A stretch of 64,000 nt of DNA, from contig AP024889.1 of NCBI GenBank assembly GCA_024347015.1, forward strand, positions 1,736,001-1,800,000. The letters run 5' to 3'. Below, piece after piece: positions 1 to 64,000 of the stretch. A program made the position numbers and the translations under genes. The stretch is from Vibrio pectenicida. Lineage in GTDB: Bacteria > Pseudomonadota > Gammaproteobacteria > Enterobacterales > Vibrionaceae. Within the stretch, counting starts at the first letter, position 1. Each line of letters starts with the position of its first letter. The notes beneath the pieces were generated by a model. It saw only the letters and a list, made by a program, of their open reading frames with translations. It ran no database searches and was not told the origin of the DNA.

Positions 1-107
1 GGTCTATGATTTGAATACCTTCCAAAACATTAAAATATAACAAAACTATCAATTAATTGACTTTTACTTACTCACTTTCACATAACAAGGTTAAATCGTC
101 GTAGTGC

Positions 108-144
108 CTCTCATATTGAGAAAATCCAGTTGTCAATGTGAGAA
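108..144 (+). promoter_or_regulatory. Two SypG-like activator sites upstream of sypA
   Basis: Two near-copies of the SypG binding element known from V. fischeri (TTCTCA-N3-TGMDWN) lie head to tail. CTCTCA-TAT-TGAGAA is at 108-122 with one mismatch in the first half. TTGTCA-ATG-TGAGAA is at 130-144, also with one mismatch. They stand 50-90 bp upstream of the sigma-54 -24 element, the usual place for an enhancer-binding protein. The motif comes from knowledge of the family; binding is inferred. Confidence 0.7.
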
Positions 145-191
145 TTACACCTAAATTCTTATTATAATATTGAAAATTAAGCGTTTATTTC

Positions 192-208
192 TTGGCACGT
201 AAACTGCT
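192..208 (+). promoter_or_regulatory. Sigma-54 promoter of sypA
   Basis: TTGGCAC followed by TGCT places GG at 194-195 and GC at 206-207 with the obligatory 10 bases between them, a good -24/-12 promoter. It lies 34 bases before the sypA ATG and directly downstream of two SypG-like sites. It is expected to drive sypA onward and to be activated by the SypG encoded at 6583. Confidence 0.85.
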
Positions 209-241
209 CTAAACAATTAAACTACGTTAGGAGATACGACC

Positions 242-556
242 ATGGAATTACGCAAAATTGAAACTACTGAAATGCTAACTCTTGAAATTAACGGAAACCT
301 TGATGCCGACGGAAGTCGCTATGCTCAAAAACACATTGATGAAATCATTGCAGATCAACATTTAGAGGTTGAGATTGATTTTCGCAATGTCGGTTTCTTA
401 GATTCTTCTGGGGTTGGTGCTTTAGTTTATCTCTATAAGCGTTTGGTAGAACGTGAACGTCAAATGCGTATAGAAAATGTAACTGGACAGCCACTTGAAA
501 TCATTAATCTTTTAAGAATAGATAAGGCTATCCCTGTGAACTCCCGCACTCATTAA
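242..556 (+). CDS. sypA: SypA, STAS-domain biofilm regulator
   Basis: This 104-residue single-domain STAS protein resembles anti-sigma-factor antagonists. The conserved STAS loop is at residues 52-59 (FLDSSGVG), so the phospho-acceptor serine falls at position 56, the residue known to be controlled by SypE in V. fischeri. AGGAG six bases before the ATG at 242 fixes the start. It is the first gene of the syp locus behind a sigma-54 promoter. In V. fischeri unphosphorylated SypA promotes biofilm formation and the SypE kinase/phosphatase opposes it. No sypE is present in the usual place here, so how this serine is controlled is open. Identification rests on the domain plus the unmistakable gene order. 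Confidence 0.93.
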   Translation: MELRKIETTEMLTLEINGNLDADGSRYAQKHIDEIIADQHLEVEIDFRNVGFLDSSGVGALVYLYKRLVERERQMRIENVTGQPLEIINLLRIDKAIPVNSRTH

Positions 557-597
557 ATCTATAAGCGGTAGTTCGCACACTAACAAAGGACGTTGGC

Positions 598-1440
598 ATG
601 GTTAACTTTTTTAAACACATAGCACTAGTTGTACCCACAGCATTACTGTGTGTGGGTTGCAGCAGCTACCCTGAAGAAAGTCGCGGAGGATTAGCTGAAC
701 AGTATATTCAGTCAAGCTTTACTCCCGTCATGCCTGATGAACCTCTTGGTCCTGAACACGGACTTCGCTTCGATTGGCAACTCGCAAAACTCCACTTAGA
801 CTCGCTGATCAGAGAAGGGGCTCGTTGGTGCTTTCCCGCAGCGGTTGTACAGGCAATCGAGAAACAAAATAGGATTGCTCGTGAATTAGAAGGCGGTTTG
901 CTACTCGATGCTGCTAATGACATTGTGATCCAAAGAAAGCGGCTAGACGAACTTGAAAGGCAGCTCGACTACGTAACTTCTCAAGCCAAATGTGTGCCTC
1001 CACATGATCAATTCAGTTTTCAGCAGCAACTGGCTATCATAGATAAACTTTACAACCTTTTAAATATAGACAACCAGTTTGCCTTTAAATCAAGTGAAGT
1101 TAATCCAAAGTACATGGGGCATTTGGCTCAAGCAGCCAATATCTTACGCGAACATAAAACTCTTAACCTCATAGTTACAGGACACGCCGACGCAGTCGGT
1201 AATGAACTAAGTAATAGAAAACTCGCAATGGCTAGAGCAAAACAGGTTAAGCGCTATTTGACGATATTCGGCTTGGAGCCAAACCGAGTAGAGGCAAAAT
1301 CCTTAGGGGAAAGCCTGCCACTTTTTGAAGGCAATTCTGAAGGAGTCAAACTCACTAACCGAAGAGTTAGTATTGAGATCATTGAAACAAAAGACCTTGC
1401 CGAGAAAAAGTTGAATGGAGGCTACTATGATATGGAATAG
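598..1440 (+). CDS. sypB: SypB, OmpA-family outer-membrane lipoprotein
   Basis: The 280-residue protein has a short hydrophobic leader ending in a cysteine at residue 21 (CVGC), a plausible lipobox with a non-ideal -3 position. A C-terminal OmpA/MotB peptidoglycan-binding domain spans roughly residues 185-270, with the core motif VTGHADAVGN and the helix NRKLAMARAKQV. It probably anchors the export apparatus to peptidoglycan from the outer membrane. The gene follows sypA by 41 bases, and its 3' end overlaps the start of sypC by 14 bases, which suggests translational coupling. The gene symbol is assigned from order and domain. Confidence 0.9.
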   Translation: MVNFFKHIALVVPTALLCVGCSSYPEESRGGLAEQYIQSSFTPVMPDEPLGPEHGLRFDWQLAKLHLDSLIREGARWCFPAAVVQAIEKQNRIARELEGGLLLDAANDIVIQRKRLDELERQLDYVTSQAKCVPPHDQFSFQQQLAIIDKLYNLLNIDNQFAFKSSEVNPKYMGHLAQAANILREHKTLNLIVTGHADAVGNELSNRKLAMARAKQVKRYLTIFGLEPNRVEAKSLGESLPLFEGNSEGVKLTNRRVSIEIIETKDLAEKKLNGGYYDME

Positions 1441-3523
1441 ATTCATACTCATTATATTGCTTTTTAGCCTTACTGCCCCAGCATATTCTGAACAAGAACG
1501 TGTACAAGTGGGTGATATGGTTCAGGTGAACCTACCAGGAGAAGAAACACTTAACAAAGGATTCCAAGTAGACAAAAGAGGCCGTATTAATCTGCCAGAA
1601 GTTGGCGCACTGTATGTGGCAGGTTACACCGAGGAGCAGCTCGAAAAAACCGTCATAGAAACACTAAGCAAAGTATACCGAGATCTTTCAACTGCATCGG
1701 TTTATATCGCCGAACAACAAATTCTCATATCAATTCAAGGCTACGTGAACTCACCTGGTGAATACACTCTATCTAAAACTTCAGACGTGCAAATGGCCAT
1801 ACACGCCGCTGGTGGTTTACGCTCTGGTGCTCAACTGAACAATTTTCTGCTCAAACGTGGTAAGGAAAAATTACCATTCAATTACAAAAGCTTTCTCGAT
1901 ACAGGCGATGAAGATTTGTTACCACAACTCAAATCACTCGATACTATATTCGTACCTGCATCTCCTTTGGTCGGTAACATAGAGCAGCAATTTGATGCCA
2001 GCAAACTTGCAAACTCAGGTGACAGTGCTGATGGTCGTACTGCTGTCAAAGTCTTTGGTGAAGTCAATGCCCCAGGCTCTTTTAGTTTTAAAGAGAACTC
2101 TGACTTAGTAGATATCCTAATGCGAGCAGGTGGCGTTACCCGCTATGCATCGGTTGAGCAAATCCGTGTGATCAGCAATAACAAACCTCAGATTTTCAAT
2201 CTTAAAGAGTATCTTGATAGTGGCGATATTTCACTGCTACCCAAGCTTCAACCTGGCACTACTATTTTTGTCCCTAAACAAGAAGAAGAAATTCGGGCTG
2301 GCTCTAATGTTATTTACATAATGGGGGAAGTAGATCAACCCGGTGCTTACGAAGGGAAAAAAGGCGCTTCATTTATGGACATTCTTGCCAATGCAGGTGG
2401 TCCAACACGATATGCTGAATCTCGTCAAATTCGTATTATTAAAGCTGATGGCAAAGTCGTTAAGTTTGACTTGACTGCATATACTGAGGGACTAAATACT
2501 GCGCTTCCTCCTCCAGAAATTATTGCTGGTGATGCAATCTTTGTTCCTGAGAAAACAGACATGAATGAAAAGTCATGGCTTAAAATCTCTCCTGACAGAG
2601 CAGTAAGTGTCATTGGAGAAGTGGTAAGGCCTGGGCGTATAGAATGGTCTGATGAGATGGACATGATTCACTTATTGGCACATGTTGGGGGACCAACGCT
2701 AAGAGCAGACACTTCAAAAATTGAAGTAGTCGAGCCCGATGGACAAATGCATACTTTTAACCTCGACGAATTCATTATAAATGGCGCTCCTTCGGCCGAT
2801 CTTCCAGTGATCAAAGCAGGGACCATTATCCGTATTCACGACCTCCCTCAAGATCCCAGTGATAACAAGTCCCAATGGGTACGCCAAAGCTCGGACGCCT
2901 CGATTTATGTCTTCGGCCAAGTCAACTCTCCAGGGCGTTATCGTTTCACTAAAGAAATGCATTTCTTAGATATTTTATCTGCGGCAGACGGCCCAACCAA
3001 AGATGCTGATATTCACAACATAAAAATCACTCACCGTGATAAAACCTATTCAAAAGTCAGCAAGTTGAACTTGTCACTTTATTTTGAAACTGGCGATGAA
3101 AGCTTACTACCAAATGTTACCATGGGTGATACCATTTATATCCCCGAAAAAGACAAGATTTGGTTGGATAGAAGTAAAGAATCAACAGTACGTATACTTG
3201 GAGCAATTAATAGTCCTGGCCGGTACGTATTCGATGACAACATGACTATTCTAGACATCCTTGCTGAAGCTGGAGGTCCTTCAGAACGGGCCTATCTCGA
3301 GAAAATTTCAATCGTCAATATGTCATGTTGCCAAGGTCAAGCACGAACTTTTGATTTGATTGATTTTAGTAAAACAGCCAATGTCTATACGCTGCCTGTT
3401 CTTAGAGCTGGAGATACTATCTATATTCCTGACCGCAGCGAAGGTCTATTAGAAAGACTGCGCGTTGGATTAGAGGACATTTTACGCCTTACCACAACCA
3501 TTGTTGTAATAGGAGCTCTGTGA
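1427..3523 (+). CDS. sypC: SypC, multi-SLBB polysaccharide export protein
   Basis: The start is taken at ATG 1427, preceded by GGAGG, rather than the upstream TTG at 1415. The 698-residue product has a signal peptide, a Poly_export domain at about residues 18-95, and then six SLBB-type repeats. Each repeat carries a G-x-V/I-x-x-P-G core; they lie near residues 101, 207, 295, 394, 492 and 588. This is the Wza-like outer-membrane conduit for the Syp polysaccharide. Most Wza proteins have two or three SLBB units, so six make this a long version that may span more of the periplasm. A hydrophobic C-terminal segment is present. The gene overlaps sypD by one base (TGATG). Confidence 0.9.
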   Translation: MIWNRFILIILLFSLTAPAYSEQERVQVGDMVQVNLPGEETLNKGFQVDKRGRINLPEVGALYVAGYTEEQLEKTVIETLSKVYRDLSTASVYIAEQQILISIQGYVNSPGEYTLSKTSDVQMAIHAAGGLRSGAQLNNFLLKRGKEKLPFNYKSFLDTGDEDLLPQLKSLDTIFVPASPLVGNIEQQFDASKLANSGDSADGRTAVKVFGEVNAPGSFSFKENSDLVDILMRAGGVTRYASVEQIRVISNNKPQIFNLKEYLDSGDISLLPKLQPGTTIFVPKQEEEIRAGSNVIYIMGEVDQPGAYEGKKGASFMDILANAGGPTRYAESRQIRIIKADGKVVKFDLTAYTEGLNTALPPPEIIAGDAIFVPEKTDMNEKSWLKISPDRAVSVIGEVVRPGRIEWSDEMDMIHLLAHVGGPTLRADTSKIEVVEPDGQMHTFNLDEFIINGAPSADLPVIKAGTIIRIHDLPQDPSDNKSQWVRQSSDASIYVFGQVNSPGRYRFTKEMHFLDILSAADGPTKDADIHNIKITHRDKTYSKVSKLNLSLYFETGDESLLPNVTMGDTIYIPEKDKIWLDRSKESTVRILGAINSPGRYVFDDNMTILDILAEAGGPSERAYLEKISIVNMSCCQGQARTFDLIDFSKTANVYTLPVLRAGDTIYIPDRSEGLLERLRVGLEDILRLTTTIVVIGAL

Positions 3524-4218
3524 TGACTATTCCTGCAACGTTGACTGAAGTAGAACAAATATACTTAGCTGCAGAGTTTAGTGAAGCTCGCTCACTTTGC
3601 ATAACAGGCTGCAATTCAGGTGACGGCGTAACATCTGTTGCGTCTGCTATTGCTGAAAGGTACTTGTTGGGTGGACATAAAACATTATTAGTTGACCTTA
3701 ACTTATTCCACCCCGCCTTTGAACCAGTACTTAATGACAACGATTTGGAAGGTGACGTTGGTGTACTATTAGAACACAAGTCATCGCATCAATTATTCAC
3801 TGGTATGCCTGTACCAAAAACCACATCAACCTTACTAGCGTACAAAGATCCTGCTGTACTCAGTTCTACTGTTGACCAGTGGCTGCAACATTATGATCGC
3901 GTCATTTGTGATACTTCTCCATTACTGCATATTAATCGTGGCAACATCCCAGCTCAGGTTGTAGCAAGTGCCTGTGACCAAACGGTTTTAGTTGTTATGG
4001 GTGGAAAAACTTCAACGGGACAAATTGAGAAATCTCAAGAAATGTTAGATAACCCCAAAATTTCCTTTTTAGGCTCAGTACTAAATCTCAAAAATCAAGC
4101 AACACTCGGTCAAGAGATGGCCAGAGAGTTAAATCGACTAAAATTTTTACCAAAATCGTGGCGTGAAAAATGGTGTAGATGGCTGATCACTAATGAATTC
4201 CTCGCTCATTCTGCTTAA
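3523..4218 (+). CDS. sypD: SypD, Wzc/CpsD-like cytoplasmic ATPase with degenerate P-loop
   Basis: ATG 3523 has AGGAG seven bases upstream and overlaps the sypC stop; the GTG three bases earlier is less likely. The 231-residue protein has the ParA/BY-kinase fold. It shows a Walker A region at residues 27-40, a Walker A' region (LLVDLN) and a Walker B-like DTSP near residue 127. The Walker A sequence is GDGVTS, where kinases of this family have G-x-G-K-S/T, so the catalytic lysine is replaced by valine. No tyrosine-rich C-terminal tail is seen. The normal role is control of chain length and export with the SypO/SypC partners. Kinase activity is doubtful, and the protein may be structural. Confidence 0.85.
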   Translation: MTIPATLTEVEQIYLAAEFSEARSLCITGCNSGDGVTSVASAIAERYLLGGHKTLLVDLNLFHPAFEPVLNDNDLEGDVGVLLEHKSSHQLFTGMPVPKTTSTLLAYKDPAVLSSTVDQWLQHYDRVICDTSPLLHINRGNIPAQVVASACDQTVLVVMGGKTSTGQIEKSQEMLDNPKISFLGSVLNLKNQATLGQEMARELNRLKFLPKSWREKWCRWLITNEFLAHSA

Positions 4219-4260
4219 AGAAATGAGGTAGGTACTAGATTGCCCTTAGGAGGCTATTAT

Positions 4261-6561
4261 ATGTCTTTTAGAGTAAAAACCATATTAGGTATTGCTTTCA
4301 TTGAAGCTGTCATGCTTATTGCTCTGACATATAGCGCCATGAGCTTTTTATCCGCATCGAATGAAAAGCAGTTGCTGCAACGAGCACATTCTACCGCTGA
4401 AATGTTCGCTCTCGCAGCAAAGGATGCAATGATATCAACGGATATTTCAACCTTAGATAATTTAGTAAAAGAGTTTATGACTGTCGAAGACATTTCTTAT
4501 ATAAAAGTCATGCATGGCGATAAGGAGCTTTCCTGTGCTGGCGACAAGGCATTACTCGATCGATCAATGAATGAAGACTTTACCTTAGGTTCAGTTAATG
4601 ACGGTATTTTTGATACTCGTAGAGAAGTAAAAAACGCAGGAGTTTATTATGGAACGATAGACATCGGATTCGAAGTCTCAGAGATCAACTCTATGCTTAC
4701 CAATGCCCAGCATTCAATCATAGGTATTGCCTCTATAGAAGTGTTATTAGTCTCCATATTTTCTTTTTTCTTAGGAACCTACCTAACAAAAAGCTTAGTC
4801 AAGTTGATACAAGCAGCAAATACGGTAAGTGAAAAAGGCCCGGGTTTTCAAATCAATGATAATTCAAAAGATGAGCTTGGTGATGTTGCTCGGGCATTCG
4901 ATGATATGTCTAAAAAACTTGAGAAAAGTTATAAAGATCTAAAAACTGCAAGATGTGAAGCAGATGAGGCCAATGATTCTAAGAGCCGCTTTTTGGCTTC
5001 AATGTCACATGAAATTCGTACACCAATGAATGGTGTACTGGGTATTTTAGATATTCTTGAGGAATCAAAACTCTCACCTGAACAAAAAAAGTTAGTCAAT
5101 ACAGCAACAGAATCTGGACGGTTTTTACTCAGTGTTATTAACGATATTTTAGACTTTACGAGAATGGAATCAAATACATTAAGACTGGAACACAAACCTT
5201 TCCAATTCCGTCGTTGTGTTGAAAGTATTGTAGAAGTTTTCTTGCCAACCGCTAGAGCACGATCGTTAGACTTAAGTTGCACTATTGACGGTTCCGTGCC
5301 ATCTGATGTTTACGGGGATGAAAACCGTGTGAAACAGGTTCTACATAACCTAATTGGTAATGCCATAAAATTTACCAAAGATGGCAGTGTAGCCTTACAA
5401 ATCGAGGCTAAGTCTTTAAATGTCGGGAAATCTGAGATCACCTGTAAAGTCATCGATACTGGAATAGGAATTAATCGCAACGCTATGGATTACCTATTTG
5501 AAGAGTTTACCATGGCCGACCAAACATACTCACGCAGCCATGAAGGTTCGGGGCTCGGTCTGGCAATCTGCAAACGTCTATGTAAGCTGATGGATGGACA
5601 TATTAAGGTAGAAAGCACCCCATCTATAGGCAGTACCTTCTCATTTTCGATCAGTTTAGAACTTGCAGACAAATACATAGGCGTACCTCTTAAACCATAC
5701 AATAACTCTGAACTAAAAGTATCAGACGTTAGTATACTGGTAGCAGAGGATAACAAAGCAAATCAGCTCGTTATCCAAGAGATGTTTAATAGGCTGAATT
5801 TAAACGTCGATATTGCTGAAAATGGGCAGCGTGCTTTAGAAATGATTGAGCTATATCACTATGATTTAATTTTTATGGATATTTCTATGCCAGAGCTTGA
5901 TGGAATACAAACCTGTAAACAAATTCGCTCAAACATAGACCCAGCAATTAACCAAATTCCTGTTATCGCACTCACCGCTCACTCATTAACAGGCGATAAA
6001 GAAATGTTCTTAAGTGCTGGCATGGATGACTATTTAGCAAAACCTGTTCGATTATCTCAACTAATTGAAAAAATTAATCTATTCTTAAGTGATGACTCAC
6101 GTGAGTGCCCTAGCAAACGTATAGATTCTTCACTTGAATCACAAGTTAACCCAGACAATAATGATGCAGAAATGGATATTCAGGATACACAGGTGAATTT
6201 AGAATTGGTTGATGAAACTGTCTTAGGACAAATGATAGAAGACACAAGTGTCGACGTGTTACCCATGCTCATTGATCATTACCTTGATGAATCTCAACAA
6301 CGCTTACAAAAAATCTATCAAGCGATGGACGATCATGATAAGGATACACTTGAATTCGAAACTCATACACTAGGTAGTTCAGCACTAGCTCTTGGTAATA
6401 GAGTATTGTCTAATCTTGCTCGGAAAATCGAACACTTATGCATAGAAAATCAGGAAGAACAAGCCTATAAACTACGTGATGATTTGAAGGAGCTGGCTGA
6501 TAACTCTCTCTCTGCATTAGCATATAGAAAAACACAGGGCTTTATAGAACCTGCTGGCTAG
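4261..6561 (+). CDS. sypF: SypF, hybrid sensor kinase with HPt domain
   Basis: The start is ATG 4261 with a perfect AGGAGG seven bases upstream; the open frame extends to a TTG at 4240 that lacks support. The 766-residue protein has two membrane segments (about 7-27 and 158-178) around a periplasmic sensor, then HAMP, HisKA with His250 in SMSHEIRTP, HATPase, a receiver with Asp540 in FMDISMP, and an HPt domain with His702 in FETHTLGSS. In V. fischeri SypF feeds phosphate to SypG, and sometimes to SypE, through the HPt domain. Here it follows sypD by only 42 bases with no sypE between. It lies directly before its partner sypG, 21 bases away. Confidence 0.93.
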   Translation: MSFRVKTILGIAFIEAVMLIALTYSAMSFLSASNEKQLLQRAHSTAEMFALAAKDAMISTDISTLDNLVKEFMTVEDISYIKVMHGDKELSCAGDKALLDRSMNEDFTLGSVNDGIFDTRREVKNAGVYYGTIDIGFEVSEINSMLTNAQHSIIGIASIEVLLVSIFSFFLGTYLTKSLVKLIQAANTVSEKGPGFQINDNSKDELGDVARAFDDMSKKLEKSYKDLKTARCEADEANDSKSRFLASMSHEIRTPMNGVLGILDILEESKLSPEQKKLVNTATESGRFLLSVINDILDFTRMESNTLRLEHKPFQFRRCVESIVEVFLPTARARSLDLSCTIDGSVPSDVYGDENRVKQVLHNLIGNAIKFTKDGSVALQIEAKSLNVGKSEITCKVIDTGIGINRNAMDYLFEEFTMADQTYSRSHEGSGLGLAICKRLCKLMDGHIKVESTPSIGSTFSFSISLELADKYIGVPLKPYNNSELKVSDVSILVAEDNKANQLVIQEMFNRLNLNVDIAENGQRALEMIELYHYDLIFMDISMPELDGIQTCKQIRSNIDPAINQIPVIALTAHSLTGDKEMFLSAGMDDYLAKPVRLSQLIEKINLFLSDDSRECPSKRIDSSLESQVNPDNNDAEMDIQDTQVNLELVDETVLGQMIEDTSVDVLPMLIDHYLDESQQRLQKIYQAMDDHDKDTLEFETHTLGSSALALGNRVLSNLARKIEHLCIENQEEQAYKLRDDLKELADNSLSALAYRKTQGFIEPAG

Positions 6562-6582
6562 ATATAAAAAGGATAACGTCAA

Positions 6583-8064
6583 ATGAGAGCAAAAGTATTA
6601 CTAATTGAAGACTCTACATCTCTGGCTATTTTGTATAAGCAATATGTGAAAGACGAGTCATTCGATCTCTTTCATGTCGAAACTGGGCGAGACGCCATTA
6701 CTTTTATCGAAAGAAATGTGCCGCAGCTTGTTATATTAGATCTCAAGTTACCCGATATGAATGGCGAAGATATTCTAGACTGGGTCAACGAGAACCAAGT
6801 ACCCACTTCAGTAGTTGTAGCAACAGCTCATGGTTCAGTCGATATTGCTGTTAACTTGCTGCAAAAAGGCGCAAAAGACTTTCTAGAAAAGCCGATTCAG
6901 GCAGACCGATTAAAAACCTCAATAAACTTACACCTACAACAAGTTAAGCTTGAAAACTTAGTCGAAGATATTGAGGCTAAATTTGACAGAAATCGCTTTC
7001 ATGGTTTTATTGGCTCTTGTCTACCAATGCAAGGTGTGTATAAGATCATTGATTCAGTCGCTCCAACTAATGCAAGTGTATTTATTATTGGCGAGAGCGG
7101 CACAGGTAAGGAAGTTTGTGCAGAGGCCGTTCACCAAGAAAGTAAGCGCAAAGATAAGCCTTTTGTCGCCATCAACTGCGGTGCAATACCGAAAGATCTC
7201 ATGGAGAGTGAAATATTTGGTCACCTCAAAGGAGCATTTACAGGTGCAACAGCTGACAGAAAAGGCGCAGCATCCCTTGCAAACGGCGGGACTCTTTTCT
7301 TAGATGAACTTTGTGAGATGGAACTCGATATGCAGAAAAAGCTTCTGCGCTTCCTGCAAACTGGCACTTTCACTCCTCTAGGTGGTTCAAGAGAGCTAAA
7401 GGTTGATGTAAGAATTATCTGCGCAACTAATCGTGACCCTTTACTTGAGGTTGAGGAAGGACGATTCAGAGAAGACTTATATTATCGAGTGCACGTTGTT
7501 CCCATAGAAATGCCACCTCTAAAAGAGCGTGGTAACGATATCACAACCCTAGCGACCCATTTTCTGAAAGTATTTGCTAAAGAAGATAGTAAAAAATTCA
7601 ATGGTATCAACAGAGATGCTGAGTCATTACTCAAACGCTATTCATGGCCTGGTAATGTTCGTCAATTACAAAACGTAATAAGAAATATTGTCGTGCTCAA
7701 CAATGATGCAAAGTTATCGATAGAACACCTTCCCGAGCAAATTTCACGCGGCCCTAAAGCGCCCAAATCAAAGCCGCTCCAATCTATACCCTCACAACAT
7801 TCTCATTCAGTTATGCAGGACATCGCGGCTGCACAATCTGAACCTACGCCTTTAGCAAGTGAGGATATATCTAAGTCTCAAGCAACAAACATTACCATAC
7901 GTCCCATGTGGATCGTTGAACGTGAAACTATTCAGCAAGCCATTGACTATTGTGATGGTAATGTACTCAATGCAGCAGTATTACTAGAGCTTAGCCCATC
8001 AACTGTCTATAGAAAAAAACAGGCTTGGGAAACCGCAGAAGATGAACAACAATATGCCGAGTAA
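6583..8064 (+). CDS. sypG: SypG, sigma-54-dependent response regulator
   Basis: This 493-residue NtrC-type activator has a receiver with Asp53 (ILDLKLPD), a sigma-54 AAA+ domain with Walker A GESGTGKE near residues 170-177, the sigma-54 contact loop GAFTGA near residue 217, and a C-terminal Fis-type helix-turn-helix. It is the direct transcriptional activator of syp in V. fischeri. The four sigma-54 promoters and SypG-like sites found in this window (before sypA, sypI, sypM, sypP) are its expected targets. Its own gene lies inside the operon started at sypA, which gives positive feedback. The gene overlaps sypH by 23 bases. Confidence 0.94.
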   Translation: MRAKVLLIEDSTSLAILYKQYVKDESFDLFHVETGRDAITFIERNVPQLVILDLKLPDMNGEDILDWVNENQVPTSVVVATAHGSVDIAVNLLQKGAKDFLEKPIQADRLKTSINLHLQQVKLENLVEDIEAKFDRNRFHGFIGSCLPMQGVYKIIDSVAPTNASVFIIGESGTGKEVCAEAVHQESKRKDKPFVAINCGAIPKDLMESEIFGHLKGAFTGATADRKGAASLANGGTLFLDELCEMELDMQKKLLRFLQTGTFTPLGGSRELKVDVRIICATNRDPLLEVEEGRFREDLYYRVHVVPIEMPPLKERGNDITTLATHFLKVFAKEDSKKFNGINRDAESLLKRYSWPGNVRQLQNVIRNIVVLNNDAKLSIEHLPEQISRGPKAPKSKPLQSIPSQHSHSVMQDIAAAQSEPTPLASEDISKSQATNITIRPMWIVERETIQQAIDYCDGNVLNAAVLLELSPSTVYRKKQAWETAEDEQQYAE

Positions 8065-9109
8065 AGTCTGGCTGCTCATTGATAGCCTGGCCTTTGGTGG
8101 TATCGATGCTTATGTAATTGAGCTTGCTAAAGGCCTCAAGCAGCATAATGTGGATGTTGAAGTACTGTTGGTAAAACGCTACGCAGCTTTGTCGCCAATA
8201 GTCGAAAAACTTGAAGGAAATAAAATAAAGTTTAGCTATCTTTCTTCTACAAACAGTTTCCCACTGCTGACTTTGCTTAAACGCATTAACCACCGAGGTG
8301 GTGATATAATTCACGCGCATGGGTACAAATCCAGTTTACTCGCTAAGTGCGCACGTATTTTTACGGGAATTACTCAAGTATCCACATATCATGCAGGTGA
8401 GGTACCTAAAGGTAAAGTTAAGCTTTACGATTTAATTGACCGTTACACTGCATTTTTTTCTTCTGTTTCCCTCTCTGTCAGTGAACAAGTAAGCTCAAGG
8501 ATCCCAGCGAAAACACACAAAATAAACAACTTTATCCATGATAGCCAAGTTAGACCCAATCAAGGTAATCAAATCGCTTTTGTTGGCCGTTTGAGTTATG
8601 AAAAAGCTCCGGATAGATTTATTCAGTGTGCTGAATGTTGCTCAAAACTAGACTTTCATATCTATGGATCGGGCCCGATGGAAACCGAGATCATCCAAAG
8701 TGTGCCTAACAACATAACTTTACATGGCCATCAAACAGATATGGACAAGGTTTGGGAAAAAGTCTTCGTCCTTGTAATTTGTTCCCGCTTTGAAGGTATG
8801 CCAATGGCAGTCCTCGAAGCCATGGCAAAAGGTTGTATTGTTATCGCTTATGACGTTGGTGATCTGCCTAAACTCATTAGTAATGGCAAAAATGGTTTTA
8901 TCGTGAATAATTTAAAATCACTTGTAGATACTTTACAAAACGTCACTCAATTAAGTGAGAATGAAAAGCAAGTAATACAAAAAGAAGCTACTGACACTAT
9001 CCAGCAGGGTTTCTCGACCTCTTCAGTCATTCCCAAAATACTGAACATTTATTTTGGTTCTGATGTGCAATCTGATTCTCAATTTGATAAAAATCCATCC
9101 TCTGAATAG
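8042..9109 (+). CDS. sypH: SypH, GT4-family glycosyltransferase
   Basis: This 355-residue GT-B glycosyltransferase has an N-terminal glycine-rich start (DSLAFGGIDAYVIEL) and a C-terminal GT4 donor-binding motif, SRFEGMPMAVLEAMAKG, with the E-x7-E pattern. It acts on the cytoplasmic face and adds a sugar to the lipid-linked Syp repeat unit. The start overlaps the end of sypG. The last 35 bases of its coding region carry a perfect SypG-binding element (9076-9090) for the next transcription unit. Sugar specificity cannot be read from the sequence. Confidence 0.88.
   Translation: MNNNMPSKVWLLIDSLAFGGIDAYVIELAKGLKQHNVDVEVLLVKRYAALSPIVEKLEGNKIKFSYLSSTNSFPLLTLLKRINHRGGDIIHAHGYKSSLLAKCARIFTGITQVSTYHAGEVPKGKVKLYDLIDRYTAFFSSVSLSVSEQVSSRIPAKTHKINNFIHDSQVRPNQGNQIAFVGRLSYEKAPDRFIQCAECCSKLDFHIYGSGPMETEIIQSVPNNITLHGHQTDMDKVWEKVFVLVICSRFEGMPMAVLEAMAKGCIVIAYDVGDLPKLISNGKNGFIVNNLKSLVDTLQNVTQLSENEKQVIQKEATDTIQQGFSTSSVIPKILNIYFGSDVQSDSQFDKNPSSE
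9076..9090 (+). promoter_or_regulatory. SypG-type binding element for sypI, inside the end of sypH
   Basis: TTCTCA-ATT-TGATAA matches the V. fischeri SypG consensus TTCTCA-N3-TGMDWN at every fixed position. It lies within the final codons of sypH, 85 bases upstream of the sigma-54 -24 GG at 9161. Confidence 0.8.
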
Positions 9110-9158
9110 ATAACTTTTTATTCCCTTTATTTAACAGTGATATAAGACATTTATTTTA

Positions 9159-9175
9159 TTGGCATCTCATTTGCG
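9159..9175 (+). promoter_or_regulatory. Sigma-54 promoter of sypI
   Basis: TTGGCAT...TTGC places GG at 9161-9162 and GC at 9173-9174 with 10 bases between. It sits in the 101-base gap between sypH and sypI, with a SypG-type site upstream, so sypI-L form a second activated unit. Confidence 0.85.
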
Positions 9176-9210
9176 TTGTTATTACTTAGCAGACATCAGG
9201 AGAGGCTAAA

Positions 9211-10413
9211 ATGAAAAAAAAGATACTGTTTGTTCACTATGGAAACGACTGGATTAGGGGAAGCGAACACTGTTTACTTGACCTAATCCATCACTCTCCC
9301 AAACAAGGGTTTGAAGCACATTTATGGACAAACAATCCATCGCTTCACAGCTATGCAAAAGAGCATGGTATCAGTACTCAAAAAGATTCTTTCCCTATAC
9401 TTTTGGGCTGGCTAAAGCCTAGATTCAATGTTGTCGGCTGGCTGCGTTTAATTGTCAAAGCTTGCCGGATAATCAAGCAACATAAAATTGACATTGTTCA
9501 TGTCAATAGCGGCGCACCTTGTCAGTGGATGGTTTTAGCGGCAAGGATAATGAACATTCCTCTGGTCACTCAATTACATAGCCCCTATCCTGCCCGTGAC
9601 CGCCTTACGTTAGGACTACATTTGTCCCCGCATACTATCGCGGTAAGCCGTTACGTAGGACAGCAATTGACCCTAGAAGGATACCCTAAAGAACGTTTAT
9701 CAATCATTCACAATGGGCTCGATGTATCGAAGCTATGCAATCAGAGCAAAGTCAATGTCAGAAGTATTCTGAGTTTGAATGAAAGCAGTTTTATATATGC
9801 AACGGTCGGTTCACTCATCCATCGCAAAGGGATAGATCGACTCATTATCGCTATACAGAGCCTCAATACGGAGCATTCAAACACACATTTACTCATCATT
9901 GGCGATGGTCCATTGCGATGTGAATTAGAACGTATGGCCAAAACACTCTATGTTGAAAACAAAGTCCATTTCATTGGAGAGCAGAATAACGTTATTGGCT
10001 GGCTTAAGGGCTGCGACGCATTTGCTAGTGGAGCAAGAAGTGAAGCTTTTGGGCTTGTTATTGCTGAAGCCGCGATAGCTGGTATACCTGTTGTTGCTCC
10101 ACGCGAGGGTGGCATACCAGAGTTTATCCATCACGGCACAACTGGGCTACTTTACCCAAATCATGGGACAGCTCCCCTAACCAAAATGATGGCTGTACTC
10201 ATCGAGCACAAAAAATTTGGCCAACAGCTTTCCACCGAGGCTCAAAAAGACATTACTGACAATTTTAATATCAACTTATCAAGCCAACACATTGTTGGAG
10301 TATATAAGAAATTATTAGTTGACCATCAAACTTCTGTATCTTTTTGGCGCACTTTCGTACCTTTAAAAACCTACTTAACAAAGCGCTTTTTTCTTGGAGG
10401 TGAGCATGGGTAA
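9211..10413 (+). CDS. sypI: SypI, GT4-family glycosyltransferase
   Basis: This 400-residue GT-B enzyme has the N-terminal acceptor domain starting HYGNDWIRGSE and the C-terminal GT4 signature ARSEAFGLVIAEAAIAGIPV followed by REGGIPEF, with the paired glutamates of the retaining mechanism. It starts behind AGGAG nine bases before ATG 9211. It is the first gene of the second sigma-54 unit. It probably adds one sugar of the Syp repeat on the inner face of the membrane. Donor and linkage are unknown. Confidence 0.88.
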   Translation: MKKKILFVHYGNDWIRGSEHCLLDLIHHSPKQGFEAHLWTNNPSLHSYAKEHGISTQKDSFPILLGWLKPRFNVVGWLRLIVKACRIIKQHKIDIVHVNSGAPCQWMVLAARIMNIPLVTQLHSPYPARDRLTLGLHLSPHTIAVSRYVGQQLTLEGYPKERLSIIHNGLDVSKLCNQSKVNVRSILSLNESSFIYATVGSLIHRKGIDRLIIAIQSLNTEHSNTHLLIIGDGPLRCELERMAKTLYVENKVHFIGEQNNVIGWLKGCDAFASGARSEAFGLVIAEAAIAGIPVVAPREGGIPEFIHHGTTGLLYPNHGTAPLTKMMAVLIEHKKFGQQLSTEAQKDITDNFNINLSSQHIVGVYKKLLVDHQTSVSFWRTFVPLKTYLTKRFFLGGEHG

Positions 10414-11602
10414 ATCAAGTGTAAACAAGACTTTGATATTTGATCCTATTACCTTTAAAGGTGGTTCAAAGCTCGCCACTACTGAAGCTTTGAGACTGTG
10501 TAAAAAAGATAGTAATCACTTTATCATTGCAACAGTTCAACCTGATTTTTGGAAAGAAGGTAAGCTAAGCCAATTTCATTCCACTGAAGTAGTCACCCTC
10601 CCCTTATCAAAAGCTTTGGCAAAAGTACATTATGGCGTTCTCTATTGGTTAAACCAGCTTTATACTTGCTTATACCTGTTATTTATTCTTATGAAGCATC
10701 GAAGTATTACAAGAGCCATAGGCGCATCTGGCCCTGGTATGGATATGGCTCTTTATCTTGTTAAAATGGTTAAGGATATTGAAATTATCCAATTTGTTCA
10801 TGGCCCAGTAGGTAATTCACGCTCAATTGGATACTGTCTTACTGTCGCCGACAAAGTATTTCATTTGCCTTCATGTAGGCCAACTTTGGCCAAAGCTTTA
10901 GAGACATATTTAAAACACAAAACTGGCATTCAGGACTGCCAAGCCTTGGTAGAGTCCTATTTGATATCTTCTGCTTACCATGAATTTGTTAATGGTCTTG
11001 CAGAAGAAAACTGGCCGACACGCTCGCAAGCAGATGTCCCAATTTTTTATTGGGCTGCATCTTTATTAAAGTGGAAAGGGCTAGATGTGTTTGTTGAAGC
11101 TTTACAGCATGCCGCAAAGCTCAGGCCAATAGCAGCGAATATCTGTTATATCCGGCCGGTTGATACATCCATACCAACAAGTACGGCACCTATTTCAATT
11201 CAACATGTTAATTGGTATCAAGATCCCCAGGAACTGGATCTTATACGCAGTCAATCAAGCATTTTTGTCTCAACAAGCCATAATGAGCCTTTTGGTCTTT
11301 CAATTCTTGAAGCTCTTGCGGCTGGCATGTGTGTTGTAATCCCCCAAGATGGTTCATACTGGGATAAGCGTCTAATTCACAACAAAAATTGTATCAAATA
11401 CTTACCCAATGACTCAAACTCTCTTTGTGACGCATTACTCTACGCAGCTAAGGATACAGCTAACTTTCAGCGCTGTGTCGAAAATGGCTTGAATGTAGCA
11501 CAAAAGTATAAAGCGGAAATTCGCTATCTCGATTTTGTAAAAACAATGGACAGTAATCCATATCTAAAGGTATCTCGTGCGCCAAACCCGTTAGGGCAAT
11601 AA
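10406..11602 (+). CDS. sypJ: SypJ, glycosyltransferase
   Basis: ATG 10406 with TTGGAGG upstream is preferred; the first twelve bases of the longer frame contain the ribosome site itself. The 398-residue protein is a GT4-like GT-B enzyme. Its C-terminal half shows PIFYWAASLLKWKGLD (the usual start of the donor domain) and STSHNEPFGLSILEALAAG with the conserved E-x7-E. The gene overlaps the sypI stop by eight bases, so the two are probably translated in a coupled way. The specific sugar cannot be inferred. Confidence 0.86.
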   Translation: MGKSSVNKTLIFDPITFKGGSKLATTEALRLCKKDSNHFIIATVQPDFWKEGKLSQFHSTEVVTLPLSKALAKVHYGVLYWLNQLYTCLYLLFILMKHRSITRAIGASGPGMDMALYLVKMVKDIEIIQFVHGPVGNSRSIGYCLTVADKVFHLPSCRPTLAKALETYLKHKTGIQDCQALVESYLISSAYHEFVNGLAEENWPTRSQADVPIFYWAASLLKWKGLDVFVEALQHAAKLRPIAANICYIRPVDTSIPTSTAPISIQHVNWYQDPQELDLIRSQSSIFVSTSHNEPFGLSILEALAAGMCVVIPQDGSYWDKRLIHNKNCIKYLPNDSNSLCDALLYAAKDTANFQRCVENGLNVAQKYKAEIRYLDFVKTMDSNPYLKVSRAPNPLGQ

Positions 11603-11611
11603 GGAATAATT

Positions 11612-13063
11612 ATGCGAAAAAAAATACACGCATGGTTGAAGCAAGAGAATGTAAAAAGCATGTCACTTTACGCGGCTAGCCTTCTGATGATGAAGGGAAC
11701 ATCTCTGATAATGTTGCCATTTATGGCAGCTTACCTGACCCCTAGTCAGTTTGGTCATCTCGAACTCTTATCAATCACTACTGTATTTTTCAGTCTCTTG
11801 GTTGGTCTGGCAATGCATGAAAATCTGTATCGTTTTATTGGCACTATCAAGCAACCTAGTGTACGTTTTACAAGAGTGTGTGAATTGTGTTCAGGCTCGT
11901 TAATTACATCTATGTTACTCGCTGTTTTATTTGCTATTTGCTATTTTATTTTATTTTCAGCAAGCACTTCGATCAGTCACCATCAAGCTATTTTAATAGC
12001 CATTGTCATCTCTTTCGAAGCACCATTGGCGATATGTTTAGCTTGGTTAAGGCTTAATAATAAAGCGTTGACTTTTTTTAAGGTCAGCTTTGTGACTTTG
12101 ATAATACAAATTTCGCTCATTGTCTGGATTTTAGTCACAAACCCAAGTGTAACTTTACTTTTTGGGGTGGGTGCACTCTGTTCTTTAATGCAAACGGTAT
12201 ATCTTTATTTACATAACAAGTTTTCTTTCAAACTACCATCGAATGCAGACTATAAAAAATATCTTCGGTACTCCTCTCCCCTAATGCTTTCTTCTATTGT
12301 TGCATTTGGCTTAAGCGGAGCAGAGCGATGGGTAATCGCAGAATCACATCCACTCGAAACACTCGGCATTTATGCCGTTGCAGCCAAGTTTGCTCTGGCA
12401 CTCGGTATTTTGATTCAACCTTTCCATATGTGGTGGATGCCAAAGCGGTTCGAGGTATTGGAGAATCAAGGAACGAATAAAGTCGTATACCATACACAGC
12501 AAGGTATTGCTGCACTCTGTCTATTAAGTATTCTTGTCACTTGGATTAGCCAATGTTTCATCATGGCGACATTACCTAGCACCTACCATGCGGCGAGTCA
12601 GCTAGTCGTTATTTGCATAATCATTATGCTGCTAAAAGAAATGGTCGAACTATTGAATATTGGTGTATTGTACGCTAAAAAAACCAATTATCTCTTTTAT
12701 ATCAATGTTTTTGCCACTAGTATCGCTCTTTCCCTTGCATGGATTATCAAAGACACTGGAGTACCAGCCATACTATTATGCCTATGTTTAGGGCAACTCA
12801 TTCGGCTAATTTTGGTAGCATACTTTAGTGAATCTCTTCATTCCATGCCCTATAAAGTAAAAGCATTATTGTCTATAGTTCTTGTCAGTCTGTTATTTAC
12901 CTCAAGTGGTTGGTACAATAATTCGACTCAAATTGCGGGGTTGATGCTAGTCGTCCAACCAATTATATTTTTAGCCTTACTGCAAAAACTAAACTTAATA
13001 AAATTCCATAAAATTTATCTTAAAGATAACACTTCAGAAAAGGATATAGGGCGGATACTATGA
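11612..13063 (+). CDS. sypK: SypK, polysaccharide flippase (Wzx-like)
   Basis: This very hydrophobic 483-residue protein has roughly 12-14 predicted membrane segments and the N-terminal LLMMKGTSLIMLPFMAAYLTPSQFG pattern common to Wzx/MOP exporters (here positions 23-47). It is expected to flip the undecaprenyl-linked repeat unit to the periplasm. It follows sypJ by nine bases and overlaps sypL by four (ATGA-type junction), consistent with one transcript and with Wzx and Wzy-like partners being adjacent. Confidence 0.87.
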   Translation: MRKKIHAWLKQENVKSMSLYAASLLMMKGTSLIMLPFMAAYLTPSQFGHLELLSITTVFFSLLVGLAMHENLYRFIGTIKQPSVRFTRVCELCSGSLITSMLLAVLFAICYFILFSASTSISHHQAILIAIVISFEAPLAICLAWLRLNNKALTFFKVSFVTLIIQISLIVWILVTNPSVTLLFGVGALCSLMQTVYLYLHNKFSFKLPSNADYKKYLRYSSPLMLSSIVAFGLSGAERWVIAESHPLETLGIYAVAAKFALALGILIQPFHMWWMPKRFEVLENQGTNKVVYHTQQGIAALCLLSILVTWISQCFIMATLPSTYHAASQLVVICIIIMLLKEMVELLNIGVLYAKKTNYLFYINVFATSIALSLAWIIKDTGVPAILLCLCLGQLIRLILVAYFSESLHSMPYKVKALLSIVLVSLLFTSSGWYNNSTQIAGLMLVVQPIIFLALLQKLNLIKFHKIYLKDNTSEKDIGRIL

Positions 13064-14451
13064 CGGGACCACGGGCACTTTACCCATTGGTTGTCACTCT
13101 AGGCGTCTGCTTTCTCATAACGCTGATTTGGAAATTTATCCCGCATCCCTTAGTCGCAATTGTGCTCTGTATGTTGCCGCTTGGTGTATTGTTTGTTCTG
13201 AATCAAACTTTCTGGCTAGTAAGTTTATTTGTACTGTTTTCATTTTTCCGCATCCATGAAGCGCTACCTGCACTCTACTCGTTAAAAATTCCCTTACTCT
13301 TGTCACTGGGTGCTCTGAGTGCACTCCTTTGGCATAGTTTAATTAGTAAACAACTAGATACTTTCTGGCATCCAAGTCTCACATGGTTTTCGGTTTTTTG
13401 GTTCCTTGTCTTCATTGGTATACTATTTTCATCAAACCCTGGTCTAGCAATCAAATACTTTAAAGCTATTTACTGGAAAATTATCATAATGACATTTGCC
13501 ATCGCTTGGCTGGTAAATAGTGCACTTAACGTACAACGCATCAGTATACTTATCGTTCTCGCAGGTGGCTTAATCGCATGTGTCGCACTTTCTAACTCAA
13601 TTAATGGAATAGGATTAGTTGAAGGAACTCGAGTGACTATCGGCAGACATTTAGGTTCAGTCCTCGGAGATCCAAACGATCTATCTCTGGTCCTTATGTT
13701 TCCCCTCGCTTTCGCTATAAGCTTAATGGTTACTAAGAACCTTGGAAGTATGCGAGTTTTAGGGCTAATCGGAACAGTTCTATCATTATCAGCCGTAATT
13801 GCTACTCAAAGCCGTGGAGGTTTGCTGGGTTCTGTTGCCGTATTCGGTATCTTTGGCTTGAGAATAATACGCTCCAAAGCTTTATTGGCTATCATAGGGA
13901 CGTTAGCCTTGATGGTTCTAGCAGCAGCTGCTGGAATTTCAGACCGAAAATCTGGAGGGGCAGAAGAAGAAGGTATTGACGCTTCTGCAATGGGCCGTAT
14001 TTATGCATGGGAAGCTGCATTTGGGATGGCTGTAGATAATCCATTAACTGGTGTAGGAATAAACAACTTTTACTCTAATTACTTCTTCTATAGCCCACAT
14101 TGGGATGGCCTCAATCATGCTGTGCATTCCACATGGTTTGGTGTCCTTGCTGAAACTGGCTTTCTCGGACTTTTCGTATTTATCGGTTGCATTTATTCTC
14201 TGGTTAAAACCAGCAAAAATACATTACAGTTACTTGATTCCAATCCAACACATTACTCTCCTTACTTACATGGTACTGCCACCGCTGTATATGCTGGCAT
14301 AATGGGGACGATTGTGTCTGGTACTTTCCTCACCCAAGGTTTTACTTGGCCCATTTATATATTGGCAGCACTATGCATAGCGCTAAATCATATTGTTCAA
14401 AATAGTTCTCAAAATGAGAATATCCCAAAACCCGGACAGAAAAAAACTTAA
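13060..14451 (+). CDS. sypL: SypL, O-antigen ligase/polymerase family (Wzy-like)
   Basis: This 463-residue membrane protein has about ten to twelve hydrophobic segments. A large periplasmic loop around residues 290-350 carries the Wzy_C-type region GRIYAWEAAFGMAVDNPLTG and GINNFYSNY, then HAVHSTWFGVLAETG, whose histidine and glutamate are typical of the family. The likely role is polymerisation of the Syp repeat units, or their ligation. It ends the second syp unit; a perfect SypG site for the next unit lies in its last codons at 14406-14420. Confidence 0.87.
   Translation: MTGPRALYPLVVTLGVCFLITLIWKFIPHPLVAIVLCMLPLGVLFVLNQTFWLVSLFVLFSFFRIHEALPALYSLKIPLLLSLGALSALLWHSLISKQLDTFWHPSLTWFSVFWFLVFIGILFSSNPGLAIKYFKAIYWKIIIMTFAIAWLVNSALNVQRISILIVLAGGLIACVALSNSINGIGLVEGTRVTIGRHLGSVLGDPNDLSLVLMFPLAFAISLMVTKNLGSMRVLGLIGTVLSLSAVIATQSRGGLLGSVAVFGIFGLRIIRSKALLAIIGTLALMVLAAAAGISDRKSGGAEEEGIDASAMGRIYAWEAAFGMAVDNPLTGVGINNFYSNYFFYSPHWDGLNHAVHSTWFGVLAETGFLGLFVFIGCIYSLVKTSKNTLQLLDSNPTHYSPYLHGTATAVYAGIMGTIVSGTFLTQGFTWPIYILAALCIALNHIVQNSSQNENIPKPGQKKT
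14406..14420 (+). promoter_or_regulatory. SypG-type binding element for sypM, inside the end of sypL
   Basis: TTCTCA-AAA-TGAGAA is a full match to the SypG consensus and also a near-perfect inverted repeat. It lies in the coding end of sypL, about 60 bases before the candidate -24 element at 14479. Confidence 0.8.
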
Positions 14452-14477
14452 AGTTATGTTTTAAATTGATTTTTATT

Positions 14478-14495
14478 TTGGCACACAACATGTAA
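14478..14495 (+). promoter_or_regulatory. Candidate sigma-54 promoter of sypM with weak -12
   Basis: TTTTGGCAC gives a strong -24 box with GG at 14480-14481. At the required distance, however, the -12 dinucleotide is GT (14492-14493) where GC is expected. Position and context with an upstream SypG site match the other three syp promoters, so it is probably used but weaker or differently melted. Confidence 0.6.
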
Positions 14496-14530
14496 TACCT
14501 CCTATATTAAAGAGACACTAGGAGATTCAC

Positions 14531-15256
14531 ATGCTGGCTACTCACATCAATGAAATAAAAATATGGCTTAAAGAAAACCCAAACCCTACTTGTCGCAAAC
14601 TATTTTTCATTCTGAAATACATTCGAGCGTGCGACCTTCCTACACCTTATATATTCAATAAAATTGTTGCATTCATCTACACCACTCTGACATTATGCAT
14701 TAGCACTCTTATGAGGATTTTTGTCTATACACCCGCGTTCAAGGCACGAGTGACTAAACTTGGCAAACGATTGTATCTATTTGGAGGCGTACCATTAATC
14801 ACCGGCCCATTAAACCTGGTAGTAGGTAATGATTGTCGAATTTCAGGGCATACAACATTCAGTGGACGGCCTCAAACATCACAACCAGAACTTATTATCG
14901 GCAACAATGTTGACGTAGGCTGGCAAACAACTATTGCGATAGGCAAACGAGTAGTCATTGGTGATAACGTAAGAATGGCCGGCCGAGTTTTTTTATTTGG
15001 CTATTCTGGACATTCGCTAAACGCACAGGAACGAGCCGCTGGAGTCGGTGACAATGACAGTGATGTTGGCAACATTATACTTGAAAACAACGTCTGGTTA
15101 GGGACCAATGTCACTGTATGCCCCAACGTAACTATCGGCCAAGGCACAATAGTTGGTGCAGGAAGCGTCGTTACTAAAAGTTTACCCCCGTTTGTTGTAG
15201 CTGCGGGTAACCCAGCAAAAGTAGTACGGAAGTTAACTAACGAGGAGGCTTTATGA
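14531..15256 (+). CDS. sypM: SypM, hexapeptide-repeat acetyltransferase
   Basis: The 241-residue protein has an N-terminal hydrophobic region (about residues 45-65) and a left-handed beta-helix built from hexapeptide repeats between about residues 95 and 225. The repeats include VVGNDC, IIGNNV, VIGDNV, WLGTNV, TIGQGT and VVGAGS. The C-terminal end, VAAGNPAKVVRKL, is the family hallmark. It probably transfers acetyl groups from acetyl-CoA to a sugar of the Syp polysaccharide. AGGAG precedes ATG 14531. The gene overlaps sypN by four bases (ATGA). Confidence 0.9.
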   Translation: MLATHINEIKIWLKENPNPTCRKLFFILKYIRACDLPTPYIFNKIVAFIYTTLTLCISTLMRIFVYTPAFKARVTKLGKRLYLFGGVPLITGPLNLVVGNDCRISGHTTFSGRPQTSQPELIIGNNVDVGWQTTIAIGKRVVIGDNVRMAGRVFLFGYSGHSLNAQERAAGVGDNDSDVGNIILENNVWLGTNVTVCPNVTIGQGTIVGAGSVVTKSLPPFVVAAGNPAKVVRKLTNEEAL

Positions 15257-16371
15257 GTCGTGATTTAATCGTATTTGGAGAAGATTTTGGTGGATTACCT
15301 TCTAGTACCCAACATATAGTATCCAGGCTAGCCGCTGATAGAAAGGTACTATGGGTTAACTCGATAGGCTTACGTCAACCCAAGCTCAGCAAAAACGACA
15401 TAACGCGCACTTTTAATAAACTTCTTGGCCGGAGTAAAAAAGGCTACTCATCAAACTCTCGGCCGCCTTCAAGCAATATTACGGTAGTTAATTTAAAAAC
15501 AATCCCTGCTCCAAAATCATCATGGGCAAGAGAAGTCGCTAAAACCATGCTACTCAGACAACTTAAACCTATTATTGATACGCTTAATTTGGTTGAACCT
15601 ATTTTTTGGACCTCACTACCAACTGCTGCAGATCTTTGTGGGCACCTCAATGAAGCCGCTGTAGTATATTACTGCGGTGATGACTTTGCATCTCTGGCAG
15701 GTGTTGATCATGATACAATCGTATCCCATGAGAATAAGCTTGCCACTTTAGCCGATCTTATTTTGGGAGCAAGCCCAACCATCTGCGGTAAATTTGACGC
15801 ACATAAAACCACATTGATCCCTCATGGCGTCGATTACGAATTATTCAGTCAACCAGCTATTCGAGCACTAGATCTTCCTAACAATGGTCGCCCGGTTGCA
15901 GGATTCTATGGCAGCATATCAAATTGGTTAGATTATGAGCTTATCGCTAAAGTATGTCTTAATAATTCTGATTGGGACTTTGTTTTTATTGGGCCAGTAG
16001 AGTTAGACTACAATCCACTTCCTAATTTATCCAATGTTCATTATTTAGGCCCAAAACCTCACGACGAATTACCAGGTTACAGCCAGCATTGGGATGCAAG
16101 CTTACTGCCTTTTAAACTAAACCAACAGATTCTCGCATGCAGCCCATTAAAGTTGATGGAATATCTAGCAACTGGTACACCTGTTATAACTACTCCGTTC
16201 CCAGCGATGGAACCATACAAGCAGTACATAAACCTTGTTCATAACGCTGAGCAATTTAGCCTTAGCCTCAATGATGTGGTTCTAAAACAGCAAGTTAATT
16301 CAGAAATAGTCCGTTGCGACAGTTGGGACGCTCGTTCCTTAGCAGTCAGTCAGCTTCTGGAGTCTCTATGA
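15253..16371 (+). CDS. sypN: SypN, glycosyltransferase
   Basis: This 372-residue GT-B enzyme of the GT1/GT4 type resembles the family of putative teichuronic-acid-like glycosyltransferases. It has an N-terminal FGEDFGGLPSSTQH segment, the central IPHGVDYELF motif, the domain-two start AGFYGSISNWLDYELI and C-terminal CSPLKLMEYLATGTPV. The start ATG is shared with the sypM stop (ATGA overlap). Its TGA stop is in turn overlapped by the sypO ATG. It is expected to act in repeat-unit assembly; specificity is unknown. Confidence 0.86.
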   Translation: MSRDLIVFGEDFGGLPSSTQHIVSRLAADRKVLWVNSIGLRQPKLSKNDITRTFNKLLGRSKKGYSSNSRPPSSNITVVNLKTIPAPKSSWAREVAKTMLLRQLKPIIDTLNLVEPIFWTSLPTAADLCGHLNEAAVVYYCGDDFASLAGVDHDTIVSHENKLATLADLILGASPTICGKFDAHKTTLIPHGVDYELFSQPAIRALDLPNNGRPVAGFYGSISNWLDYELIAKVCLNNSDWDFVFIGPVELDYNPLPNLSNVHYLGPKPHDELPGYSQHWDASLLPFKLNQQILACSPLKLMEYLATGTPVITTPFPAMEPYKQYINLVHNAEQFSLSLNDVVLKQQVNSEIVRCDSWDARSLAVSQLLESL

Positions 16372-17804
16372 ATAAGCTAAAAATCCGCTTCATCGTCATT
16401 TTAAATGCTGCTTGGCGTCAGCGCTATGTTATCGTGTTACCAATTTTAATCATGCCGTTTGCAGGTTACTTTGTTGGCAAAATGGCCCCTGAAAAATATG
16501 TTTCGCACACCAGTATGCTGATTCAAGAAACAGCAAAAATGAATCCTTTTTTAGAAGACATTGCTGTCTCTACCATGCTAAAAGAACGTTTAACTGCCCT
16601 GCGTACCTTATTAAAAAGTAGACATATTCTTAGATCCGTTGCCAGTGAACGTGGCCTAACTAACGACACAATGTCGCCTCAACAAATAGACAGTATCATT
16701 GCTAGACTTGCTGCCAATTTAACCGTGAGCCAACCTGGAAAAGACTTTCTTAAAATTCAATTAAAGGCATCTAAACCGGAAGGGATGAAAGAGTTACTTG
16801 AATCAATCAGTGAGCATTTTATTGAACAAATGCTTGCACCTGAACGCTCATCAATAAAAGACTCAAGTGAATTTCTAAGCCTCCATATTGAAAAGCGTCG
16901 AGACGCCTTGAATGAAGCCGAAAATGCCCTCGCCAATTTCAAAAATGAAAACGCATCCGTCACACCTGAAATGCAAAATCAAAGCCTTACTCGTCTAGCC
17001 ACTCTAAAGCAAAGTCTCGCTGAGAAAGAAGCCGAGTTATCGGGTGTTGAACGTAGTCTAGGAACTTTGGACCAACAGTTATCTAGAACGAATCCCGTGG
17101 TTGGGAAAATTGAAGAACAGATCATTGAAATAAGAAGTGAACTCACTCTATTAAGAGCCAGATATACAGATAGCCACAGCTCGGTGCTCGGAAAACAACG
17201 CGAGCTTACTCGCCTTGAAAGAGAACGCACAGCGCTGTTAAAAGTTGAACAGCCCATTATGAGTAGTGATCAACTTTGGGACATTGCTAGTAGCAACACA
17301 CTCTCAGACATTAGTAAGATACAACCTTTACTCGTTACGCAATTACACACTTTACAAGTTGTTCGAAGCAAATTTGAATCATTAAGTGAAGAAACAAAAA
17401 GCTTAACAAAAATGATAGCTGACCTAGAACAACAAGCTAATAATTTTGGCGACAACTCCAAAGAAATGTTTCAACTACAGAGCGATGTAAGAATTAAAAG
17501 GCAACTCTATGATGAATTGATCCAACGATATGAGATGGCCCAGCTTACTGGCTCACTTGGAATATTTGAGCAAAATAAGCGAGTAAAAATTATCGATCTT
17601 CCATATACACCAAGCGCTCCTTCTAATCTTCCAATCATAATTTTTATTGTGGCTGGTCTTTTTGCTGGTGTAGCACTAGGTAGTGGTATTGCGACTTTAA
17701 TTGAGATTTTCAACACCGCGGTCAGAAGCCCAATCGAATTAGAAGCACTAACAGGAACTCAAGTCATCGCCATCATTCCCAAAATAAAACCATTTCATTC
17801 ATAA
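16368..17804 (+). CDS. sypO: SypO, Wzz/PCP-type chain-length determinant
   Basis: The start is ATG 16368, overlapping the sypN stop as ATGA; the longer open frame from 16314 has no ribosome site. The 478-residue product has a first membrane helix at about residues 20-38, a long periplasmic part rich in heptad-type coiled coil (about 170-380), and a second membrane helix at about 423-448. The proline-rich LPYTPSAPSNLP motif just before the second helix is typical. There is no cytoplasmic kinase domain after it. It is therefore a split Wzc-type co-polymerase that would pair with the separate SypD protein. Confidence 0.9.
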   Translation: MNKLKIRFIVILNAAWRQRYVIVLPILIMPFAGYFVGKMAPEKYVSHTSMLIQETAKMNPFLEDIAVSTMLKERLTALRTLLKSRHILRSVASERGLTNDTMSPQQIDSIIARLAANLTVSQPGKDFLKIQLKASKPEGMKELLESISEHFIEQMLAPERSSIKDSSEFLSLHIEKRRDALNEAENALANFKNENASVTPEMQNQSLTRLATLKQSLAEKEAELSGVERSLGTLDQQLSRTNPVVGKIEEQIIEIRSELTLLRARYTDSHSSVLGKQRELTRLERERTALLKVEQPIMSSDQLWDIASSNTLSDISKIQPLLVTQLHTLQVVRSKFESLSEETKSLTKMIADLEQQANNFGDNSKEMFQLQSDVRIKRQLYDELIQRYEMAQLTGSLGIFEQNKRVKIIDLPYTPSAPSNLPIIIFIVAGLFAGVALGSGIATLIEIFNTAVRSPIELEALTGTQVIAIIPKIKPFHS

Positions 17805-17807
17805 AGA

Positions 17808-17822
17808 ATCTCAAAATGACAT
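17808..17822 (+). promoter_or_regulatory. Degenerate SypG-type element before sypP
   Basis: ATCTCA-AAA-TGACAT shows the expected spacing but deviates from the SypG consensus in two positions (the first base, and C where A/G/T is expected). It is located three bases after sypO and about 60 bases upstream of a strong sigma-54 promoter, so it is the best candidate activator site there. Confidence 0.55.
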
Positions 17823-17869
17823 AACCTGAAAAGGCAATGTTAACTATATGTTTAATTGTGCTTTTTTTA

Positions 17870-17886
17870 TTGGCACAGGATGTGCT
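17870..17886 (+). promoter_or_regulatory. Sigma-54 promoter of sypP
   Basis: TTGGCACAGGATGTGCT has GG at 17872-17873 and GC at 17884-17885 with 10 bases between, a near-consensus -24/-12 promoter. It starts the fourth syp unit (sypP-Q-R). Confidence 0.87.
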
Positions 17887-17921
17887 TTACGTTACTAGAC
17901 TCGCCAACTTAGGGATTAGTA

Positions 17922-19013
17922 ATGAAGAACAATTCAAACACCATTATACATATTGTTCAGCACCTATCACCAGGTGGCTTAGAAACGTTAGCGATTAACA
18001 TGCTTAAGTTTTCTTCATCTGATTCCAACGTCTTCATTGTAAGCCTTGAAGGTAACAAAGAAAGCGCAATTAAGAACTGGCCATTACTGCAAAACATCAG
18101 CGATAAGCTCATTTTTCTAGGTAAGCCACCTGGGGTTAGTACTAGCACCATTTTTCAGCTATATCGCCTAATTCGTCAGATAAATCCCAAAGTTGTTCAT
18201 ACTCATCATATTGGCCCACTAATCTATGGTTCAACCGCTGCACGATTAGCAGGCATTAATAATATTATTCACACTGAGCATGATGCATGGCACCTGAACA
18301 ATACCAAAAGACGCTTGGTACAAAACTTGATCCTCAAACTATCCAACCCTTATGTGGTTGCTGATGCTGATGTAGTTAAAAAGCAGTTTACTGAAAAACT
18401 TAACTACCAAAACGTTATGGTGATTAAAAATGGCATCGACTGTGAGCAGTTTTCCCCTGGCGAAAAGAAGCACGCGAGAATTAAGTTAGGCTTACCTGTG
18501 AGTGACCTGATTATTGGCTCAGCTGGCCGCTTAGAAGAAGTTAAAGGACATGATTTACTTTTAAAAGCGATGCCATTTATTCACCAAGGTGCCAAACTTG
18601 TCATCGCAGGAAACGGAAGTCAGCGTACTTGCCTTATGAAACTAGCTCAAGATCTTTCAATTACTGACAGAGTCTGCTTCTTAGGTCTGGTTGATGATAT
18701 GCCAAACTTTTACCGTGCGCTTGATGTGTTTTGCCTTCCATCTCGTTGTGAAGGTTTTCCACTTGCGCCATTAGAAGCACAAGCCTGCGGTATTCCGACC
18801 GTCGCCCATGATGTTGGCGGAGCTAACGAAACACTATGCCCTGACACAGGGCTACTTTCAAAAGCAGGAAATCACCAAGAGCTTGCTATCAATATAAACA
18901 AGCAATTAAATTTTGAATCTAGCCATTCACCACGCCACTTTGTCACTAGCAATAACGATATTAAGAAAATGGTTGAAGCATACAATGCACTTTCACAGGG
19001 GGAATTCGCATGA
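17922..19013 (+). CDS. sypP: SypP, GT4-family glycosyltransferase
   Basis: This 363-residue GT-B enzyme has the N-terminal HIVQHLSPGGLETLAINML loop, the domain-two start IGSAGRLEEVKGHDLLLKA and the C-terminal PSRCEGFPLAPLEAQACGIP donor motif. It belongs to the common GT4 retaining family. It is the first gene of the sypP-Q-R unit behind its own sigma-54 promoter. It overlaps sypQ by four bases (ATGA). It adds a sugar to the Syp repeat unit; which sugar is unknown. Confidence 0.88.
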   Translation: MKNNSNTIIHIVQHLSPGGLETLAINMLKFSSSDSNVFIVSLEGNKESAIKNWPLLQNISDKLIFLGKPPGVSTSTIFQLYRLIRQINPKVVHTHHIGPLIYGSTAARLAGINNIIHTEHDAWHLNNTKRRLVQNLILKLSNPYVVADADVVKKQFTEKLNYQNVMVIKNGIDCEQFSPGEKKHARIKLGLPVSDLIIGSAGRLEEVKGHDLLLKAMPFIHQGAKLVIAGNGSQRTCLMKLAQDLSITDRVCFLGLVDDMPNFYRALDVFCLPSRCEGFPLAPLEAQACGIPTVAHDVGGANETLCPDTGLLSKAGNHQELAININKQLNFESSHSPRHFVTSNNDIKKMVEAYNALSQGEFA

Positions 19014-20194
19014 TCGACTTTACTATCGCAGCTTGTTTCACCATAAGCGCCGCTTTGATTATTTATCATCATGTAGGTTACCCATTGATTCTTTCATGGT
19101 ACTCAAAACGCCACCCCGCTGCTGATGTCAAGCATGTCGAACGTGGATACAAAATTGGTCAAGATGATGTTGAGTGTTTAGATGTAACAATACTTGTACC
19201 TGCCTTCAATGAAGAAAAGTGGATCGCTGAAAAGATTCGTAACCTAGCTTCGATTGATTACCCCAAAAAACACTATCAAGTTATCATTGCTTGTGACGGT
19301 TGTACTGACAGCACAGTACAGATAGCTCAAGATACAATTCAAGAGGCCATTTGCTGTGACACTCATTTTGAAATACGAGTATTCGAAGAAAATCGAGGAA
19401 AAGTGGCATTAGTCAATGACCAAATGAATACTATTTCTTCTGAGATTACAGCAATGAGTGATGTATCGGCACTCATATCAATTGATACTTTGCTTATCGC
19501 TAACCAGCATTTTCAAGATGCTAGTGTTGGCGCAGTCAACGGACACTATCAGTTACTAACCTGCGGTAGTGCAGGCGAAGAGAAATATTGGCATTACCAG
19601 AGTGAAATGAAACATAGTGAAGCAAGTTTAGGCAGTACTTTAGGTGCCCATGGAGCACTCTACCTATTCAGAACTAAATTATTCGAGCCTCTACAAGCCA
19701 ACACAATTAACGATGACTTTATTATCCCTATGGAAATCATCCGTAAAGGATTTAAGGTTCACTATGACCAGAACATGATTGCATTGGAGCTAGAAGCTAC
19801 CTCCACTGACAACGACTTCAAACGCAGACTAAGAATTTCTGCTGGCAACATGCAGCAAACTTTACTTTTAGCTGAGCTCTTCTTGCCTAAATACAAAGGC
19901 GTTGCATTTGCTTTCTTCTCTGGTAAAGGACTAAGACTCATCGCACCTTATCTGATGATTGCTTGCTTGGCTCTGTCCATAGCCCTTATCAACAATCCAA
20001 TATTTTTACTGGGGACAGTTACACAAGCCTCAATTTACACCATTGCTGCTTTGGGACACCTTTTCCCACGAATATTTTGTCACAAGTACTTTCGGTTAGT
20101 GACATACATTGTTGCTGGCCATACTGCCAACCTAATCGGTGGCCTACGTTATTTGTTAGGCTTAGAGTCCACCCGCTGGACACGAGTTCAATAA
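19010..20194 (+). CDS. sypQ: SypQ, membrane GT2 glycosyltransferase
   Basis: The 394-residue protein has an N-terminal membrane segment, a GT-A fold with VPAFNEEKWI and ACDGCTDST, and a later catalytic-type NDDFIIPMEIIRKG followed by RRLRISAGNMQQ. Several C-terminal hydrophobic segments follow (about 295-375). This is the layout of processive or membrane-bound GT2 enzymes. A poly-beta-linked or branch sugar could be its product, but nothing in the sequence settles it. The middle D-x-D-like position reads SDVSAL, as in related cyclic/extended GT2 enzymes. Confidence 0.86.
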   Translation: MIDFTIAACFTISAALIIYHHVGYPLILSWYSKRHPAADVKHVERGYKIGQDDVECLDVTILVPAFNEEKWIAEKIRNLASIDYPKKHYQVIIACDGCTDSTVQIAQDTIQEAICCDTHFEIRVFEENRGKVALVNDQMNTISSEITAMSDVSALISIDTLLIANQHFQDASVGAVNGHYQLLTCGSAGEEKYWHYQSEMKHSEASLGSTLGAHGALYLFRTKLFEPLQANTINDDFIIPMEIIRKGFKVHYDQNMIALELEATSTDNDFKRRLRISAGNMQQTLLLAELFLPKYKGVAFAFFSGKGLRLIAPYLMIACLALSIALINNPIFLLGTVTQASIYTIAALGHLFPRIFCHKYFRLVTYIVAGHTANLIGGLRYLLGLESTRWTRVQ

Positions 20195-20206
20195 AAGGAG
20201 CATCTT

Positions 20207-20845
20207 ATGAGTAATGTATCTTCTTTATATTCAATCTGGTTAGCAAAGCGTATCTTTGATTTTATCTCTGCTTTGCTTGGACTTATCATTTTATCGCCTG
20301 TGATGCCAGTTATCGCACTCGCCATAAAACTTGATTCAAAAGGACCTGTTTTCTACAAACAGCTACGCGTAGGAAAGTCGACCCCCAAACAAATGATGTT
20401 CTTTGAAATCGTAAAGTTCCGCACCATGTATATTGATGCAGAGACACGAACTGGCGCTGTATGGGCAACAGAAAATGACCCTCGCATCACCAAAGTAGGA
20501 CGTTTTCTCCGCAAAACTCGCTTAGACGAAATCCCTCAACTGTTTAATGTTGTTCGAGGTGAAATGTCTATCATCGGCCCTAGACCTGAACGTCCTGGCT
20601 TCTACAACAAACTTGAATCAGAAATCCCTTACTTTGCGGATAGAACCTATGGAGTAATGCCAGGTATCACAGGACTAGCTCAAGTTAATCAAGGCTATGA
20701 TACTTGTATCGATGATGTTAGGAAAAAAGTAGGCTACGATCACAGCTATGCCCTATCTCTTCGTTCATTGAAATCATGGATAATGATGGACTTTAGCATC
20801 ATTACTAAGACTCTCATTGTAATGGTTGATGGTCGCGGTAGATAA
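20207..20845 (+). CDS. sypR: SypR, initiating undecaprenyl-phosphate sugar transferase
   Basis: This 212-residue bacterial sugar transferase (PglC/WbaP catalytic core) has a re-entrant hydrophobic helix at residues 13-34. The conserved blocks are GPVFYKQLRVG, FEIVKFRTM, TRLDEIPQLFNV and SIIGPRPERP. It transfers the first sugar-1-phosphate to undecaprenyl phosphate and so starts each Syp repeat unit. It is the short form without the extra N-terminal membrane domain. It is the last gene of the syp locus; a possible hairpin follows at 20858-20884. Confidence 0.92.
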   Translation: MSNVSSLYSIWLAKRIFDFISALLGLIILSPVMPVIALAIKLDSKGPVFYKQLRVGKSTPKQMMFFEIVKFRTMYIDAETRTGAVWATENDPRITKVGRFLRKTRLDEIPQLFNVVRGEMSIIGPRPERPGFYNKLESEIPYFADRTYGVMPGITGLAQVNQGYDTCIDDVRKKVGYDHSYALSLRSLKSWIMMDFSIITKTLIVMVDGRGR

Positions 20846-20857
20846 AACCTTCAATAA

Positions 20858-20884
20858 CCCGGAGTTTCTTTCAAGAATTCCGGG
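20858..20884 (+). terminator. Possible terminator hairpin after sypR
   Basis: CCCGGA and TCCGGG form a six-pair stem, with an inner TTCTT/AAGAA pairing possible, 12 bases after the sypR stop. No proper T-run follows, so intrinsic termination would be weak. Confidence 0.4.
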
Positions 20885-20955
20885 CCTTTCAAGAGTAAAA
20901 AAACACCAAACTGTCTAGTTGTGAAGCAAACAACTTGAAAACCAATAATTTGGAC

Positions 20956-20984
20956 TTGCACACCAACCAAAGTCTCGGTAATAT
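20956..20984 (+). promoter_or_regulatory. Sigma-70 promoter of the tRNA-Val pair
   Basis: TTGCAC (20956-20961) and TAATAT (20979-20984) are separated by exactly 17 bases. A C/G-containing discriminator follows, and the mature tRNA begins 20 bases downstream. It matches a stable-RNA promoter in layout. Confidence 0.7.
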
Positions 20985-21004
20985 CCGTCTCGTTCTTAAG
21001 GATT

Positions 21005-21081
21005 GGGTCCGTAGCTCAGTTGGTTAGAGTACCGCCTTGACATGGCGGGGGTCGGCGATTCGAGTTCGCCCGGACCCACCA
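21005..21081 (+). tRNA. tRNA-Val (anticodon GAC), copy 1
   Basis: This 77-base cloverleaf has acceptor arms GGGTCCG/CGGACCC, a D-arm (GTAGCTCAGTTGGTTAGAG), an anticodon stem-loop centred on TTGACAT with anticodon GAC, a T-arm containing GATTCGAGT, and an encoded 3' CCA. GAC reads GTC/GTT valine codons. The D-arm and the anticodon loop match the bacterial tRNA-Val(GAC) pattern. Confidence 0.95.
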
Positions 21082-21117
21082 ATCCTTAAAGCATTAAATT
21101 GCCAAAAACAAAAATTT

Positions 21118-21194
21118 GGGTCCGTAGCTCAGTTGGTTAGAGTACCGCCTTGACATGGCGGGGGTCGGCGATTCGAGTTCGCCCGGACCCACCA
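21118..21194 (+). tRNA. tRNA-Val (anticodon GAC), copy 2
   Basis: This gene is base-for-base identical to the first copy and separated from it by 36 bases, so the two form a tandem unit transcribed from the promoter at 20956. A strong terminator follows eight bases later. Confidence 0.95.
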
Positions 21195-21201
21195 AATTTT
21201 G

Positions 21202-21229
21202 AAAAATCCCAGTTAAACTGGGATTTTTT
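21202..21229 (+). terminator. Rho-independent terminator of the tRNA operon
   Basis: ATCCCAGTT pairs with AACTGGGAT in a nine-pair stem, followed by a run of six T. It lies immediately after the second tRNA-Val and is well formed on the plus strand. Confidence 0.9.
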
Positions 21230-21354
21230 GTACCTAAAATTCCCTTCCCTACCCCAGAATTCGGCAAACCATAATCAAGCATGTAACTCAACAGTGGACA
21301 ATTCCACGTTACGATTTCTGGTGAATGTCGGACTTTCGGATAAATTTTTTTTGC

Positions 21355-22703
21355 GGCTCTTCTCCGCTTAGGTGAACTTGATATTTGGGTAAAAAGTTGA
21401 GTGTGTATCGGGAACCGATGTTTGTCTGATCTTTAATTTGAAATAGTCTGTATCTCTCACCCCTCTTGCTCTTCGTCTGAGTAAGCCAATCGAGACATTA
21501 CCTGCTTCTACCCGAGCGTTAGTCAGCTTGTATTTTCCGTAGTTACAAATACCCACTTTTCTTTCCAATAAAGCATCGGCAAAATTAATTAAGGACAGTA
21601 TTCTGGTCGATTTGGCAAGACGGCACCAAGCTTCTAGAGCTGCCACCATTGTTTCGTAATCGGCTTCATCCCATATGGCTTGTAGCTGCTCTTTGAGCAT
21701 GTAAACAACGCACAAAGTCTTGTTGCTCTCAAGTAAGTCATCAAGTCTGTCAGACTGTCTATCATCCAATTTATGAGCGTTTTTCAGTAGGAGGAAGAGC
21801 GTTCCTTTCAACATCTTTTTCTCGTCGTGAGAGCCATTTCTAAACGCTTTTGTTCTCTCTTTTTTGATTAAGATGCAGTAGTTCTGCATGACATGGAATA
21901 GGTCAAAAACAATATCAGCATTGGGAAGCATTTTCCTGACCGCCGACTGGTAAGACTGACCCATATCCATTGATACTGCTTTGATTCCTGATTTGGTTTC
22001 TTCTGATAGTTGCTCAAAGAAGGGGATCAGAACTTCTGCTTTTCGGCCATGTTCAACCCAAATCAAATGCCCCGAGACAAGGTCATAAACAACCGTCATA
22101 TAATCGTGTCTCTTGGCTATGGCAACTTCATCGACGCCAATATGAACCAAGTTATTCAGTTTCTCGGGGTCTAATGCTGGTAAGCTTGAATGCAAGTATT
22201 CCCTATCGATATTTTTTACTGTTTCCCAGCGAATTCCTAAATGTTGGGAGACGGCATGTATGCTCATATGGCGACATAAGCCACTGATGAACTTGCAAAA
22301 GCGAGCGGTATAACGACCACCTTTAGCCACATATTCAGTCTCTTCGATCAACCGTCGTCCTTCTTTGTCTCTAGTTTTAGCCAGCTCAACTTCAATCGTA
22401 CAAGGTAGCCCACTCACAGGTAAATCTTGAAGACGCCTTTTAACGTAGTGATCGACGGTACAGGAAGCCCCTGATATTGGCTCTTTGACTTTATACCTAC
22501 GGTCTCGACGACAGCTAACGAATACGCTTTGGGACATTTCTTCTATTGAACAAGATTCAACACACTGGCCTTTAAAGCAAAATAACGAGGAAGACAAAGA
22601 CGACAAAATAGACTACTGACTTATTTTTAAAATAAGCATTATAAATCATGTAATTATGATAATTGAGCCTGTGAATACAGACTCATTAAAGCGGAGAAGA
22701 GGC
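21355..22703 (-). mobile_element. ISL3-family insertion sequence, apparently complete
   Basis: The element is bounded by inverted repeats GGCTCTTCTCCGCTT (21355-21369) and its complement (22689-22703), differing at the second base of the tip. GGCTCTTC is the standard ISL3-family tip. It is about 1.35 kb and carries one transposase gene on the minus strand. The flanking octamers (TTTTTTGC and ATTCCGCG) do not match, so no target duplication is visible. The right flank is a different IS fragment, which suggests rearrangement after insertion. A 104-bp copy of the right end recurs at 29672-29775 in inverted orientation. Confidence 0.88.
21368..22606 (-). CDS. ISL3-family transposase
   Basis: The 412-residue transposase has the N-terminal cysteine-rich zinc-binding region (C-x5-C...C-x14-C pattern within residues 9-49), then the DDE catalytic core. 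The three acidic blocks are HIGVDEVA, VSMDMGQSY and NARVEAGN, as in IS204/IS1001/IS1165-type enzymes. The start is uncertain: the open frame begins at a TTG at 22606, close to the right inverted repeat. The frame is intact, so the element could still be active. The stop codon lies within the left terminal repeat. Confidence 0.9.
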   Translation of the reverse strand: MSSLSSSLFCFKGQCVESCSIEEMSQSVFVSCRRDRRYKVKEPISGASCTVDHYVKRRLQDLPVSGLPCTIEVELAKTRDKEGRRLIEETEYVAKGGRYTARFCKFISGLCRHMSIHAVSQHLGIRWETVKNIDREYLHSSLPALDPEKLNNLVHIGVDEVAIAKRHDYMTVVYDLVSGHLIWVEHGRKAEVLIPFFEQLSEETKSGIKAVSMDMGQSYQSAVRKMLPNADIVFDLFHVMQNYCILIKKERTKAFRNGSHDEKKMLKGTLFLLLKNAHKLDDRQSDRLDDLLESNKTLCVVYMLKEQLQAIWDEADYETMVAALEAWCRLAKSTRILSLINFADALLERKVGICNYGKYKLTNARVEAGNVSIGLLRRRARGVRDTDYFKLKIRQTSVPDTHSTFYPNIKFT

Positions 22704-22979
22704 ATTCCGCGATCTAAAGAGTACCGCTTATGGGATCGCACTTCGTCACAACAGAACTCGCTGTACTAAGCGGTTAGATATCTTACTTCTTATTGCGTTG
22801 CTCGCTGAAATCTTGATGTGGTGGAATGGCCTAATTGCAGTACAAGCCAAATGGCATTTTGACTTCAAAGCCAACAGCATTAAACACCGCCGAGACCTAT
22901 CAATACCGATGGGGGATGTTCGAATATCAAAGGCTCACACACAATGCAGGACTGGGGAAATTATGAGGGGATCCGTCAG
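22696..22979 (+). pseudogene. 3' remnant of an IS10-like (IS4-family) element and transposase
   Basis: From the ISL3 junction onward the plus strand reads E-E-A-F-R-D-L-K-S, the YREK-region motif of IS4-family transposases, then RLDILLLIALLAEILMWWNG. One frame shift near 22880 leads to an ending LTHNAGLGKL and a TGA at 22964-22966. The IS10 enzyme also ends in LGKL. The DNA that follows, GGGGAAATTATGAGGGGATC then CGTCAG ending at 22979, corresponds to the IS10 terminal sequence. So only the distal ~280 bp of the element remain, and the gene is broken at both levels. Confidence 0.8.
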
Positions 22980-23253
22980 CGCCTTTCATAAACTGAATGT
23001 TTGGGTGTTTTTTCCTAGCGATATTTAGCATTTCATCTGAAATATCTATACCAGATGGTTTGAAGCCTTCTTCAGCCAGAAAATCTATAAAACGCCCCGT
23101 ACAACCGCAACCAATTTCTAATGCATTACCTCTATTTTTAACAAAACTTATTGCTTTCTTATGCTGAACAATACCATTATTCATATCAACCTTTTCATTA
23201 TCCCAAATGTGAGTAATTTGGTTGTAAGCCTTTTTTATATCTTCTGGTTTCAT
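22980..23253 (-). pseudogene. Truncated SAM-dependent methyltransferase
   Basis: About 90 N-terminal residues of a class I methyltransferase are left. They include motif I, ALEIGCGCTGRFIDFLAEEG, and motif II region GIDISDEMLNIARKKHP. The reading frame then runs into the terminal sequence of the IS10-like element at 22979 and stops at 22927. The remaining half of the enzyme is missing from the window. The start ATG 23253 is preceded by AAAGGGGG, a good ribosome site. It is best read as a gene cut by IS insertion and later deletion. Confidence 0.85.
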
Positions 23254-23369
23254 TCCCCCTTTGAAAAATCTTATATTTTTAATCTATTAGCTATTTTCGG
23301 GTGCCAAAAATAAAGCTATATCAAGCTTCTGCCTGATTAGAAAAAGTCCCTGAAAGCCTTAAATACTGG

Positions 23370-24194
23370 TTATATTTTGGCAACCTTAGTAATGAATTTA
23401 TCCACTTCTTGGTAAAACTTAGATGGTTCATTTTGAACCCAATGATTGGCTCCTTCGAACGAAACATTATTTAATGTCGAAATGAATTTTTCAGCGCGTT
23501 CACAACCACTTAAGCTCTGTGTACCCCAAAAGTAAACTTTAGGTATCTGCAAGCTTTCATAGATTTTTCCCCAACTAACAACACCCCGCACATCTTGAGT
23601 GGGGTGCTGAGCATAAATTTCACTTGCTGTATTGCCAAGAACGACAGGGTCACAACGCCGAACAGACCATAAATACTTAATACCAGCCCCGTGGCCCCAA
23701 GACATAGAAAAAAGTTGCGAAAAACCATTACCTTTCAACCACTTGGAAAATTCATCAGGACTTAACTGAGAATATTGTTCAGCAATTATCTGAGACAAAA
23801 TTATATTTTCTGCATGGACGCCACCTTCGGCATTAATAAAACCACGCACAATACCTTTTGTATCGTGTTGGCAAACCAAGGTAGACGTATCGCCTCCCCA
23901 AGAGTGCCCAAGGAGAAAGCAATCATCAATCTTTAATTGCTCAAGCGCTTTTAATATGCGCTTCGCTTGAGTTTCCGTTGAATGAGAAGTAACTGAAGCA
24001 GGAGAAGCGCCATAACCACATAGATCAAACATGATCAGGTTGTAATTCGGCAGCCAGTCGAATGCATCCGCAAAACAGAGATGCGATTCACCCAAACCAT
24101 GAATCAACACCAGCGTTTCTTTAGACTCTTTGCGCTCAGTAGCCAAACAATAAAGCTGATCACCATCGATATCTAACCATTTTTCTACTAACAT
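23370..24194 (-). CDS. Alpha/beta hydrolase
   Basis: The 274-residue alpha/beta-hydrolase fold protein has an oxyanion-hole motif HGLGES near residue 33, the nucleophile elbow GHSWGG near residues 96-101 with serine as nucleophile, and the catalytic histidine in GANHWVQ near residue 250. There is no signal peptide, so it is cytoplasmic. Substrate is not predictable. It stands alone between transposon scraps; no operon partner is evident. The AGGGTGATAT stretch before ATG 24194 gives a moderate ribosome site. Confidence 0.85.
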   Translation of the reverse strand: MLVEKWLDIDGDQLYCLATERKESKETLVLIHGLGESHLCFADAFDWLPNYNLIMFDLCGYGASPASVTSHSTETQAKRILKALEQLKIDDCFLLGHSWGGDTSTLVCQHDTKGIVRGFINAEGGVHAENIILSQIIAEQYSQLSPDEFSKWLKGNGFSQLFSMSWGHGAGIKYLWSVRRCDPVVLGNTASEIYAQHPTQDVRGVVSWGKIYESLQIPKVYFWGTQSLSGCERAEKFISTLNNVSFEGANHWVQNEPSKFYQEVDKFITKVAKI

Positions 24195-24383
24195 ATCACC
24201 CTCACACTTCTAACCACTTAATAGAGGGTTATCATAGCCAATTTAGCCCGAAACGAAAGATGTAATTGATGAAAATCATAGTGAAACTAATTTAGAACGC
24301 TCGCTAATTTATCCTTGGTTTCTAAACTAATTTTTTAAAGATAACTCCAATTGCTGATATGTAAATTCCGCATACCAGCCAAC

Positions 24384-24533
24384 TGTAGTGGCACAATAAA
24401 TTTGTGCCACCTGATTAGAGGTGATAGAATCACTGTAAATAATTAGGTGTGAATATGAAAAAAGAACTCGTCCAACTTACTCCCCTGAATTTAGACTCGA
24501 AGTGGCTCAACAAGTCGTCGATGAACAATAAAT
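24384..24533 (+). pseudogene. IS3-family remnant (left end and start of orfA)
   Basis: TGTAGTGGCACA...TGTGCCAC (24384-24410) resembles an IS3-type terminal end with an inner palindrome. At 24455 begins ATG followed by six A. If one A is restored the frame reads KKRTRPTYSPEF and then RLEVAQQVVDEQ, the N-terminus of an IS3-family OrfA helix-turn-helix protein. The remnant is therefore frameshifted in the poly-A tract and cut off after about 25 codons, where the REP-transposase region begins. Confidence 0.7.
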
Positions 24534-24536
24534 TCG

Positions 24537-24584
24537 GGACACACACCAAAAGGACTTAAACTCAGGACACACACCAAAAGGACT
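24537..24584 (+). repeat. Two direct copies of GGACACACACCAAAAGGACT
   Basis: A 20-base sequence occurs at 24537-24556 and again at 24565-24584, eight bases apart, just before the IS200-like transposase gene. Its first 13 bases recur as an inverted copy downstream of that gene at 25825-25837. Such short repeats around a RAYT gene are typical of REP-like substrates. Confidence 0.8.
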
Positions 24585-24679
24585 AAATAAGTATGATTTA
24601 CTCCTTTTCGAGGGACTGATAGCAACCTCTTGTTTGAATGATTGCTAACTTCTTATTATTCCAATAAGGAGACATATTC

Positions 24680-25639
24680 ATGACGACTGCACGCAAGCAA
24701 CTTATCTCGATTGAAGCGACATCCTATTACCACTGCGTTTCTCGTTGTGTTAGGCGCAGTTTTTTGTGTGGTGAAGACAGCCAAAACCAAGTGAGTTATG
24801 AGCATCGCAGAGAATGGATCGTCAATAAAATTCACTCCCTTTCTAAGCTCTACTGCATTGATATTTGTGCTTACGCCATCATGAGTAATCACTACCACTT
24901 AGTCGTCAATATCAATCGAGAGAAAGCTTTAGCCTTGTCACATCATCAGATAGTTGAGCGCTGGAGAATGGCTCATAAGTTACCACTTATTATTCAACGC
25001 TGGCTTCGTGCCCAACTCACAAACCCAATTGAACACGAAAAATGTATTGAGATCATTGAGGTTTGGCGAGAACGTTTGTGGAATTTGAGCTGGTATATGA
25101 AAGAGCTTAACTACGAGATTGCTTGCAAAGCTAACAAAGAAGACAGCTGTACTGGCCATTTTTGGGAAAGCCGATTTAAAAGCCAAGCCCTGCTTGATGA
25201 AAAAGCCCTCGCCGCTGCAATGGCGTACGTAGACCTAAATCCTATTCGCGCAGGCATTGCCACTAAGCCAGAAGACTCCGAATTTACCTCCATCAAAGCT
25301 CGAATCGACGCCTTAGATAAACAGCTTACCACAGCCCCTTGTCTTCATCCTTTTATCGGTAACGGGAGCAACTTAAAACAAGACGGCATTCCTTTTCGAT
25401 TGATGGATTATATTGAATTAGTTGACTGGACAGCCCGCCAAATTCGGCCGAATAAAGCATTTATGAATACGAACATGCCTCCCATACTAGACAGGCTTGG
25501 GGGAAACATAAATAACTGGCTAAAGGTTTGTACACAATTGGAGAAATTCCACGTCACTGCGGTAGGCAGCCCAGCACAGGCGATGATTGCAAAAACTGCT
25601 CTTAATAAGAAAAAGCTTCATTTATTCGCATTTGAATAG
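24680..25639 (+). CDS. REP-associated tyrosine transposase (RAYT, IS200-like)
   Basis: This 319-residue Y1-type HUH nuclease has the N-terminal YYHCVSRCVRRSFLCG block, the metal-binding histidine pair in SNHYHLVV near residue 73, and a C-terminal catalytic region containing FWESRFKSQALLDEKA and AMAYVDLNPIRAG with the candidate nucleophile tyrosine. It is larger than classical IS200 TnpA (about 150 residues), as expected for RAYTs. AGGAG precedes the ATG. Direct repeats upstream and an inverted copy downstream (25825-25837) frame the gene, so it probably mobilises or maintains these short repeats. Confidence 0.87.
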   Translation: MTTARKQLISIEATSYYHCVSRCVRRSFLCGEDSQNQVSYEHRREWIVNKIHSLSKLYCIDICAYAIMSNHYHLVVNINREKALALSHHQIVERWRMAHKLPLIIQRWLRAQLTNPIEHEKCIEIIEVWRERLWNLSWYMKELNYEIACKANKEDSCTGHFWESRFKSQALLDEKALAAAMAYVDLNPIRAGIATKPEDSEFTSIKARIDALDKQLTTAPCLHPFIGNGSNLKQDGIPFRLMDYIELVDWTARQIRPNKAFMNTNMPPILDRLGGNINNWLKVCTQLEKFHVTAVGSPAQAMIAKTALNKKKLHLFAFE

Positions 25640-25869
25640 CAGTCACTCAAAGACTTTCCGGAAATGGATACCCACAGCTTGATGGCTGAAACGGCTTTGA
25701 AATAGACTTACCGATATTCAATAAAAATGCCTTCCTTTAGTCTAAGTCGACAACAACATTTCTCAAATTTGGCGGTTCATCAAAACAAAATTCAAGGTGA
25801 CGTGGATAATTTATTTTCTCTTTATTGGTGTGTGTCCGATATTATTTCCATATTATTTTTCTCAAAGAT
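25640..25869. other. Intergenic stretch after the RAYT gene
   Basis: No supported gene is seen. Apart from the inverted short repeat at 25825-25837, the stretch shows only short chance frames. It ends at the terminator that serves the toxin-region genes. Confidence 0.5.
25825..25837 (-). repeat. Inverted copy of the GGACACACACCAA motif downstream of the RAYT gene
   Basis: TTGGTGTGTGTCC is the exact complement of the first 13 bases of the two repeats at 24537 and 24565. It marks a probable right boundary of the transposase unit (about 1.3 kb in all). Confidence 0.7.
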
Positions 25870-25910
25870 AAAAAAGAAGATATGGGAAAGACTACCATAT
25901 CTTCTTTTTT
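25870..25910 (-). terminator. Strong bidirectional terminator
   Basis: A 16-pair perfect stem (25870-25885 with 25895-25910) has a nine-base loop and A-rich and T-rich flanks on either side. It therefore works as an intrinsic terminator on both strands. It lies 20 bases after the stop of the 858-residue protein gene. Confidence 0.93.
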
Positions 25911-25930
25911 ATTTCACATTCAAACCCTAT

Positions 25931-28507
25931 CTAAAGCATATTGCAGTGGATACCTTGCCCTAAGTCGCTTTGTTTCATGATTCCCCATTCAACGATAGCT
26001 TGATTGGTTAGTTTTTGATACGTAACATTATTTAACCAAGTTGATATGGGTGATAACCAATATAGAGAAGGATCTTTAGAAATAGCCAGTAACGCCTCTT
26101 TCCAAGCAATGAAATTGGACTCACAGCCACTATTAGACACTTCATTAAACATTCGACTCATACTCACAAGTGTTGTGATTTTTTGACCCAGTTCTGAGTA
26201 AGGGTTATAAAGTGCATCAATAGAACTAAGCAATCTAGCATCATAACTATCTGGAATTAAGTCAGAAATTAGATATCTTAAAATATGAGCGGGTAATATT
26301 TCAGAAAACAAGACAGGTGCATTGTCTTGCATTTCAGAAACATGGCGGCCAACACTGGTACGTTGTGAATGAACTATTGCCATATAACGTTGAAAATCAC
26401 CCAACTGAGAATGTAACCAGTTCGCTCCGTTTTGTTTACTTAGCTCAAGTGCCTCAGCCATATGAGATTTTACTATGCCTTTCGCTAATGGAAGGGCATT
26501 ACCTGATAGATTCGCCACATCAAGGGTTGAATTTTGTAACGCTGATGCGATAAAAGGTGCATATTTTTCTATATCAAAGCTGTTCGGATAAACATAACTG
26601 TAAAATTGACGGCCCTGTGTCGCTTTCCATTCACTTTCTAACGCAGGTTCAATCAACTCATCCAGCTGTTCGACTCGTTTACGATGAACATATTGGCCAC
26701 GACCTGAATAACTAGCCAACCAACGCGCAATGTCATCAAGGGAACTGGTTCGAGATAGATTTTCTTTAGCTAAATATGATGCACTCCATCCCGCACAGGA
26801 TTGTTCACCAATACAATCACTACCAAGCTGCTGGCGAGAGTCAAACAGCCAACGATACACTTGTGCCTTGGTCGTCACATTTTGTTTGATATTGCGCTGG
26901 TGCTCAGAATAAGACAATATTTGCTGCTCTAGCCACTGTTCTTCGGTTTCAGGATTCCAGCCATTTTGTATTAATGTGTTTAGTGTTTCATTAAATATCG
27001 AGTAATAGTGCTCTCGCACTGGTACTTTTATTTCACGCACAACCTCATCTTGTGATGGTTCAAAACGACGAGTTTCTGCTGGAACTCGAGTGTATTCTAC
27101 ACAGCCACGAAAGTTAGGATCACCTCCCAAAATTCCCAAGCGAGAACAAGACTGATAGCTGGCTTGTAGCACCAAAACCTTAGAAGATAGCTCTCTTGCT
27201 GTGGCAGGCCTATAAAGCAGGCTTCTTGCCATTTCATCGACAGCATACCGACTTGCTTGCTCTTTGAAGAAATCATTGGTGTTTGTGATTACACCTGAAT
27301 CAAATAATTTATCGATTAACTGCAACCCTTCCCCTCTCATCAAACTCTGCAGTTTTGTGCTGATAATGCGAACATGATTATCGGCCGTTTCAGCAATTTT
27401 TTTCTTTGCGTTTAATGTCCGAACGTAAAGTTGCGTGAGGGAGTTGCGATCCAAACCACTTAAGTTATTACTGCGCAGTTGATCAAGTTTGGTAATCATT
27501 TGCTCAAGCACTGAGTTTTGGCAGTGTTGCAGCGCTGATAAAGCATTAACGGCTGCGCGAGTAGAGGGAGATGCAGATGTGAGGCTATTGCTTCTTTGCT
27601 GAGAATAAAGAGCATAAACTGCATCAACTTCAGGCTGGCAAACACTTCTTATATCCGATGAAAACAACCGATTTCTGTCTTTATTAATGCCTAGCTGAAA
27701 AAATAAGGTTTTATTAAGTTCTTTATCAACATTGGTTATCAATTGGTTTGAGAAAACGGTTTGGGTTCTTACCGACTCTTGATAGTAAGCTTGATATTTC
27801 AAAGCAACATCAGACGCGTAACTTTTTACGATCGCTTCTATGGTTTTATGTTGGTTAGCAGCCAAAGATGCCCAATGTCTTTTGTCTCTTAAATCTTGCC
27901 GAGTAACGATATCGTCATGGATGGTGAAGCTGTAATGGTCACCAGCAGCCATATTATTCCACCGGTTAATCAGAATATGTCGATCAATACTGCGCTGAGG
28001 CAGCTTGAGAACACCAAACCAATCGACGAGTTCCATAACGGTGGCAAAACGGTCATAGGATGTTCTTGATTCATCCTCAAAGGCTTGGGCGACATCACGG
28101 GCCCAAAAGCCCACAGCAACCGCGCCTCCAATTGGTCCTAATACCTCAAGTGCAGCACCGCCCACTTCAGAGGCAGTGCGGCCAATAGAAGATAGCAGGC
28201 GTGAAGCTTCTTCAGCTTCTAGAGCAACAGAACTTTCTGGACCAGCTTCAAGCAAAGAGGAGGTCTCATTGTATACGTATTTTGTTTCGCTTAAGTTCGT
28301 TGACTCGGCTGAGAAATGGTTCGGTGCGGTTGGAAACAGCTCTTCCGGCGTTATACCTTCACTAAAAGATGTATAGCTCTTCTCACTCAAGCGATTAAAT
28401 GCTTCTTTATCGAGAATAGTAAACTCATCGCCAATAGTACAAAATCCGGCTGCCAAAACGTTTGTTGATAGTATGGCAAAAAATAGTATTAAATGTCTTA
28501 ACTTCAT
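25931..28507 (-). CDS. Large exported protein of unknown function, partner of the ADP-ribosyltransferase
   Basis: This 858-residue protein has a clear signal peptide (residues 1-20, cut after VLAA). A hydrophobic glycine/alanine-rich segment at residues 113-140 (EVGGAALEVLGPIGGAVAVG) is followed by DRFATVMELVDWFGVLKLPQ, reminiscent of membrane-inserting helices in toxins. The long remainder is mainly helical and polar with scattered cysteines. I do not recognise a named family. It lies 62 bases downstream of the ADP-ribosyltransferase gene on the same strand and ends at a strong terminator, so the two form an operon. A binding or delivery component of a two-part toxin is a reasonable guess; a stand-alone effector is the alternative. 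Confidence 0.6.
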   Translation of the reverse strand: MKLRHLILFFAILSTNVLAAGFCTIGDEFTILDKEAFNRLSEKSYTSFSEGITPEELFPTAPNHFSAESTNLSETKYVYNETSSLLEAGPESSVALEAEEASRLLSSIGRTASEVGGAALEVLGPIGGAVAVGFWARDVAQAFEDESRTSYDRFATVMELVDWFGVLKLPQRSIDRHILINRWNNMAAGDHYSFTIHDDIVTRQDLRDKRHWASLAANQHKTIEAIVKSYASDVALKYQAYYQESVRTQTVFSNQLITNVDKELNKTLFFQLGINKDRNRLFSSDIRSVCQPEVDAVYALYSQQRSNSLTSASPSTRAAVNALSALQHCQNSVLEQMITKLDQLRSNNLSGLDRNSLTQLYVRTLNAKKKIAETADNHVRIISTKLQSLMRGEGLQLIDKLFDSGVITNTNDFFKEQASRYAVDEMARSLLYRPATARELSSKVLVLQASYQSCSRLGILGGDPNFRGCVEYTRVPAETRRFEPSQDEVVREIKVPVREHYYSIFNETLNTLIQNGWNPETEEQWLEQQILSYSEHQRNIKQNVTTKAQVYRWLFDSRQQLGSDCIGEQSCAGWSASYLAKENLSRTSSLDDIARWLASYSGRGQYVHRKRVEQLDELIEPALESEWKATQGRQFYSYVYPNSFDIEKYAPFIASALQNSTLDVANLSGNALPLAKGIVKSHMAEALELSKQNGANWLHSQLGDFQRYMAIVHSQRTSVGRHVSEMQDNAPVLFSEILPAHILRYLISDLIPDSYDARLLSSIDALYNPYSELGQKITTLVSMSRMFNEVSNSGCESNFIAWKEALLAISKDPSLYWLSPISTWLNNVTYQKLTNQAIVEWGIMKQSDLGQGIHCNML

Positions 28508-28569
28508 ATTGTTTGATTATTCTTAGGTTTACTGAAAGTGTTAAACTATGTGTTCGTATCAAAAAGTTA

Positions 28570-29331
28570 TTAAAATTCACACGCTTCAAGCGCTGATATA
28601 TTCTCTCCGGTGTGCATATCTTTGATGGGTCTATTTCCTATATCGCTTGCCGCTATTTCTCTATAGATCACATTATTCATTCCCATTTCAGGGTTGGCAT
28701 CGATTGCTGTCACTTCAAAGAAAGTGTTTCTATTGACTAAGACTTCTAATTCGTCTGTTCTCATATCAGGCATAATTATGGACGCTTCTCCATTGCTAAG
28801 TTCAAACATAGATCTTTGGCCACCGTAAAAACCCTCGGTTGATCTGGCAGACACAGAGGTCGATAGAAAAGTGCTAGGGCTAACAATATCACCCACTTTA
28901 ATTAAACCATCACTGTAGGCCTTTATTAACGACTCACCACGGTAGGTTTCACCTGTAAATTTAATTCCTTGTTCAAACGCTGAATCAATATGCTCAATGA
29001 TGGGGTTTATTTCCTCGGTATTTTCGCCATTGAGTATTGCTCGTCGAATAGCTTGATACCCATTTTGTTGATAATAATTAAGAGCATCAATGGATTCATA
29101 AGATAAAGAATATTGCTGCTGCATTGATGAAGGCTGAAGCCTTGACATTATTTGGTAATACTCATCGACACTTTCTTTTGTAAAAGGGTTGTCTAGTTTT
29201 TCTATTAAATCCTTAATTTCTGCTTTCGAGTAATATCCTTTGTTATATTTCAGGCCAGCAAAACTCGCCGATGAAATAGTGAGAAATGTGACAATGGCAG
29301 TTGAAAAAATAAGTTTAATTAGCAACTTCAC
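28570..29331 (-). CDS. Secreted ADP-ribosyltransferase toxin (Vis-like)
   Basis: The 253-residue protein has a signal peptide (residues 1-25, ending ASFA) and an R-S-E class ADP-ribosyltransferase domain. The NAD-binding arginine is Arg131 in TYRGE, the STS motif is residues 157-159 in FLSTSVS, and the ExE motif is Glu194-Leu-Glu196, followed by the beta-strand NRNTFFEVTAI. The spacing and size agree with the Vis toxin described from V. splendidus. ExE with two glutamates predicts transfer to arginine. It is the first gene of a two-gene operon with an 858-residue exported protein. No immunity gene is obvious nearby, as expected for a toxin aimed at eukaryotic targets. Confidence 0.87.
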   Translation of the reverse strand: MKLLIKLIFSTAIVTFLTISSASFAGLKYNKGYYSKAEIKDLIEKLDNPFTKESVDEYYQIMSRLQPSSMQQQYSLSYESIDALNYYQQNGYQAIRRAILNGENTEEINPIIEHIDSAFEQGIKFTGETYRGESLIKAYSDGLIKVGDIVSPSTFLSTSVSARSTEGFYGGQRSMFELSNGEASIIMPDMRTDELEVLVNRNTFFEVTAIDANPEMGMNNVIYREIAASDIGNRPIKDMHTGENISALEACEF

Positions 29332-29671
29332 TTATACATATCCTTAACATATTAACTTTGTTTAATACATCATACATGCATATTTGTTGACTTATAATGA
29401 TAATACTTATATAACAATGGCTTATTTATACATGCGTTCCAACTTTAGGATATCGACCTTTTATCGAACAAGGATTCTGTCGCTTGCATTATTGTTATCA
29501 GTAACATCATACCCACCACAGAACCGATGGTGTGTTAACTAGAAAGAGATAAAAGTAAGAGCTGTGGTGATCACAGTTTTCCACTATCGAATGTCATGCT
29601 ACTTCAGCACGCCTCTGGACAAAAGTTTGCCAGTGCTTTTGCTAATTTAGTGATCTATGGATTACTTCAAC
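29332..29671. other. Upstream region of the toxin operon
   Basis: This AT-rich stretch has no supported gene. It should hold the promoter of the minus-strand toxin operon: several TATAAT-like elements occur between 29380 and 29420, but I cannot choose one with confidence. Confidence 0.4.
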
Positions 29672-29775
29672 GGCTCTTCTCCGCTTTCATGAGTCTGTAT
29701 GCACAGGCTCATTCATCATAATCACATGATTTATAATGCTTATTTTAAAAATAAGTCAGTAGTCTATTTTGTCGT
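29672..29775 (+). mobile_element. Solitary 104-bp end of the ISL3 element
   Basis: Starting with GGCTCTTCTCCGCTTT, the sequence matches, with few mismatches, the complement of 22600-22703, the right (transposase 5') end of the ISL3 element. The match stops abruptly at GTCGT (29775), just where the transposase coding region would begin. No transposase remains. It is inverted relative to the complete copy, so both copies point their tips toward the toxin region. Confidence 0.88.
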
Positions 29776-29805
29776 ATTTCGTATTAATCAACACGCTCTT
29801 ACTGG

Positions 29806-32520
29806 CTAGCAAGCAATCTTCTCCATTTGTTGAAGTAAAGTGTCGGTTTTAAGTGGCTTAGGAAGATAAGCGTCCATCCCAGAGTCAAAGCAGCGTTGGA
29901 TATCATCATCAAGTACGCTCGCTGTTAGCGCTATAATCGGGGTTTTTGGCAGTCCTGACACGCATTCATGTGCTCGTATCTTTTGTGTCGCTTCAAAGCC
30001 ATCCATAATCGGCATCATGCAATCCATCAAAATGATGTCAAAGCTGTTATCTTGCTTATACATCTCCACGGCCACTTGACCATTTTCTGCAATATCAAAT
30101 TGATACCCCGCTTTACCCAGCATGAGTGATGCCACTTTTTGATTCACATTATTATCTTCCACTAATAAAATGCGTTCAGCTTTGCGATGACTATCCTGAG
30201 TAGTTGGAGCTTGTTTAGGTATGTGACACAAAGAGTTCTCACTAGATAGAGACGGGGCCGCTTTTTCATCCTTAGCCATCCATGCTGTTATCTTTTCTTT
30301 GAGTACATCGGCTTTGAACGGCTTGGGCATATAGTCGTCCATCCCAACCTTATAACACTTCTGAATGTCGTCATCAGCCACACTGGCGGTGAGCGCAATG
30401 ATAGGCACACGCCCTCTATCAGTATCTTCCTGCTCGATTTGGCGAATGGATTGCGTTGCTTCAAAGCCATTTATGATGGGCATCATGCAATCCATCAAGA
30501 TAAGCCCATAACGCTCTTTGCTATACATCTCAACGGCCACTTGGCCATTTTCGGCCACATCAAAACAAAAGCCCGTTTTTTCAACATGTAGGCTCGCCAC
30601 TTTTCGGTTCACACCGTTATCATCTACTATCAGTATCTTCTTCGAATACCTCTCACTGTTTGCCTCTTCAATCGTTTGTGAAGAATGCTCGTGAGAGTCT
30701 TGCTCAAACCGTTCAATGACTTTGATTAAGCGCTGGCCCAGAAGTGGTTGGGTAATTATTGCACTGACATTATCACCAAAATCGTAAGCCCTGCTGTAGA
30801 GGTGCTTCATCACACAAACAGGAATGGATTGGGAAACGATATGTCGAAAATGCTCATTATGATGCTGCGCGGTATCTGGCTTAGTTTCGACATACACGAC
30901 GATGGCATTGCGCTGATTTTTCGCCCACTGAGGTAAGTCGTCCAACCTAGCAACAGACTGGTGAACAGGGATATGGTAGAAGCTCAGCGCTTCACGAATG
31001 ATATGTTCTCGTTTGTTATCATCACACACTAAATACAACTGGCTAAACATTGAGGGACTTCTGGCGTCAACATTTTGCTGAGAAATAGGTAAAGAGAGGG
31101 TAAAGTAGAATCTACTCCCTAGCCCTTTTTTCGAGTCTAATTGAATTCTCCCTCCCATTAATTCAACCAACTGCGTGCTAATGGCGAGCCCCAGACCTGT
31201 GCCTCCAAATTGACGAGTGGTTGAGTCATCTTCTTGGGCAAATGGCTCGAAAATATTTTTTTGTTGCTGCTCATCAATACCAATGCCTGAATCTTGCACT
31301 GAGAACTCGATAGTGGCCTGAGAAGATTCGATTTGGGTGGTGGTGACCGTGAGCTCAACTCTTCCTGAGTCAGTGAACTTCACGGCGTTGGACACAAAGT
31401 TCATGATGATTTGGCGAAGACGATGGTCATCAACCATGACACAATACGGAGTATTGGGGCTGATGGATACCTGAAGGTCAATACGTTTCTCTTTTGCTTT
31501 GGGTGAGACTATCGAAGCAATGTCATAAATAGATTCTCGAACATTGGTGGAATGGGGGGTAATGACCAACATCCCTGACTCAATTTTGGAAAAGTCTAAA
31601 ATGTCATTAATCAAAGTCAGAAGAAGTTGTGATGAGGTTTCGATGGTGTCGACATAGTCACGCTGGGTTGCGGTAAGGGCTGTGTCAGACAATATTTCTG
31701 AAATCCCAATGACGCCATTAAGAGGAGTTCGAATTTCATGTGACATATTTGCGAGAAAGCTACTTTTGGCTTTACTGGCCTTGATGGCCCACTCTTTGGC
31801 TTTCTCGGCTTCGTCTTTCGCTTGGTTAAGCTCTGTATAGTGCGCATCACTGGCGTCACTGAACTCATTAAACTTATCCGCAAGCACCGTGATTTCATCA
31901 TGAAACCAAGAAGATGGCAGAGAAATCCGATTCGTTGCTAAGACATTATGTTCACTCACGGCTTGTTTCATCACGTTGATGCGTCTAATGATGAATAACC
32001 AAGTGAGGGTGAGTACAGCAGAAAGAAGCAAGACAATGCGAATGCTTTCGGCTGAGAGTATATAGAGAAACTGAGACCAAAGGTTGTGATAAATGCGCGT
32101 TAAGTCTGACTGAACTGTCAGGTCTCCGAGTGAATAACGCTTGTTGCCAAACTCATAGTTTAAGGGCCACACCTGAGTCACAGCATTATCAGACAACCGT
32201 TTACCTTGTTCAATCACCGACTGGTTACTTGATGAAATGTGTACATAATCTACTCCCGGTAAGGTTAGCAGTCCTTTCAGTTGAGCAGCGAGTAAATCCC
32301 TGTCTTCAACCCACAAGCTCTCTATTATGCTCGATAGCTGACTGGTTTTGATATGGCTTAATTTTTCGTTAATGTACTGAATATCCAGTTGCAACCGATG
32401 GTGAAGGTTATAACTGGTTGTGGCGATGGCGAGCAGCACACTCATTAAGGTTACGGTGAACAATAGTTTTTTGTTAATACTCAAGTACCGATGTGTCTTT
32501 TTCATAGAAAGCCTAGCCAT
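29806..32520 (-). CDS. Hybrid sensor histidine kinase with two intact receiver domains
   Basis: The 904-residue protein has two membrane helices (about 18-36 and 159-178) around a periplasmic sensor, then a HAMP-like linker and coiled coil, HisKA with His261 in NMSHEIRTPLNG, HATPase with GGTGLGLAIS, a degenerate receiver-like segment, and two full receivers. The receivers are very similar to each other (both contain ILMDCMMPI and ALTASV-DDDIQ), which suggests an internal duplication. There is no HPt domain, so phosphate should pass to a separate HPt protein, and no output regulator is adjacent. Either ATG 32520 or the one at 32505 may start translation. Confidence 0.88.
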   Translation of the reverse strand: MARLSMKKTHRYLSINKKLLFTVTLMSVLLAIATTSYNLHHRLQLDIQYINEKLSHIKTSQLSSIIESLWVEDRDLLAAQLKGLLTLPGVDYVHISSSNQSVIEQGKRLSDNAVTQVWPLNYEFGNKRYSLGDLTVQSDLTRIYHNLWSQFLYILSAESIRIVLLLSAVLTLTWLFIIRRINVMKQAVSEHNVLATNRISLPSSWFHDEITVLADKFNEFSDASDAHYTELNQAKDEAEKAKEWAIKASKAKSSFLANMSHEIRTPLNGVIGISEILSDTALTATQRDYVDTIETSSQLLLTLINDILDFSKIESGMLVITPHSTNVRESIYDIASIVSPKAKEKRIDLQVSISPNTPYCVMVDDHRLRQIIMNFVSNAVKFTDSGRVELTVTTTQIESSQATIEFSVQDSGIGIDEQQQKNIFEPFAQEDDSTTRQFGGTGLGLAISTQLVELMGGRIQLDSKKGLGSRFYFTLSLPISQQNVDARSPSMFSQLYLVCDDNKREHIIREALSFYHIPVHQSVARLDDLPQWAKNQRNAIVVYVETKPDTAQHHNEHFRHIVSQSIPVCVMKHLYSRAYDFGDNVSAIITQPLLGQRLIKVIERFEQDSHEHSSQTIEEANSERYSKKILIVDDNGVNRKVASLHVEKTGFCFDVAENGQVAVEMYSKERYGLILMDCMMPIINGFEATQSIRQIEQEDTDRGRVPIIALTASVADDDIQKCYKVGMDDYMPKPFKADVLKEKITAWMAKDEKAAPSLSSENSLCHIPKQAPTTQDSHRKAERILLVEDNNVNQKVASLMLGKAGYQFDIAENGQVAVEMYKQDNSFDIILMDCMMPIMDGFEATQKIRAHECVSGLPKTPIIALTASVLDDDIQRCFDSGMDAYLPKPLKTDTLLQQMEKIAC

Positions 32521-33253
32521 TATTATTTTGAGTCTTTAATAAAAATAGTCGGTCAGGAGTGAAGTGAAACGGAATGTGGGCTTTTTTTATTCAATAGGCA
32601 CGCAGCCCGCCAGTCAGCGATAGCTCTCATTTCTTCAGCAACATTTAGTTTTTTTGGCTAGACTCATATTAAGAGAGCCAACACGTCTCCTTAATACTGT
32701 AAGTGCATGCTCTCTTTATGTTTAGTGGCCACTGTCTCTGTGGCCTTTTTTCATTCTGCGAACTTATACCACTGCTGTCTAATTAAGACTAGATTGCTTA
32801 GTCGGCTCTAAGAAAGCGTGCAAAGTTAGATATTGTCGATGATGCATTTGATGGCAGCAGGCATTGCTAGGATGATGTGGTCGAGACGACGCCCGAACGT
32901 GAATTGTACCAAAGTACATACTCCGCTTGATCAGGGTTTCTATTGTATCCACGCTTTGTGGTATTGACATCTCCAGAATGCTTGAGATGCTTGAGATGCT
33001 TGATTCTCTATACTAATTACCCTCTTTTAAGTTTGCTATAAACGAGGAGTCTATATTGAATGAGCGGAGCTACAAATACAGCCTCACTGAATTATAACTA
33101 TTTACTGATTTTACGTGGTTTAGCACCGCAAATTAAACTATCAAATCGAGCTAATGAATAATTTTTACCCACATGCATGAAATTGATGTGGGCTTATTGA
33201 TGGTGATGCTTATACCGTGATTGGGGTGTTGCCATTGATGAAGAGCCTCTTTC
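32521..33253. other. 733-bp intergenic region with one terminator-like hairpin
   Basis: No protein gene is supported; the 63-codon frame on the minus strand has no ribosome site or recognisable domain. A plus-strand hairpin with a T-run at 32727-32751 suggests a short transcript. A 9-bp unit ATGCTTGAG is repeated almost three times at about 32978-33002. The rest shows nothing I can name. Confidence 0.5.
32640..32751 (+). ncRNA. Candidate small RNA ending in a rho-independent terminator
   Basis: GGCCAC and GTGGCC (32727-32732 and 32740-32745) form a stem followed by six T, a good terminator with no coding frame upstream on that strand. GAGAG near 32673 can pair with CTCTC near 32710, giving a folded body. 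The 5' end is a guess. It is only a candidate, because no promoter could be assigned. Confidence 0.3.
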
Positions 33254-33970
33254 TTACATAAAACGCCAAATACACTGTCGATTTTGTACATCTGGAACCG
33301 AATGAAAATGAGTAGAGTCGTCACTAACCCACAATTCAGAGCCAGCCGAATAAATAGGTTTGTATATGTTTTTTATTGGAATGTACCATTCTCCAAACTC
33401 TTCCATAACAATTGCTGATGAAGGTTTTTTATCTGAATGACGTTGTTTAATTCTGTGAGAAAGCATCACTTGATGAGAAAAAACACCCTCACCGATATAA
33501 TTACCTTCCAATGGAAAACCTAACAAAACAATATTCGACACTTTACCTGAGTCTTGATGCCATGAGTGAGTTAACCTTCTATTTGGTTGTGTTATCTCCA
33601 TCACAGAGCCTGTCACATTATTTCCACATAATGACCATATTTTGTATAAAAACTCTTTTCCTGAGATATTAACTCCAGAGCTATAAAATATTTTCGTTAT
33701 TGAATTGAGTGTTTCATTATTAAGCTCATCTTTATACACCATAAAAGAGAACTGGTCTGATATATTTAATTTTTTTATTGCGTTTACGTTCAAAAAAAAA
33801 CACTTAAGAGCATGGCGTAGCTTAAGCCTTAAATGGTCATTTTTCCACGCAAAACCAATGCCTTTACCAGGGAATAGAGTTTCCAAGGAAACATAACTAC
33901 CGTGATGAACTACCACACTTTCATCTTGCCTCAGAGCTTTGGGTACTCTCCAAATGTTCAAATCTTTCAT
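33254..33970 (-). CDS. PhyH-like Fe(II)/2-oxoglutarate oxygenase
   Basis: The 238-residue protein's core resembles phytanoyl-CoA dioxygenases. The metal-binding HxD is in SWHQDSGK (about residues 136-143), the distal histidine is most likely in HFHSVPDVQN near the C-terminus, and the arginine expected to hold 2-oxoglutarate follows in RQCIWRF. It has no signal peptide. The ATG lies two bases after the stop of the psaC-like gene, so translation is probably coupled. Substrate is unknown. A role together with the ferredoxin-like PsaC is an inference from operon structure only. The assignment to the double-stranded beta-helix oxygenases is moderate. Confidence 0.6.
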   Translation of the reverse strand: MKDLNIWRVPKALRQDESVVVHHGSYVSLETLFPGKGIGFAWKNDHLRLKLRHALKCFFLNVNAIKKLNISDQFSFMVYKDELNNETLNSITKIFYSSGVNISGKEFLYKIWSLCGNNVTGSVMEITQPNRRLTHSWHQDSGKVSNIVLLGFPLEGNYIGEGVFSHQVMLSHRIKQRHSDKKPSSAIVMEEFGEWYIPIKNIYKPIYSAGSELWVSDDSTHFHSVPDVQNRQCIWRFM

Positions 33971-33972
33971 CT

Positions 33973-34218
33973 TTAATAAGCCAATCCCAGTGAACGAGTT
34001 GTCTCTGCCCCTAGATATACTCGAACAGACAAGAAATCAGTTGGACATGCGGTCTCACAGCGTTTGCACCCCACGCAGTCTTCCACTCTAGGTGCAGAAG
34101 CAATTTGACCAGAACCATTATTATCCCATACTACCATTTCCAAAACATCCGTCGGACATGCTCTTACACATTGAGTACACCCAATACAAGTATCATAAAT
34201 TTTTACTGTATGTGACAT
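33973..34218 (-). CDS. psaC: Photosystem I iron-sulfur subunit PsaC homologue (2[4Fe-4S])
   Basis: This 81-residue protein is canonical PsaC length and nearly canonical in sequence. It begins [17 protein letters not shown], has [12 protein letters not shown], and ends with the PSI-specific tail [12 protein letters not shown]. All eight cluster ligands are present: Cys11, 14, 17 and 58 for one cluster and Cys21, 48, 51 and 54 for the other. The difference from plant, algal and cyanobacterial PsaC is concentrated at residues 30-36: PWDGCK is replaced by VWDNNG, removing the non-ligand Cys34 and Lys35. A perfect AGGAGG precedes the ATG by six bases. It is the middle gene of a tight operon (HAF-repeat protein, this gene, PhyH-like oxygenase). 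No other photosystem gene is in the window. It is probably a transferred gene now serving as a soluble dicluster ferredoxin. Confidence 0.95.
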
Positions 34219-34237
34219 GATAAACCTCCTAGTTTAC

Positions 34238-35332
34238 CTATACATTGCTGACATCCCACGTAGCTGCTCTAATTTCACCATTAGATTTTTCACTTACCCC
34301 GCAAGCTATGTTATTGTCATTAATAGATATTACTGATCCTTTATTGCCTCCAAGTCCCTTTAAAAATCTCACCCTGCCATCCTTGTACACGAATGCCCCT
34401 ATATCTCTTGCTCCTGTAATATAGTTGCCCACGGCAACACCAAAAGTATTGACAGATAAAAACTTAGAAAAAGAGTTCCCCAGCCCTGTAACTAAATTAA
34501 AGTTATCTCCGTCCCAGTATGAAGCTTGGTACCTTCCTTGGCTATTTTTTACGGCTCCAAAAATAGTCCCCCCAGCAGACATGCCCACGGCCAAAGATTC
34601 TTCGACGCCTCTAGGAACTGTCAGCACAACTGGACTATCTTCAAAATTTTCCCAGATAGCGGCTTGCCCAAATACTCCATTAATTTGCGTAATTTGCCCC
34701 ACAATTATTCCTGTATCATTTACACCATTAGCGCTTCCAGAAAACCCCTCTGGAGTAAGAAGTTTCTTAGCTTTCACACTATTTTTTAGATTCCAGTACA
34801 CAGGAAAGTCAAATTTATTTTCCGTAGATACGCCAACAACTAAATCTTTATCATTGCACCCTAAAGCTTTGCTGCGCTCATTGTTTTTTAATCCTGACAA
34901 AACTTCTAGTTTACCGGCAGTCCAGAGGGAGGCATTTAATACACCTTTTTTATTTTGATATACACCGCACGCTACTCCTAAAGGACTCGTTCCCAAAGCC
35001 TGAGACATTTGTGCATTGGTTGAGTTGTTAGGCCCGTCTAGAATCTCATACGATAGATCTTCATTCCATCTAACCGCTCTATCCATTCCTGATAAAAGTT
35101 GCCCTTCTGAATCAATGATTCCAATATTTTCATCTTTGATCAAACCAAATATTTTACCTTCGCCAGATATTGCTACCGCTGCAGGGAACTTGCCCTCAAA
35201 TCCCGGCAACTCTCTGGGTTCAATACCCAATGATTTTTTAGCGTATACCGAAGGTGAATTTAGTGGTAATGCAGTCGTAAAGAGGGTGGCTGAAGACACT
35301 TTCAAAAATTTTCTACGAGATAAATTCCACAT
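34238..35332 (-). CDS. Tat-exported HAF-repeat protein
   Basis: The 364-residue protein has a twin-arginine signal, SRRKFLK, at residues 5-11, followed by a hydrophobic stretch and an alanine-containing cleavage region near residue 31. The mature part is made of repeated units of about 45-50 residues. Their ends read like IVGQI, VVGVS, AVGNY and ACGVS after an N-D/G turn, the pattern of the extracellular HAF-repeat family, probably a beta-propeller-like fold. Tat export implies folding, perhaps with a cofactor, before secretion. It is the first gene of the psaC operon; 19 bases separate it from the psaC-like gene. AAAGGA precedes the ATG. No enzymatic motif is visible. Confidence 0.75.
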   Translation of the reverse strand: MWNLSRRKFLKVSSATLFTTALPLNSPSVYAKKSLGIEPRELPGFEGKFPAAVAISGEGKIFGLIKDENIGIIDSEGQLLSGMDRAVRWNEDLSYEILDGPNNSTNAQMSQALGTSPLGVACGVYQNKKGVLNASLWTAGKLEVLSGLKNNERSKALGCNDKDLVVGVSTENKFDFPVYWNLKNSVKAKKLLTPEGFSGSANGVNDTGIIVGQITQINGVFGQAAIWENFEDSPVVLTVPRGVEESLAVGMSAGGTIFGAVKNSQGRYQASYWDGDNFNLVTGLGNSFSKFLSVNTFGVAVGNYITGARDIGAFVYKDGRVRFLKGLGGNKGSVISINDNNIACGVSEKSNGEIRAATWDVSNV

Positions 35333-35713
35333 AGCATTATCCTTTTGTTAAACATGCCGACAGTCACTAGTGCTAGATAGTCGCTATCTATAATCCTTAT
35401 CTTACTAGTCAGCAAACTTTCTAAGATCAGGCTTATCATTATGAGCAATGTTTAATATAGACTGAACGGGGACAAAGTGTACTAGGAAATTCTTGTGTAC
35501 CCAACTTAAGTACAAAAATACACCAATCACTGGCTTTTCAATCAGAGTGATCACTAATCAATAATCAATAATCAATAATCAATAATCAATAATCAATAAT
35601 CAATAAAGGAATATGATATAACAAAATAGAATATAAAAATATGAATATTGATGCATATCCACTTCTATTATTTTGAAGGCTGATGCCTTTCATTGAATAA
35701 TAAAGGAAGATCT
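35333..35713. other. Divergent intergenic region with tandem repeat and leader hairpin
   Basis: This region separates the minus-strand psaC operon from the plus-strand secreted-protein gene. It contains a 49-bp heptamer tandem repeat (35555-35603), a TATGAT -10-like element at 35612-35617 directly after it, and a small hairpin AAGGC-TGAT-GCCTT at 35676-35689 in the leader of the downstream gene. Confidence 0.6.
35555..35603 (+). repeat. Seven perfect copies of the heptamer TAATCAA
   Basis: Seven uninterrupted TAATCAA units occupy 49 bp. The array lies 110 bp before the ATG of the secreted protein at 35714 and abuts a TATGAT element at 35612. A perfect microsatellite at such a place is prone to slippage and could vary promoter spacing. 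Confidence 0.95.
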
Positions 35714-37060
35714 ATGTATAAGTTAACTAGAACAACGTTGGCAATTATAGGATTTCAATCTTTTTTAATCCCGAACTTGGCTAACTCAACACCAATCCCT
35801 GATACTCCGCCACAATGGTACCAAGGAAATCAGGATTATATCCTCAGTAATCCGATATCGGCGTGTCAATCTTTCAACGACAACGTTGCTTTGATAAATG
35901 CTCACATTGCCGCAAACTATCCTTCTGGTTCAGCACAAATGTACGAACAGTTGTGTACTAGCTTTCGTGTCAATGAGATTCAAGTTGAAGATTCGGTAGA
36001 CTACATTACGTGGGTAGCAGCTTATCCCGACTATAGCATTATTGACTCTGTAGATATGGCAAGGACGATAGATATCCTAGTTTTTTCAGGTACTGGAAAG
36101 ACCAACTACATGATGATCATCAATGGTGGAGCAGACTTAGTTGAGCAGGATATTTTGGAGCCAGGTTGGGATTCTTGGACTGGTATTGATATGGCACCGT
36201 TCCATTACCAGCGAGATCATTGGTTCGGTAACAATTGGCACGGTACCAACCAAAAGAGCTATATATCCGGAGAGATAGCTTTAAATAATGCCAAAGAAGA
36301 TGCAGATGATTTTTTCCAAGGTCAATCACCAACTGAAGAAGAATACAATACGAAAGTATTAGAGTTTTTGTCAGATGAGTGTACAAATTTAGGAAACTCT
36401 AACTGTATTCCCGGAGGAGGTTCGGGTAATTCAGGCTACCTTATTTATGAAGAGTCCTATCCGGGTGATACCTATGAGGATAAATACGTTAACGTGGCAA
36501 CATCTCAAGGTATGAGTTTCAATATAGGAGGATCTTTTGAAGCTGACGAAACAGGAAGTTTAACAGCGGGGATGTCCGTCGATATAGGCTATGAAACATC
36601 AACGTCGCAGTCTCAAGACCTAGCTATGTTTTTCGTAAGTAATTTTGCTGGTCAGAATGATGTTTCTAGCGTAAAAGAATACCAAGTATCAGCTAATGCC
36701 GTGTTAGCTGTTGAAGACAGCAATGTGATTTCATATAAAGATGATGAGTGGAACTACAGAGTTGATAATGCAGATGAAGCATACGGGTCAAATACTTGGA
36801 GAAAGCATGACCTTGAATCTATCGATGTTTGGACAGAAAATGTAAATAACTCAAATTGTACTGATGAGCCTATTGTCATTGCTCATACTCTTAACTTAGC
36901 ACGTTCTACAATCGATATAGATAATGGCAGTATAGATTCAGATGATACTCAGACTGTAAATTATCGCTTTGATTACGGTACATTGATTAATATGGTCTGT
37001 GAAACCGATAGTGAAAACCAAACAGTCAAAGCTGTCGCACTCGGTAATTTATACAACTAA
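35714..37060 (+). CDS. Secreted protein, possible beta-pore-forming toxin
   Basis: The start is ATG 35714 with AAAGGAAG upstream, giving 448 residues; the frame reaches back to a TTG at 35693. A signal peptide ends near residue 26. Near residues 270-310 an alternating polar/hydrophobic segment (SFNIGGSFEADETGSLTAG, then MSVDIGYETSTSQSQ) looks like the membrane-inserting hairpin of leukocidin- or aerolysin-type toxins, but the rest shows no clear homology that I recognise. Four to six cysteines suggest disulfides. It is followed after 15 bases by a 159-residue exported protein, so the two may form one unit. Toxin function is a tentative reading. Confidence 0.5.
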   Translation: MYKLTRTTLAIIGFQSFLIPNLANSTPIPDTPPQWYQGNQDYILSNPISACQSFNDNVALINAHIAANYPSGSAQMYEQLCTSFRVNEIQVEDSVDYITWVAAYPDYSIIDSVDMARTIDILVFSGTGKTNYMMIINGGADLVEQDILEPGWDSWTGIDMAPFHYQRDHWFGNNWHGTNQKSYISGEIALNNAKEDADDFFQGQSPTEEEYNTKVLEFLSDECTNLGNSNCIPGGGSGNSGYLIYEESYPGDTYEDKYVNVATSQGMSFNIGGSFEADETGSLTAGMSVDIGYETSTSQSQDLAMFFVSNFAGQNDVSSVKEYQVSANAVLAVEDSNVISYKDDEWNYRVDNADEAYGSNTWRKHDLESIDVWTENVNNSNCTDEPIVIAHTLNLARSTIDIDNGSIDSDDTQTVNYRFDYGTLINMVCETDSENQTVKAVALGNLYN

Positions 37061-37075
37061 TAAGGAAGTTAGATT

Positions 37076-37555
37076 ATGAAGATAGTAAAGGCGATGACCG
37101 CATTATTAATGGTATGTCCTCTCTGGGCTCATAGTGCAAAAATTCAAGTAAAAACAATTGGGATGGATGGATCCGAGCACCAAGTTGTTAATGAGTTGAA
37201 GAAGTACCACAATAAAAATATGATAGTTGGCGATTGTGGCAACAAAGTAGAAATTAATTGTCAAGGCAACGACAAGGTTGAAGTACTACTAATCAATACA
37301 TTAAACCCATCAGTTAACTACGACAATCCTGGTGTGCTTAATAAAATTAAAAAGTCAGATTGGACAGTATTAATTGGAGGCTATGCAGCTAACCAAACGG
37401 CGTCATTCAAATTACTTGGTTACGGAGTAAGCAAGAGTATAGTCGCTATAAAAAAACCTGGCGATAGAGTGAATATGGAACTATTCACGTACCGTTACAA
37501 CGCAGAGACATTGAATTCAAAACTTGCCTCTAAAATGGTGGATTCATTCCTCTAG
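37076..37555 (+). CDS. Small exported protein, unknown
   Basis: The 159-residue protein has a signal peptide (residues 1-20, ending AHSA). The mature domain contains two cysteines (GDCGNKVEINC) and a central GGYAANQTASFKLLGYG stretch. It is 15 bases downstream of the secreted protein at 35714 with AAGGAAG before the ATG, so the two are co-transcribed. It could be a chaperone or co-factor of its neighbour. No family is recognised. Confidence 0.6.
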   Translation: MKIVKAMTALLMVCPLWAHSAKIQVKTIGMDGSEHQVVNELKKYHNKNMIVGDCGNKVEINCQGNDKVEVLLINTLNPSVNYDNPGVLNKIKKSDWTVLIGGYAANQTASFKLLGYGVSKSIVAIKKPGDRVNMELFTYRYNAETLNSKLASKMVDSFL

Positions 37556-37952
37556 CATAAACTATAGCAAGGTGGTTTCTTCTTTTCTTGATAGTATCGA
37601 TGCCCCTAGTCGACTAACAAAGGAGAAACCATCAATTAAAGAAATTCTCTACACAAGATAACGGGTATCATTTCAATCAAAGTGAACCCCATATTGCTTT
37701 GTCAAATGATGTTCTCCTCCACTTATTCGGCATCATCCTAACAAGGAAACACTCTTCAACAGGGCCATTGTGCGAATGGCAACAACTGGCTTAGCGAGCG
37801 ACAATATTGATTGATTTTTCACTGAACTGACCTTTATTGAGAGTGCAGGGTTTTTTACCTTTATAGGTGCATACATGCACATCATTTTAGCAAGGAGCAT
37901 AATAAAAATGTTCATTACCCTAATGTAAAGAGATGTAAACCCTCTATTTCAC
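37556..37952. other. Intergenic region without supported genes
   Basis: This stretch lies between convergent genes. It contains only short frames with no ribosome sites. A loosely repeated pair, GGTGGTTTCTTC at about 37571 and GGAGAAACCATC at about 37621, could pair into a long hairpin and act as terminator of the plus-strand pair. Confidence 0.4.
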
Positions 37953-38102
37953 CTACATTCTGGACCAGTAGTCTTCCCATGCTTTGTGACAGGTGCGGTC
38001 ACACTGTTGACTACTGGGAGTGGGTAAGTTTGGTGGACTTTCACTGACAGAATGGGCTGAATACAACAAAGCACCAATAATGGTTATCAATCTGAAATTC
38101 AT
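37953..38102 (-). CDS. Small exported peptide, 49 residues
   Basis: ATG 38102 is preceded by AAGGAAAAGGAA, an excellent ribosome site. The peptide has a hydrophobic leader (MNFRLITIIGALLYSAHSVS) and a mature part of about 29 residues that is proline/serine-rich, with a C-x3-C motif (QQCDRTCHKAW). It lies 36 bases downstream of the S74-domain gene on the same strand and is probably co-transcribed. It may be a disulfide-containing secreted peptide; no homologue is known to me. Confidence 0.6.
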   Translation of the reverse strand: MNFRLITIIGALLYSAHSVSESPPNLPTPSSQQCDRTCHKAWEDYWSRM

Positions 38103-38138
38103 TTCCTTTTCCTTAATTTTCTGAACAAGTTCACCGGT

Positions 38139-38561
38139 TTATTTAGCATTCAGCTTTGGATTTGAGGATTCAGCAAGCATCAACTGTAACGTATCGATAC
38201 GTGTCTGCTGCTCCTTGATGGCTTCTAGTAAGATTGGGATCATAGAACGATAGTCTACCCTGAGATATCCTGACTGGCCGTCATCTCGAACCATTTCTGG
38301 ATAGATACCTTGTAAGTCTTGAGCTATGAACCCAAACTCTGTTTGGTCTGAGCCTTTTAATTGGTAACGAACACCTTGGATGGTGCGTATTTTTTCAATT
38401 GGCGATTGAATGGCTTCTATATTCGTTTTCAAGTTTCTATCACTGCACCATGGTTGGAATTTATCGCTGCAGCGCTTGGGTACCTCATCTAGGCTCGCGA
38501 AGGCCATAGATGAGAACAAAATCAAGGACGATGCGGTAACAGAAGGGAAAGATTTAAGCAT
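38139..38561 (-). CDS. Exported stand-alone S74 (endosialidase chaperone) domain protein
   Basis: ATG 38561 has AGGA upstream; the GTG at 38573 is an alternative start. The 140-residue protein has a signal peptide (ending AFAS). Its remainder is the intramolecular chaperone/peptidase S74 domain: SDRNLKTNIEAI with the serine-aspartate and lysine typical of the self-cleaving site, GFIAQDLQGIYPEMV, VDYRSMIPILLEAIKEQQ and a short coiled-coil tail. This domain normally ends phage tail spikes and large adhesins and cleaves itself off. Here it is almost the whole protein and carries a secretion signal. Confidence 0.8.
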   Translation of the reverse strand: MLKSFPSVTASSLILFSSMAFASLDEVPKRCSDKFQPWCSDRNLKTNIEAIQSPIEKIRTIQGVRYQLKGSDQTEFGFIAQDLQGIYPEMVRDDGQSGYLRVDYRSMIPILLEAIKEQQTRIDTLQLMLAESSNPKLNAK

Positions 38562-38825
38562 TATGTTCCTCACTGCTGTTTGAAAGCTGAGTTAAAGGTC
38601 GCCTACAAACAGTACGTTGTATTCGTGTTATTTTTAAATTAAGCGTCTATTCAACCATACCTTATTAACTAACTTAAGAGTAAAGCCAAGCAAAAACAAT
38701 CAACGGAATCAACATCATAAATAGTGTCAATATTATTAACCATTTACATTATATTTAATTCAATAGTTTTACCTATCTATTGGTTGTGATATAAACCAAC
38801 TTTTCTCCAACATACGTATAACATT

Positions 38826-39233
38826 ATGAAAAATAAGTCTATTATCACTCTCGGCGCTCTACTGATTACATCCGCAACGTTTGTCAATGCTTCAACTTTT
38901 GTTTACTGTGGCCGCCCCGACGGGAGCGATTGGGATTGGCTTCTCGACACTTATGACAACTACGAAACGATTCACGGACAGTGGGCACGAATGACGGAGG
39001 TAAACCACCGATATTTCAATGTGTTCCGTGTCAGTGAGGCAGAATTTCAGTCAAAAGCATTCAGATGTCCAGCTGGGTACATCCCTCACCCTGCAGAAAG
39101 TGGCACTTCCCGTTGGGAAATATTTGAAATCGTAAGGCAAGACGGATCCCGTTATTTGATTGATGGCTACAAAACCTACTATTCCATCACAACCAATCAG
39201 GTCACCAGTAACCACTATTTTCGTTCACTTTAG
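38826..39233 (+). CDS. Small secreted protein, paralogue of the one at 41271
   Basis: The 135-residue protein has a signal peptide (residues 1-22). The mature domain starts TFVYCGRPDGSDWDWLL and holds a second cysteine in FRCPAGYIPHP. It shares with the protein at 41271 the order V-Y-C, G-D/S-x-W, an aromatic/leucine run, an F-x-V/I segment and a second Cys about 55 residues later. It lacks a clear Shine-Dalgarno site. Unknown function; likely periplasmic or secreted with one disulfide. Confidence 0.65.
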   Translation: MKNKSIITLGALLITSATFVNASTFVYCGRPDGSDWDWLLDTYDNYETIHGQWARMTEVNHRYFNVFRVSEAEFQSKAFRCPAGYIPHPAESGTSRWEIFEIVRQDGSRYLIDGYKTYYSITTNQVTSNHYFRSL

Positions 39234-39301
39234 ATAAACTTTAAAATCTGTAAGGGTTCAGGTCCAAAAGGCTAGGAATAGGCTTAGCTTTTTGAATCGA
39301 C

Positions 39302-41014
39302 CTATGATTCTTCATGAACGCGCGTTTTCTGATGTTCGACATCCGGCACAATAGAGAGCGATGTCCCCACCGCTCCCCTCTCGTGAATCGCTTGATTACG
39401 GCCGTTATTTTTCGCTTCATAAAGTGCAATATCTGCCGCTTTGATGAGCTCTGTCGGAGAGCTGGGTAAATCAGGATACGTCGCCACCCCAATCGATACC
39501 CCTAATTGACCCAAGGAAATTCCCTGCATGCTCAGGTGCAAGCTTCCAACAGCCTCCACAATCTGGTCGGCTAACTTCATTGCCGGCTCCACTGAACAGC
39601 GAGGACAGATTATCGCCAACTCTTCTCCCCCCAACCGGCAGGCCGTATTGTGCTCACCAATTTGATGCGTCAGCAAGCTGGCCACCTCTTTCAGTACGTA
39701 ATCGCCAGCATCGTGACCATAATTATCGTTAAAGCGCTTAAAGTGATCGAGATCCAGCATAAGCAATGACATATCTAAATCTTTTTGGGACGCATTCAAC
39801 CAGGCTTTTTCGAACGTTTCTTCAAAATATCGGCGGTTGTACAAACCCGTTAGAGGATCTCGCATCGCTTGAGAGCGTAATTTATCTTGTAAACTCAAGT
39901 TCGCCAGCGCTAACCCCAAATGCTCTGCAATTGTAAAGGCCAGCTGCTTTCTTTCTTCTGATAGAGTGTCAGTACTGGTGTCGAGATACAAATGAAACAT
40001 ACCCACCGTATTACCATGAGCCGTCAAAGGAATACATAAGGTTAAATCGTTTTGACAACACGCCATATGAGGGCAAGGCAGTTGATGACTGTCATCTTTA
40101 GACAAATGGTAACGCCCTTTCCGCAAGGCCCAACACTCATTGGTCCCATAGACTTTATCAGCCGGCCATGTACCTCCCCAATCTAAGCTCACTTCCAACT
40201 GATTGCGTGATTCTTTCATGACTGCGACACAGCCATTGATGGGTCCAAGTAGCCTCGGGATAATGTCCGATATCACCGTTTGGGCTTCTTTAAGGTTACT
40301 ACAAGCGGCTAACATATTCGCTAATTGGTGAAGGTGTTCGATTTCCCTCATACTTTTCTGTATACGGTATTCCTGAAGGTCTTGCTCTGCCCTGACAGAG
40401 TTAAAGATTTTGCGGTGGCTTACCCAAGTCGACAGCACTAAAATACCTAAAGACAATAACATCAGAAGATGTTCAATCAGTTTGAGATCCGACGACATGG
40501 CATACAATGCCGTCATCGGCATAGACAATCTGAGCACATACTCTTCTCCCGTATCAGCCTCACCGCGCAGTGTTAACCGTTTGGCAATATATAACAGCTC
40601 TTGATTCATCGAGGCGCTAAACCGTTTAGACTGTCCCCACCCAGTTGAAAACGCACTGACGACTTCGGGTCTGAGGCTATGATCTTCCAGCTTGAGAACT
40701 TGCTTATGTGTGAGCTGTGAATCCCCCAAGACTTGACCCTGACTGTCTATGATGGAAAAACGTTGCTCTACCTTTGCTTGAGATAAGTTATCCAAGAAGT
40801 TGTCAATCTCTGATTGATCCATATCGTTGAGTACCAGACCACGCTGATGAATCTGATGGTCGACGTCATCAACCAAATTAGACATGTAGTTACTGACGAT
40901 ATTGGTCAACCAGTTATCCAATATTCTGTCGTAGTAGTACCCTCCAACAATCATAGAGAGCGTGAGAGCAATGATGGGAAAATATTGCAAACGACCGAAA
41001 GAGGTATTAGACAT
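39302..41014 (-). CDS. Membrane GGDEF diguanylate cyclase with GAF-like domain
   Basis: ATG 41014 with TAGGA upstream is preferred to the TTG at 41029. The 570-residue protein has two membrane helices (about 10-28 and 178-197) around a periplasmic sensor, then a coiled coil, a GAF-like domain with several cysteines (about 240-380), and a C-terminal GGDEF domain with the active motif GGEEL. The RxxD inhibitory site expected just before it is absent (GEHN), so product inhibition should be weak. It would raise c-di-GMP, which favours biofilm. Confidence 0.87.
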   Translation of the reverse strand: MSNTSFGRLQYFPIIALTLSMIVGGYYYDRILDNWLTNIVSNYMSNLVDDVDHQIHQRGLVLNDMDQSEIDNFLDNLSQAKVEQRFSIIDSQGQVLGDSQLTHKQVLKLEDHSLRPEVVSAFSTGWGQSKRFSASMNQELLYIAKRLTLRGEADTGEEYVLRLSMPMTALYAMSSDLKLIEHLLMLLSLGILVLSTWVSHRKIFNSVRAEQDLQEYRIQKSMREIEHLHQLANMLAACSNLKEAQTVISDIIPRLLGPINGCVAVMKESRNQLEVSLDWGGTWPADKVYGTNECWALRKGRYHLSKDDSHQLPCPHMACCQNDLTLCIPLTAHGNTVGMFHLYLDTSTDTLSEERKQLAFTIAEHLGLALANLSLQDKLRSQAMRDPLTGLYNRRYFEETFEKAWLNASQKDLDMSLLMLDLDHFKRFNDNYGHDAGDYVLKEVASLLTHQIGEHNTACRLGGEELAIICPRCSVEPAMKLADQIVEAVGSLHLSMQGISLGQLGVSIGVATYPDLPSSPTELIKAADIALYEAKNNGRNQAIHERGAVGTSLSIVPDVEHQKTRVHEES

Positions 41015-41270
41015 ACAATTCCTAGCCAAAGGAGAAGTTGTTAATAGAGTATAGTATGAGGGGCTGCCTGCGGTGATAAATTGCGGACTATTTAGGCATT
41101 TTACAACGGCGTTTCACAGATAAGTGATTCATTACGCATCTAGATTGACCTTATAAGTAGACTCAACTAATCATATCCATTGTGATGCTTATTCAAGGAA
41201 TATTGAAATAAAAATACTTTTTCATGTTAAAAGTGTTAAATGCCGAAAAATCAACACGATATCACTACAC

Positions 41271-41690
41271 ATGAAACAATGTATTACCTACAGCTTACTT
41301 CTCGTATCACTCCTTTTTTCTCGTTTCCTACTAGCCTGTCAAGAGACAAGTCCATCCACGGTAAAAGTCTATTGCACCAATACCACTGGAGACACATGGG
41401 GATACCTAAGATACATTGATCAAGAAATTTACACAGTACGAGGGCTGAAAGGTGCTGTGCCTATACTCAATGGTAATTTTGTTGAGTACTTCAAAATAAG
41501 AGACAGTGATTACAACAGGTTTTCAATCCTTTGTCGTGATGCCGCTGAATTAGGTGGAATACCGGATGTTAATATTCCAAGACCCGCTTGGGGGTTAAAT
41601 AATAATTGGTATTTGTTCGCTAAAGAGGATGGTTTGGTTAATGATGGAAGCCTCTACACTCAGTTTGGTGGTGACAGCTACTGTGATTAA
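41271..41690 (+). CDS. Small secreted protein, paralogue of the one at 38826
   Basis: The 139-residue protein has a signal peptide of about 22 residues. The mature region holds VKVYCTNTTGDTWGYLRYID, a second cysteine in ILCRDAAELGG, and a C-terminal GDSYCD. The cysteine and aromatic pattern parallels the protein at 38826 at low identity. Both flank the diguanylate cyclase gene at 39302. No strong ribosome site precedes the ATG. Function unknown. Confidence 0.6.
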   Translation: MKQCITYSLLLVSLLFSRFLLACQETSPSTVKVYCTNTTGDTWGYLRYIDQEIYTVRGLKGAVPILNGNFVEYFKIRDSDYNRFSILCRDAAELGGIPDVNIPRPAWGLNNNWYLFAKEDGLVNDGSLYTQFGGDSYCD

Positions 41691-42040
41691 AAGCAATGTC
41701 TGAAAACACAATCGGAGCTTGGGCCAGATTCATTACATCAAGCTTTTTAAATTCAGATTACGGCAAGTGATAGTTAACGAGCCCCATCAATGGGATTCGG
41801 GATAACAAAGTTATCAGGATAAGATGAATCAAACAATTTTTATTAATTAAAAGTGCATAACAGTGCACATGACTCGAAAGGAAACAAACTTCAGTGATCA
41901 TTAAAACGAGTAAAAGTCGTTGAGTATCAAATTAACTGTCTAAAAATTAGGTTGTTAAAGAAAATTTCAATTTTCCCTTGAAAACCACATATGATACTAG
42001 ATATTTATAGTTACATTTGTATCATTAGGTAAGGTGTCGT
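41691..42040. other. Intergenic region before the chemotaxis-type gene
   Basis: No gene is supported. AT-rich sequence near 41990-42015 probably holds the promoter of the downstream gene, with TATGATACT near 41989 as a -10-like element. Confidence 0.4.
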
Positions 42041-43339
42041 ATGTGGCCATTTCCATCCAATCTTCAAAACTCAAACAACCCGCCCCCCACTCTTAATGAC
42101 TTCATTGTTGCTTCGCTCAAACAATCGTTGGCAACAATAGAGTTTGACCCGAAAGGGCATATATTATCAGCCAGCCCTCACTTTTTAAAAGCCATGGGAT
42201 ACGGATTAAAAGAGATAGAAGGCCAACATCATCGAATATTCTGCGAATCAAGTTACGCACAAAGCAAGGAGTATCGTCAATTTTGGGCCTCTCTTGCTCA
42301 GGGCCAGTTTAAATCAGGGACGTTTGAACGCTATAACAAATCGGGAGACTTAGTAGTCATCGAGGCCACCTATTTCCCTATCACGAATAGTGACGGAAAG
42401 ATTGAAAGGGTAATGAAAATTGCCAGCGATGTCACTGAACAAGTAACTCAAGCTCGTTCACAAAAAGACATCATCGCCGCGCTCAATCAAAACTTTGCGG
42501 TCATTGAGTTTGAAACTGATGGGACCATTATCAATGCCAATGAAAACTTTCTTCAGGGCCTAGGATATAATGCTGATCAAATAGTCGGCCAACACCACAA
42601 AATGTTTTGTTTTGACGACTTCTATCAAGCAAATCCAAACTTCTGGAAGCAACTGAGTAGCGGTCAAGCCTCCTCTGGGCGATTTTTGAGAAAAACACAG
42701 CATGGCGATAATTTATGGATACAGGCTTCATATAGTCCAATACGTAATGCCAAGGGTGAGGTCTACAAGATTGTTAAGTTCGCCTCTGACATCACCCAAG
42801 ACGTTGAAAGAGAGCAAGCCATCTCTGATGCCGCCAACGTTGCTTATAGTACGGCAGTAGAAACCTCTCAAGTTGCTCAGGAGGGTAACCAAGTACTTAA
42901 AGGGACAGTCAGTATCTCACAAAAAATGGTAGACAACCTTACGGGTTCAATTTCAAAGGTCGAAGAGCTAGCGTCGCTGTCTAACGATGTTTCCGAAATA
43001 GTAAAAACCATTGGTGGCATTGCCGATCAAACCAATCTGTTAGCACTCAATGCCGCTATAGAAGCTGCCCGAGCGGGTGAGCAAGGCCGAGGATTTGCGG
43101 TTGTGGCAGATGAGGTACGTCAATTAGCTTCCAGAACGTCAGAATCTACGGAAGAAATCACACAAGTCGTCGAAAAAAATATGTCATTGACGGCAGAAGT
43201 GACTAAAGCGATTATTGAGGTCAATAAAATTGCAGAAGAAGCCAATACCAAAATAGAAGAAGTGTCTTCTACCATGGATGAGATTTACACAGGTGCAGAA
43301 AATGTGGCTTCCGCAGTTGACCAATTTAAAGACCGTTGA
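42041..43339 (+). CDS. Soluble PAS-PAS methyl-accepting transducer (BdlA-like)
   Basis: The 432-residue protein lacks membrane segments. It has two tandem PAS domains (about residues 20-140 and 142-262), both containing a G-Q-H-H-x-x-F-C motif, and a chemoreceptor signalling domain with the hairpin core [20 protein letters not shown] and [15 protein letters not shown]. This architecture and size match BdlA, the biofilm dispersion factor of Pseudomonas. It may sense redox or c-di-GMP state through the PAS pair. AAGGT precedes the ATG. Confidence 0.88.
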
Positions 43340-43728
43340 GAACATAGCTAGGGACTGTCTGATTATAACACCTTGTTAACAATAACATCATTCTCTCTAG
43401 GTTGCCCTCACACATAGCTATGTCTCGGTTTCTGAGGCTCCAGAACTTTGCAAGAACCAACTTCACTGGACACTAATCTGATTAGAAAAAGTATGTAAAA
43501 TATCCAACCTTAAAACGTTCTAGAAAAATGCTCTAGCTCAAAAAGGGGCATTTTCGATTTAGAAAGTACCTTTCCCCACAAGAGGCCACCAATTTCTTCT
43601 ATGCAGTGAGGTGAGAACCTACTCTACTGATGCCATCGCTGTTTGTGTGCGAACTCCCATATCAAATTCTCAGCTTTTAAGCCATTAGTGGTAAACTCAA
43701 TCCACGCCCATAATTCAATGTAGACACA
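43340..43728. other. Intergenic region without supported genes
   Basis: There are no frames with ribosome sites. A 15-base sequence CTGATTAGAAAAAGT at about 43475 also occurs at about 23335 after the hydrolase gene, too short to name an element. GAAAAATGC-TCTAG-type pairing near 43520-43550 (TGCTC... and GGGGCATTTT) may form a weak hairpin. Confidence 0.4.
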
Positions 43729-44130
43729 ATGAAAGATTGTAACCAATGCGGTAAATGCTGCATCAAATATGGAGATGGTGATTTAGCAGCCACACAAGAA
43801 GAGATCGATCTATGGGAGCTATTTAACCCTGATATCTTTGAATATGTGAAAGATGGCAAGATTTGGTTCGACCCAGACACGAAAGAACAACTAAATCGTT
43901 GTCCATTTTTAGAGTTAGCTCGCAAGGCAAAACCAAATGAAAAAGATAAATACACATGCAGTATTTACCTCGACAGGCCCGAAGACTGTCGCCACTACCC
44001 TAGCCTTATCAATGAAATGGTTCGGGACGAATGTGAAATGATCGAGGTCGTAGACCTAGAAAACCTCAACAAAGCACAAAAGCAGTTAGATAAGCTGATG
44101 AGCTCAAGCCGACCATCGAGCTATTCCTAG
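43729..44130 (+). CDS. YkgJ-family cysteine-cluster protein
   Basis: The 133-residue protein has the N-terminal CNQCGKCC motif (residues 4-11) and later cysteines in NRCPFLE, YTCSIYLDRPEDCRHYP and DECEM, the set that defines the YkgJ/Fe-S-oxidoreductase-like (CxxCxxCC) family, thought to bind zinc or iron-sulfur. It is cytoplasmic. It stands alone, and its function is unknown in all species. Confidence 0.8.
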   Translation: MKDCNQCGKCCIKYGDGDLAATQEEIDLWELFNPDIFEYVKDGKIWFDPDTKEQLNRCPFLELARKAKPNEKDKYTCSIYLDRPEDCRHYPSLINEMVRDECEMIEVVDLENLNKAQKQLDKLMSSSRPSSYS

Positions 44131-44408
44131 AGTGGGTTTAAGTAATTGCATTTAACACTTTCATAAGGTGAGAATGACACAATAGCTAAACCTCTACAAA
44201 CCACCTAAACTCACTTTCATGCCAAATACGGTCTATTTGATGGCTCTGTAAATTAATAATGACTATTGTATTCATACAGTTAGAAAAGTCGTATCTTTGC
44301 AAATTCACAGTCAATAATTAAGACCTTTGACATTCACCTGAAATTTGAATCAGTACTATGAGGCAACATCATATAACCAAAGAATAATATATAGTTATGG
44401 ATTAACTT
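44131..44408. other. Intergenic region
   Basis: I see no gene. The A/T-rich stretch at 44370-44400 is the likely promoter area for the lipoprotein gene that starts at 44409. Confidence 0.4.
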
Positions 44409-45710
44409 ATGAGGCTCCAAAATTTATCAGCAGCAGTACTAACTACCCTCACCATGTCAGGGTGTGGTGGAGAAGGTTCATCGGCAGGGAATAATGAGAA
44501 TTCTAGCCAGCAATCCAACCTGACTACTATACAGCCTAAAACTAAGCAACTCACAGGCAACGTGCTCTTTGCCATAGAAGGGCTGATTGAAAAAGGAGGG
44601 GTAGTATCTAACTATTCATCAATCGCTGTTAAACCAGCCCTTCCTGCATTCAAAGACGGAGATACCCAAAAGGTTGCTATAACTATCCCGGTTCCAACAA
44701 TCATCATAGATAACGACAGTCGTTTCGTTAATGACTGGCACTGTTATCAAGCAGTTGGATTAAGCGCACAGAGGAAAAACCAGCAACTACTTGTTGATGG
44801 TGTTTTTTCTGAATATAGATACGATATGGTAACTAACTCCTGCTCTAATGAACATTTAGCGACCTATGTATTTAACAATGCCGTGGTCGACAGCTCTTTA
44901 ACGTTTGAAACCCTTGGAAGCGTTGTATCCAGAAATCAGCAGGGTTCTGAGCAAACGTTGCCCACCTATCAATTTATCTCATTGGCGCAAGCTGATCAGT
45001 CGCAAGCAAGTTTCGGTAACGCTTGGGAGCAGATGCAGAGACCCAAAATTGCCGCTGCTCTACAACAAGCTGGCGCTTCAATATTTCAGGTAGACGCCTC
45101 ATCTGGAAAGGTTAAATTGGATTTAAGCCAGATAAATACTGACGTAATTGTAGACTTTGCATCATTGGATAAGAGCCAAATACTCAGTGGTTCAATTTGG
45201 GGAATGCCAGGTCAAGGCATCGCTGATGAGAGATGGTGTCGAATCGTCAACATCCCCGATGACTCAAGTCGTAATAGTATCAAGTATCAGTCAGTCATTG
45301 CGACTAATTGTGCAAGATCTACCCCGCGATATTGCGATATGTCTAAGTCATCTGCTGCTGGCATTTATCCGGCAGTCTCACCCATTGCTTGGGATGAAAC
45401 CACTGCCAATAATGCTCAATTAAACTCAAATGAACAACATCGAACAAACAAACAAGGTCATTTTATTGCCAACAGTGCAGCTCAAAATTCATTTGTTCTT
45501 GCTTTTTACACAGCTGTTAGCCCTATCTTCGGTTATACCAATCCGAGAAGTGACGGCCAAGTTAATAACGCAGGTCTTAATAGTTGGGTAGGTCACGCAG
45601 GTCACTGTCAAAACGTGATGGGTCATCGCCGTACAAAAATGGGGATAGGATTCAGGGTAGACAGGTCAAAACCATCAAAGATGTCATATTGGACTCAAGA
45701 TTTTAACTAA
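44409..45710 (+). CDS. Lipoprotein with a divergent C-terminal CAP (SCP) domain
   Basis: The 433-residue protein has a lipobox TMSGCGG with the lipidated cysteine at residue 19. The C-terminal third resembles the CAP superfamily: FGYTNPRSDGQVNNAG, WVGHAGHCQNVMGHRRTKMGIGF and YWTQDF match the usual order of GH-s-G, GHR-x-N-I/M, MG-I/V-G and YWTQ-F. Some active-site-like histidines remain (GHAGH, GHRR), but the first conserved helix is divergent. The N-terminal part has paired cysteines and no known domain. It is probably anchored at the outer membrane. A strong terminator follows at 45792. Confidence 0.65.
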   Translation: MRLQNLSAAVLTTLTMSGCGGEGSSAGNNENSSQQSNLTTIQPKTKQLTGNVLFAIEGLIEKGGVVSNYSSIAVKPALPAFKDGDTQKVAITIPVPTIIIDNDSRFVNDWHCYQAVGLSAQRKNQQLLVDGVFSEYRYDMVTNSCSNEHLATYVFNNAVVDSSLTFETLGSVVSRNQQGSEQTLPTYQFISLAQADQSQASFGNAWEQMQRPKIAAALQQAGASIFQVDASSGKVKLDLSQINTDVIVDFASLDKSQILSGSIWGMPGQGIADERWCRIVNIPDDSSRNSIKYQSVIATNCARSTPRYCDMSKSSAAGIYPAVSPIAWDETTANNAQLNSNEQHRTNKQGHFIANSAAQNSFVLAFYTAVSPIFGYTNPRSDGQVNNAGLNSWVGHAGHCQNVMGHRRTKMGIGFRVDRSKPSKMSYWTQDFN

Positions 45711-45791
45711 AAACGCTTGAAATCATTCTTGTTGTTTAGATGCATAAAGTATAAATTTTTGATTAATTCTCTATCCTCTGAACAGAGAAAA

Positions 45792-45821
45792 ACAAAGCCC
45801 GCTTTTAAAAGCGGGCTTTGT
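45792..45821. terminator. Bidirectional terminator between convergent genes
   Basis: A perfect 15-pair palindrome with GC core AAAGCCCGC/GCGGGCTTT is flanked by A and T runs. It lies between the plus-strand CAP lipoprotein gene and the minus-strand zinc-ribbon gene, so it terminates both. Confidence 0.93.
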
Positions 45822-45843
45822 TTATCGTATTACCTTACATATA

Positions 45844-46038
45844 TCATGCTTGAGCTGATGAAGAGCACACTTTTTTGGTCACTTTATCAAACTCTACGAT
45901 TGAATAGTCTTCACTTTTTGTTGCTACGGAGTTTTGATACCCGTCATAAGAACACTCTCCAATATCATTTCTCGGGCATATAGAAACCTGATTTTTATCA
46001 ATCATTTCTATTCCGCAGTTCGGGCAATATTTATACAT
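45844..46038 (-). CDS. Small zinc-ribbon protein
   Basis: ATG 46038 with CAGGAG upstream is chosen over a TTG 36 bases earlier. The 64-residue protein has KYCPNCG at residues 3-9 and a second pair in SICPRNDIGEC, so it would bind one zinc. It resembles small zinc-ribbon proteins of unknown role. It ends in CSSSAQA. It is convergent with the lipoprotein gene across a strong terminator. Confidence 0.65.
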   Translation of the reverse strand: MYKYCPNCGIEMIDKNQVSICPRNDIGECSYDGYQNSVATKSEDYSIVEFDKVTKKVCSSSAQA

Positions 46039-46220
46039 GGCGCTCTCCTGACGTTGTCTATCTTGTACATACAAGCAAAAATCCTGCTTTTAAAACTCTA
46101 ACTGCTTTTGACTATCAAACCAGTCATAGCATACTCAGGTTTGCAATTTTTGACACCTGATTGCACTATTCACTGTATTTTATAGTGGTTTTACAACACA
46201 AATATGACATTCAGCACAGA

Positions 46221-46706
46221 TTAATTTTGTGCTGCAAAATTTGATTCGGGCTTACTATAAAGTGTACTGGCTATATACGCAATGATCCCAAGGTTAATTA
46301 CAAGTAACGTTATACACATTCCCCCCGGATGATGAATAACTGCATAGATCTCAAATGGCACATAAACTGCGCAACTGACTAGCGCTAGCCACTCAGTCCA
46401 ACGAAGTCCATTCCACAAACCATAAGCCTCTATCCATCTAACGAATGTGTATACAGCGGCCACCACCATTAGTAAATTCATATTTAACTGAGGAACTCGC
46501 TTCGACAAATCAATCATCATCTCTGAAATGGGGTGGACAGGATTCAAATGAAAATGCTGAACAAGTAGCTCTGCCAATTGCCGCAAATCTTTACTCGGAA
46601 AGAAATATATCCCTAAGACCACAGCAAAAGAAAGAAAGCCTTTTAATGCTTCCAAAATTGCAATGACCTTCAAACCTGATTTTGTTCCAACCTGCATAAC
46701 GCTCAT
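46221..46706 (-). CDS. DUF2127 inner-membrane protein
   Basis: This 161-residue protein has four hydrophobic segments and the family patterns KVIAILEALKGFLSF, VAAVYTFVRWIEAYGLW and WTEWLALVSCAVYVPFEIYAV. DUF2127 proteins are small inner-membrane proteins without known function. It stands on the minus strand 121 bases downstream of the VirK-like gene and appears to have its own start. Confidence 0.8.
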   Translation of the reverse strand: MSVMQVGTKSGLKVIAILEALKGFLSFAVVLGIYFFPSKDLRQLAELLVQHFHLNPVHPISEMMIDLSKRVPQLNMNLLMVVAAVYTFVRWIEAYGLWNGLRWTEWLALVSCAVYVPFEIYAVIHHPGGMCITLLVINLGIIAYIASTLYSKPESNFAAQN

Positions 46707-46827
46707 ACCTCATACAACATTTTTGAGCATAACGTCAATGACAGTATCATGACGATTCAATCTTAAGTGAAAACTGTGTAAAGTTTTCGCAAAAACATAA
46801 ACCCTGATGATATTTTCAGACCTATCA

Positions 46828-47754
46828 TTATGGTTTTGATATATTTGGTTTTAAATCTGCCAGCCGAGAATGAATACTATCTCTTACTTCATCTAGCCAT
46901 GCATATCGCTTGGTATATAACCGACGCTTGTTTTTATTCAAGCTGCTAGGATCCTTGCGCACAGGCACTAACGGAATATCGTACATATATTTTGATACCT
47001 GAGTGCCTCCGTATTCGGTCCAAAGCTCAGCGTATTGATAGCTTATACTTGAACGCTTGGAACCAATATACCTCAAAGCTTGATAAACATGCCCTCTGTT
47101 GGTAATACCATAAATAGAACTAATCCCCCACTCCTTTGCCAACATAAGAAGAATTTCAAGCATTAATGCTTTTGGTCTCAAGCCATGCATTCCTTTGGTG
47201 AGAGACTTAATAATATCTCCACGATCAGTAATGCAATCACTAGGACCCTGCAATGCTCCAATATGAATTTCATGCTTTGGCGTAGTAGAGATATTGAAAG
47301 CGAGAGTAAATAAATCACGCTGATTTTGATCAACCAATTTTAAAGCTAGGGAACCTTCTCTCTCTGGGCCTGGACATAATATGATCGAACAATCGAGTAC
47401 ACTAAGTAAACGCCAGCCATCATTGGTGTAAAAACGGGCCGTATCAGAACCATACATCTGATATAGTGCATGGAAGTGCTCATGAATCTTTATGGCTCTC
47501 TGGTGTGGACGCCAGTTTAAACAAACATACGGCTTAAGAGGCTTTTCAAGAATTCTTGGATTTTGTTCTCTTATCGGCCGAAATTCTGGTTGCTCAAACA
47601 ATGTCTGCAGGCACTGTAGCACTGAGGGCTTAAACATAGACCACATGCAAAAGCGTGCGTTATAACGTAGCTTTTTAGCGCCCCGAATATCTGGGTATAC
47701 GCTCTTAGCCACTTTAGGTAAAGACTGAATAAAATTAATGTAATTGATAAACAT
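46828..47754 (-). CDS. VirK/YbjX family protein (DUF535)
   Basis: The start is uncertain: ATG 47754 is chosen, and the frame extends to a TTG at 47787. About 308 residues show the DUF535 landmarks HEHFHALYQMYG, GALQGPS, GLRPKALMLEILLMLAKEWG and YGITNRGHVYQALRYIGSKR. Members such as VirK and YbjX affect envelope resistance to antimicrobial peptides. It lies directly downstream of ompV, separated by a hairpin (47790-47811), so it may be partly co-transcribed with the carR-carS-ompV set. Confidence 0.82.
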   Translation of the reverse strand: MFINYINFIQSLPKVAKSVYPDIRGAKKLRYNARFCMWSMFKPSVLQCLQTLFEQPEFRPIREQNPRILEKPLKPYVCLNWRPHQRAIKIHEHFHALYQMYGSDTARFYTNDGWRLLSVLDCSIILCPGPEREGSLALKLVDQNQRDLFTLAFNISTTPKHEIHIGALQGPSDCITDRGDIIKSLTKGMHGLRPKALMLEILLMLAKEWGISSIYGITNRGHVYQALRYIGSKRSSISYQYAELWTEYGGTQVSKYMYDIPLVPVRKDPSSLNKNKRRLYTKRYAWLDEVRDSIHSRLADLKPNISKP

Positions 47755-47789
47755 AGCGACACTTTGACTAAACTGGGCACAAGGCAAGA

Positions 47790-47811
47790 AGCCTGACCAA
47801 GTGGCCAGGCT
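47790..47811 (-). terminator. Hairpin between ompV and the VirK-like gene
   Basis: AGCCTG-A-CC and GG-C-CAGGCT pair with one internal mismatch around an AAGT loop. The T content after it on the minus strand is low, so it would act as a partial terminator or RNA processing/stability element that lowers expression of the downstream gene. Confidence 0.5.
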
Positions 47812-47832
47812 AAAAACTAGGAGGTGAAGAAA

Positions 47833-48606
47833 TTAAAAGCTGTAAGAAACAGCCGCTCCAACCAACCACTGATTGGCACTATCTACGATAGGTGAGTCAG
47901 CAATTTCGTCGCCAAGGCGTGTATAACTCGTCGTTTGAGTCAACTGCCAATTATCACTGAGTGGCAAAATAACTTTGTAACCTACATCGTAAGATACATC
48001 GCCACTACCTTTGTAAGCGTTGCGTTTTTGGGTCGCTTCTTTATCTTGTACACCAAAGTAGTAGTCAACATAATCTTTGCTTTGGTATGAAATACCAGCA
48101 AATGGAACAAAATCTGCCTTGCCGATAGTCAAAGGTAAGAAGTACTTCACCCCAGTTAGGTAACCGCCATATGTATCTACTACATCATGTTGATAATAAG
48201 TTGAGATGGTGCCTTGAGTTAGGTGGAAATCAGCATTAATACCAACATCTAAACTAAGGCGGCGTTTATCCATACCTTTTAGGAAATCTGAAGTATCTTT
48301 GTCGTACATAAGACCAGAAGTACCCAAGTAGCCACTTAGATTGAATACATCACCAGTGTTACCGAGAAAACGGTAGTTAATGCTTTGCAAAGTAACGTTA
48401 AAGTCTTCTCCTTGGTAACCAAAGTTAGCAACTGGAGCTAGGTTATGCTTTTGACCTTTGTATAAATCTGTCATACCCGCAGCACCAAGCTCAGCAACCC
48501 AGCTGTTTTCTTGGGTATAAATATTACCATTGCGAATATATGCGTCATTTGCATATACAGCATTGGCTGCTATCAATGCTGTAATTACCAGAGTGAGCTT
48601 TTTCAT
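47833..48606 (-). CDS. ompV: OmpV, MipA-family outer-membrane protein
   Basis: The 257-residue protein has a signal peptide (ending VYA) and a beta-barrel pattern of alternating residues ending in the aromatic C-terminus VSYSF required for Bam-dependent insertion. Internal landmarks are GYLGTSGLMYDKD and PFAGISYQSKDYVDYYFGV, which fit the MipA/OmpV family. In V. cholerae the ompV gene stands next to the CarSR (VprBA) two-component genes in the same way. The 82-bp gap to carS may contain its own promoter. Confidence 0.9.
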   Translation of the reverse strand: MKKLTLVITALIAANAVYANDAYIRNGNIYTQENSWVAELGAAGMTDLYKGQKHNLAPVANFGYQGEDFNVTLQSINYRFLGNTGDVFNLSGYLGTSGLMYDKDTSDFLKGMDKRRLSLDVGINADFHLTQGTISTYYQHDVVDTYGGYLTGVKYFLPLTIGKADFVPFAGISYQSKDYVDYYFGVQDKEATQKRNAYKGSGDVSYDVGYKVILPLSDNWQLTQTTSYTRLGDEIADSPIVDSANQWLVGAAVSYSF

Positions 48607-48688
48607 TATTTTGTCCTCGTGTTAACTTATAGTGAACACTGTACAAAATTATTAGATTTGTAAATATGACGACTTTGTCACACAAATG

Positions 48689-49996
48689 TCACGAATTGTC
48701 AGGTGACACTGACAAGCAAGGGATCCGCAAGGTGAATTTAGCTCCCCCTAGAGAACTCACGCCAACCTGAGAGCTACCACCATGGCGGTCAATTATAAGT
48801 TTTACGATTGCAAGACCAAGACCAAACCCAGCATTTGATTTATTTCTGGAAGGATCCGCACTATAGAATGGATCAAAGATAGCGCTCCAATGCTCCACCG
48901 GAATACCAGGGCCATCATCTTCTACAACAATTAAAACATCACCCATATCTTTCTGGGCAGTCACACGAATTTTCCGATTCACATAACGTAAAGCATTAGA
49001 AACAAGGTTATTAATAGCTCGCTTTATAAGCGCACTGTCTATTTCAACTACCATAGAATCAGGAACATCAATTTCAACAATATTGTAATCATTACTCGGA
49101 AGTTTACTGACCAACCCTGTTATATACGCCAACAATTCAATAGATTCGATATTTAAGACAGAATCTGGCCTCTCTACTCTTGCAAAATACAACAATTCAT
49201 CAGCCATTTGTTCCATTTCTTCAGTATCTTCTATGATACTGGCTATCTTGTCATGCTGTGCTTGAGTTAAGTTTTCATCCTGTAACATCTCAGCTTGCCA
49301 CTGAATTCTGAAAATAGGCGTTCTCAAATCATGAGCAATTGAGTTCGTTAAGGAACGGTTACTTGTAATAAGATCAGAAATCTTATCGGCCATGTAATTA
49401 AAGCTATAATTCAAAGAACCTACTCGATGACGGCTTCCTGTTGGAGCTCGTGAGTTAAAATCGCCTTGAGCAAATTTTACTGTAACTTCTTCAAGTACCC
49501 TAACTCTTCGACTTAGAAACCAGATCAGCCCAGAGGTATAAATGAAAAAACCACCGACAATAAACCCCCACAATAAATCATCATCAAAAGCGATCGCCCT
49601 ACGTAAACTGGATTCAACATCCGGTTTTACTCTATATACGACATCTGGGGATGAAAGCATAAACCAAAATTCGCGCTCATCATCATAAAAAGTAAACAAG
49701 TGAGTCCTTTCACGACTAAAATACTCTTTTACACCAGTGGGTACCTTTGATAAGGGGAAGACTTTTAGCGTTTTTGCCGTTTGATTGGTGAAGTCACGCA
49801 GAATTCCCAATGCTTCCTTTTCCCCCTGCGTCTCAGAAATAGACATCAAAATCTCTCTGAATGCCGCCCCCTCAAGATCCTCAAGAACATAGTCGTAATC
49901 GGTATTAATTTGATAAACTAGAACTTCATATGCCATGAGGCTTAACGTAAATAGTAACAATAGCCCAGCAAAAGCTTCTATGTAGAACCGGCGCAT
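48689..49996 (-). CDS. carS: CarS (VprB)-type sensor histidine kinase
   Basis: The 435-residue protein has two membrane helices (about 5-27 and 141-161), a short periplasmic domain, HAMP, HisKA with the phospho-histidine in SIAHDLRTPIFR, and HATPase with DDGPGIPVEHW and FGLGLAIVKLI. Its place between an OmpR-type regulator and ompV matches the carR-carS-ompV order of V. cholerae, where the pair senses calcium and antimicrobial peptides and controls lipid A glycinylation and biofilm genes. The gene name is by synteny. Confidence 0.85.
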   Translation of the reverse strand: MRRFYIEAFAGLLLLFTLSLMAYEVLVYQINTDYDYVLEDLEGAAFREILMSISETQGEKEALGILRDFTNQTAKTLKVFPLSKVPTGVKEYFSRERTHLFTFYDDEREFWFMLSSPDVVYRVKPDVESSLRRAIAFDDDLLWGFIVGGFFIYTSGLIWFLSRRVRVLEEVTVKFAQGDFNSRAPTGSRHRVGSLNYSFNYMADKISDLITSNRSLTNSIAHDLRTPIFRIQWQAEMLQDENLTQAQHDKIASIIEDTEEMEQMADELLYFARVERPDSVLNIESIELLAYITGLVSKLPSNDYNIVEIDVPDSMVVEIDSALIKRAINNLVSNALRYVNRKIRVTAQKDMGDVLIVVEDDGPGIPVEHWSAIFDPFYSADPSRNKSNAGFGLGLAIVKLIIDRHGGSSQVGVSSLGGAKFTLRIPCLSVSPDNS

Positions 49997-50014
49997 AACA
50001 CTCTATCCCCAAGG

Positions 50015-50731
50015 TTACCAGCTGTCAGGTACAAACAAATAACCTTTACCTCTTACGGTTATAATACGCTTAGGTGTTGCTGAACTATCGCCTAGCTTCT
50101 TGCGTAGGCTGACAATTTTGTTATCAATGGTACGATCTAAACCATCGTACTCAATTCCTCTTAATGTCTTAGTTAAGGTATCACGAGATAACACTTGATC
50201 TGGCGAGCTAGCCAATAGCCAAAGCAAATCAAAATCACTATCTGGCATGTTGATTTGTTCACCATTCAATAAGCAAATTTTACGATCTCGATTCAAACTA
50301 AGTTCACCATAGCTTAAGGTGTTTACTGTCTTTGATTCACTATCGAAAGATAGCTCATTATTTACAGATCGCCTCAAAAGCATTCTTATCCGAGCAAGTA
50401 ATACCCGAGGCTTGATCGGCTTACTAACAAAGTCATCAGCTCCTATTTCTAATGCAGCAACATGATCAAAATCATCATCACTTGCGGTTAACATTAACAC
50501 TTGACCAGAGTACTTAGTTCTTATTTGTCTACAAATCGTCAAGCCATCAGTTCCGGGCAACATAAGATCAAGTAATAAAATTTTAGGTTGTTGCTCTACA
50601 ATAGCATCAACCGCACTATTTCCATCTTCGAATGTCGTTACATCAAAATCATGCTTTACGAAATATTCAGCAAGCATTGAACGTAGTTTTGCGTCATCTT
50701 CAACGATAAATAAGGATTGTAAAGGGCTCAT
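50015..50731 (-). CDS. carR: CarR (VprA)-type OmpR-family response regulator
   Basis: The 238-residue protein has a receiver with the phospho-aspartate in LLLDLMLPGTDG (near residue 56), switch threonine in LTASD and lysine in SKPIKP, and a C-terminal winged helix ending VRGKGYLFVPDSW. It is separated from carS by 18 bases. It is expected to regulate envelope and biofilm functions, in V. cholerae including the almEFG genes and vps. No alm genes are in this window. Confidence 0.87.
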   Translation of the reverse strand: MSPLQSLFIVEDDAKLRSMLAEYFVKHDFDVTTFEDGNSAVDAIVEQQPKILLLDLMLPGTDGLTICRQIRTKYSGQVLMLTASDDDFDHVAALEIGADDFVSKPIKPRVLLARIRMLLRRSVNNELSFDSESKTVNTLSYGELSLNRDRKICLLNGEQINMPDSDFDLLWLLASSPDQVLSRDTLTKTLRGIEYDGLDRTIDNKIVSLRKKLGDSSATPKRIITVRGKGYLFVPDSW

Positions 50732-51003
50732 CTACCATTCAGCCAAAGTTCTTAGTTTGAAGTGACCTAATAATAGCGTAAACACTGACAAAATACTGTA
50801 TGAATAATGTACGTAGACTCTATATTTTGAACACCATTCAATTAAACTAAGATTTATAAGTGTCATAACTATCAACTGTACTTGTGATTCACTAAACCAT
50901 GCCATCTGTACCACTTAGTATGAATATCTAAAAACACTTTATTTTAGATGAACAGTAATGCGAGATTTGTTATTATCCATTCGACTAATGAAAGGGGTTA
51001 GAT

Positions 51004-51189
51004 ATGAACCGTAAGAAAAAAATCAATCAAATCTTAAAAGCGAAGCAAAAGAAGATGAATTCTAAGTTACACAAAAAGAACCAGCCTCGCTATATATCAA
51101 AAGCAGATCGCGCTGAGGCTGAAACCCAAACTTCAGAAACTTGCGAAAGTAATACCACCGTCGTTCCTAATCTAGATAGCTCTGAGTAG
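51004..51189 (+). CDS. DUF2986 small basic protein
   Basis: The 61-residue protein is very lysine-rich at the N-terminus (MNRKKKINQILKAKQKK), a signature of the DUF2986 family found in Vibrio and relatives. AAAGGGG precedes ATG 51004 by ten bases. Its 3' end overlaps the 3' end of the minus-strand NYN gene by 18 bases. Function unknown; the charge suggests RNA or ribosome binding. Confidence 0.8.
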   Translation: MNRKKKINQILKAKQKKMNSKLHKKNQPRYISKADRAEAETQTSETCESNTTVVPNLDSSE

Positions 51190-51654
51190 CAGATCTCTTT
51201 CAATCGGGATATAGTTGTCGCATGCATCAATGAGTGATTGTGCACTAAGCCCAGGAACGGCAAACACATCAACTTTAGTACCAAATCGTTGCTGTACCCT
51301 TTGCACTAAGATTTCAAAGTCGCCATCCCCAGACAAGAGTATCACTCGATCAACTTGACTTGCCACTTCATAGATATCTAAAGCAATACCAACATCCCAA
51401 TCACCTTTGGAACTGCCATCCCTTCTTTGGATAAATGGTTTCAGTTTAACGTTGAAACCAATACCTCGAAGAATATGGTGAAACTGCCTTTGCTTTGGAT
51501 CCTGAGAAGAAATAGCATAAGCATTGGCCTCTAATACCTCTCGCCCTTGAGTCGCCACATACCAAAACTGATTGTAGTCAAAATTTGCTTGGTATTTATC
51601 CCTCGTTGTGTAGTAAATATTCTGAACATCAACAAAAATAGCCACTTTCTCCAC
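51172..51654 (-). CDS. NYN-domain (LabA/DUF88-like) protein, putative RNase
   Basis: The 160-residue PIN-like fold protein has the conserved aspartates in FVDVQNIYY, KGDWDVGIALDIYE and LLSGDGDFEILV. This is the NYN/LabA pattern of metal-dependent ribonucleases. The middle and C-terminal aspartates (GDGDF) are intact, so activity is plausible. It ends tail-to-tail overlapping the DUF2986 gene. It is a common single gene in gamma-proteobacteria. Confidence 0.85.
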   Translation of the reverse strand: MEKVAIFVDVQNIYYTTRDKYQANFDYNQFWYVATQGREVLEANAYAISSQDPKQRQFHHILRGIGFNVKLKPFIQRRDGSSKGDWDVGIALDIYEVASQVDRVILLSGDGDFEILVQRVQQRFGTKVDVFAVPGLSAQSLIDACDNYIPIERDLLLRAI

Positions 51655-52001
51655 TGGATTCTCCGTAAACCTACTGCATAAAATTTACTAAAGCTTATCA
51701 TTGCTTCAAAGCTAAAGGCGAGCATCAAAGAGAAACATATCAAAATTATTATTAACGTGAAGCAAATTCCAATACAGAACAAATCTATTTCCGAATAGAG
51801 TGAGGTTCCCAGCTAGGAAAAATCAAGAAACTTCAGTAATTAAAATAACTTATATTCATAAAATCATAGAAAACACCTTTATAAAATCATAGAGAGTTAC
51901 AAATGTGTGACACTGGTTCAATATCATGCTTGATTCCCCATACGAAAAGCATACTATTATTCGATATTAATATGAACGTACACTAATACAAGGCTTATTA
52001 A
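51655..52001. other. Divergent intergenic region
   Basis: This region lies between the starts of the NYN gene (minus) and the GGDEF gene (plus). It is AT-rich and should hold both promoters. TATTCGATATTAATATGAAC near 51957-51976 may be the plus-strand -10 area. No gene is seen. Confidence 0.45.
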
Positions 52002-53045
52002 ATGGAGCTTGATATATTTAACCCCTCAAGGCACGTACGTCGTGCAGTCTTGTTTTGGCTAAGTACTTTACTAGGATCTCTTTCCCTTACAGGTATTACA
52101 ATCAATGGATTTTTAGATGATTACCCTCAAGTGGCAATAGCACAATCTTTTTTCTGTGGTTTCTCTTGCTATGTAGCCTTCAGAACTTACAACAGCAATA
52201 CCTCACTTCTACTATCAAACTGTTATATATATTCTTTTATAGCTTTAATTTCTTTTAATACCTTTGTTTATACCATTGATAATGGGGTATTTGTTTGGAG
52301 CTTTCTCTACCCCGTTTTGTCTTACCTTATTTTGGGTAAAAGGTATGGTGTGATCGCTACTATGGTCGGTTATATCATACAGTTGAGTTTAATTATTGAT
52401 AAGTGCATGGTAGATAGTGATGAAATTAACTGGGAGCTGCCACTTAACTTTGCAACAGCCTATCTAAGTGTTTGGTTGGCCAGCCACGTACTAGAAGTCA
52501 AAAGAAAAACATCAGAAGCATCACTAGGTCAGCTTGCTTCCCGTGACGCTTTAACTAGCGTATATAACAGGCATGCATTAGTTCATAATTTTGAACGCTA
52601 CCGGCAAGAAAGCAAACAGCTTCCACTTTCACTCTTAGTGCTAGACCTTGATTACTTTAAGCAAGTTAATGACAAATATGGCCATGATGTTGGCGATAAA
52701 GTACTCATACAAACCGCTGCTCTAGTCGATCAGTTATGTGATGAGCACTTGGTATACAGAATTGGTGGGGAAGAGTTTTGCATTGCATTGCACAATACTG
52801 CTATTCAGGATGCCATGATTAAAGCTGAGGAAATTCGAGCCGCTATCGAAAGCTACAAATTTAATACTAATGAGCAGCCCATTGCTTTAACGGCAAGTAT
52901 TGGGATTTATCAGTGTGATTTATTTAATGGCCTAGACAGTGTGCTTAGAAATGCTGATAAAGAGCTCTACAAAGCGAAGAAAAATGGTCGCAATCAAGTT
53001 ATGGTATGTCATCAACAAGAACAAGCATTAGCCAATAGTTCTTAA
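52002..53045 (+). CDS. Membrane-bound GGDEF diguanylate cyclase
   Basis: The 347-residue protein has about five to six N-terminal membrane segments (residues 15-165) forming an integral sensor, then a GGDEF domain starting LASRDALTSVYNR with DLDYFKQVNDKYGHDVGD and active motif GGEEF. The upstream RxxD inhibitory site is replaced (CDEH). It makes c-di-GMP and is oriented toward matrix production. Its last bases overlap the end of the convergent DUF2726 gene by four. Confidence 0.9.
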   Translation: MELDIFNPSRHVRRAVLFWLSTLLGSLSLTGITINGFLDDYPQVAIAQSFFCGFSCYVAFRTYNSNTSLLLSNCYIYSFIALISFNTFVYTIDNGVFVWSFLYPVLSYLILGKRYGVIATMVGYIIQLSLIIDKCMVDSDEINWELPLNFATAYLSVWLASHVLEVKRKTSEASLGQLASRDALTSVYNRHALVHNFERYRQESKQLPLSLLVLDLDYFKQVNDKYGHDVGDKVLIQTAALVDQLCDEHLVYRIGGEEFCIALHNTAIQDAMIKAEEIRAAIESYKFNTNEQPIALTASIGIYQCDLFNGLDSVLRNADKELYKAKKNGRNQVMVCHQQEQALANSS

Positions 53046-53704
53046 ACAAAGTCTTCCTCATCAAAAATAACATTGTAGTTTTCCGTATAAGTACATTGAG
53101 GCTGTCGACTGCACGTAAAAAAACGTCGTCCCTTAAACTCTCCTTGTGAGGCAGTTTTTATCACCATAGGGCTACCGCAACGCTTACAAAAGCGTACCTC
53201 TTTATCCGGCTCAATTAAATCAATATGTGTTGCGAGTAAACGCCTCAGGCGACTAACTTGATAGCTATGCTTCACTGATGTACCAATTAGTGGAATACCA
53301 GAAGACTTACACACATGCATAAGCAGTTTTTGCCGCTCGACCTTACCTTTATCAAGCTCTCGACCATCATCTAACTCTATGGCAACACGGACATGTAAAG
53401 TCCTAGGATCACACACAACATAATCAAAGTAGCTCTTAGAGATTCGATTATTGGCTATAAACCATTGCTTCTTATTCGTTTCCATAGGCGTCAACACACT
53501 AGTCATATTAACCTTAGACATAACAACACCATGCTGCCCCACAGCACTTAGCAAAGCATTATAAAACGCAGTCTCTTGCATATTGAGTAAAGCGCCCTTC
53601 TTCTTATACTGACTGTCTTTTAACTCATCCTGTTTCGAATAACGTTTTTGAACGAAGAAAAAGAACAGAACAAGTAAAGCAACAATGATAAAAACACTTT
53701 CCAT
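53042..53704 (-). CDS. DUF2726 protein with C-terminal zinc finger
   Basis: The 220-residue protein has an N-terminal membrane anchor (residues 4-18), a DUF2726 nuclease-like domain containing DYVVCDPRTLHVRVAIELDDG, and a C-terminal topoisomerase-type zinc finger with cysteines in FCKRCGSPMV and FFTCSRQPQCTY. The DUF2726 core resembles restriction-endonuclease folds with an acidic ExD-type motif. It is possibly a membrane-tethered DNA-handling protein. Convergent with the GGDEF gene. Confidence 0.82.
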   Translation of the reverse strand: MESVFIIVALLVLFFFFVQKRYSKQDELKDSQYKKKGALLNMQETAFYNALLSAVGQHGVVMSKVNMTSVLTPMETNKKQWFIANNRISKSYFDYVVCDPRTLHVRVAIELDDGRELDKGKVERQKLLMHVCKSSGIPLIGTSVKHSYQVSRLRRLLATHIDLIEPDKEVRFCKRCGSPMVIKTASQGEFKGRRFFTCSRQPQCTYTENYNVIFDEEDFV

Positions 53705-53806
53705 AATCCGTTATAATCACTCTAGCTAGTAGGGGAAACATATTGTACGTTTTTGAATTTATACGCTAACTTAGTGAATAAGTCAGGTTTTTATAAGAAT
53801 TCAACA

Positions 53807-54610
53807 TTATTTGTGGGAGCTAGCTTGAGGTAAACTAAGATTTATGATTACTCTTTGCTCAGGCTTGATTTGTTCAAAGGTATGTTGCCAATGTTTTTTG
53901 ATAAGCTCATTGAGTAAACCGCTTTTTTTAGCCTCTTTTAGAGCTTTTTCTATGGCCGGTTGATAGCTAGCTGCTGCTTTAGAAAGGTAAAAATAAAAGT
54001 CTTTATCATAGACGAGCATTAAATGCTGTTCAATTGAGAGGTGAGGATTTTGCTTAGCTTCTCCAATAACCTCCGTCATTCCCCTTGGAAAATAATTCAC
54101 TTCACCGTCTGTCGTTAACTTAGAATACAAAGTCCTCCACTCTCCATCTTCCAAATAAACAGGCAATTGATTGGTTTGCCACACATTTACGTCATACCAA
54201 TTCACACCAAGTCCCGCGACCATCCCTGACTGCCGAAGACCCTCTAAGCTATTAATTTGACTAAATCTACTTTTAAGCTCAGTAGGGATTAGTAGAATTC
54301 GTTTGCCTATCATACCATCGGTAAGTGGCACTTTTACTGGAATGAACTTTTGATTTCTTTCTTCTGTCCCGATCAACCATGTCAAAGTCAGCTGCTCACT
54401 TTCAACCATTTTTATCGCACGTTTTTGTGGTATATGTTCTTTAGGAACATCGATTGTGACAACGTAACCTAAATTAGTTAAGGATGCATATAATAATTCG
54501 TGATAGAAACGGTGACCTCCATCTTTTTGTGAAGGTAATATGAGCGTCATATTATCTTGTGCATATAACGGCAAACACAATATGAAAAAAAGGATTGCTA
54601 GCAGATGCAT
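53807..54610 (-). CDS. Periplasmic solute-binding-like protein
   Basis: The 267-residue protein has a signal peptide (ending LYAQ). It resembles the type-3 extracellular solute-binding fold without the strong arginine/aspartate pattern for amino acids. Landmarks are YHELLYASLTNLGY, INSLEGLRQSGMVAGLG and NYFPRGMTEVIGEAK. These proteins often work as orphan sensors rather than with an ABC transporter, and none is adjacent. It lies just downstream of a second such gene, probably by duplication and divergence. Confidence 0.78.
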   Translation of the reverse strand: MHLLAILFFILCLPLYAQDNMTLILPSQKDGGHRFYHELLYASLTNLGYVVTIDVPKEHIPQKRAIKMVESEQLTLTWLIGTEERNQKFIPVKVPLTDGMIGKRILLIPTELKSRFSQINSLEGLRQSGMVAGLGVNWYDVNVWQTNQLPVYLEDGEWRTLYSKLTTDGEVNYFPRGMTEVIGEAKQNPHLSIEQHLMLVYDKDFYFYLSKAAASYQPAIEKALKEAKKSGLLNELIKKHWQHTFEQIKPEQRVIINLSLPQASSHK

Positions 54611-54644
54611 ATTTCATTTCCTTGAAGAAAAGCTTCAGATTCTA

Positions 54645-55400
54645 TCAACGATACTTATCAATAATTTCTTGGTATTTAGAAACTCCCGTCTCACCCTTGG
54701 TATTCTTAATTTCGTCAATACCAAGTTGTAACTGCTCTATTAATTTATTATCTACCTCCTTATTGAAAGCATAATAGAGTTCTCCATCGCTAAGGACAAA
54801 AACTGGCTCATAGTCATCCGTATTGTAGCCTTTTTTCTTCAACCACCATTTAGATACATTCTCTTCATAAGCCCATATATCGATACGCTCTTTCGCAAGT
54901 TGGTCAGCGAGGTCCTCGGGTAATATAGCTTCGTGCATACCATCTCTAGGAACACCCAGTTCAAGCATCAATTGCTCACCAACATCATCCCGTATTACTC
55001 CAATACGGTATTTGACAAAATCAAGTGCTGCCTGAATTTTAATTCCACGTGATTTTTTCGCCATAGCAACAATTCTTGTACTGCTAAGAGGGCCTACCCA
55101 CTTAAATAAATGTTCGCGTAACCTTGTACGTGTGGTAGAAAACAGGACTACATCAGGCTTAATCAAAGTTGTGCGATAAGCCCTTGCCCATGGCTGGACC
55201 TCAATATCTTCCAACTTAATATCGATTTCCTGAGACTTTGCAGCCGCAATAAGCAAATCAATGGAGATACCCTTTTTTTTTCCATCTTGGGTATAATTGT
55301 ATGGTGGGTATTCTTCGGTAAGAAAACGCAGCTCATTCAGCTCCGCCGCAACCGTTGAAAAAGGGAGTAGCATGGTTATTAAAAATCTAAACAATTTCAT
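54645..55400 (-). CDS. Periplasmic solute-binding protein, family 3
   Basis: ATG 55400 is the likely start (two further ATGs lie upstream at 55412 and 55409). The 251-residue protein has a signal peptide ending VAA and a type-3 binding fold: LRFLTEEYPPYNYTQDGKKKGISIDLL at residues 23-49, then WARAYRTTLIKPDVVLF and KYRIGVIRDDVGEQ. The ligand is not an obvious amino acid. No permease is adjacent, as in many Vibrio orphan binding proteins that feed sensors. Confidence 0.8.
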   Translation of the reverse strand: MKLFRFLITMLLPFSTVAAELNELRFLTEEYPPYNYTQDGKKKGISIDLLIAAAKSQEIDIKLEDIEVQPWARAYRTTLIKPDVVLFSTTRTRLREHLFKWVGPLSSTRIVAMAKKSRGIKIQAALDFVKYRIGVIRDDVGEQLMLELGVPRDGMHEAILPEDLADQLAKERIDIWAYEENVSKWWLKKKGYNTDDYEPVFVLSDGELYYAFNKEVDNKLIEQLQLGIDEIKNTKGETGVSKYQEIIDKYR

Positions 55401-55573
55401 ATCGACCATCATTCATTAATGATTATGTATATCAATAAACTGTAGAGTCGTATGTATCATTCGTCTAGGTTGGAAACACTCGTAAAGTATTAATTTTGTA
55501 AAATTATCAACTAAGGTGTAAGCATGTTAACAGCTCTTGCAAATAACAGAAAACGTTAAAAATGATAGGTAGT

Positions 55574-55593
55574 AAAGGGCCTTACAGCCCTTA
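55574..55593 (-). terminator. Weak terminator hairpin after the RTX adhesin gene
   Basis: AAGGGC and GCCCTT form a six-pair stem with a CTTACA loop (as read on the plus strand), seven bases after the adhesin stop. Only three T follow on the minus strand, so termination efficiency is uncertain. Confidence 0.45.
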
Positions 55594-55599
55594 TTAAGC

Positions 55600-58500
55600 T
55601 TACATAACAATTATTTCATTAAGGAGATCCGTAAGATCATTACCGACTATATTACCATGATTAATGTTAAGACCACTGAGTTGATCTGCAACATTCTCTA
55701 GCTTAATGGACTGATACTGGCCACTATCTCTATGAATAGTCAACTCAATATTATTATCTATAGCATCGGCTGATATATCAGGAAGAAGGTCATCCATCGT
55801 TTCCCCTGCGGTAAGCAGATCAGAGATATCGATTTTATCTTCAGAAACATGGAAGTCTGTGATAACATCTGTGCCTCCATCAAGTTCATTATCTCGCCAA
55901 ACAAATTGGTCATGACCTGCACCGCCAGACAATATGTCACTGCCTAGACCACCGATCAAAATATCATCTCCTTCTCCTCCGAGAAGAATATCATTTCCAG
56001 AACCACCGTCTAGTATATCATTTCCACCTTGACCAAACAGAACATCATCACCAACACCGCCTGAAAGAATATCGTTTTGGTCACCATCACGTGAAACATC
56101 AAAGTCGGAGTAGTTTTGGCGAACAAAATTACTTACTTCTTTGGCAGACACCTCTGCTAATGGGCTACTAGTCTCAGTAGCAACGTATTTCTGAAGTGCA
56201 GAAACGCCTTGTCCATCTATGTTATCAAAGTTGATAAGATCTCCGAATAATATATCGTCACCATGTCCTCCAAGAATCTGATCTTCACCTTGCTCTAAAG
56301 CGATCTCGTGACCAAGAACTGTCTCCGCTAATTTATCAACGTTTATATTTGATACTACTGCACCATCCGTATCGTACTGCGATAGAGTCGCAGCATTTAT
56401 TCCATTACCGATACCGATTGCTTCAATCGAAGAAACCAGTGCCAATAATTGGTACATATGGCGGGTCTGAATAGTTATTGAATTACTATCACTGTATCTA
56501 AGGCCGTTTGAATTGGTAAGATTACCTAAACCAGCACCTGTCAAAGGAGACTTAACCATTCCTGTATTAGAAATGATTTCTTGCCCTTTGTAAGTTACAG
56601 ATGATCCAAGAATATAATCAGGAGGTAATATATCTTCTAGTGTTACTAAATTTTTAGTTGACGTATCAAAGTCTAAAACAAGCTCATCAAATTGACTTTC
56701 ACCAATTTTACTCCTTTGAATATAGTTAGGGTTTCCATCGGTGATAAAATAGGTGATGTTCTCAGCCTGACTATTGGTACTTGCATCGAACCACTCAATA
56801 GTCGCATCAAAGCTCGCTTCATAGTTTGTGAAACCGCTACCTGAATCTTCAATATCACTTAGTTGAGCAACGAAGTCTTCACGTGCAGTTGACGAATTCA
56901 AATCAACCGATATAGTTACACCTGTGCTTGTTGAAAACTCAGTTAGGAGTATATTTACCTTGCCTGCGTTAGGGCCAGAATTGACTGTACTGTGTAATTG
57001 ATCGAATACCTCTAGTATTTCAGATTTTGCTTGACCAACTGTATTCCGCATACTGCCAGAGGTATCGAGCACAAACGCAATATTATAGTCTTGGCCTGCG
57101 ATAATCTGAATACCCTGAACATCACCAACAATGACTTCATGATCATCATTACCGGTAATAACATCATTACCATGAGATCCTGACTCAAACTCATAAGTTA
57201 TAAATGAAGGTAATACCGTAAGATTAACTACTTTACTTACCGACTCTGTATTTGCGGGTACATTATCCTGAGCCGAGACAATAAATTCGAGCGGGTAAAC
57301 TCCATCATTAGATACATACACTTCTAGCTCAGTTAGATCATCACTCCATGCTGAAAGGTCAGTACTGTTTTTCCCATCAACTGTGGCTACAACAGTCATA
57401 GAGTTGCCATTGCCATCACGAATTATCGTATCTTCAGGCAGCCCGTTTAAAATAAGAGAAAGCGTTTCTGAACCATCACTATCACTTAAACTGACTAAAA
57501 TATCGCTCAGAGGTATATAGCTATTTTCAAATCCAATGTTATCTGCTTTTTCTAGCCTAATATCATCTAGTAAGGCACCATAACTATTTGAAGAGGTCTC
57601 TGACTCAAAAACAACTTTATAGTCGCCGTCAGACGATGTTTGGAAATTTATGCTCTCGGTTTGCCAATTAATACTTTGTTGGTCGGTGTATTCAAACAGT
57701 ACTTCACGATGACCACTCTCATCTTCAAGGAAAACTGTCATTGGTGAGTCATTGACCCTACGAGCAACAACATCAAATGAGAGCGTATAAAATTGCCCAG
57801 CCTCAGCGTTAAACTGAGTAAACAGTTGGTCATCGCCATTACGCCCTTCTAGCTCGTATATATGATTAGTCTTATCTAAAACACCACCGCGGTAAACCGT
57901 TTCTTTACCAACTTCATTGTAATTATTACTATTATCAGTACCCCATGTACCTTCAACACCATCAGCTTGGGTCAACTCGCTAGACGTAACATTCCCACGC
58001 CATGAACTATTACCCAATTCGATAGAATCAAAATCTTGCTGTGAGATGACTTCCGCGTCGGATACAGTAATAGTTGGTATGTCTGTAACCGCATCAACTT
58101 GAACATTTATTGTATGTTCTTCTATAAGTTCATTGGAAGAAGTGTATCCATTCACATTGACTATGAAGTTATCATCACTGTCATTGGGTGGTGTTATAGT
58201 GAGTTGTGACAACTGCTGCGAAGTTAATCTTGCCTCTCCATTGTTAATAGGGACAAGATCATTACCTGACTTTAAAACTACACCCTGTGGTAAGTTATTG
58301 AGTACAACGTCAGTTACCGAGCTACCCTGTGGGACCGTAACATTTAGTACAATATCGCCATCTTCTATACCAACAGAATTCTGCTCTACTATTAAATCAG
58401 CGACTTTACTAACAGTAATAATCGTTGTTGCAGTCTCTGAACTTTGACCATATGAGTCTGTCACATAAACATCTATTTCTCGCACTGTTTCATCAGGGTT

Positions 58501-61500
58501 TTCGCTAATATTTTCATATTTAATTCCTTCAAGGAAAGCCTCAAACTCTGCGGCAGAAACGCCACCGGAAACATTACTAGTAATAAGTAAACTCAACCCT
58601 GTTGCAGTATTAGTTTGATTTACACTGAAACCAGACATAGTTGACCACGTAAGTTGGTCACCCTCATAAACTTTATTTAATAAAACGTGCATAGACTGAA
58701 TCGAGTCTTTATCATCGAAGATATCGGCATCAGTATCCACAATAGAAACTGCTCCATCCCCCTCAACAAAATCAGTACTATAGTCAATGTTGGTATCTTG
58801 CTTAGCAATTTTGATAACAAGATCGTCATAATCATTGTCATCATGTGCGTGATCGACTTGGTCATCAAAATTGATGATGGTATCGCCATTATCGTTCACA
58901 GACGTTCTCATTAGTGACGCTTCATCATGGCTTAGCAATACCTTGGTATTAGGTTGAATATTGCCGTTGATAATAAGCCTGCCATCAGCATCAACCTCAA
59001 AACTTGCCCCTGGCGTTACGCTATCAACCAAGCCCGCTCCATCGGCAATGAGGAAATATTCAACGTTATCTAAGCTACCTAGGGTAGCAAGGACTGGTTC
59101 AAAACTACTTTGGCGAGAGTCATGAGAATCTGACATTAAAATTTGGAGTTGTTGTGTCTCTGAGTCAGGATCGTAAACGTAATAGCCAAATACATTTCGA
59201 TAGCCAGCATCTTCACTGACAAATTCAATTTGATATTGGCTACCATCTAAATCAATTACTGGTTTTTCGTTGTCCTCAATTGTTGCTTTGGCACTTACTT
59301 GATTTGATTGATACTCCGTTTTCGCAACAAGTAAAAACGTCTCGTTATTCTCTGAAACTTCATCATCGACAGTTTTAACAGCCACTGAGAAATCCGTTTC
59401 TCCCGCAGGTAAATCAAACTCAAACAATCCGTTGAGAATAGGGAGTGTTTGGACTTGCTGTGGATCACCGTAGGTTACAGTAACGAGACTACCATCATAA
59501 TCCTCAGGTGATGAGGCCTTTCTTTCTTTTAGCTCTAATATAACATGTGTATCTGTGTTACTTTCACTAGACAAAGTGACATTAAAGATAGCATCATTAC
59601 CTTCAGCGACAGTTACATCACTGACACTTTCAATAATTGGGCGATCATCATCTGAGCCAACACTGCCATCATCAACTATCGTCGAAATACTTGAGGCTGA
59701 GCCTTCGGCGCCATCCACACCCGTCACAGTAAGTTCGAATCGCTCTGGCCCTTCATATACCGGCTGTGCGTTATCATCCATTGTTTGGACGATTACGCGA
59801 ACCTGAGTCACTCCTGCGGGCAGAATAACATCGCCATTGGGGGCAATCGATATGGCTTGCCAACTTTCACCATTTTGATAAGCCGCTTCCATCACACTGA
59901 TATCCGCGCTATCGGTATCCAAATGAGCCAAGGACACATTCACTGTGACCGCTTCCGCTGTATTTTTACTTAATGAAACCGTAAACTCTGCCGCAGAGCC
60001 TTCACTAATACTGCCTCCTTCTGAGACAGATACCTGTGGGATATCCACATTTTCAATCGTACCGGTCGCTTGCTGCCCACCAAGTGTCAATGTGTACGCT
60101 TCGGTGTGTTCATACGTACCATCAAGTACCGTAGGGATCACTACAGAGAAAGCATTAACACCAACCGGAACCACCACCTGTTGAGCCGCCGCATCATAGG
60201 TGACACCATGAGTGAACATCACGTTGCTCAAATCAACATCCGTATTATCTGCACTGTCAAATCCAAGTTGACCAAACGTCACACTGTATCGCGTTTCTTG
60301 CAGCACACCCTCGTCTAAGCTCACCTGATAAACAAGATCTTCCCCTTCAATGACCGAGTCTTCAAACATCGATATGGAATTGACCGCCACATCTTGGGGC
60401 AATGGATTGACCACCATCGAAACCGTCGCCTCGGCGTACCCACCTTTATCATCAGTAATCACATAATCAAAGCTTGTATCGCCAACAAAGTCATCGTCTA
60501 AATCTATATACACAATGCCGTTTTCAATCCGTGCATCCGCATGGTTTACTTCTGACAAATGGGTAATACGAATATTATCACCATTAGGGTCGACATCATT
60601 ACCCAATAGCGCTGTCAACGGTATCTCAACAACATCGCCTTGATTGGCAGCATAAGCCCCCTCACCTGACGCTTTAAAACCCGTTAAGAAATAATCTGAA
60701 GCATCACTGCCGCGAGCGGGAATATGAGTAAAATCTATCGCCTCAAAGACAACACTATCAAAAGCAATCCCGCCTAAGTCCTGCTCATCGAAATGGTAAG
60801 AACCTCGATTATTGCTCTCATTCGCCACAAAGGTTCCGCTGGCCACTGGGTTATCGCCTAAATAAGCGACCCATTTACCCTGCTCATGGTTACCACTACC
60901 ACCTTCATCTTTATACAAGTTCGAGATCGCAAAACTGAATTCTGTGGCGGGTTTATCGAGCGAGACTTTTAACTGCTCTGACTCACCTTCCTCTCGATTG
61001 TATTGGATTTGAGCACCTGGACCACCATTTTCATCGCCTGACACGCCACGTTTTACGCCACTTTGCGTAATCGACTTATCTTGACCTTGGTAACTGGCAC
61101 TGACGCTAACCCCATCATGAGACCATGAGTCCGAATTGAATGTCCCTAATGCCACATCAAACGCCACAGGATCATCCGTTGCGACAGGGGCATCGTTACT
61201 CTCAACCAAGGTGACGCTGTGCTCATCGCTGTAATTATTGTCACTATCAACCGCACGATACTCGAACGTATCGTTGGACGACGCCTCCAAATAGCGCAGC
61301 TCCCAATTTCCTGGCCCATCGGTTGTCACTATCAGTGCATCGATTTGCCGTCCTTCCGGAGCATCAATTGTCGCAATATGGAATAAGTTTGAATTACCCG
61401 ACGTCTCTTTAGTCACAGGGACTTCAATAAGAGAGCCATCATCAAGTCTCGCCTGTATGACTGCTGCCGTTTCTTTATTATGTCCTTCTTCAAACCAGCC

Positions 61501-64000
61501 TCCCAACCCATCCAAGCCCACTTCAACCGAAGTGGATGGCCGGTCACTGAAATCGAGGGTGATGATCTCACCTTGCTGTATACCACCATCATTACCCACA
61601 CCCAGTCCGTAACCTATGTGGTTAGCGTCACCAAAGTATTGAGTAAGCGACTGACCCGATGAGGTGATGGTGATCGTGTCACCATTTTCAAATTGCATAA
61701 CACGCTGGGCACTATTGCCTTGAACGGGCTCCCCCCAATTGAGGAAGTCGCTCTGGCTGGTTGCCCCATCCATACCTTCAGGCGCTTGCTTAACGCCGAG
61801 TACAAACCCTGTAGACTCAGTGTCATTAACGTATCGAATGAGATTAGGATCAGCGAAGACCGTCCCTTGATGAATCACTTCGCCATTGGCCGAAAATGTG
61901 GTGAGATCGCCCGTATTTATAAGCTGATTATCATAATAAAGCTGTCCTGACTGAGGCAGCTCAGTGATCACCACACCCAATGGGGTATGAGTTGAGTCGT
62001 CTTCACTATCAGAGATATGATCTTGAGCAGCATCATTGCTGTTGAAGAAGATGTCTGCATTGCCGCTTGGATCCAATGTGACAGTAAAGTCTTCCGCTTG
62101 AGGTGGATTATCAGCAAAATCTAAAATCGTTGCACTAGCACTGGTCGAGGTTGGCGCTAATACCGTCCCGTTACCAGCGCTGACCGACAGGCTGAAGCTT
62201 TCATCACCTTCATAGACACTGTCTTGCTCGGTAACCACTTTTACATTCACAGAATCAGAGCCCGCCGGAACAACAATCTCGCCAGAGTCAGGGACATCCT
62301 GCCAAGTCCCATCCGTCGTTTGATATTGATAAGCAGACAAATCTTGCGATGAGGTATCACCGGCATTCAACGCTAAGAAGAAAGACACCGCGGAAGTGGC
62401 CGTATTGGAGAGCTGGACAGTAAAGTTCGCGGTATCACCTTCTGCCACATCACCACCACCAACAATGGATACCTGTGGGCGATCTCTATCGTCGGTAATA
62501 GTACCGGTACCTGTATCAGTTAGATTAAAACGGTCACCGCCCACCGTTGCGCTGGCATTAGCGCTTAATGTGAAGCTTTCTGACCCTTCAAAAATACTGT
62601 CGTCTTGAGTTTGAACCGACACCTGAATATCGGTCGCATTACCAGCAATGGTATAACTGCCATCATTGTTGGCCGTCGCCGAATACGTCACACCATCAAG
62701 CTGATAACTCACACTGAGTGGGTTTGAGGCAAAGTCGTCCCACTCCGCGTTTTGACCATCTAGGCTCAATGCAAACTCATACGTCACATCCCCATCGACA
62801 TCATTTGAAAGCTCAACATTAAATACCGCGGCGCCGCCTTCCACCACACTGTCCGAGCTGACGCTTAACTCTGGCGTATCAGCATTATTAGCCCCATCTC
62901 TATCGTCGGTAATAGTACCGGTACCTGTATCAGTTAGATTAAAACGGTCACCGCCCACCGTTGCGCTGGCATTAGCGCTTAATGTGAAGCTTTCTGACCC
63001 TTCAAAAATACTGTCGTCTTGAGTTTGAACCGACACCTGAATATCGGTCGCATTACCAGCAATGGTATAACTGCCATCATTGTTGGCCGCCGCCGAATAC
63101 GTCACACCATCAAGCTGATAACTCACACTAAGTGGGTTTGAGGCAAAGTCGTCCCACTCCGCGTTTTGACCATCTAGGCTCAATGCAAACTCATACGTCA
63201 CATCCCCATCGACATCATTTGAAAGCTCAACATCAAATACCGCGCCGCCGCCTTCCACCACACTGTCCGAGCTGACGCTTAACGCTGGCGTATCAGCATT
63301 ATTAGCCCCATCTCTATCATCGGTAATAGTGCCAGTACCTGAATCGGCTAGATTAAAACGGTCACCGCCCACCGTTGCGCTGGCATTGGCGCTTAGCGTG
63401 AAGGTTTCTGACCCTTCAAAAATACTGTCGTCTTGGGTTTGAACCGACACCTGAATATCGGTCGCATTACCAGCAATGGTATAACTGCCATCATTGTTGG
63501 CCGCCGCCGAATACGTCACACCATCAAGCTGATAACTCACACTAAGTGGGTTTGAGGCAAAGTCGTCCCACTCCGCGTTTTGACCATCTAGGCTCAATGC
63601 AAACTCATACGTCACATCCCCATCGACATCATTTGAAAGCTCAACATCAAATACCGCGCCGCCGCCTTCCACCACACTGTCTGAGCTGACGCTTAACTCT
63701 GGCGTATCATCATCTTGGATGATCGTTATTAGTTCTCCGCCACCTACGGTGCCAGATCCAGACGTTAGGTCTAGCTGAAAGTCTTCGCTGCCTTCAAATA
63801 CATCATCAGCTGTGGTAGCAAGTGTAATATTTAGTGAAGTCACTCCTGCAGGTACATTTACGGTTCCGTCAGATCCAACAATAAGTATTAAACCACCAGC
63901 TGTTGTGACCGTAATCGATGAAAGATCACCTATTTCGGCAGAGTTAAGCGACAATGATAAGTTTATCTGTGTCTCTTGCGTGGATGGCTTATCAAAAGTA
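55600..64000 (-). CDS. Giant type-I-secreted RTX adhesin, 5' end outside the window
   Basis: At least 2,799 residues are visible. The frame is open through the right edge (TFDKPSTQETQINLS precedes the apparent TTG at 63954), so the real start lies beyond. From N to C there are tandem Calx-beta-type repeats, including three near-identical 138-residue copies (DNA 62482-63709), then further Calx-beta and cadherin-like domains. A DUF4114-like segment (about 58800-59250) follows, and a lectin-like LDDIRL domain. Next is a VWA domain with MIDAS motif DTSGS (near 57065), then RTX nonapeptides GGxGxD at about 55930-56280, and a hydrophobic T1SS C-terminal signal. It is a LapA/FrhA-like biofilm adhesin, calcium-dependent. 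The secretion genes are not in this window. Confidence 0.9.
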   Translation of the reverse strand, partial: TFDKPSTQETQINLSLSLNSAEIGDLSSITVTTAGGLILIVGSDGTVNVPAGVTSLNITLATTADDVFEGSEDFQLDLTSGSGTVGGGELITIIQDDDTPELSVSSDSVVEGGGAVFDVELSNDVDGDVTYEFALSLDGQNAEWDDFASNPLSVSYQLDGVTYSAAANNDGSYTIAGNATDIQVSVQTQDDSIFEGSETFTLSANASATVGGDRFNLADSGTGTITDDRDGANNADTPALSVSSDSVVEGGGAVFDVELSNDVDGDVTYEFALSLDGQNAEWDDFASNPLSVSYQLDGVTYSAAANNDGSYTIAGNATDIQVSVQTQDDSIFEGSESFTLSANASATVGGDRFNLTDTGTGTITDDRDGANNADTPELSVSSDSVVEGGAAVFNVELSNDVDGDVTYEFALSLDGQNAEWDDFASNPLSVSYQLDGVTYSATANNDGSYTIAGNATDIQVSVQTQDDSIFEGSESFTLSANASATVGGDRFNLTDTGTGTITDDRDRPQVSIVGGGDVAEGDTANFTVQLSNTATSAVSFFLALNAGDTSSQDLSAYQYQTTDGTWQDVPDSGEIVVPAGSDSVNVKVVTEQDSVYEGDESFSLSVSAGNGTVLAPTSTSASATILDFADNPPQAEDFTVTLDPSGNADIFFNSNDAAQDHISDSEDDSTHTPLGVVITELPQSGQLYYDNQLINTGDLTTFSANGEVIHQGTVFADPNLIRYVNDTESTGFVLGVKQAPEGMDGATSQSDFLNWGEPVQGNSAQRVMQFENGDTITITSSGQSLTQYFGDANHIGYGLGVGNDGGIQQGEIITLDFSDRPSTSVEVGLDGLGGWFEEGHNKETAAVIQARLDDGSLIEVPVTKETSGNSNLFHIATIDAPEGRQIDALIVTTDGPGNWELRYLEASSNDTFEYRAVDSDNNYSDEHSVTLVESNDAPVATDDPVAFDVALGTFNSDSWSHDGVSVSASYQGQDKSITQSGVKRGVSGDENGGPGAQIQYNREEGESEQLKVSLDKPATEFSFAISNLYKDEGGSGNHEQGKWVAYLGDNPVASGTFVANESNNRGSYHFDEQDLGGIAFDSVVFEAIDFTHIPARGSDASDYFLTGFKASGEGAYAANQGDVVEIPLTALLGNDVDPNGDNIRITHLSEVNHADARIENGIVYIDLDDDFVGDTSFDYVITDDKGGYAEATVSMVVNPLPQDVAVNSISMFEDSVIEGEDLVYQVSLDEGVLQETRYSVTFGQLGFDSADNTDVDLSNVMFTHGVTYDAAAQQVVVPVGVNAFSVVIPTVLDGTYEHTEAYTLTLGGQQATGTIENVDIPQVSVSEGGSISEGSAAEFTVSLSKNTAEAVTVNVSLAHLDTDSADISVMEAAYQNGESWQAISIAPNGDVILPAGVTQVRVIVQTMDDNAQPVYEGPERFELTVTGVDGAEGSASSISTIVDDGSVGSDDDRPIIESVSDVTVAEGNDAIFNVTLSSESNTDTHVILELKERKASSPEDYDGSLVTVTYGDPQQVQTLPILNGLFEFDLPAGETDFSVAVKTVDDEVSENNETFLLVAKTEYQSNQVSAKATIEDNEKPVIDLDGSQYQIEFVSEDAGYRNVFGYYVYDPDSETQQLQILMSDSHDSRQSSFEPVLATLGSLDNVEYFLIADGAGLVDSVTPGASFEVDADGRLIINGNIQPNTKVLLSHDEASLMRTSVNDNGDTIINFDDQVDHAHDDNDYDDLVIKIAKQDTNIDYSTDFVEGDGAVSIVDTDADIFDDKDSIQSMHVLLNKVYEGDQLTWSTMSGFSVNQTNTATGLSLLITSNVSGGVSAAEFEAFLEGIKYENISENPDETVREIDVYVTDSYGQSSETATTIITVSKVADLIVEQNSVGIEDGDIVLNVTVPQGSSVTDVVLNNLPQGVVLKSGNDLVPINNGEARLTSQQLSQLTITPPNDSDDNFIVNVNGYTSSNELIEEHTINVQVDAVTDIPTITVSDAEVISQQDFDSIELGNSSWRGNVTSSELTQADGVEGTWGTDNSNNYNEVGKETVYRGGVLDKTNHIYELEGRNGDDQLFTQFNAEAGQFYTLSFDVVARRVNDSPMTVFLEDESGHREVLFEYTDQQSINWQTESINFQTSSDGDYKVVFESETSSNSYGALLDDIRLEKADNIGFENSYIPLSDILVSLSDSDGSETLSLILNGLPEDTIIRDGNGNSMTVVATVDGKNSTDLSAWSDDLTELEVYVSNDGVYPLEFIVSAQDNVPANTESVSKVVNLTVLPSFITYEFESGSHGNDVITGNDDHEVIVGDVQGIQIIAGQDYNIAFVLDTSGSMRNTVGQAKSEILEVFDQLHSTVNSGPNAGKVNILLTEFSTSTGVTISVDLNSSTAREDFVAQLSDIEDSGSGFTNYEASFDATIEWFDASTNSQAENITYFITDGNPNYIQRSKIGESQFDELVLDFDTSTKNLVTLEDILPPDYILGSSVTYKGQEIISNTGMVKSPLTGAGLGNLTNSNGLRYSDSNSITIQTRHMYQLLALVSSIEAIGIGNGINAATLSQYDTDGAVVSNINVDKLAETVLGHEIALEQGEDQILGGHGDDILFGDLINFDNIDGQGVSALQKYVATETSSPLAEVSAKEVSNFVRQNYSDFDVSRDGDQNDILSGGVGDDVLFGQGGNDILDGGSGNDILLGGEGDDILIGGLGSDILSGGAGHDQFVWRDNELDGGTDVITDFHVSEDKIDISDLLTAGETMDDLLPDISADAIDNNIELTIHRDSGQYQSIKLENVADQLSGLNINHGNIVGNDLTDLLNEIIVM
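55930..56280 (-). other. RTX nonapeptide block of the adhesin
   Basis: A run of GGxGxDxxx units (including GGVGDDVLF, GQGGNDILD, GGSGNDILL, GGEGDDILI, GGLGSDILS) spans these bases, with one outlying unit near 56275. Each pair binds calcium, driving folding after export by type I secretion. Confidence 0.9.
62482..63709 (-). repeat. Three tandem 414-bp repeats in the adhesin gene
   Basis: Copies start at 62482, 62896 and 63310, exactly 414 bp (138 codons) apart. They differ at only scattered bases, such as GTCGCC versus GCCGCC, so each encodes one nearly identical Calx-beta-like unit containing DGQNAEWDDFASNPLSVSYQ. Such identity implies recent duplication or ongoing gene conversion. Confidence 0.95.

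Follow-up and report, generated by a model that had tools for sequence, protein, structure and literature searches.

How does a Vibrio come to carry psaC, and what could the gene be doing there? PsaC is usually regarded as a component that functions within photosystem I, and in the 64,000-nucleotide stretch of Vibrio pectenicida contig AP024889.1 analyzed here (the window) a first-pass annotation, made from the letters alone, had reported a psaC gene captured by a heterotroph and kept intact as a soluble electron carrier.

A complete PsaC in a genome lacking PsaA/PsaB matches

The ORF lies on the minus strand exactly where the first-pass annotation had placed it (33973-34218) and runs from an ATG start through 81 codons to a TAA stop. 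Its product scores 170.1 bits against the NCBIfam PsaC model TIGR03048 (cut-off 130.65 bits), covering positions 1-80 of the 80 in the model, with the runner-up NCBIfam family, the oxidoreductase subunit OorD, at 43.8 bits. All eight cluster cysteines are there (C11, C14, C17, C21 and C48, C51, C54, C58), making up both CxxCxxCxxxCP motifs, and the photosystem I-specific C-terminal tail of 12 residues is present, aligning without a gap to PDB entry 6l4u_C. That entry is the top solved structure for the Vibrio protein, aligned over the whole length at 167 bits with 76 of 81 residues identical and five different, and it belongs to photosystem I from a diatom, Chaetoceros gracilis (PMC9000952). 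By family score, cysteines, length and tail alike, the Vibrio gene is a complete PsaC, as had been claimed. Bacterial 2[4Fe-4S] ferredoxins and RnfB/NuoI-type dicluster proteins share the two cluster motifs but differ in that the Vibrio protein has the photosystem I-type tail, and an ordinary bacterial ferredoxin is ruled out by the 170 bits for PsaC against 43.8 for the best other family.

Table 1. Features of the psaC locus, with positions counted in the window
Feature	Position	Strand	Basis or remark
psaC, photosystem I iron-sulphur subunit, 81 aa	33973..34218	-	GC 42.7%
Rewritten ferredoxin-docking loop, codons 30-35, VWDNNG replacing PWDGCK	34114..34131	-	alignment
AGGAGG, Shine-Dalgarno-like, 6 nt before psaC start	34225..34230	-	sequence
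Upstream 364-aa protein, Tat-type leader (SRRKFLK ... VYA, by eye)	34238..35332	-	sequence
Downstream 238-aa protein, H138-x-D140 ... H223 ... R231	33254..33970	-	motif by eye
Heptamer ATCAATA, 8.1 copies, upstream of the trio, between trio and divergent gene	35550..35606	.	repeat scan
13.8-kb segment with the trio, without a match at the equivalent locus of sister species G070	29780..43544	.	synteny
Inverted copy, 93% over 111 nt, of an IS256-like element end; left edge of the segment	29669..29779	.	

The genome comprises 4,539,399 bases in four contigs, with completeness of 100% and contamination of 0.07%, and psaC sits inside a contig of 3,227,122 bases, not on a stray one. With the host species represented by one genome, the TIGR03048 cut-off was passed in one of 227 Vibrio species genomes, that of the host alone; in every one of the 227, other Fe-S proteins match the model weakly, the best beside the host reaching 30.6 bits. 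A class-wide sample again returned only the host, one of 369 genomes over the cut-off (E limit 1e-15). The gene is accordingly not a widespread Vibrio gene, and the counter-case raised at first pass, that many related Vibrio might carry it, fell away. The accompanying remark that no photosystem gene lies nearby holds for the photosystem I core across the genome: a search for PsaA/PsaB (PF00223) gave no match anywhere in the host, and among 14 control genomes Synechococcus alone matched. Unlike the PsaC of diatom and other ochrophyte plastids, such as that of Chaetoceros gracilis, with which it shares its 81 residues, eight cysteines, N-terminus and C-terminal tail, the Vibrio protein resides in a host without PsaA/PsaB, and its gene is set in an unrelated trio. 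It is PsaC by sequence, yet no working photosystem I subunit.

Mobile elements were considered as carriers. In public phage records psaC was found in one phage, cyanophage P-TIM68 (two records), whose protein is 84% identical; viral contigs gave one PsaC match, 84% over 55 residues on a contig that ends there, and plasmid records gave three, each below 60% identity. Neither the 13.8-kb segment (near mode) nor the trio (distant mode) matched plasmid records. On these records, plasmid or phage cargo is rejected. The P-TIM68 gene resembles the Vibrio case in being a photosystem I gene moved by horizontal transfer, but at 84% identity and in a phage of a photosynthetic host.

A rewritten docking loop, a tight gene trio and codon usage

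For residue-level comparison we combined the best 120 of 652 protein matches with the best 80 of 576 genome loci, giving 200 sequences and 105 haplotypes, a set biased to close relatives. Within this set the nearest haplotype matches the Vibrio protein at 76 of 81 residues and is common to five entries, proteins P0002 and P0003 and loci L001, L002 and L003; an exact match was found neither among the listed protein matches nor among the compared loci. L001, L002 and L003 are filed in Synechococcus, Crocosphaera and Pelagibacteraceae bins, respectively. Judging by frames named mostly by eye, namely a ClpC-type frame on the psaC contig of L001, ribosomal-protein and tufA frames on that of L002, and a ccsA-type frame beside psaC in L003, these look like plastid contigs. 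Their presence in bacterial bins is likely misbinning in public genomes.

Relative to this nearest haplotype, as to diatom PsaC, the Vibrio protein carries five substitutions, P30V, G33N, C34N, K35G and S42A, four of which fall within residues 30-35 (chance of four of five in six residues, P ~0.002). Residue 35 is lysine or arginine in all 105 other haplotypes of the best 120 of 652 and 80 of 576 matches (K in 81, R in 24), and glycine in Vibrio. In numbering without the initial methionine this lysine is Lys34, which contacts Phe38 of ferredoxin in the ferredoxin-bound photosystem I structure; the K34D mutation abolishes fast electron transfer to ferredoxin (PMC9467995). The same paper names I11, G12, Q15, R18, A56, P58 and Ala35 as further ferredoxin contacts of PsaC. 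Most of those so named are retained in Vibrio (positions 12, 13, 16, 19, 57 and 59), and the counterpart of Ala35 is Ser36, as it is in the nearest plastid-type rows of the best 120 of 652 and 80 of 576 matches. A ninth cysteine, Cys34, has become asparagine; Asn34 also occurs in seven of the 105 haplotypes of that best-match set, three of which carry an additional residue, and the loss of Cys34 appears less telling than that of Lys35. The basic residue at position 35 that serves ferredoxin docking is thus missing from the Vibrio protein, whereas the face that docks to photosystem I is fully retained. In this respect the first-pass wording, that the gene was kept intact, was not entirely accurate. 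With the docking loop rewritten and the key lysine lost, the same partner cannot be assumed.

The gene is the middle member of a tight same-strand trio: the upstream gene ends 19 nt before it and the downstream gene starts 2 nt after its stop codon. No AGGAGG was present in the 60 nt before psaC of L001-L003, with L001 showing a weaker AAGGA. The packing and the AGGAGG site together suggest that the trio is one transcript, so that its three genes would form a single operon; a scan for consensus promoters and terminators gave no more matches than in shuffles. The ATCAATA repeat ahead of the trio could alter promoter spacing, switching the trio or its neighbor on or off.

Genes seem to be gained and lost often in the surrounding 13.8-kb segment. 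The closest species compared, G070, is 89% identical over 47.8-55.4 kb, and synteny with it runs from 43545 rightwards and, on another G070 contig, leftwards up to 29670. At both edges G070 has other genes, including an apparent type I secretion set (by eye), and no clean empty site is seen in G070, whose two matching stretches are split between contigs. On host contig C3 there are relatives, at 73-81% DNA identity, of two genes in the segment.

At the DNA level, Vibrio psaC is identical to L001-L003 at 188, 188 and 182 of 243 positions. By the NG86 method, dN against these plastid rows is 0.08-0.10, and dS is near saturation at 1.5 (L001) and 2.2 (L003) and undefined for L002. The codon-usage log-ratio of the whole gene, +3.3, falls between the simulated 95% ranges for Vibrio (7.2 to 37.1, from 17 genes of the window) and for plastid genes (-24.3 to -6.8, from a small reference of 1332 codons), as expected of a gene partly adapted to its host. 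Its halves differ, codons 1-40 leaning toward plastid (-5.3) and codons 41-81 toward Vibrio (+8.7). Both neighbors favor Vibrio over plastid codon usage, by 25 and 55 nats, with a per-codon preference of 0.11 and 0.16 as against 0.43 for the sensor kinase gene at 29806.

In the 192 alignment columns where the three plastid rows agree, 17 changes found only in Vibrio lie in synonymous codons (nine to GC, one to AT, seven other), and 10 further Vibrio changes lie inside the five substituted codons. When neutral change was simulated with eight synonymous changes, more than five residue changes arose in 98.8% of 1000 runs (five or fewer, P 0.012). If at least about half of the synonymous changes arose in Vibrio, PsaC would therefore have been under purifying selection there. 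Alternatively, an algal donor outside the sample could already have carried the synonymous changes when the gene was transferred, and selection in Vibrio would then not follow. On balance, this is probably a captured plastid gene that selection has kept.

The main rival to such retention is that psaC was captured recently from a plastid, has no function and is drifting, carried along in a variable part of the chromosome with a mobile-element remnant at its border. A passenger would fit a gene found over the cut-off in one Vibrio species of 227, in a segment that the sister species lacks there and that is flanked by an IS end. It would also fit a photosystem I-docking face left unchanged though unused, a first half still plastid-like in codon usage, and an altered loop in which codons 33-35 are all rewritten, possibly in one event. 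Nevertheless, the frame is intact with every cluster ligand in place, psaC has the AGGAGG site and spacings of only 2 nt and 19 nt to its neighbors, codon usage over the whole gene lies outside the simulated plastid range, and the residue changes are clustered, not spread. We regard a drifting passenger as unlikely, and retention of the captured gene by selection as the better account.

Origin of the gene

The first-pass annotation was reminded of algal plastid or cyanobacterial sequences and advised a tree, and the closest sequences did prove to be of plastid, diatom-like type. S36, V45, V65 and L77 are common to the Vibrio protein and the nearest plastid-type group, whereas at the cyanobacterial loci compared residue 36 is A, residue 45 mostly T and residue 77 mostly M. 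In a DNA tree of 81 rows, Vibrio psaC groups with L001-L003 at support of 100/99, and this grouping persists after removal of the loop codons and in a tree built from codon positions 1 and 2 only. A protein tree of 102 rows places Vibrio PsaC in a set of 14 (support 97/94), one member of which, P0014, bears a diatom name starting "Thalassion".

These trees carry limits of their own. Eighty-one codons hold little phylogenetic signal, the Vibrio terminal branch in the DNA tree is long (0.94), L001-L003 fail the tree program's check of letter make-up in the 81-row DNA tree, and bootstraps are unsettled in the protein tree and in the trees without loop codons or on positions 1 and 2. Two alternative topologies pass the AU test: one in which the plastid rows form a clade that excludes Vibrio (p 0.222), and one in which Vibrio joins the cyanobacteria (p 0.109). 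Because of these points, a plastid origin is likely, not proven, and since the plastid-type DNA rows in the trees number only three (L001-L003), the donor can be named no closer than diatom-like. Horizontal transfer of psaC from the plastid of a diatom-like alga into the Vibrio chromosome is the likely route that the sequence comparisons point to.

A capture from a cyanobacterium or cyanophage instead is quite improbable. Such a source would agree with the psaC carried by cyanophage P-TIM68 and with the cyanobacterial placement that the AU test leaves standing, but the phage protein is 84% identical as against 94% for the nearest plastid-type haplotype (best 120 of 652 and 80 of 576 matches), the residues at positions 36, 45 and 77 side with that haplotype and mostly not with the cyanobacterial loci compared, and three DNA trees and one protein tree all group Vibrio with plastid-type rows.

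Among the protein matches, P0001 is a 118-aa metagenomic PsaC in which the first cluster motif is duplicated, giving three motifs and 12 cysteines.

A predicted electron carrier and its neighbors

If the gene has been retained, its likeliest use is predicted from two observations: with no photosystem I core gene in the host and the residue for hand-over to ferredoxin lost, PsaC should be a free electron carrier. It is expected, by analogy, to act as bacterial 2[4Fe-4S] ferredoxins do. Folding and holding of clusters outside photosystem I is known for PsaC, since a solution structure of the free protein has been solved and PsaC made in E. coli rebinds to photosystem I cores (PMC12214013). In Vibrio, the protein would be produced, receive its clusters from the Fe-S machinery of the host, be under selection, and carry electrons on its two [4Fe-4S] clusters to a partner other than plant-type ferredoxin. 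We give about even weight to the reading that the captured plastid psaC now encodes such a soluble 2[4Fe-4S] carrier, with a new partner that is most likely one of the neighbors.

Which neighbor would be the partner depends on what the two flanking genes encode, and neither has a convincing homologue. The downstream protein has no family match in Pfam, NCBIfam or PHROGs. Its HxD ... H ... R arrangement, as read by eye, resembles the signature of Fe(II)/2-oxoglutarate oxygenases, and this motif suggests that the gene could encode one. The likeness is to oxygenases of the phytanoyl-CoA hydroxylase kind; the protein differs from them in that it lacks a Pfam, NCBIfam or PHROG match and has a single PDB match, at chance level (E 1). 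Viral contigs, plasmids and phages yielded no match to this gene, and 227 Vibrio genomes yielded four weak, short ones (E 1.3e-4 to 0.009 per single genome), two of them within 942-aa frames and two with internal stops. The upstream protein bears a weak resemblance to DUF3466, below cut-off, and its leader also scores under the cut-offs for the Pfam TAT_signal model (14.7 against 22.7 bits) and the NCBIfam equivalent (9.9 against 16.7). A Pfam/NCBIfam search detected no redox domain in it, PDB gave no match, plasmid records gave one weak match (26% identity, E 0.03), and the 227 Vibrio genomes gave none at E 0.001. For both neighbors, a search of a large protein set for relatives sharing 5-residue words returned only the query itself, and the predicted structures are too poor to be usable, with mean pLDDT of 32.7 (downstream) and 31.6 (upstream).

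Between the two, the downstream HxD ... H protein would be the most likely partner, either receiving electrons from PsaC or having its iron kept reduced by it. The alternative partner is the Tat-leader protein, which could take PsaC over the membrane in the way that certain other Fe-S cluster subunits are exported. The fullest version of the carrier reading, in which a plastid psaC was domesticated as the carrier of a new three-gene redox system, its docking loop re-cut for a new partner and the rest held by selection, is tentative, falling somewhat short of an even chance. The observation that fits a carrier least well is the intact photosystem I-docking face, which would reflect either a recent transfer or a new use of that face.

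A variant in which the trio acts outside the cytoplasm, with PsaC and the Tat-leader protein exported jointly through the inner membrane for an extracytoplasmic redox step, seems a poor prospect. The upstream gene does encode an SRRxFLK leader, and the order of a Tat protein followed by an Fe-S dicluster protein recalls known respiratory operons, but here the Tat protein shows no redox domain in Pfam or NCBIfam and its leader stays under both signal cut-offs. An assembly chimera or algal contamination is very improbable: algal DNA is common in marine samples, but psaC is embedded in the 3.2-Mb contig of a complete four-contig genome with minimal contamination, between genes that fit Vibrio codon usage better than plastid usage, the codons of psaC itself fall beyond the simulated plastid range, and no listed or compared sequence matches it exactly.

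What is new here is the host, the gene setting and the lost lysine, the protein family itself being known. A word search of the open-licence literature showed, among the titles and abstract openings listed, no psaC in a heterotrophic bacterium, which is no proof of absence. The copy in a bacterium without a photosystem I core shows that a plastid-type photosynthesis gene can enter a heterotroph's chromosome, and it offers an instance of likely plastid-to-bacterium transfer that can be tested directly. With the ferredoxin lysine gone, nature has set up an experiment that can separate the parts of PsaC needed for docking from those needed for electron transfer.

Several other features of the window were recorded. 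The IS element at 21355-22702, an inverted end fragment of which is found at 29669-29779, is 98% identical to a copy on host contig C3; that copy shares 97.9% identity with an element of a Vibrio anguillarum plasmid, annotated as IS256-like, ISVa19 family. C3 is 111 kb long and probably a plasmid, with a 19-kb stretch partly matched by five plasmid records, all from Vibrio, which supports a Vibrio as the host. The hybrid sensor kinase gene at 29806-32520 has copies 73-74% identical on C3 and at C1:451527. The 455-aa product of 35693-37060 begins with what by eye resembles a signal sequence and matches nothing in Pfam, NCBIfam or PHROGs, and 38139-38573 encodes a 144-aa protein in which residues 44-96 form the sole clear domain, an S74 chaperone domain of endosialidase type, with no tail-fibre portion. 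At 28570-29331, a 253-aa protein scores over the cut-off for an ADP-ribosyltransferase exoenzyme family and adjoins an 858-aa protein without an over-cut-off family match, both being 98-99% identical in G070. Finally, two tandem tRNA-Val(gac) genes, identical over 80 nt, lie at 21005-21194, near the edge of the variable region.
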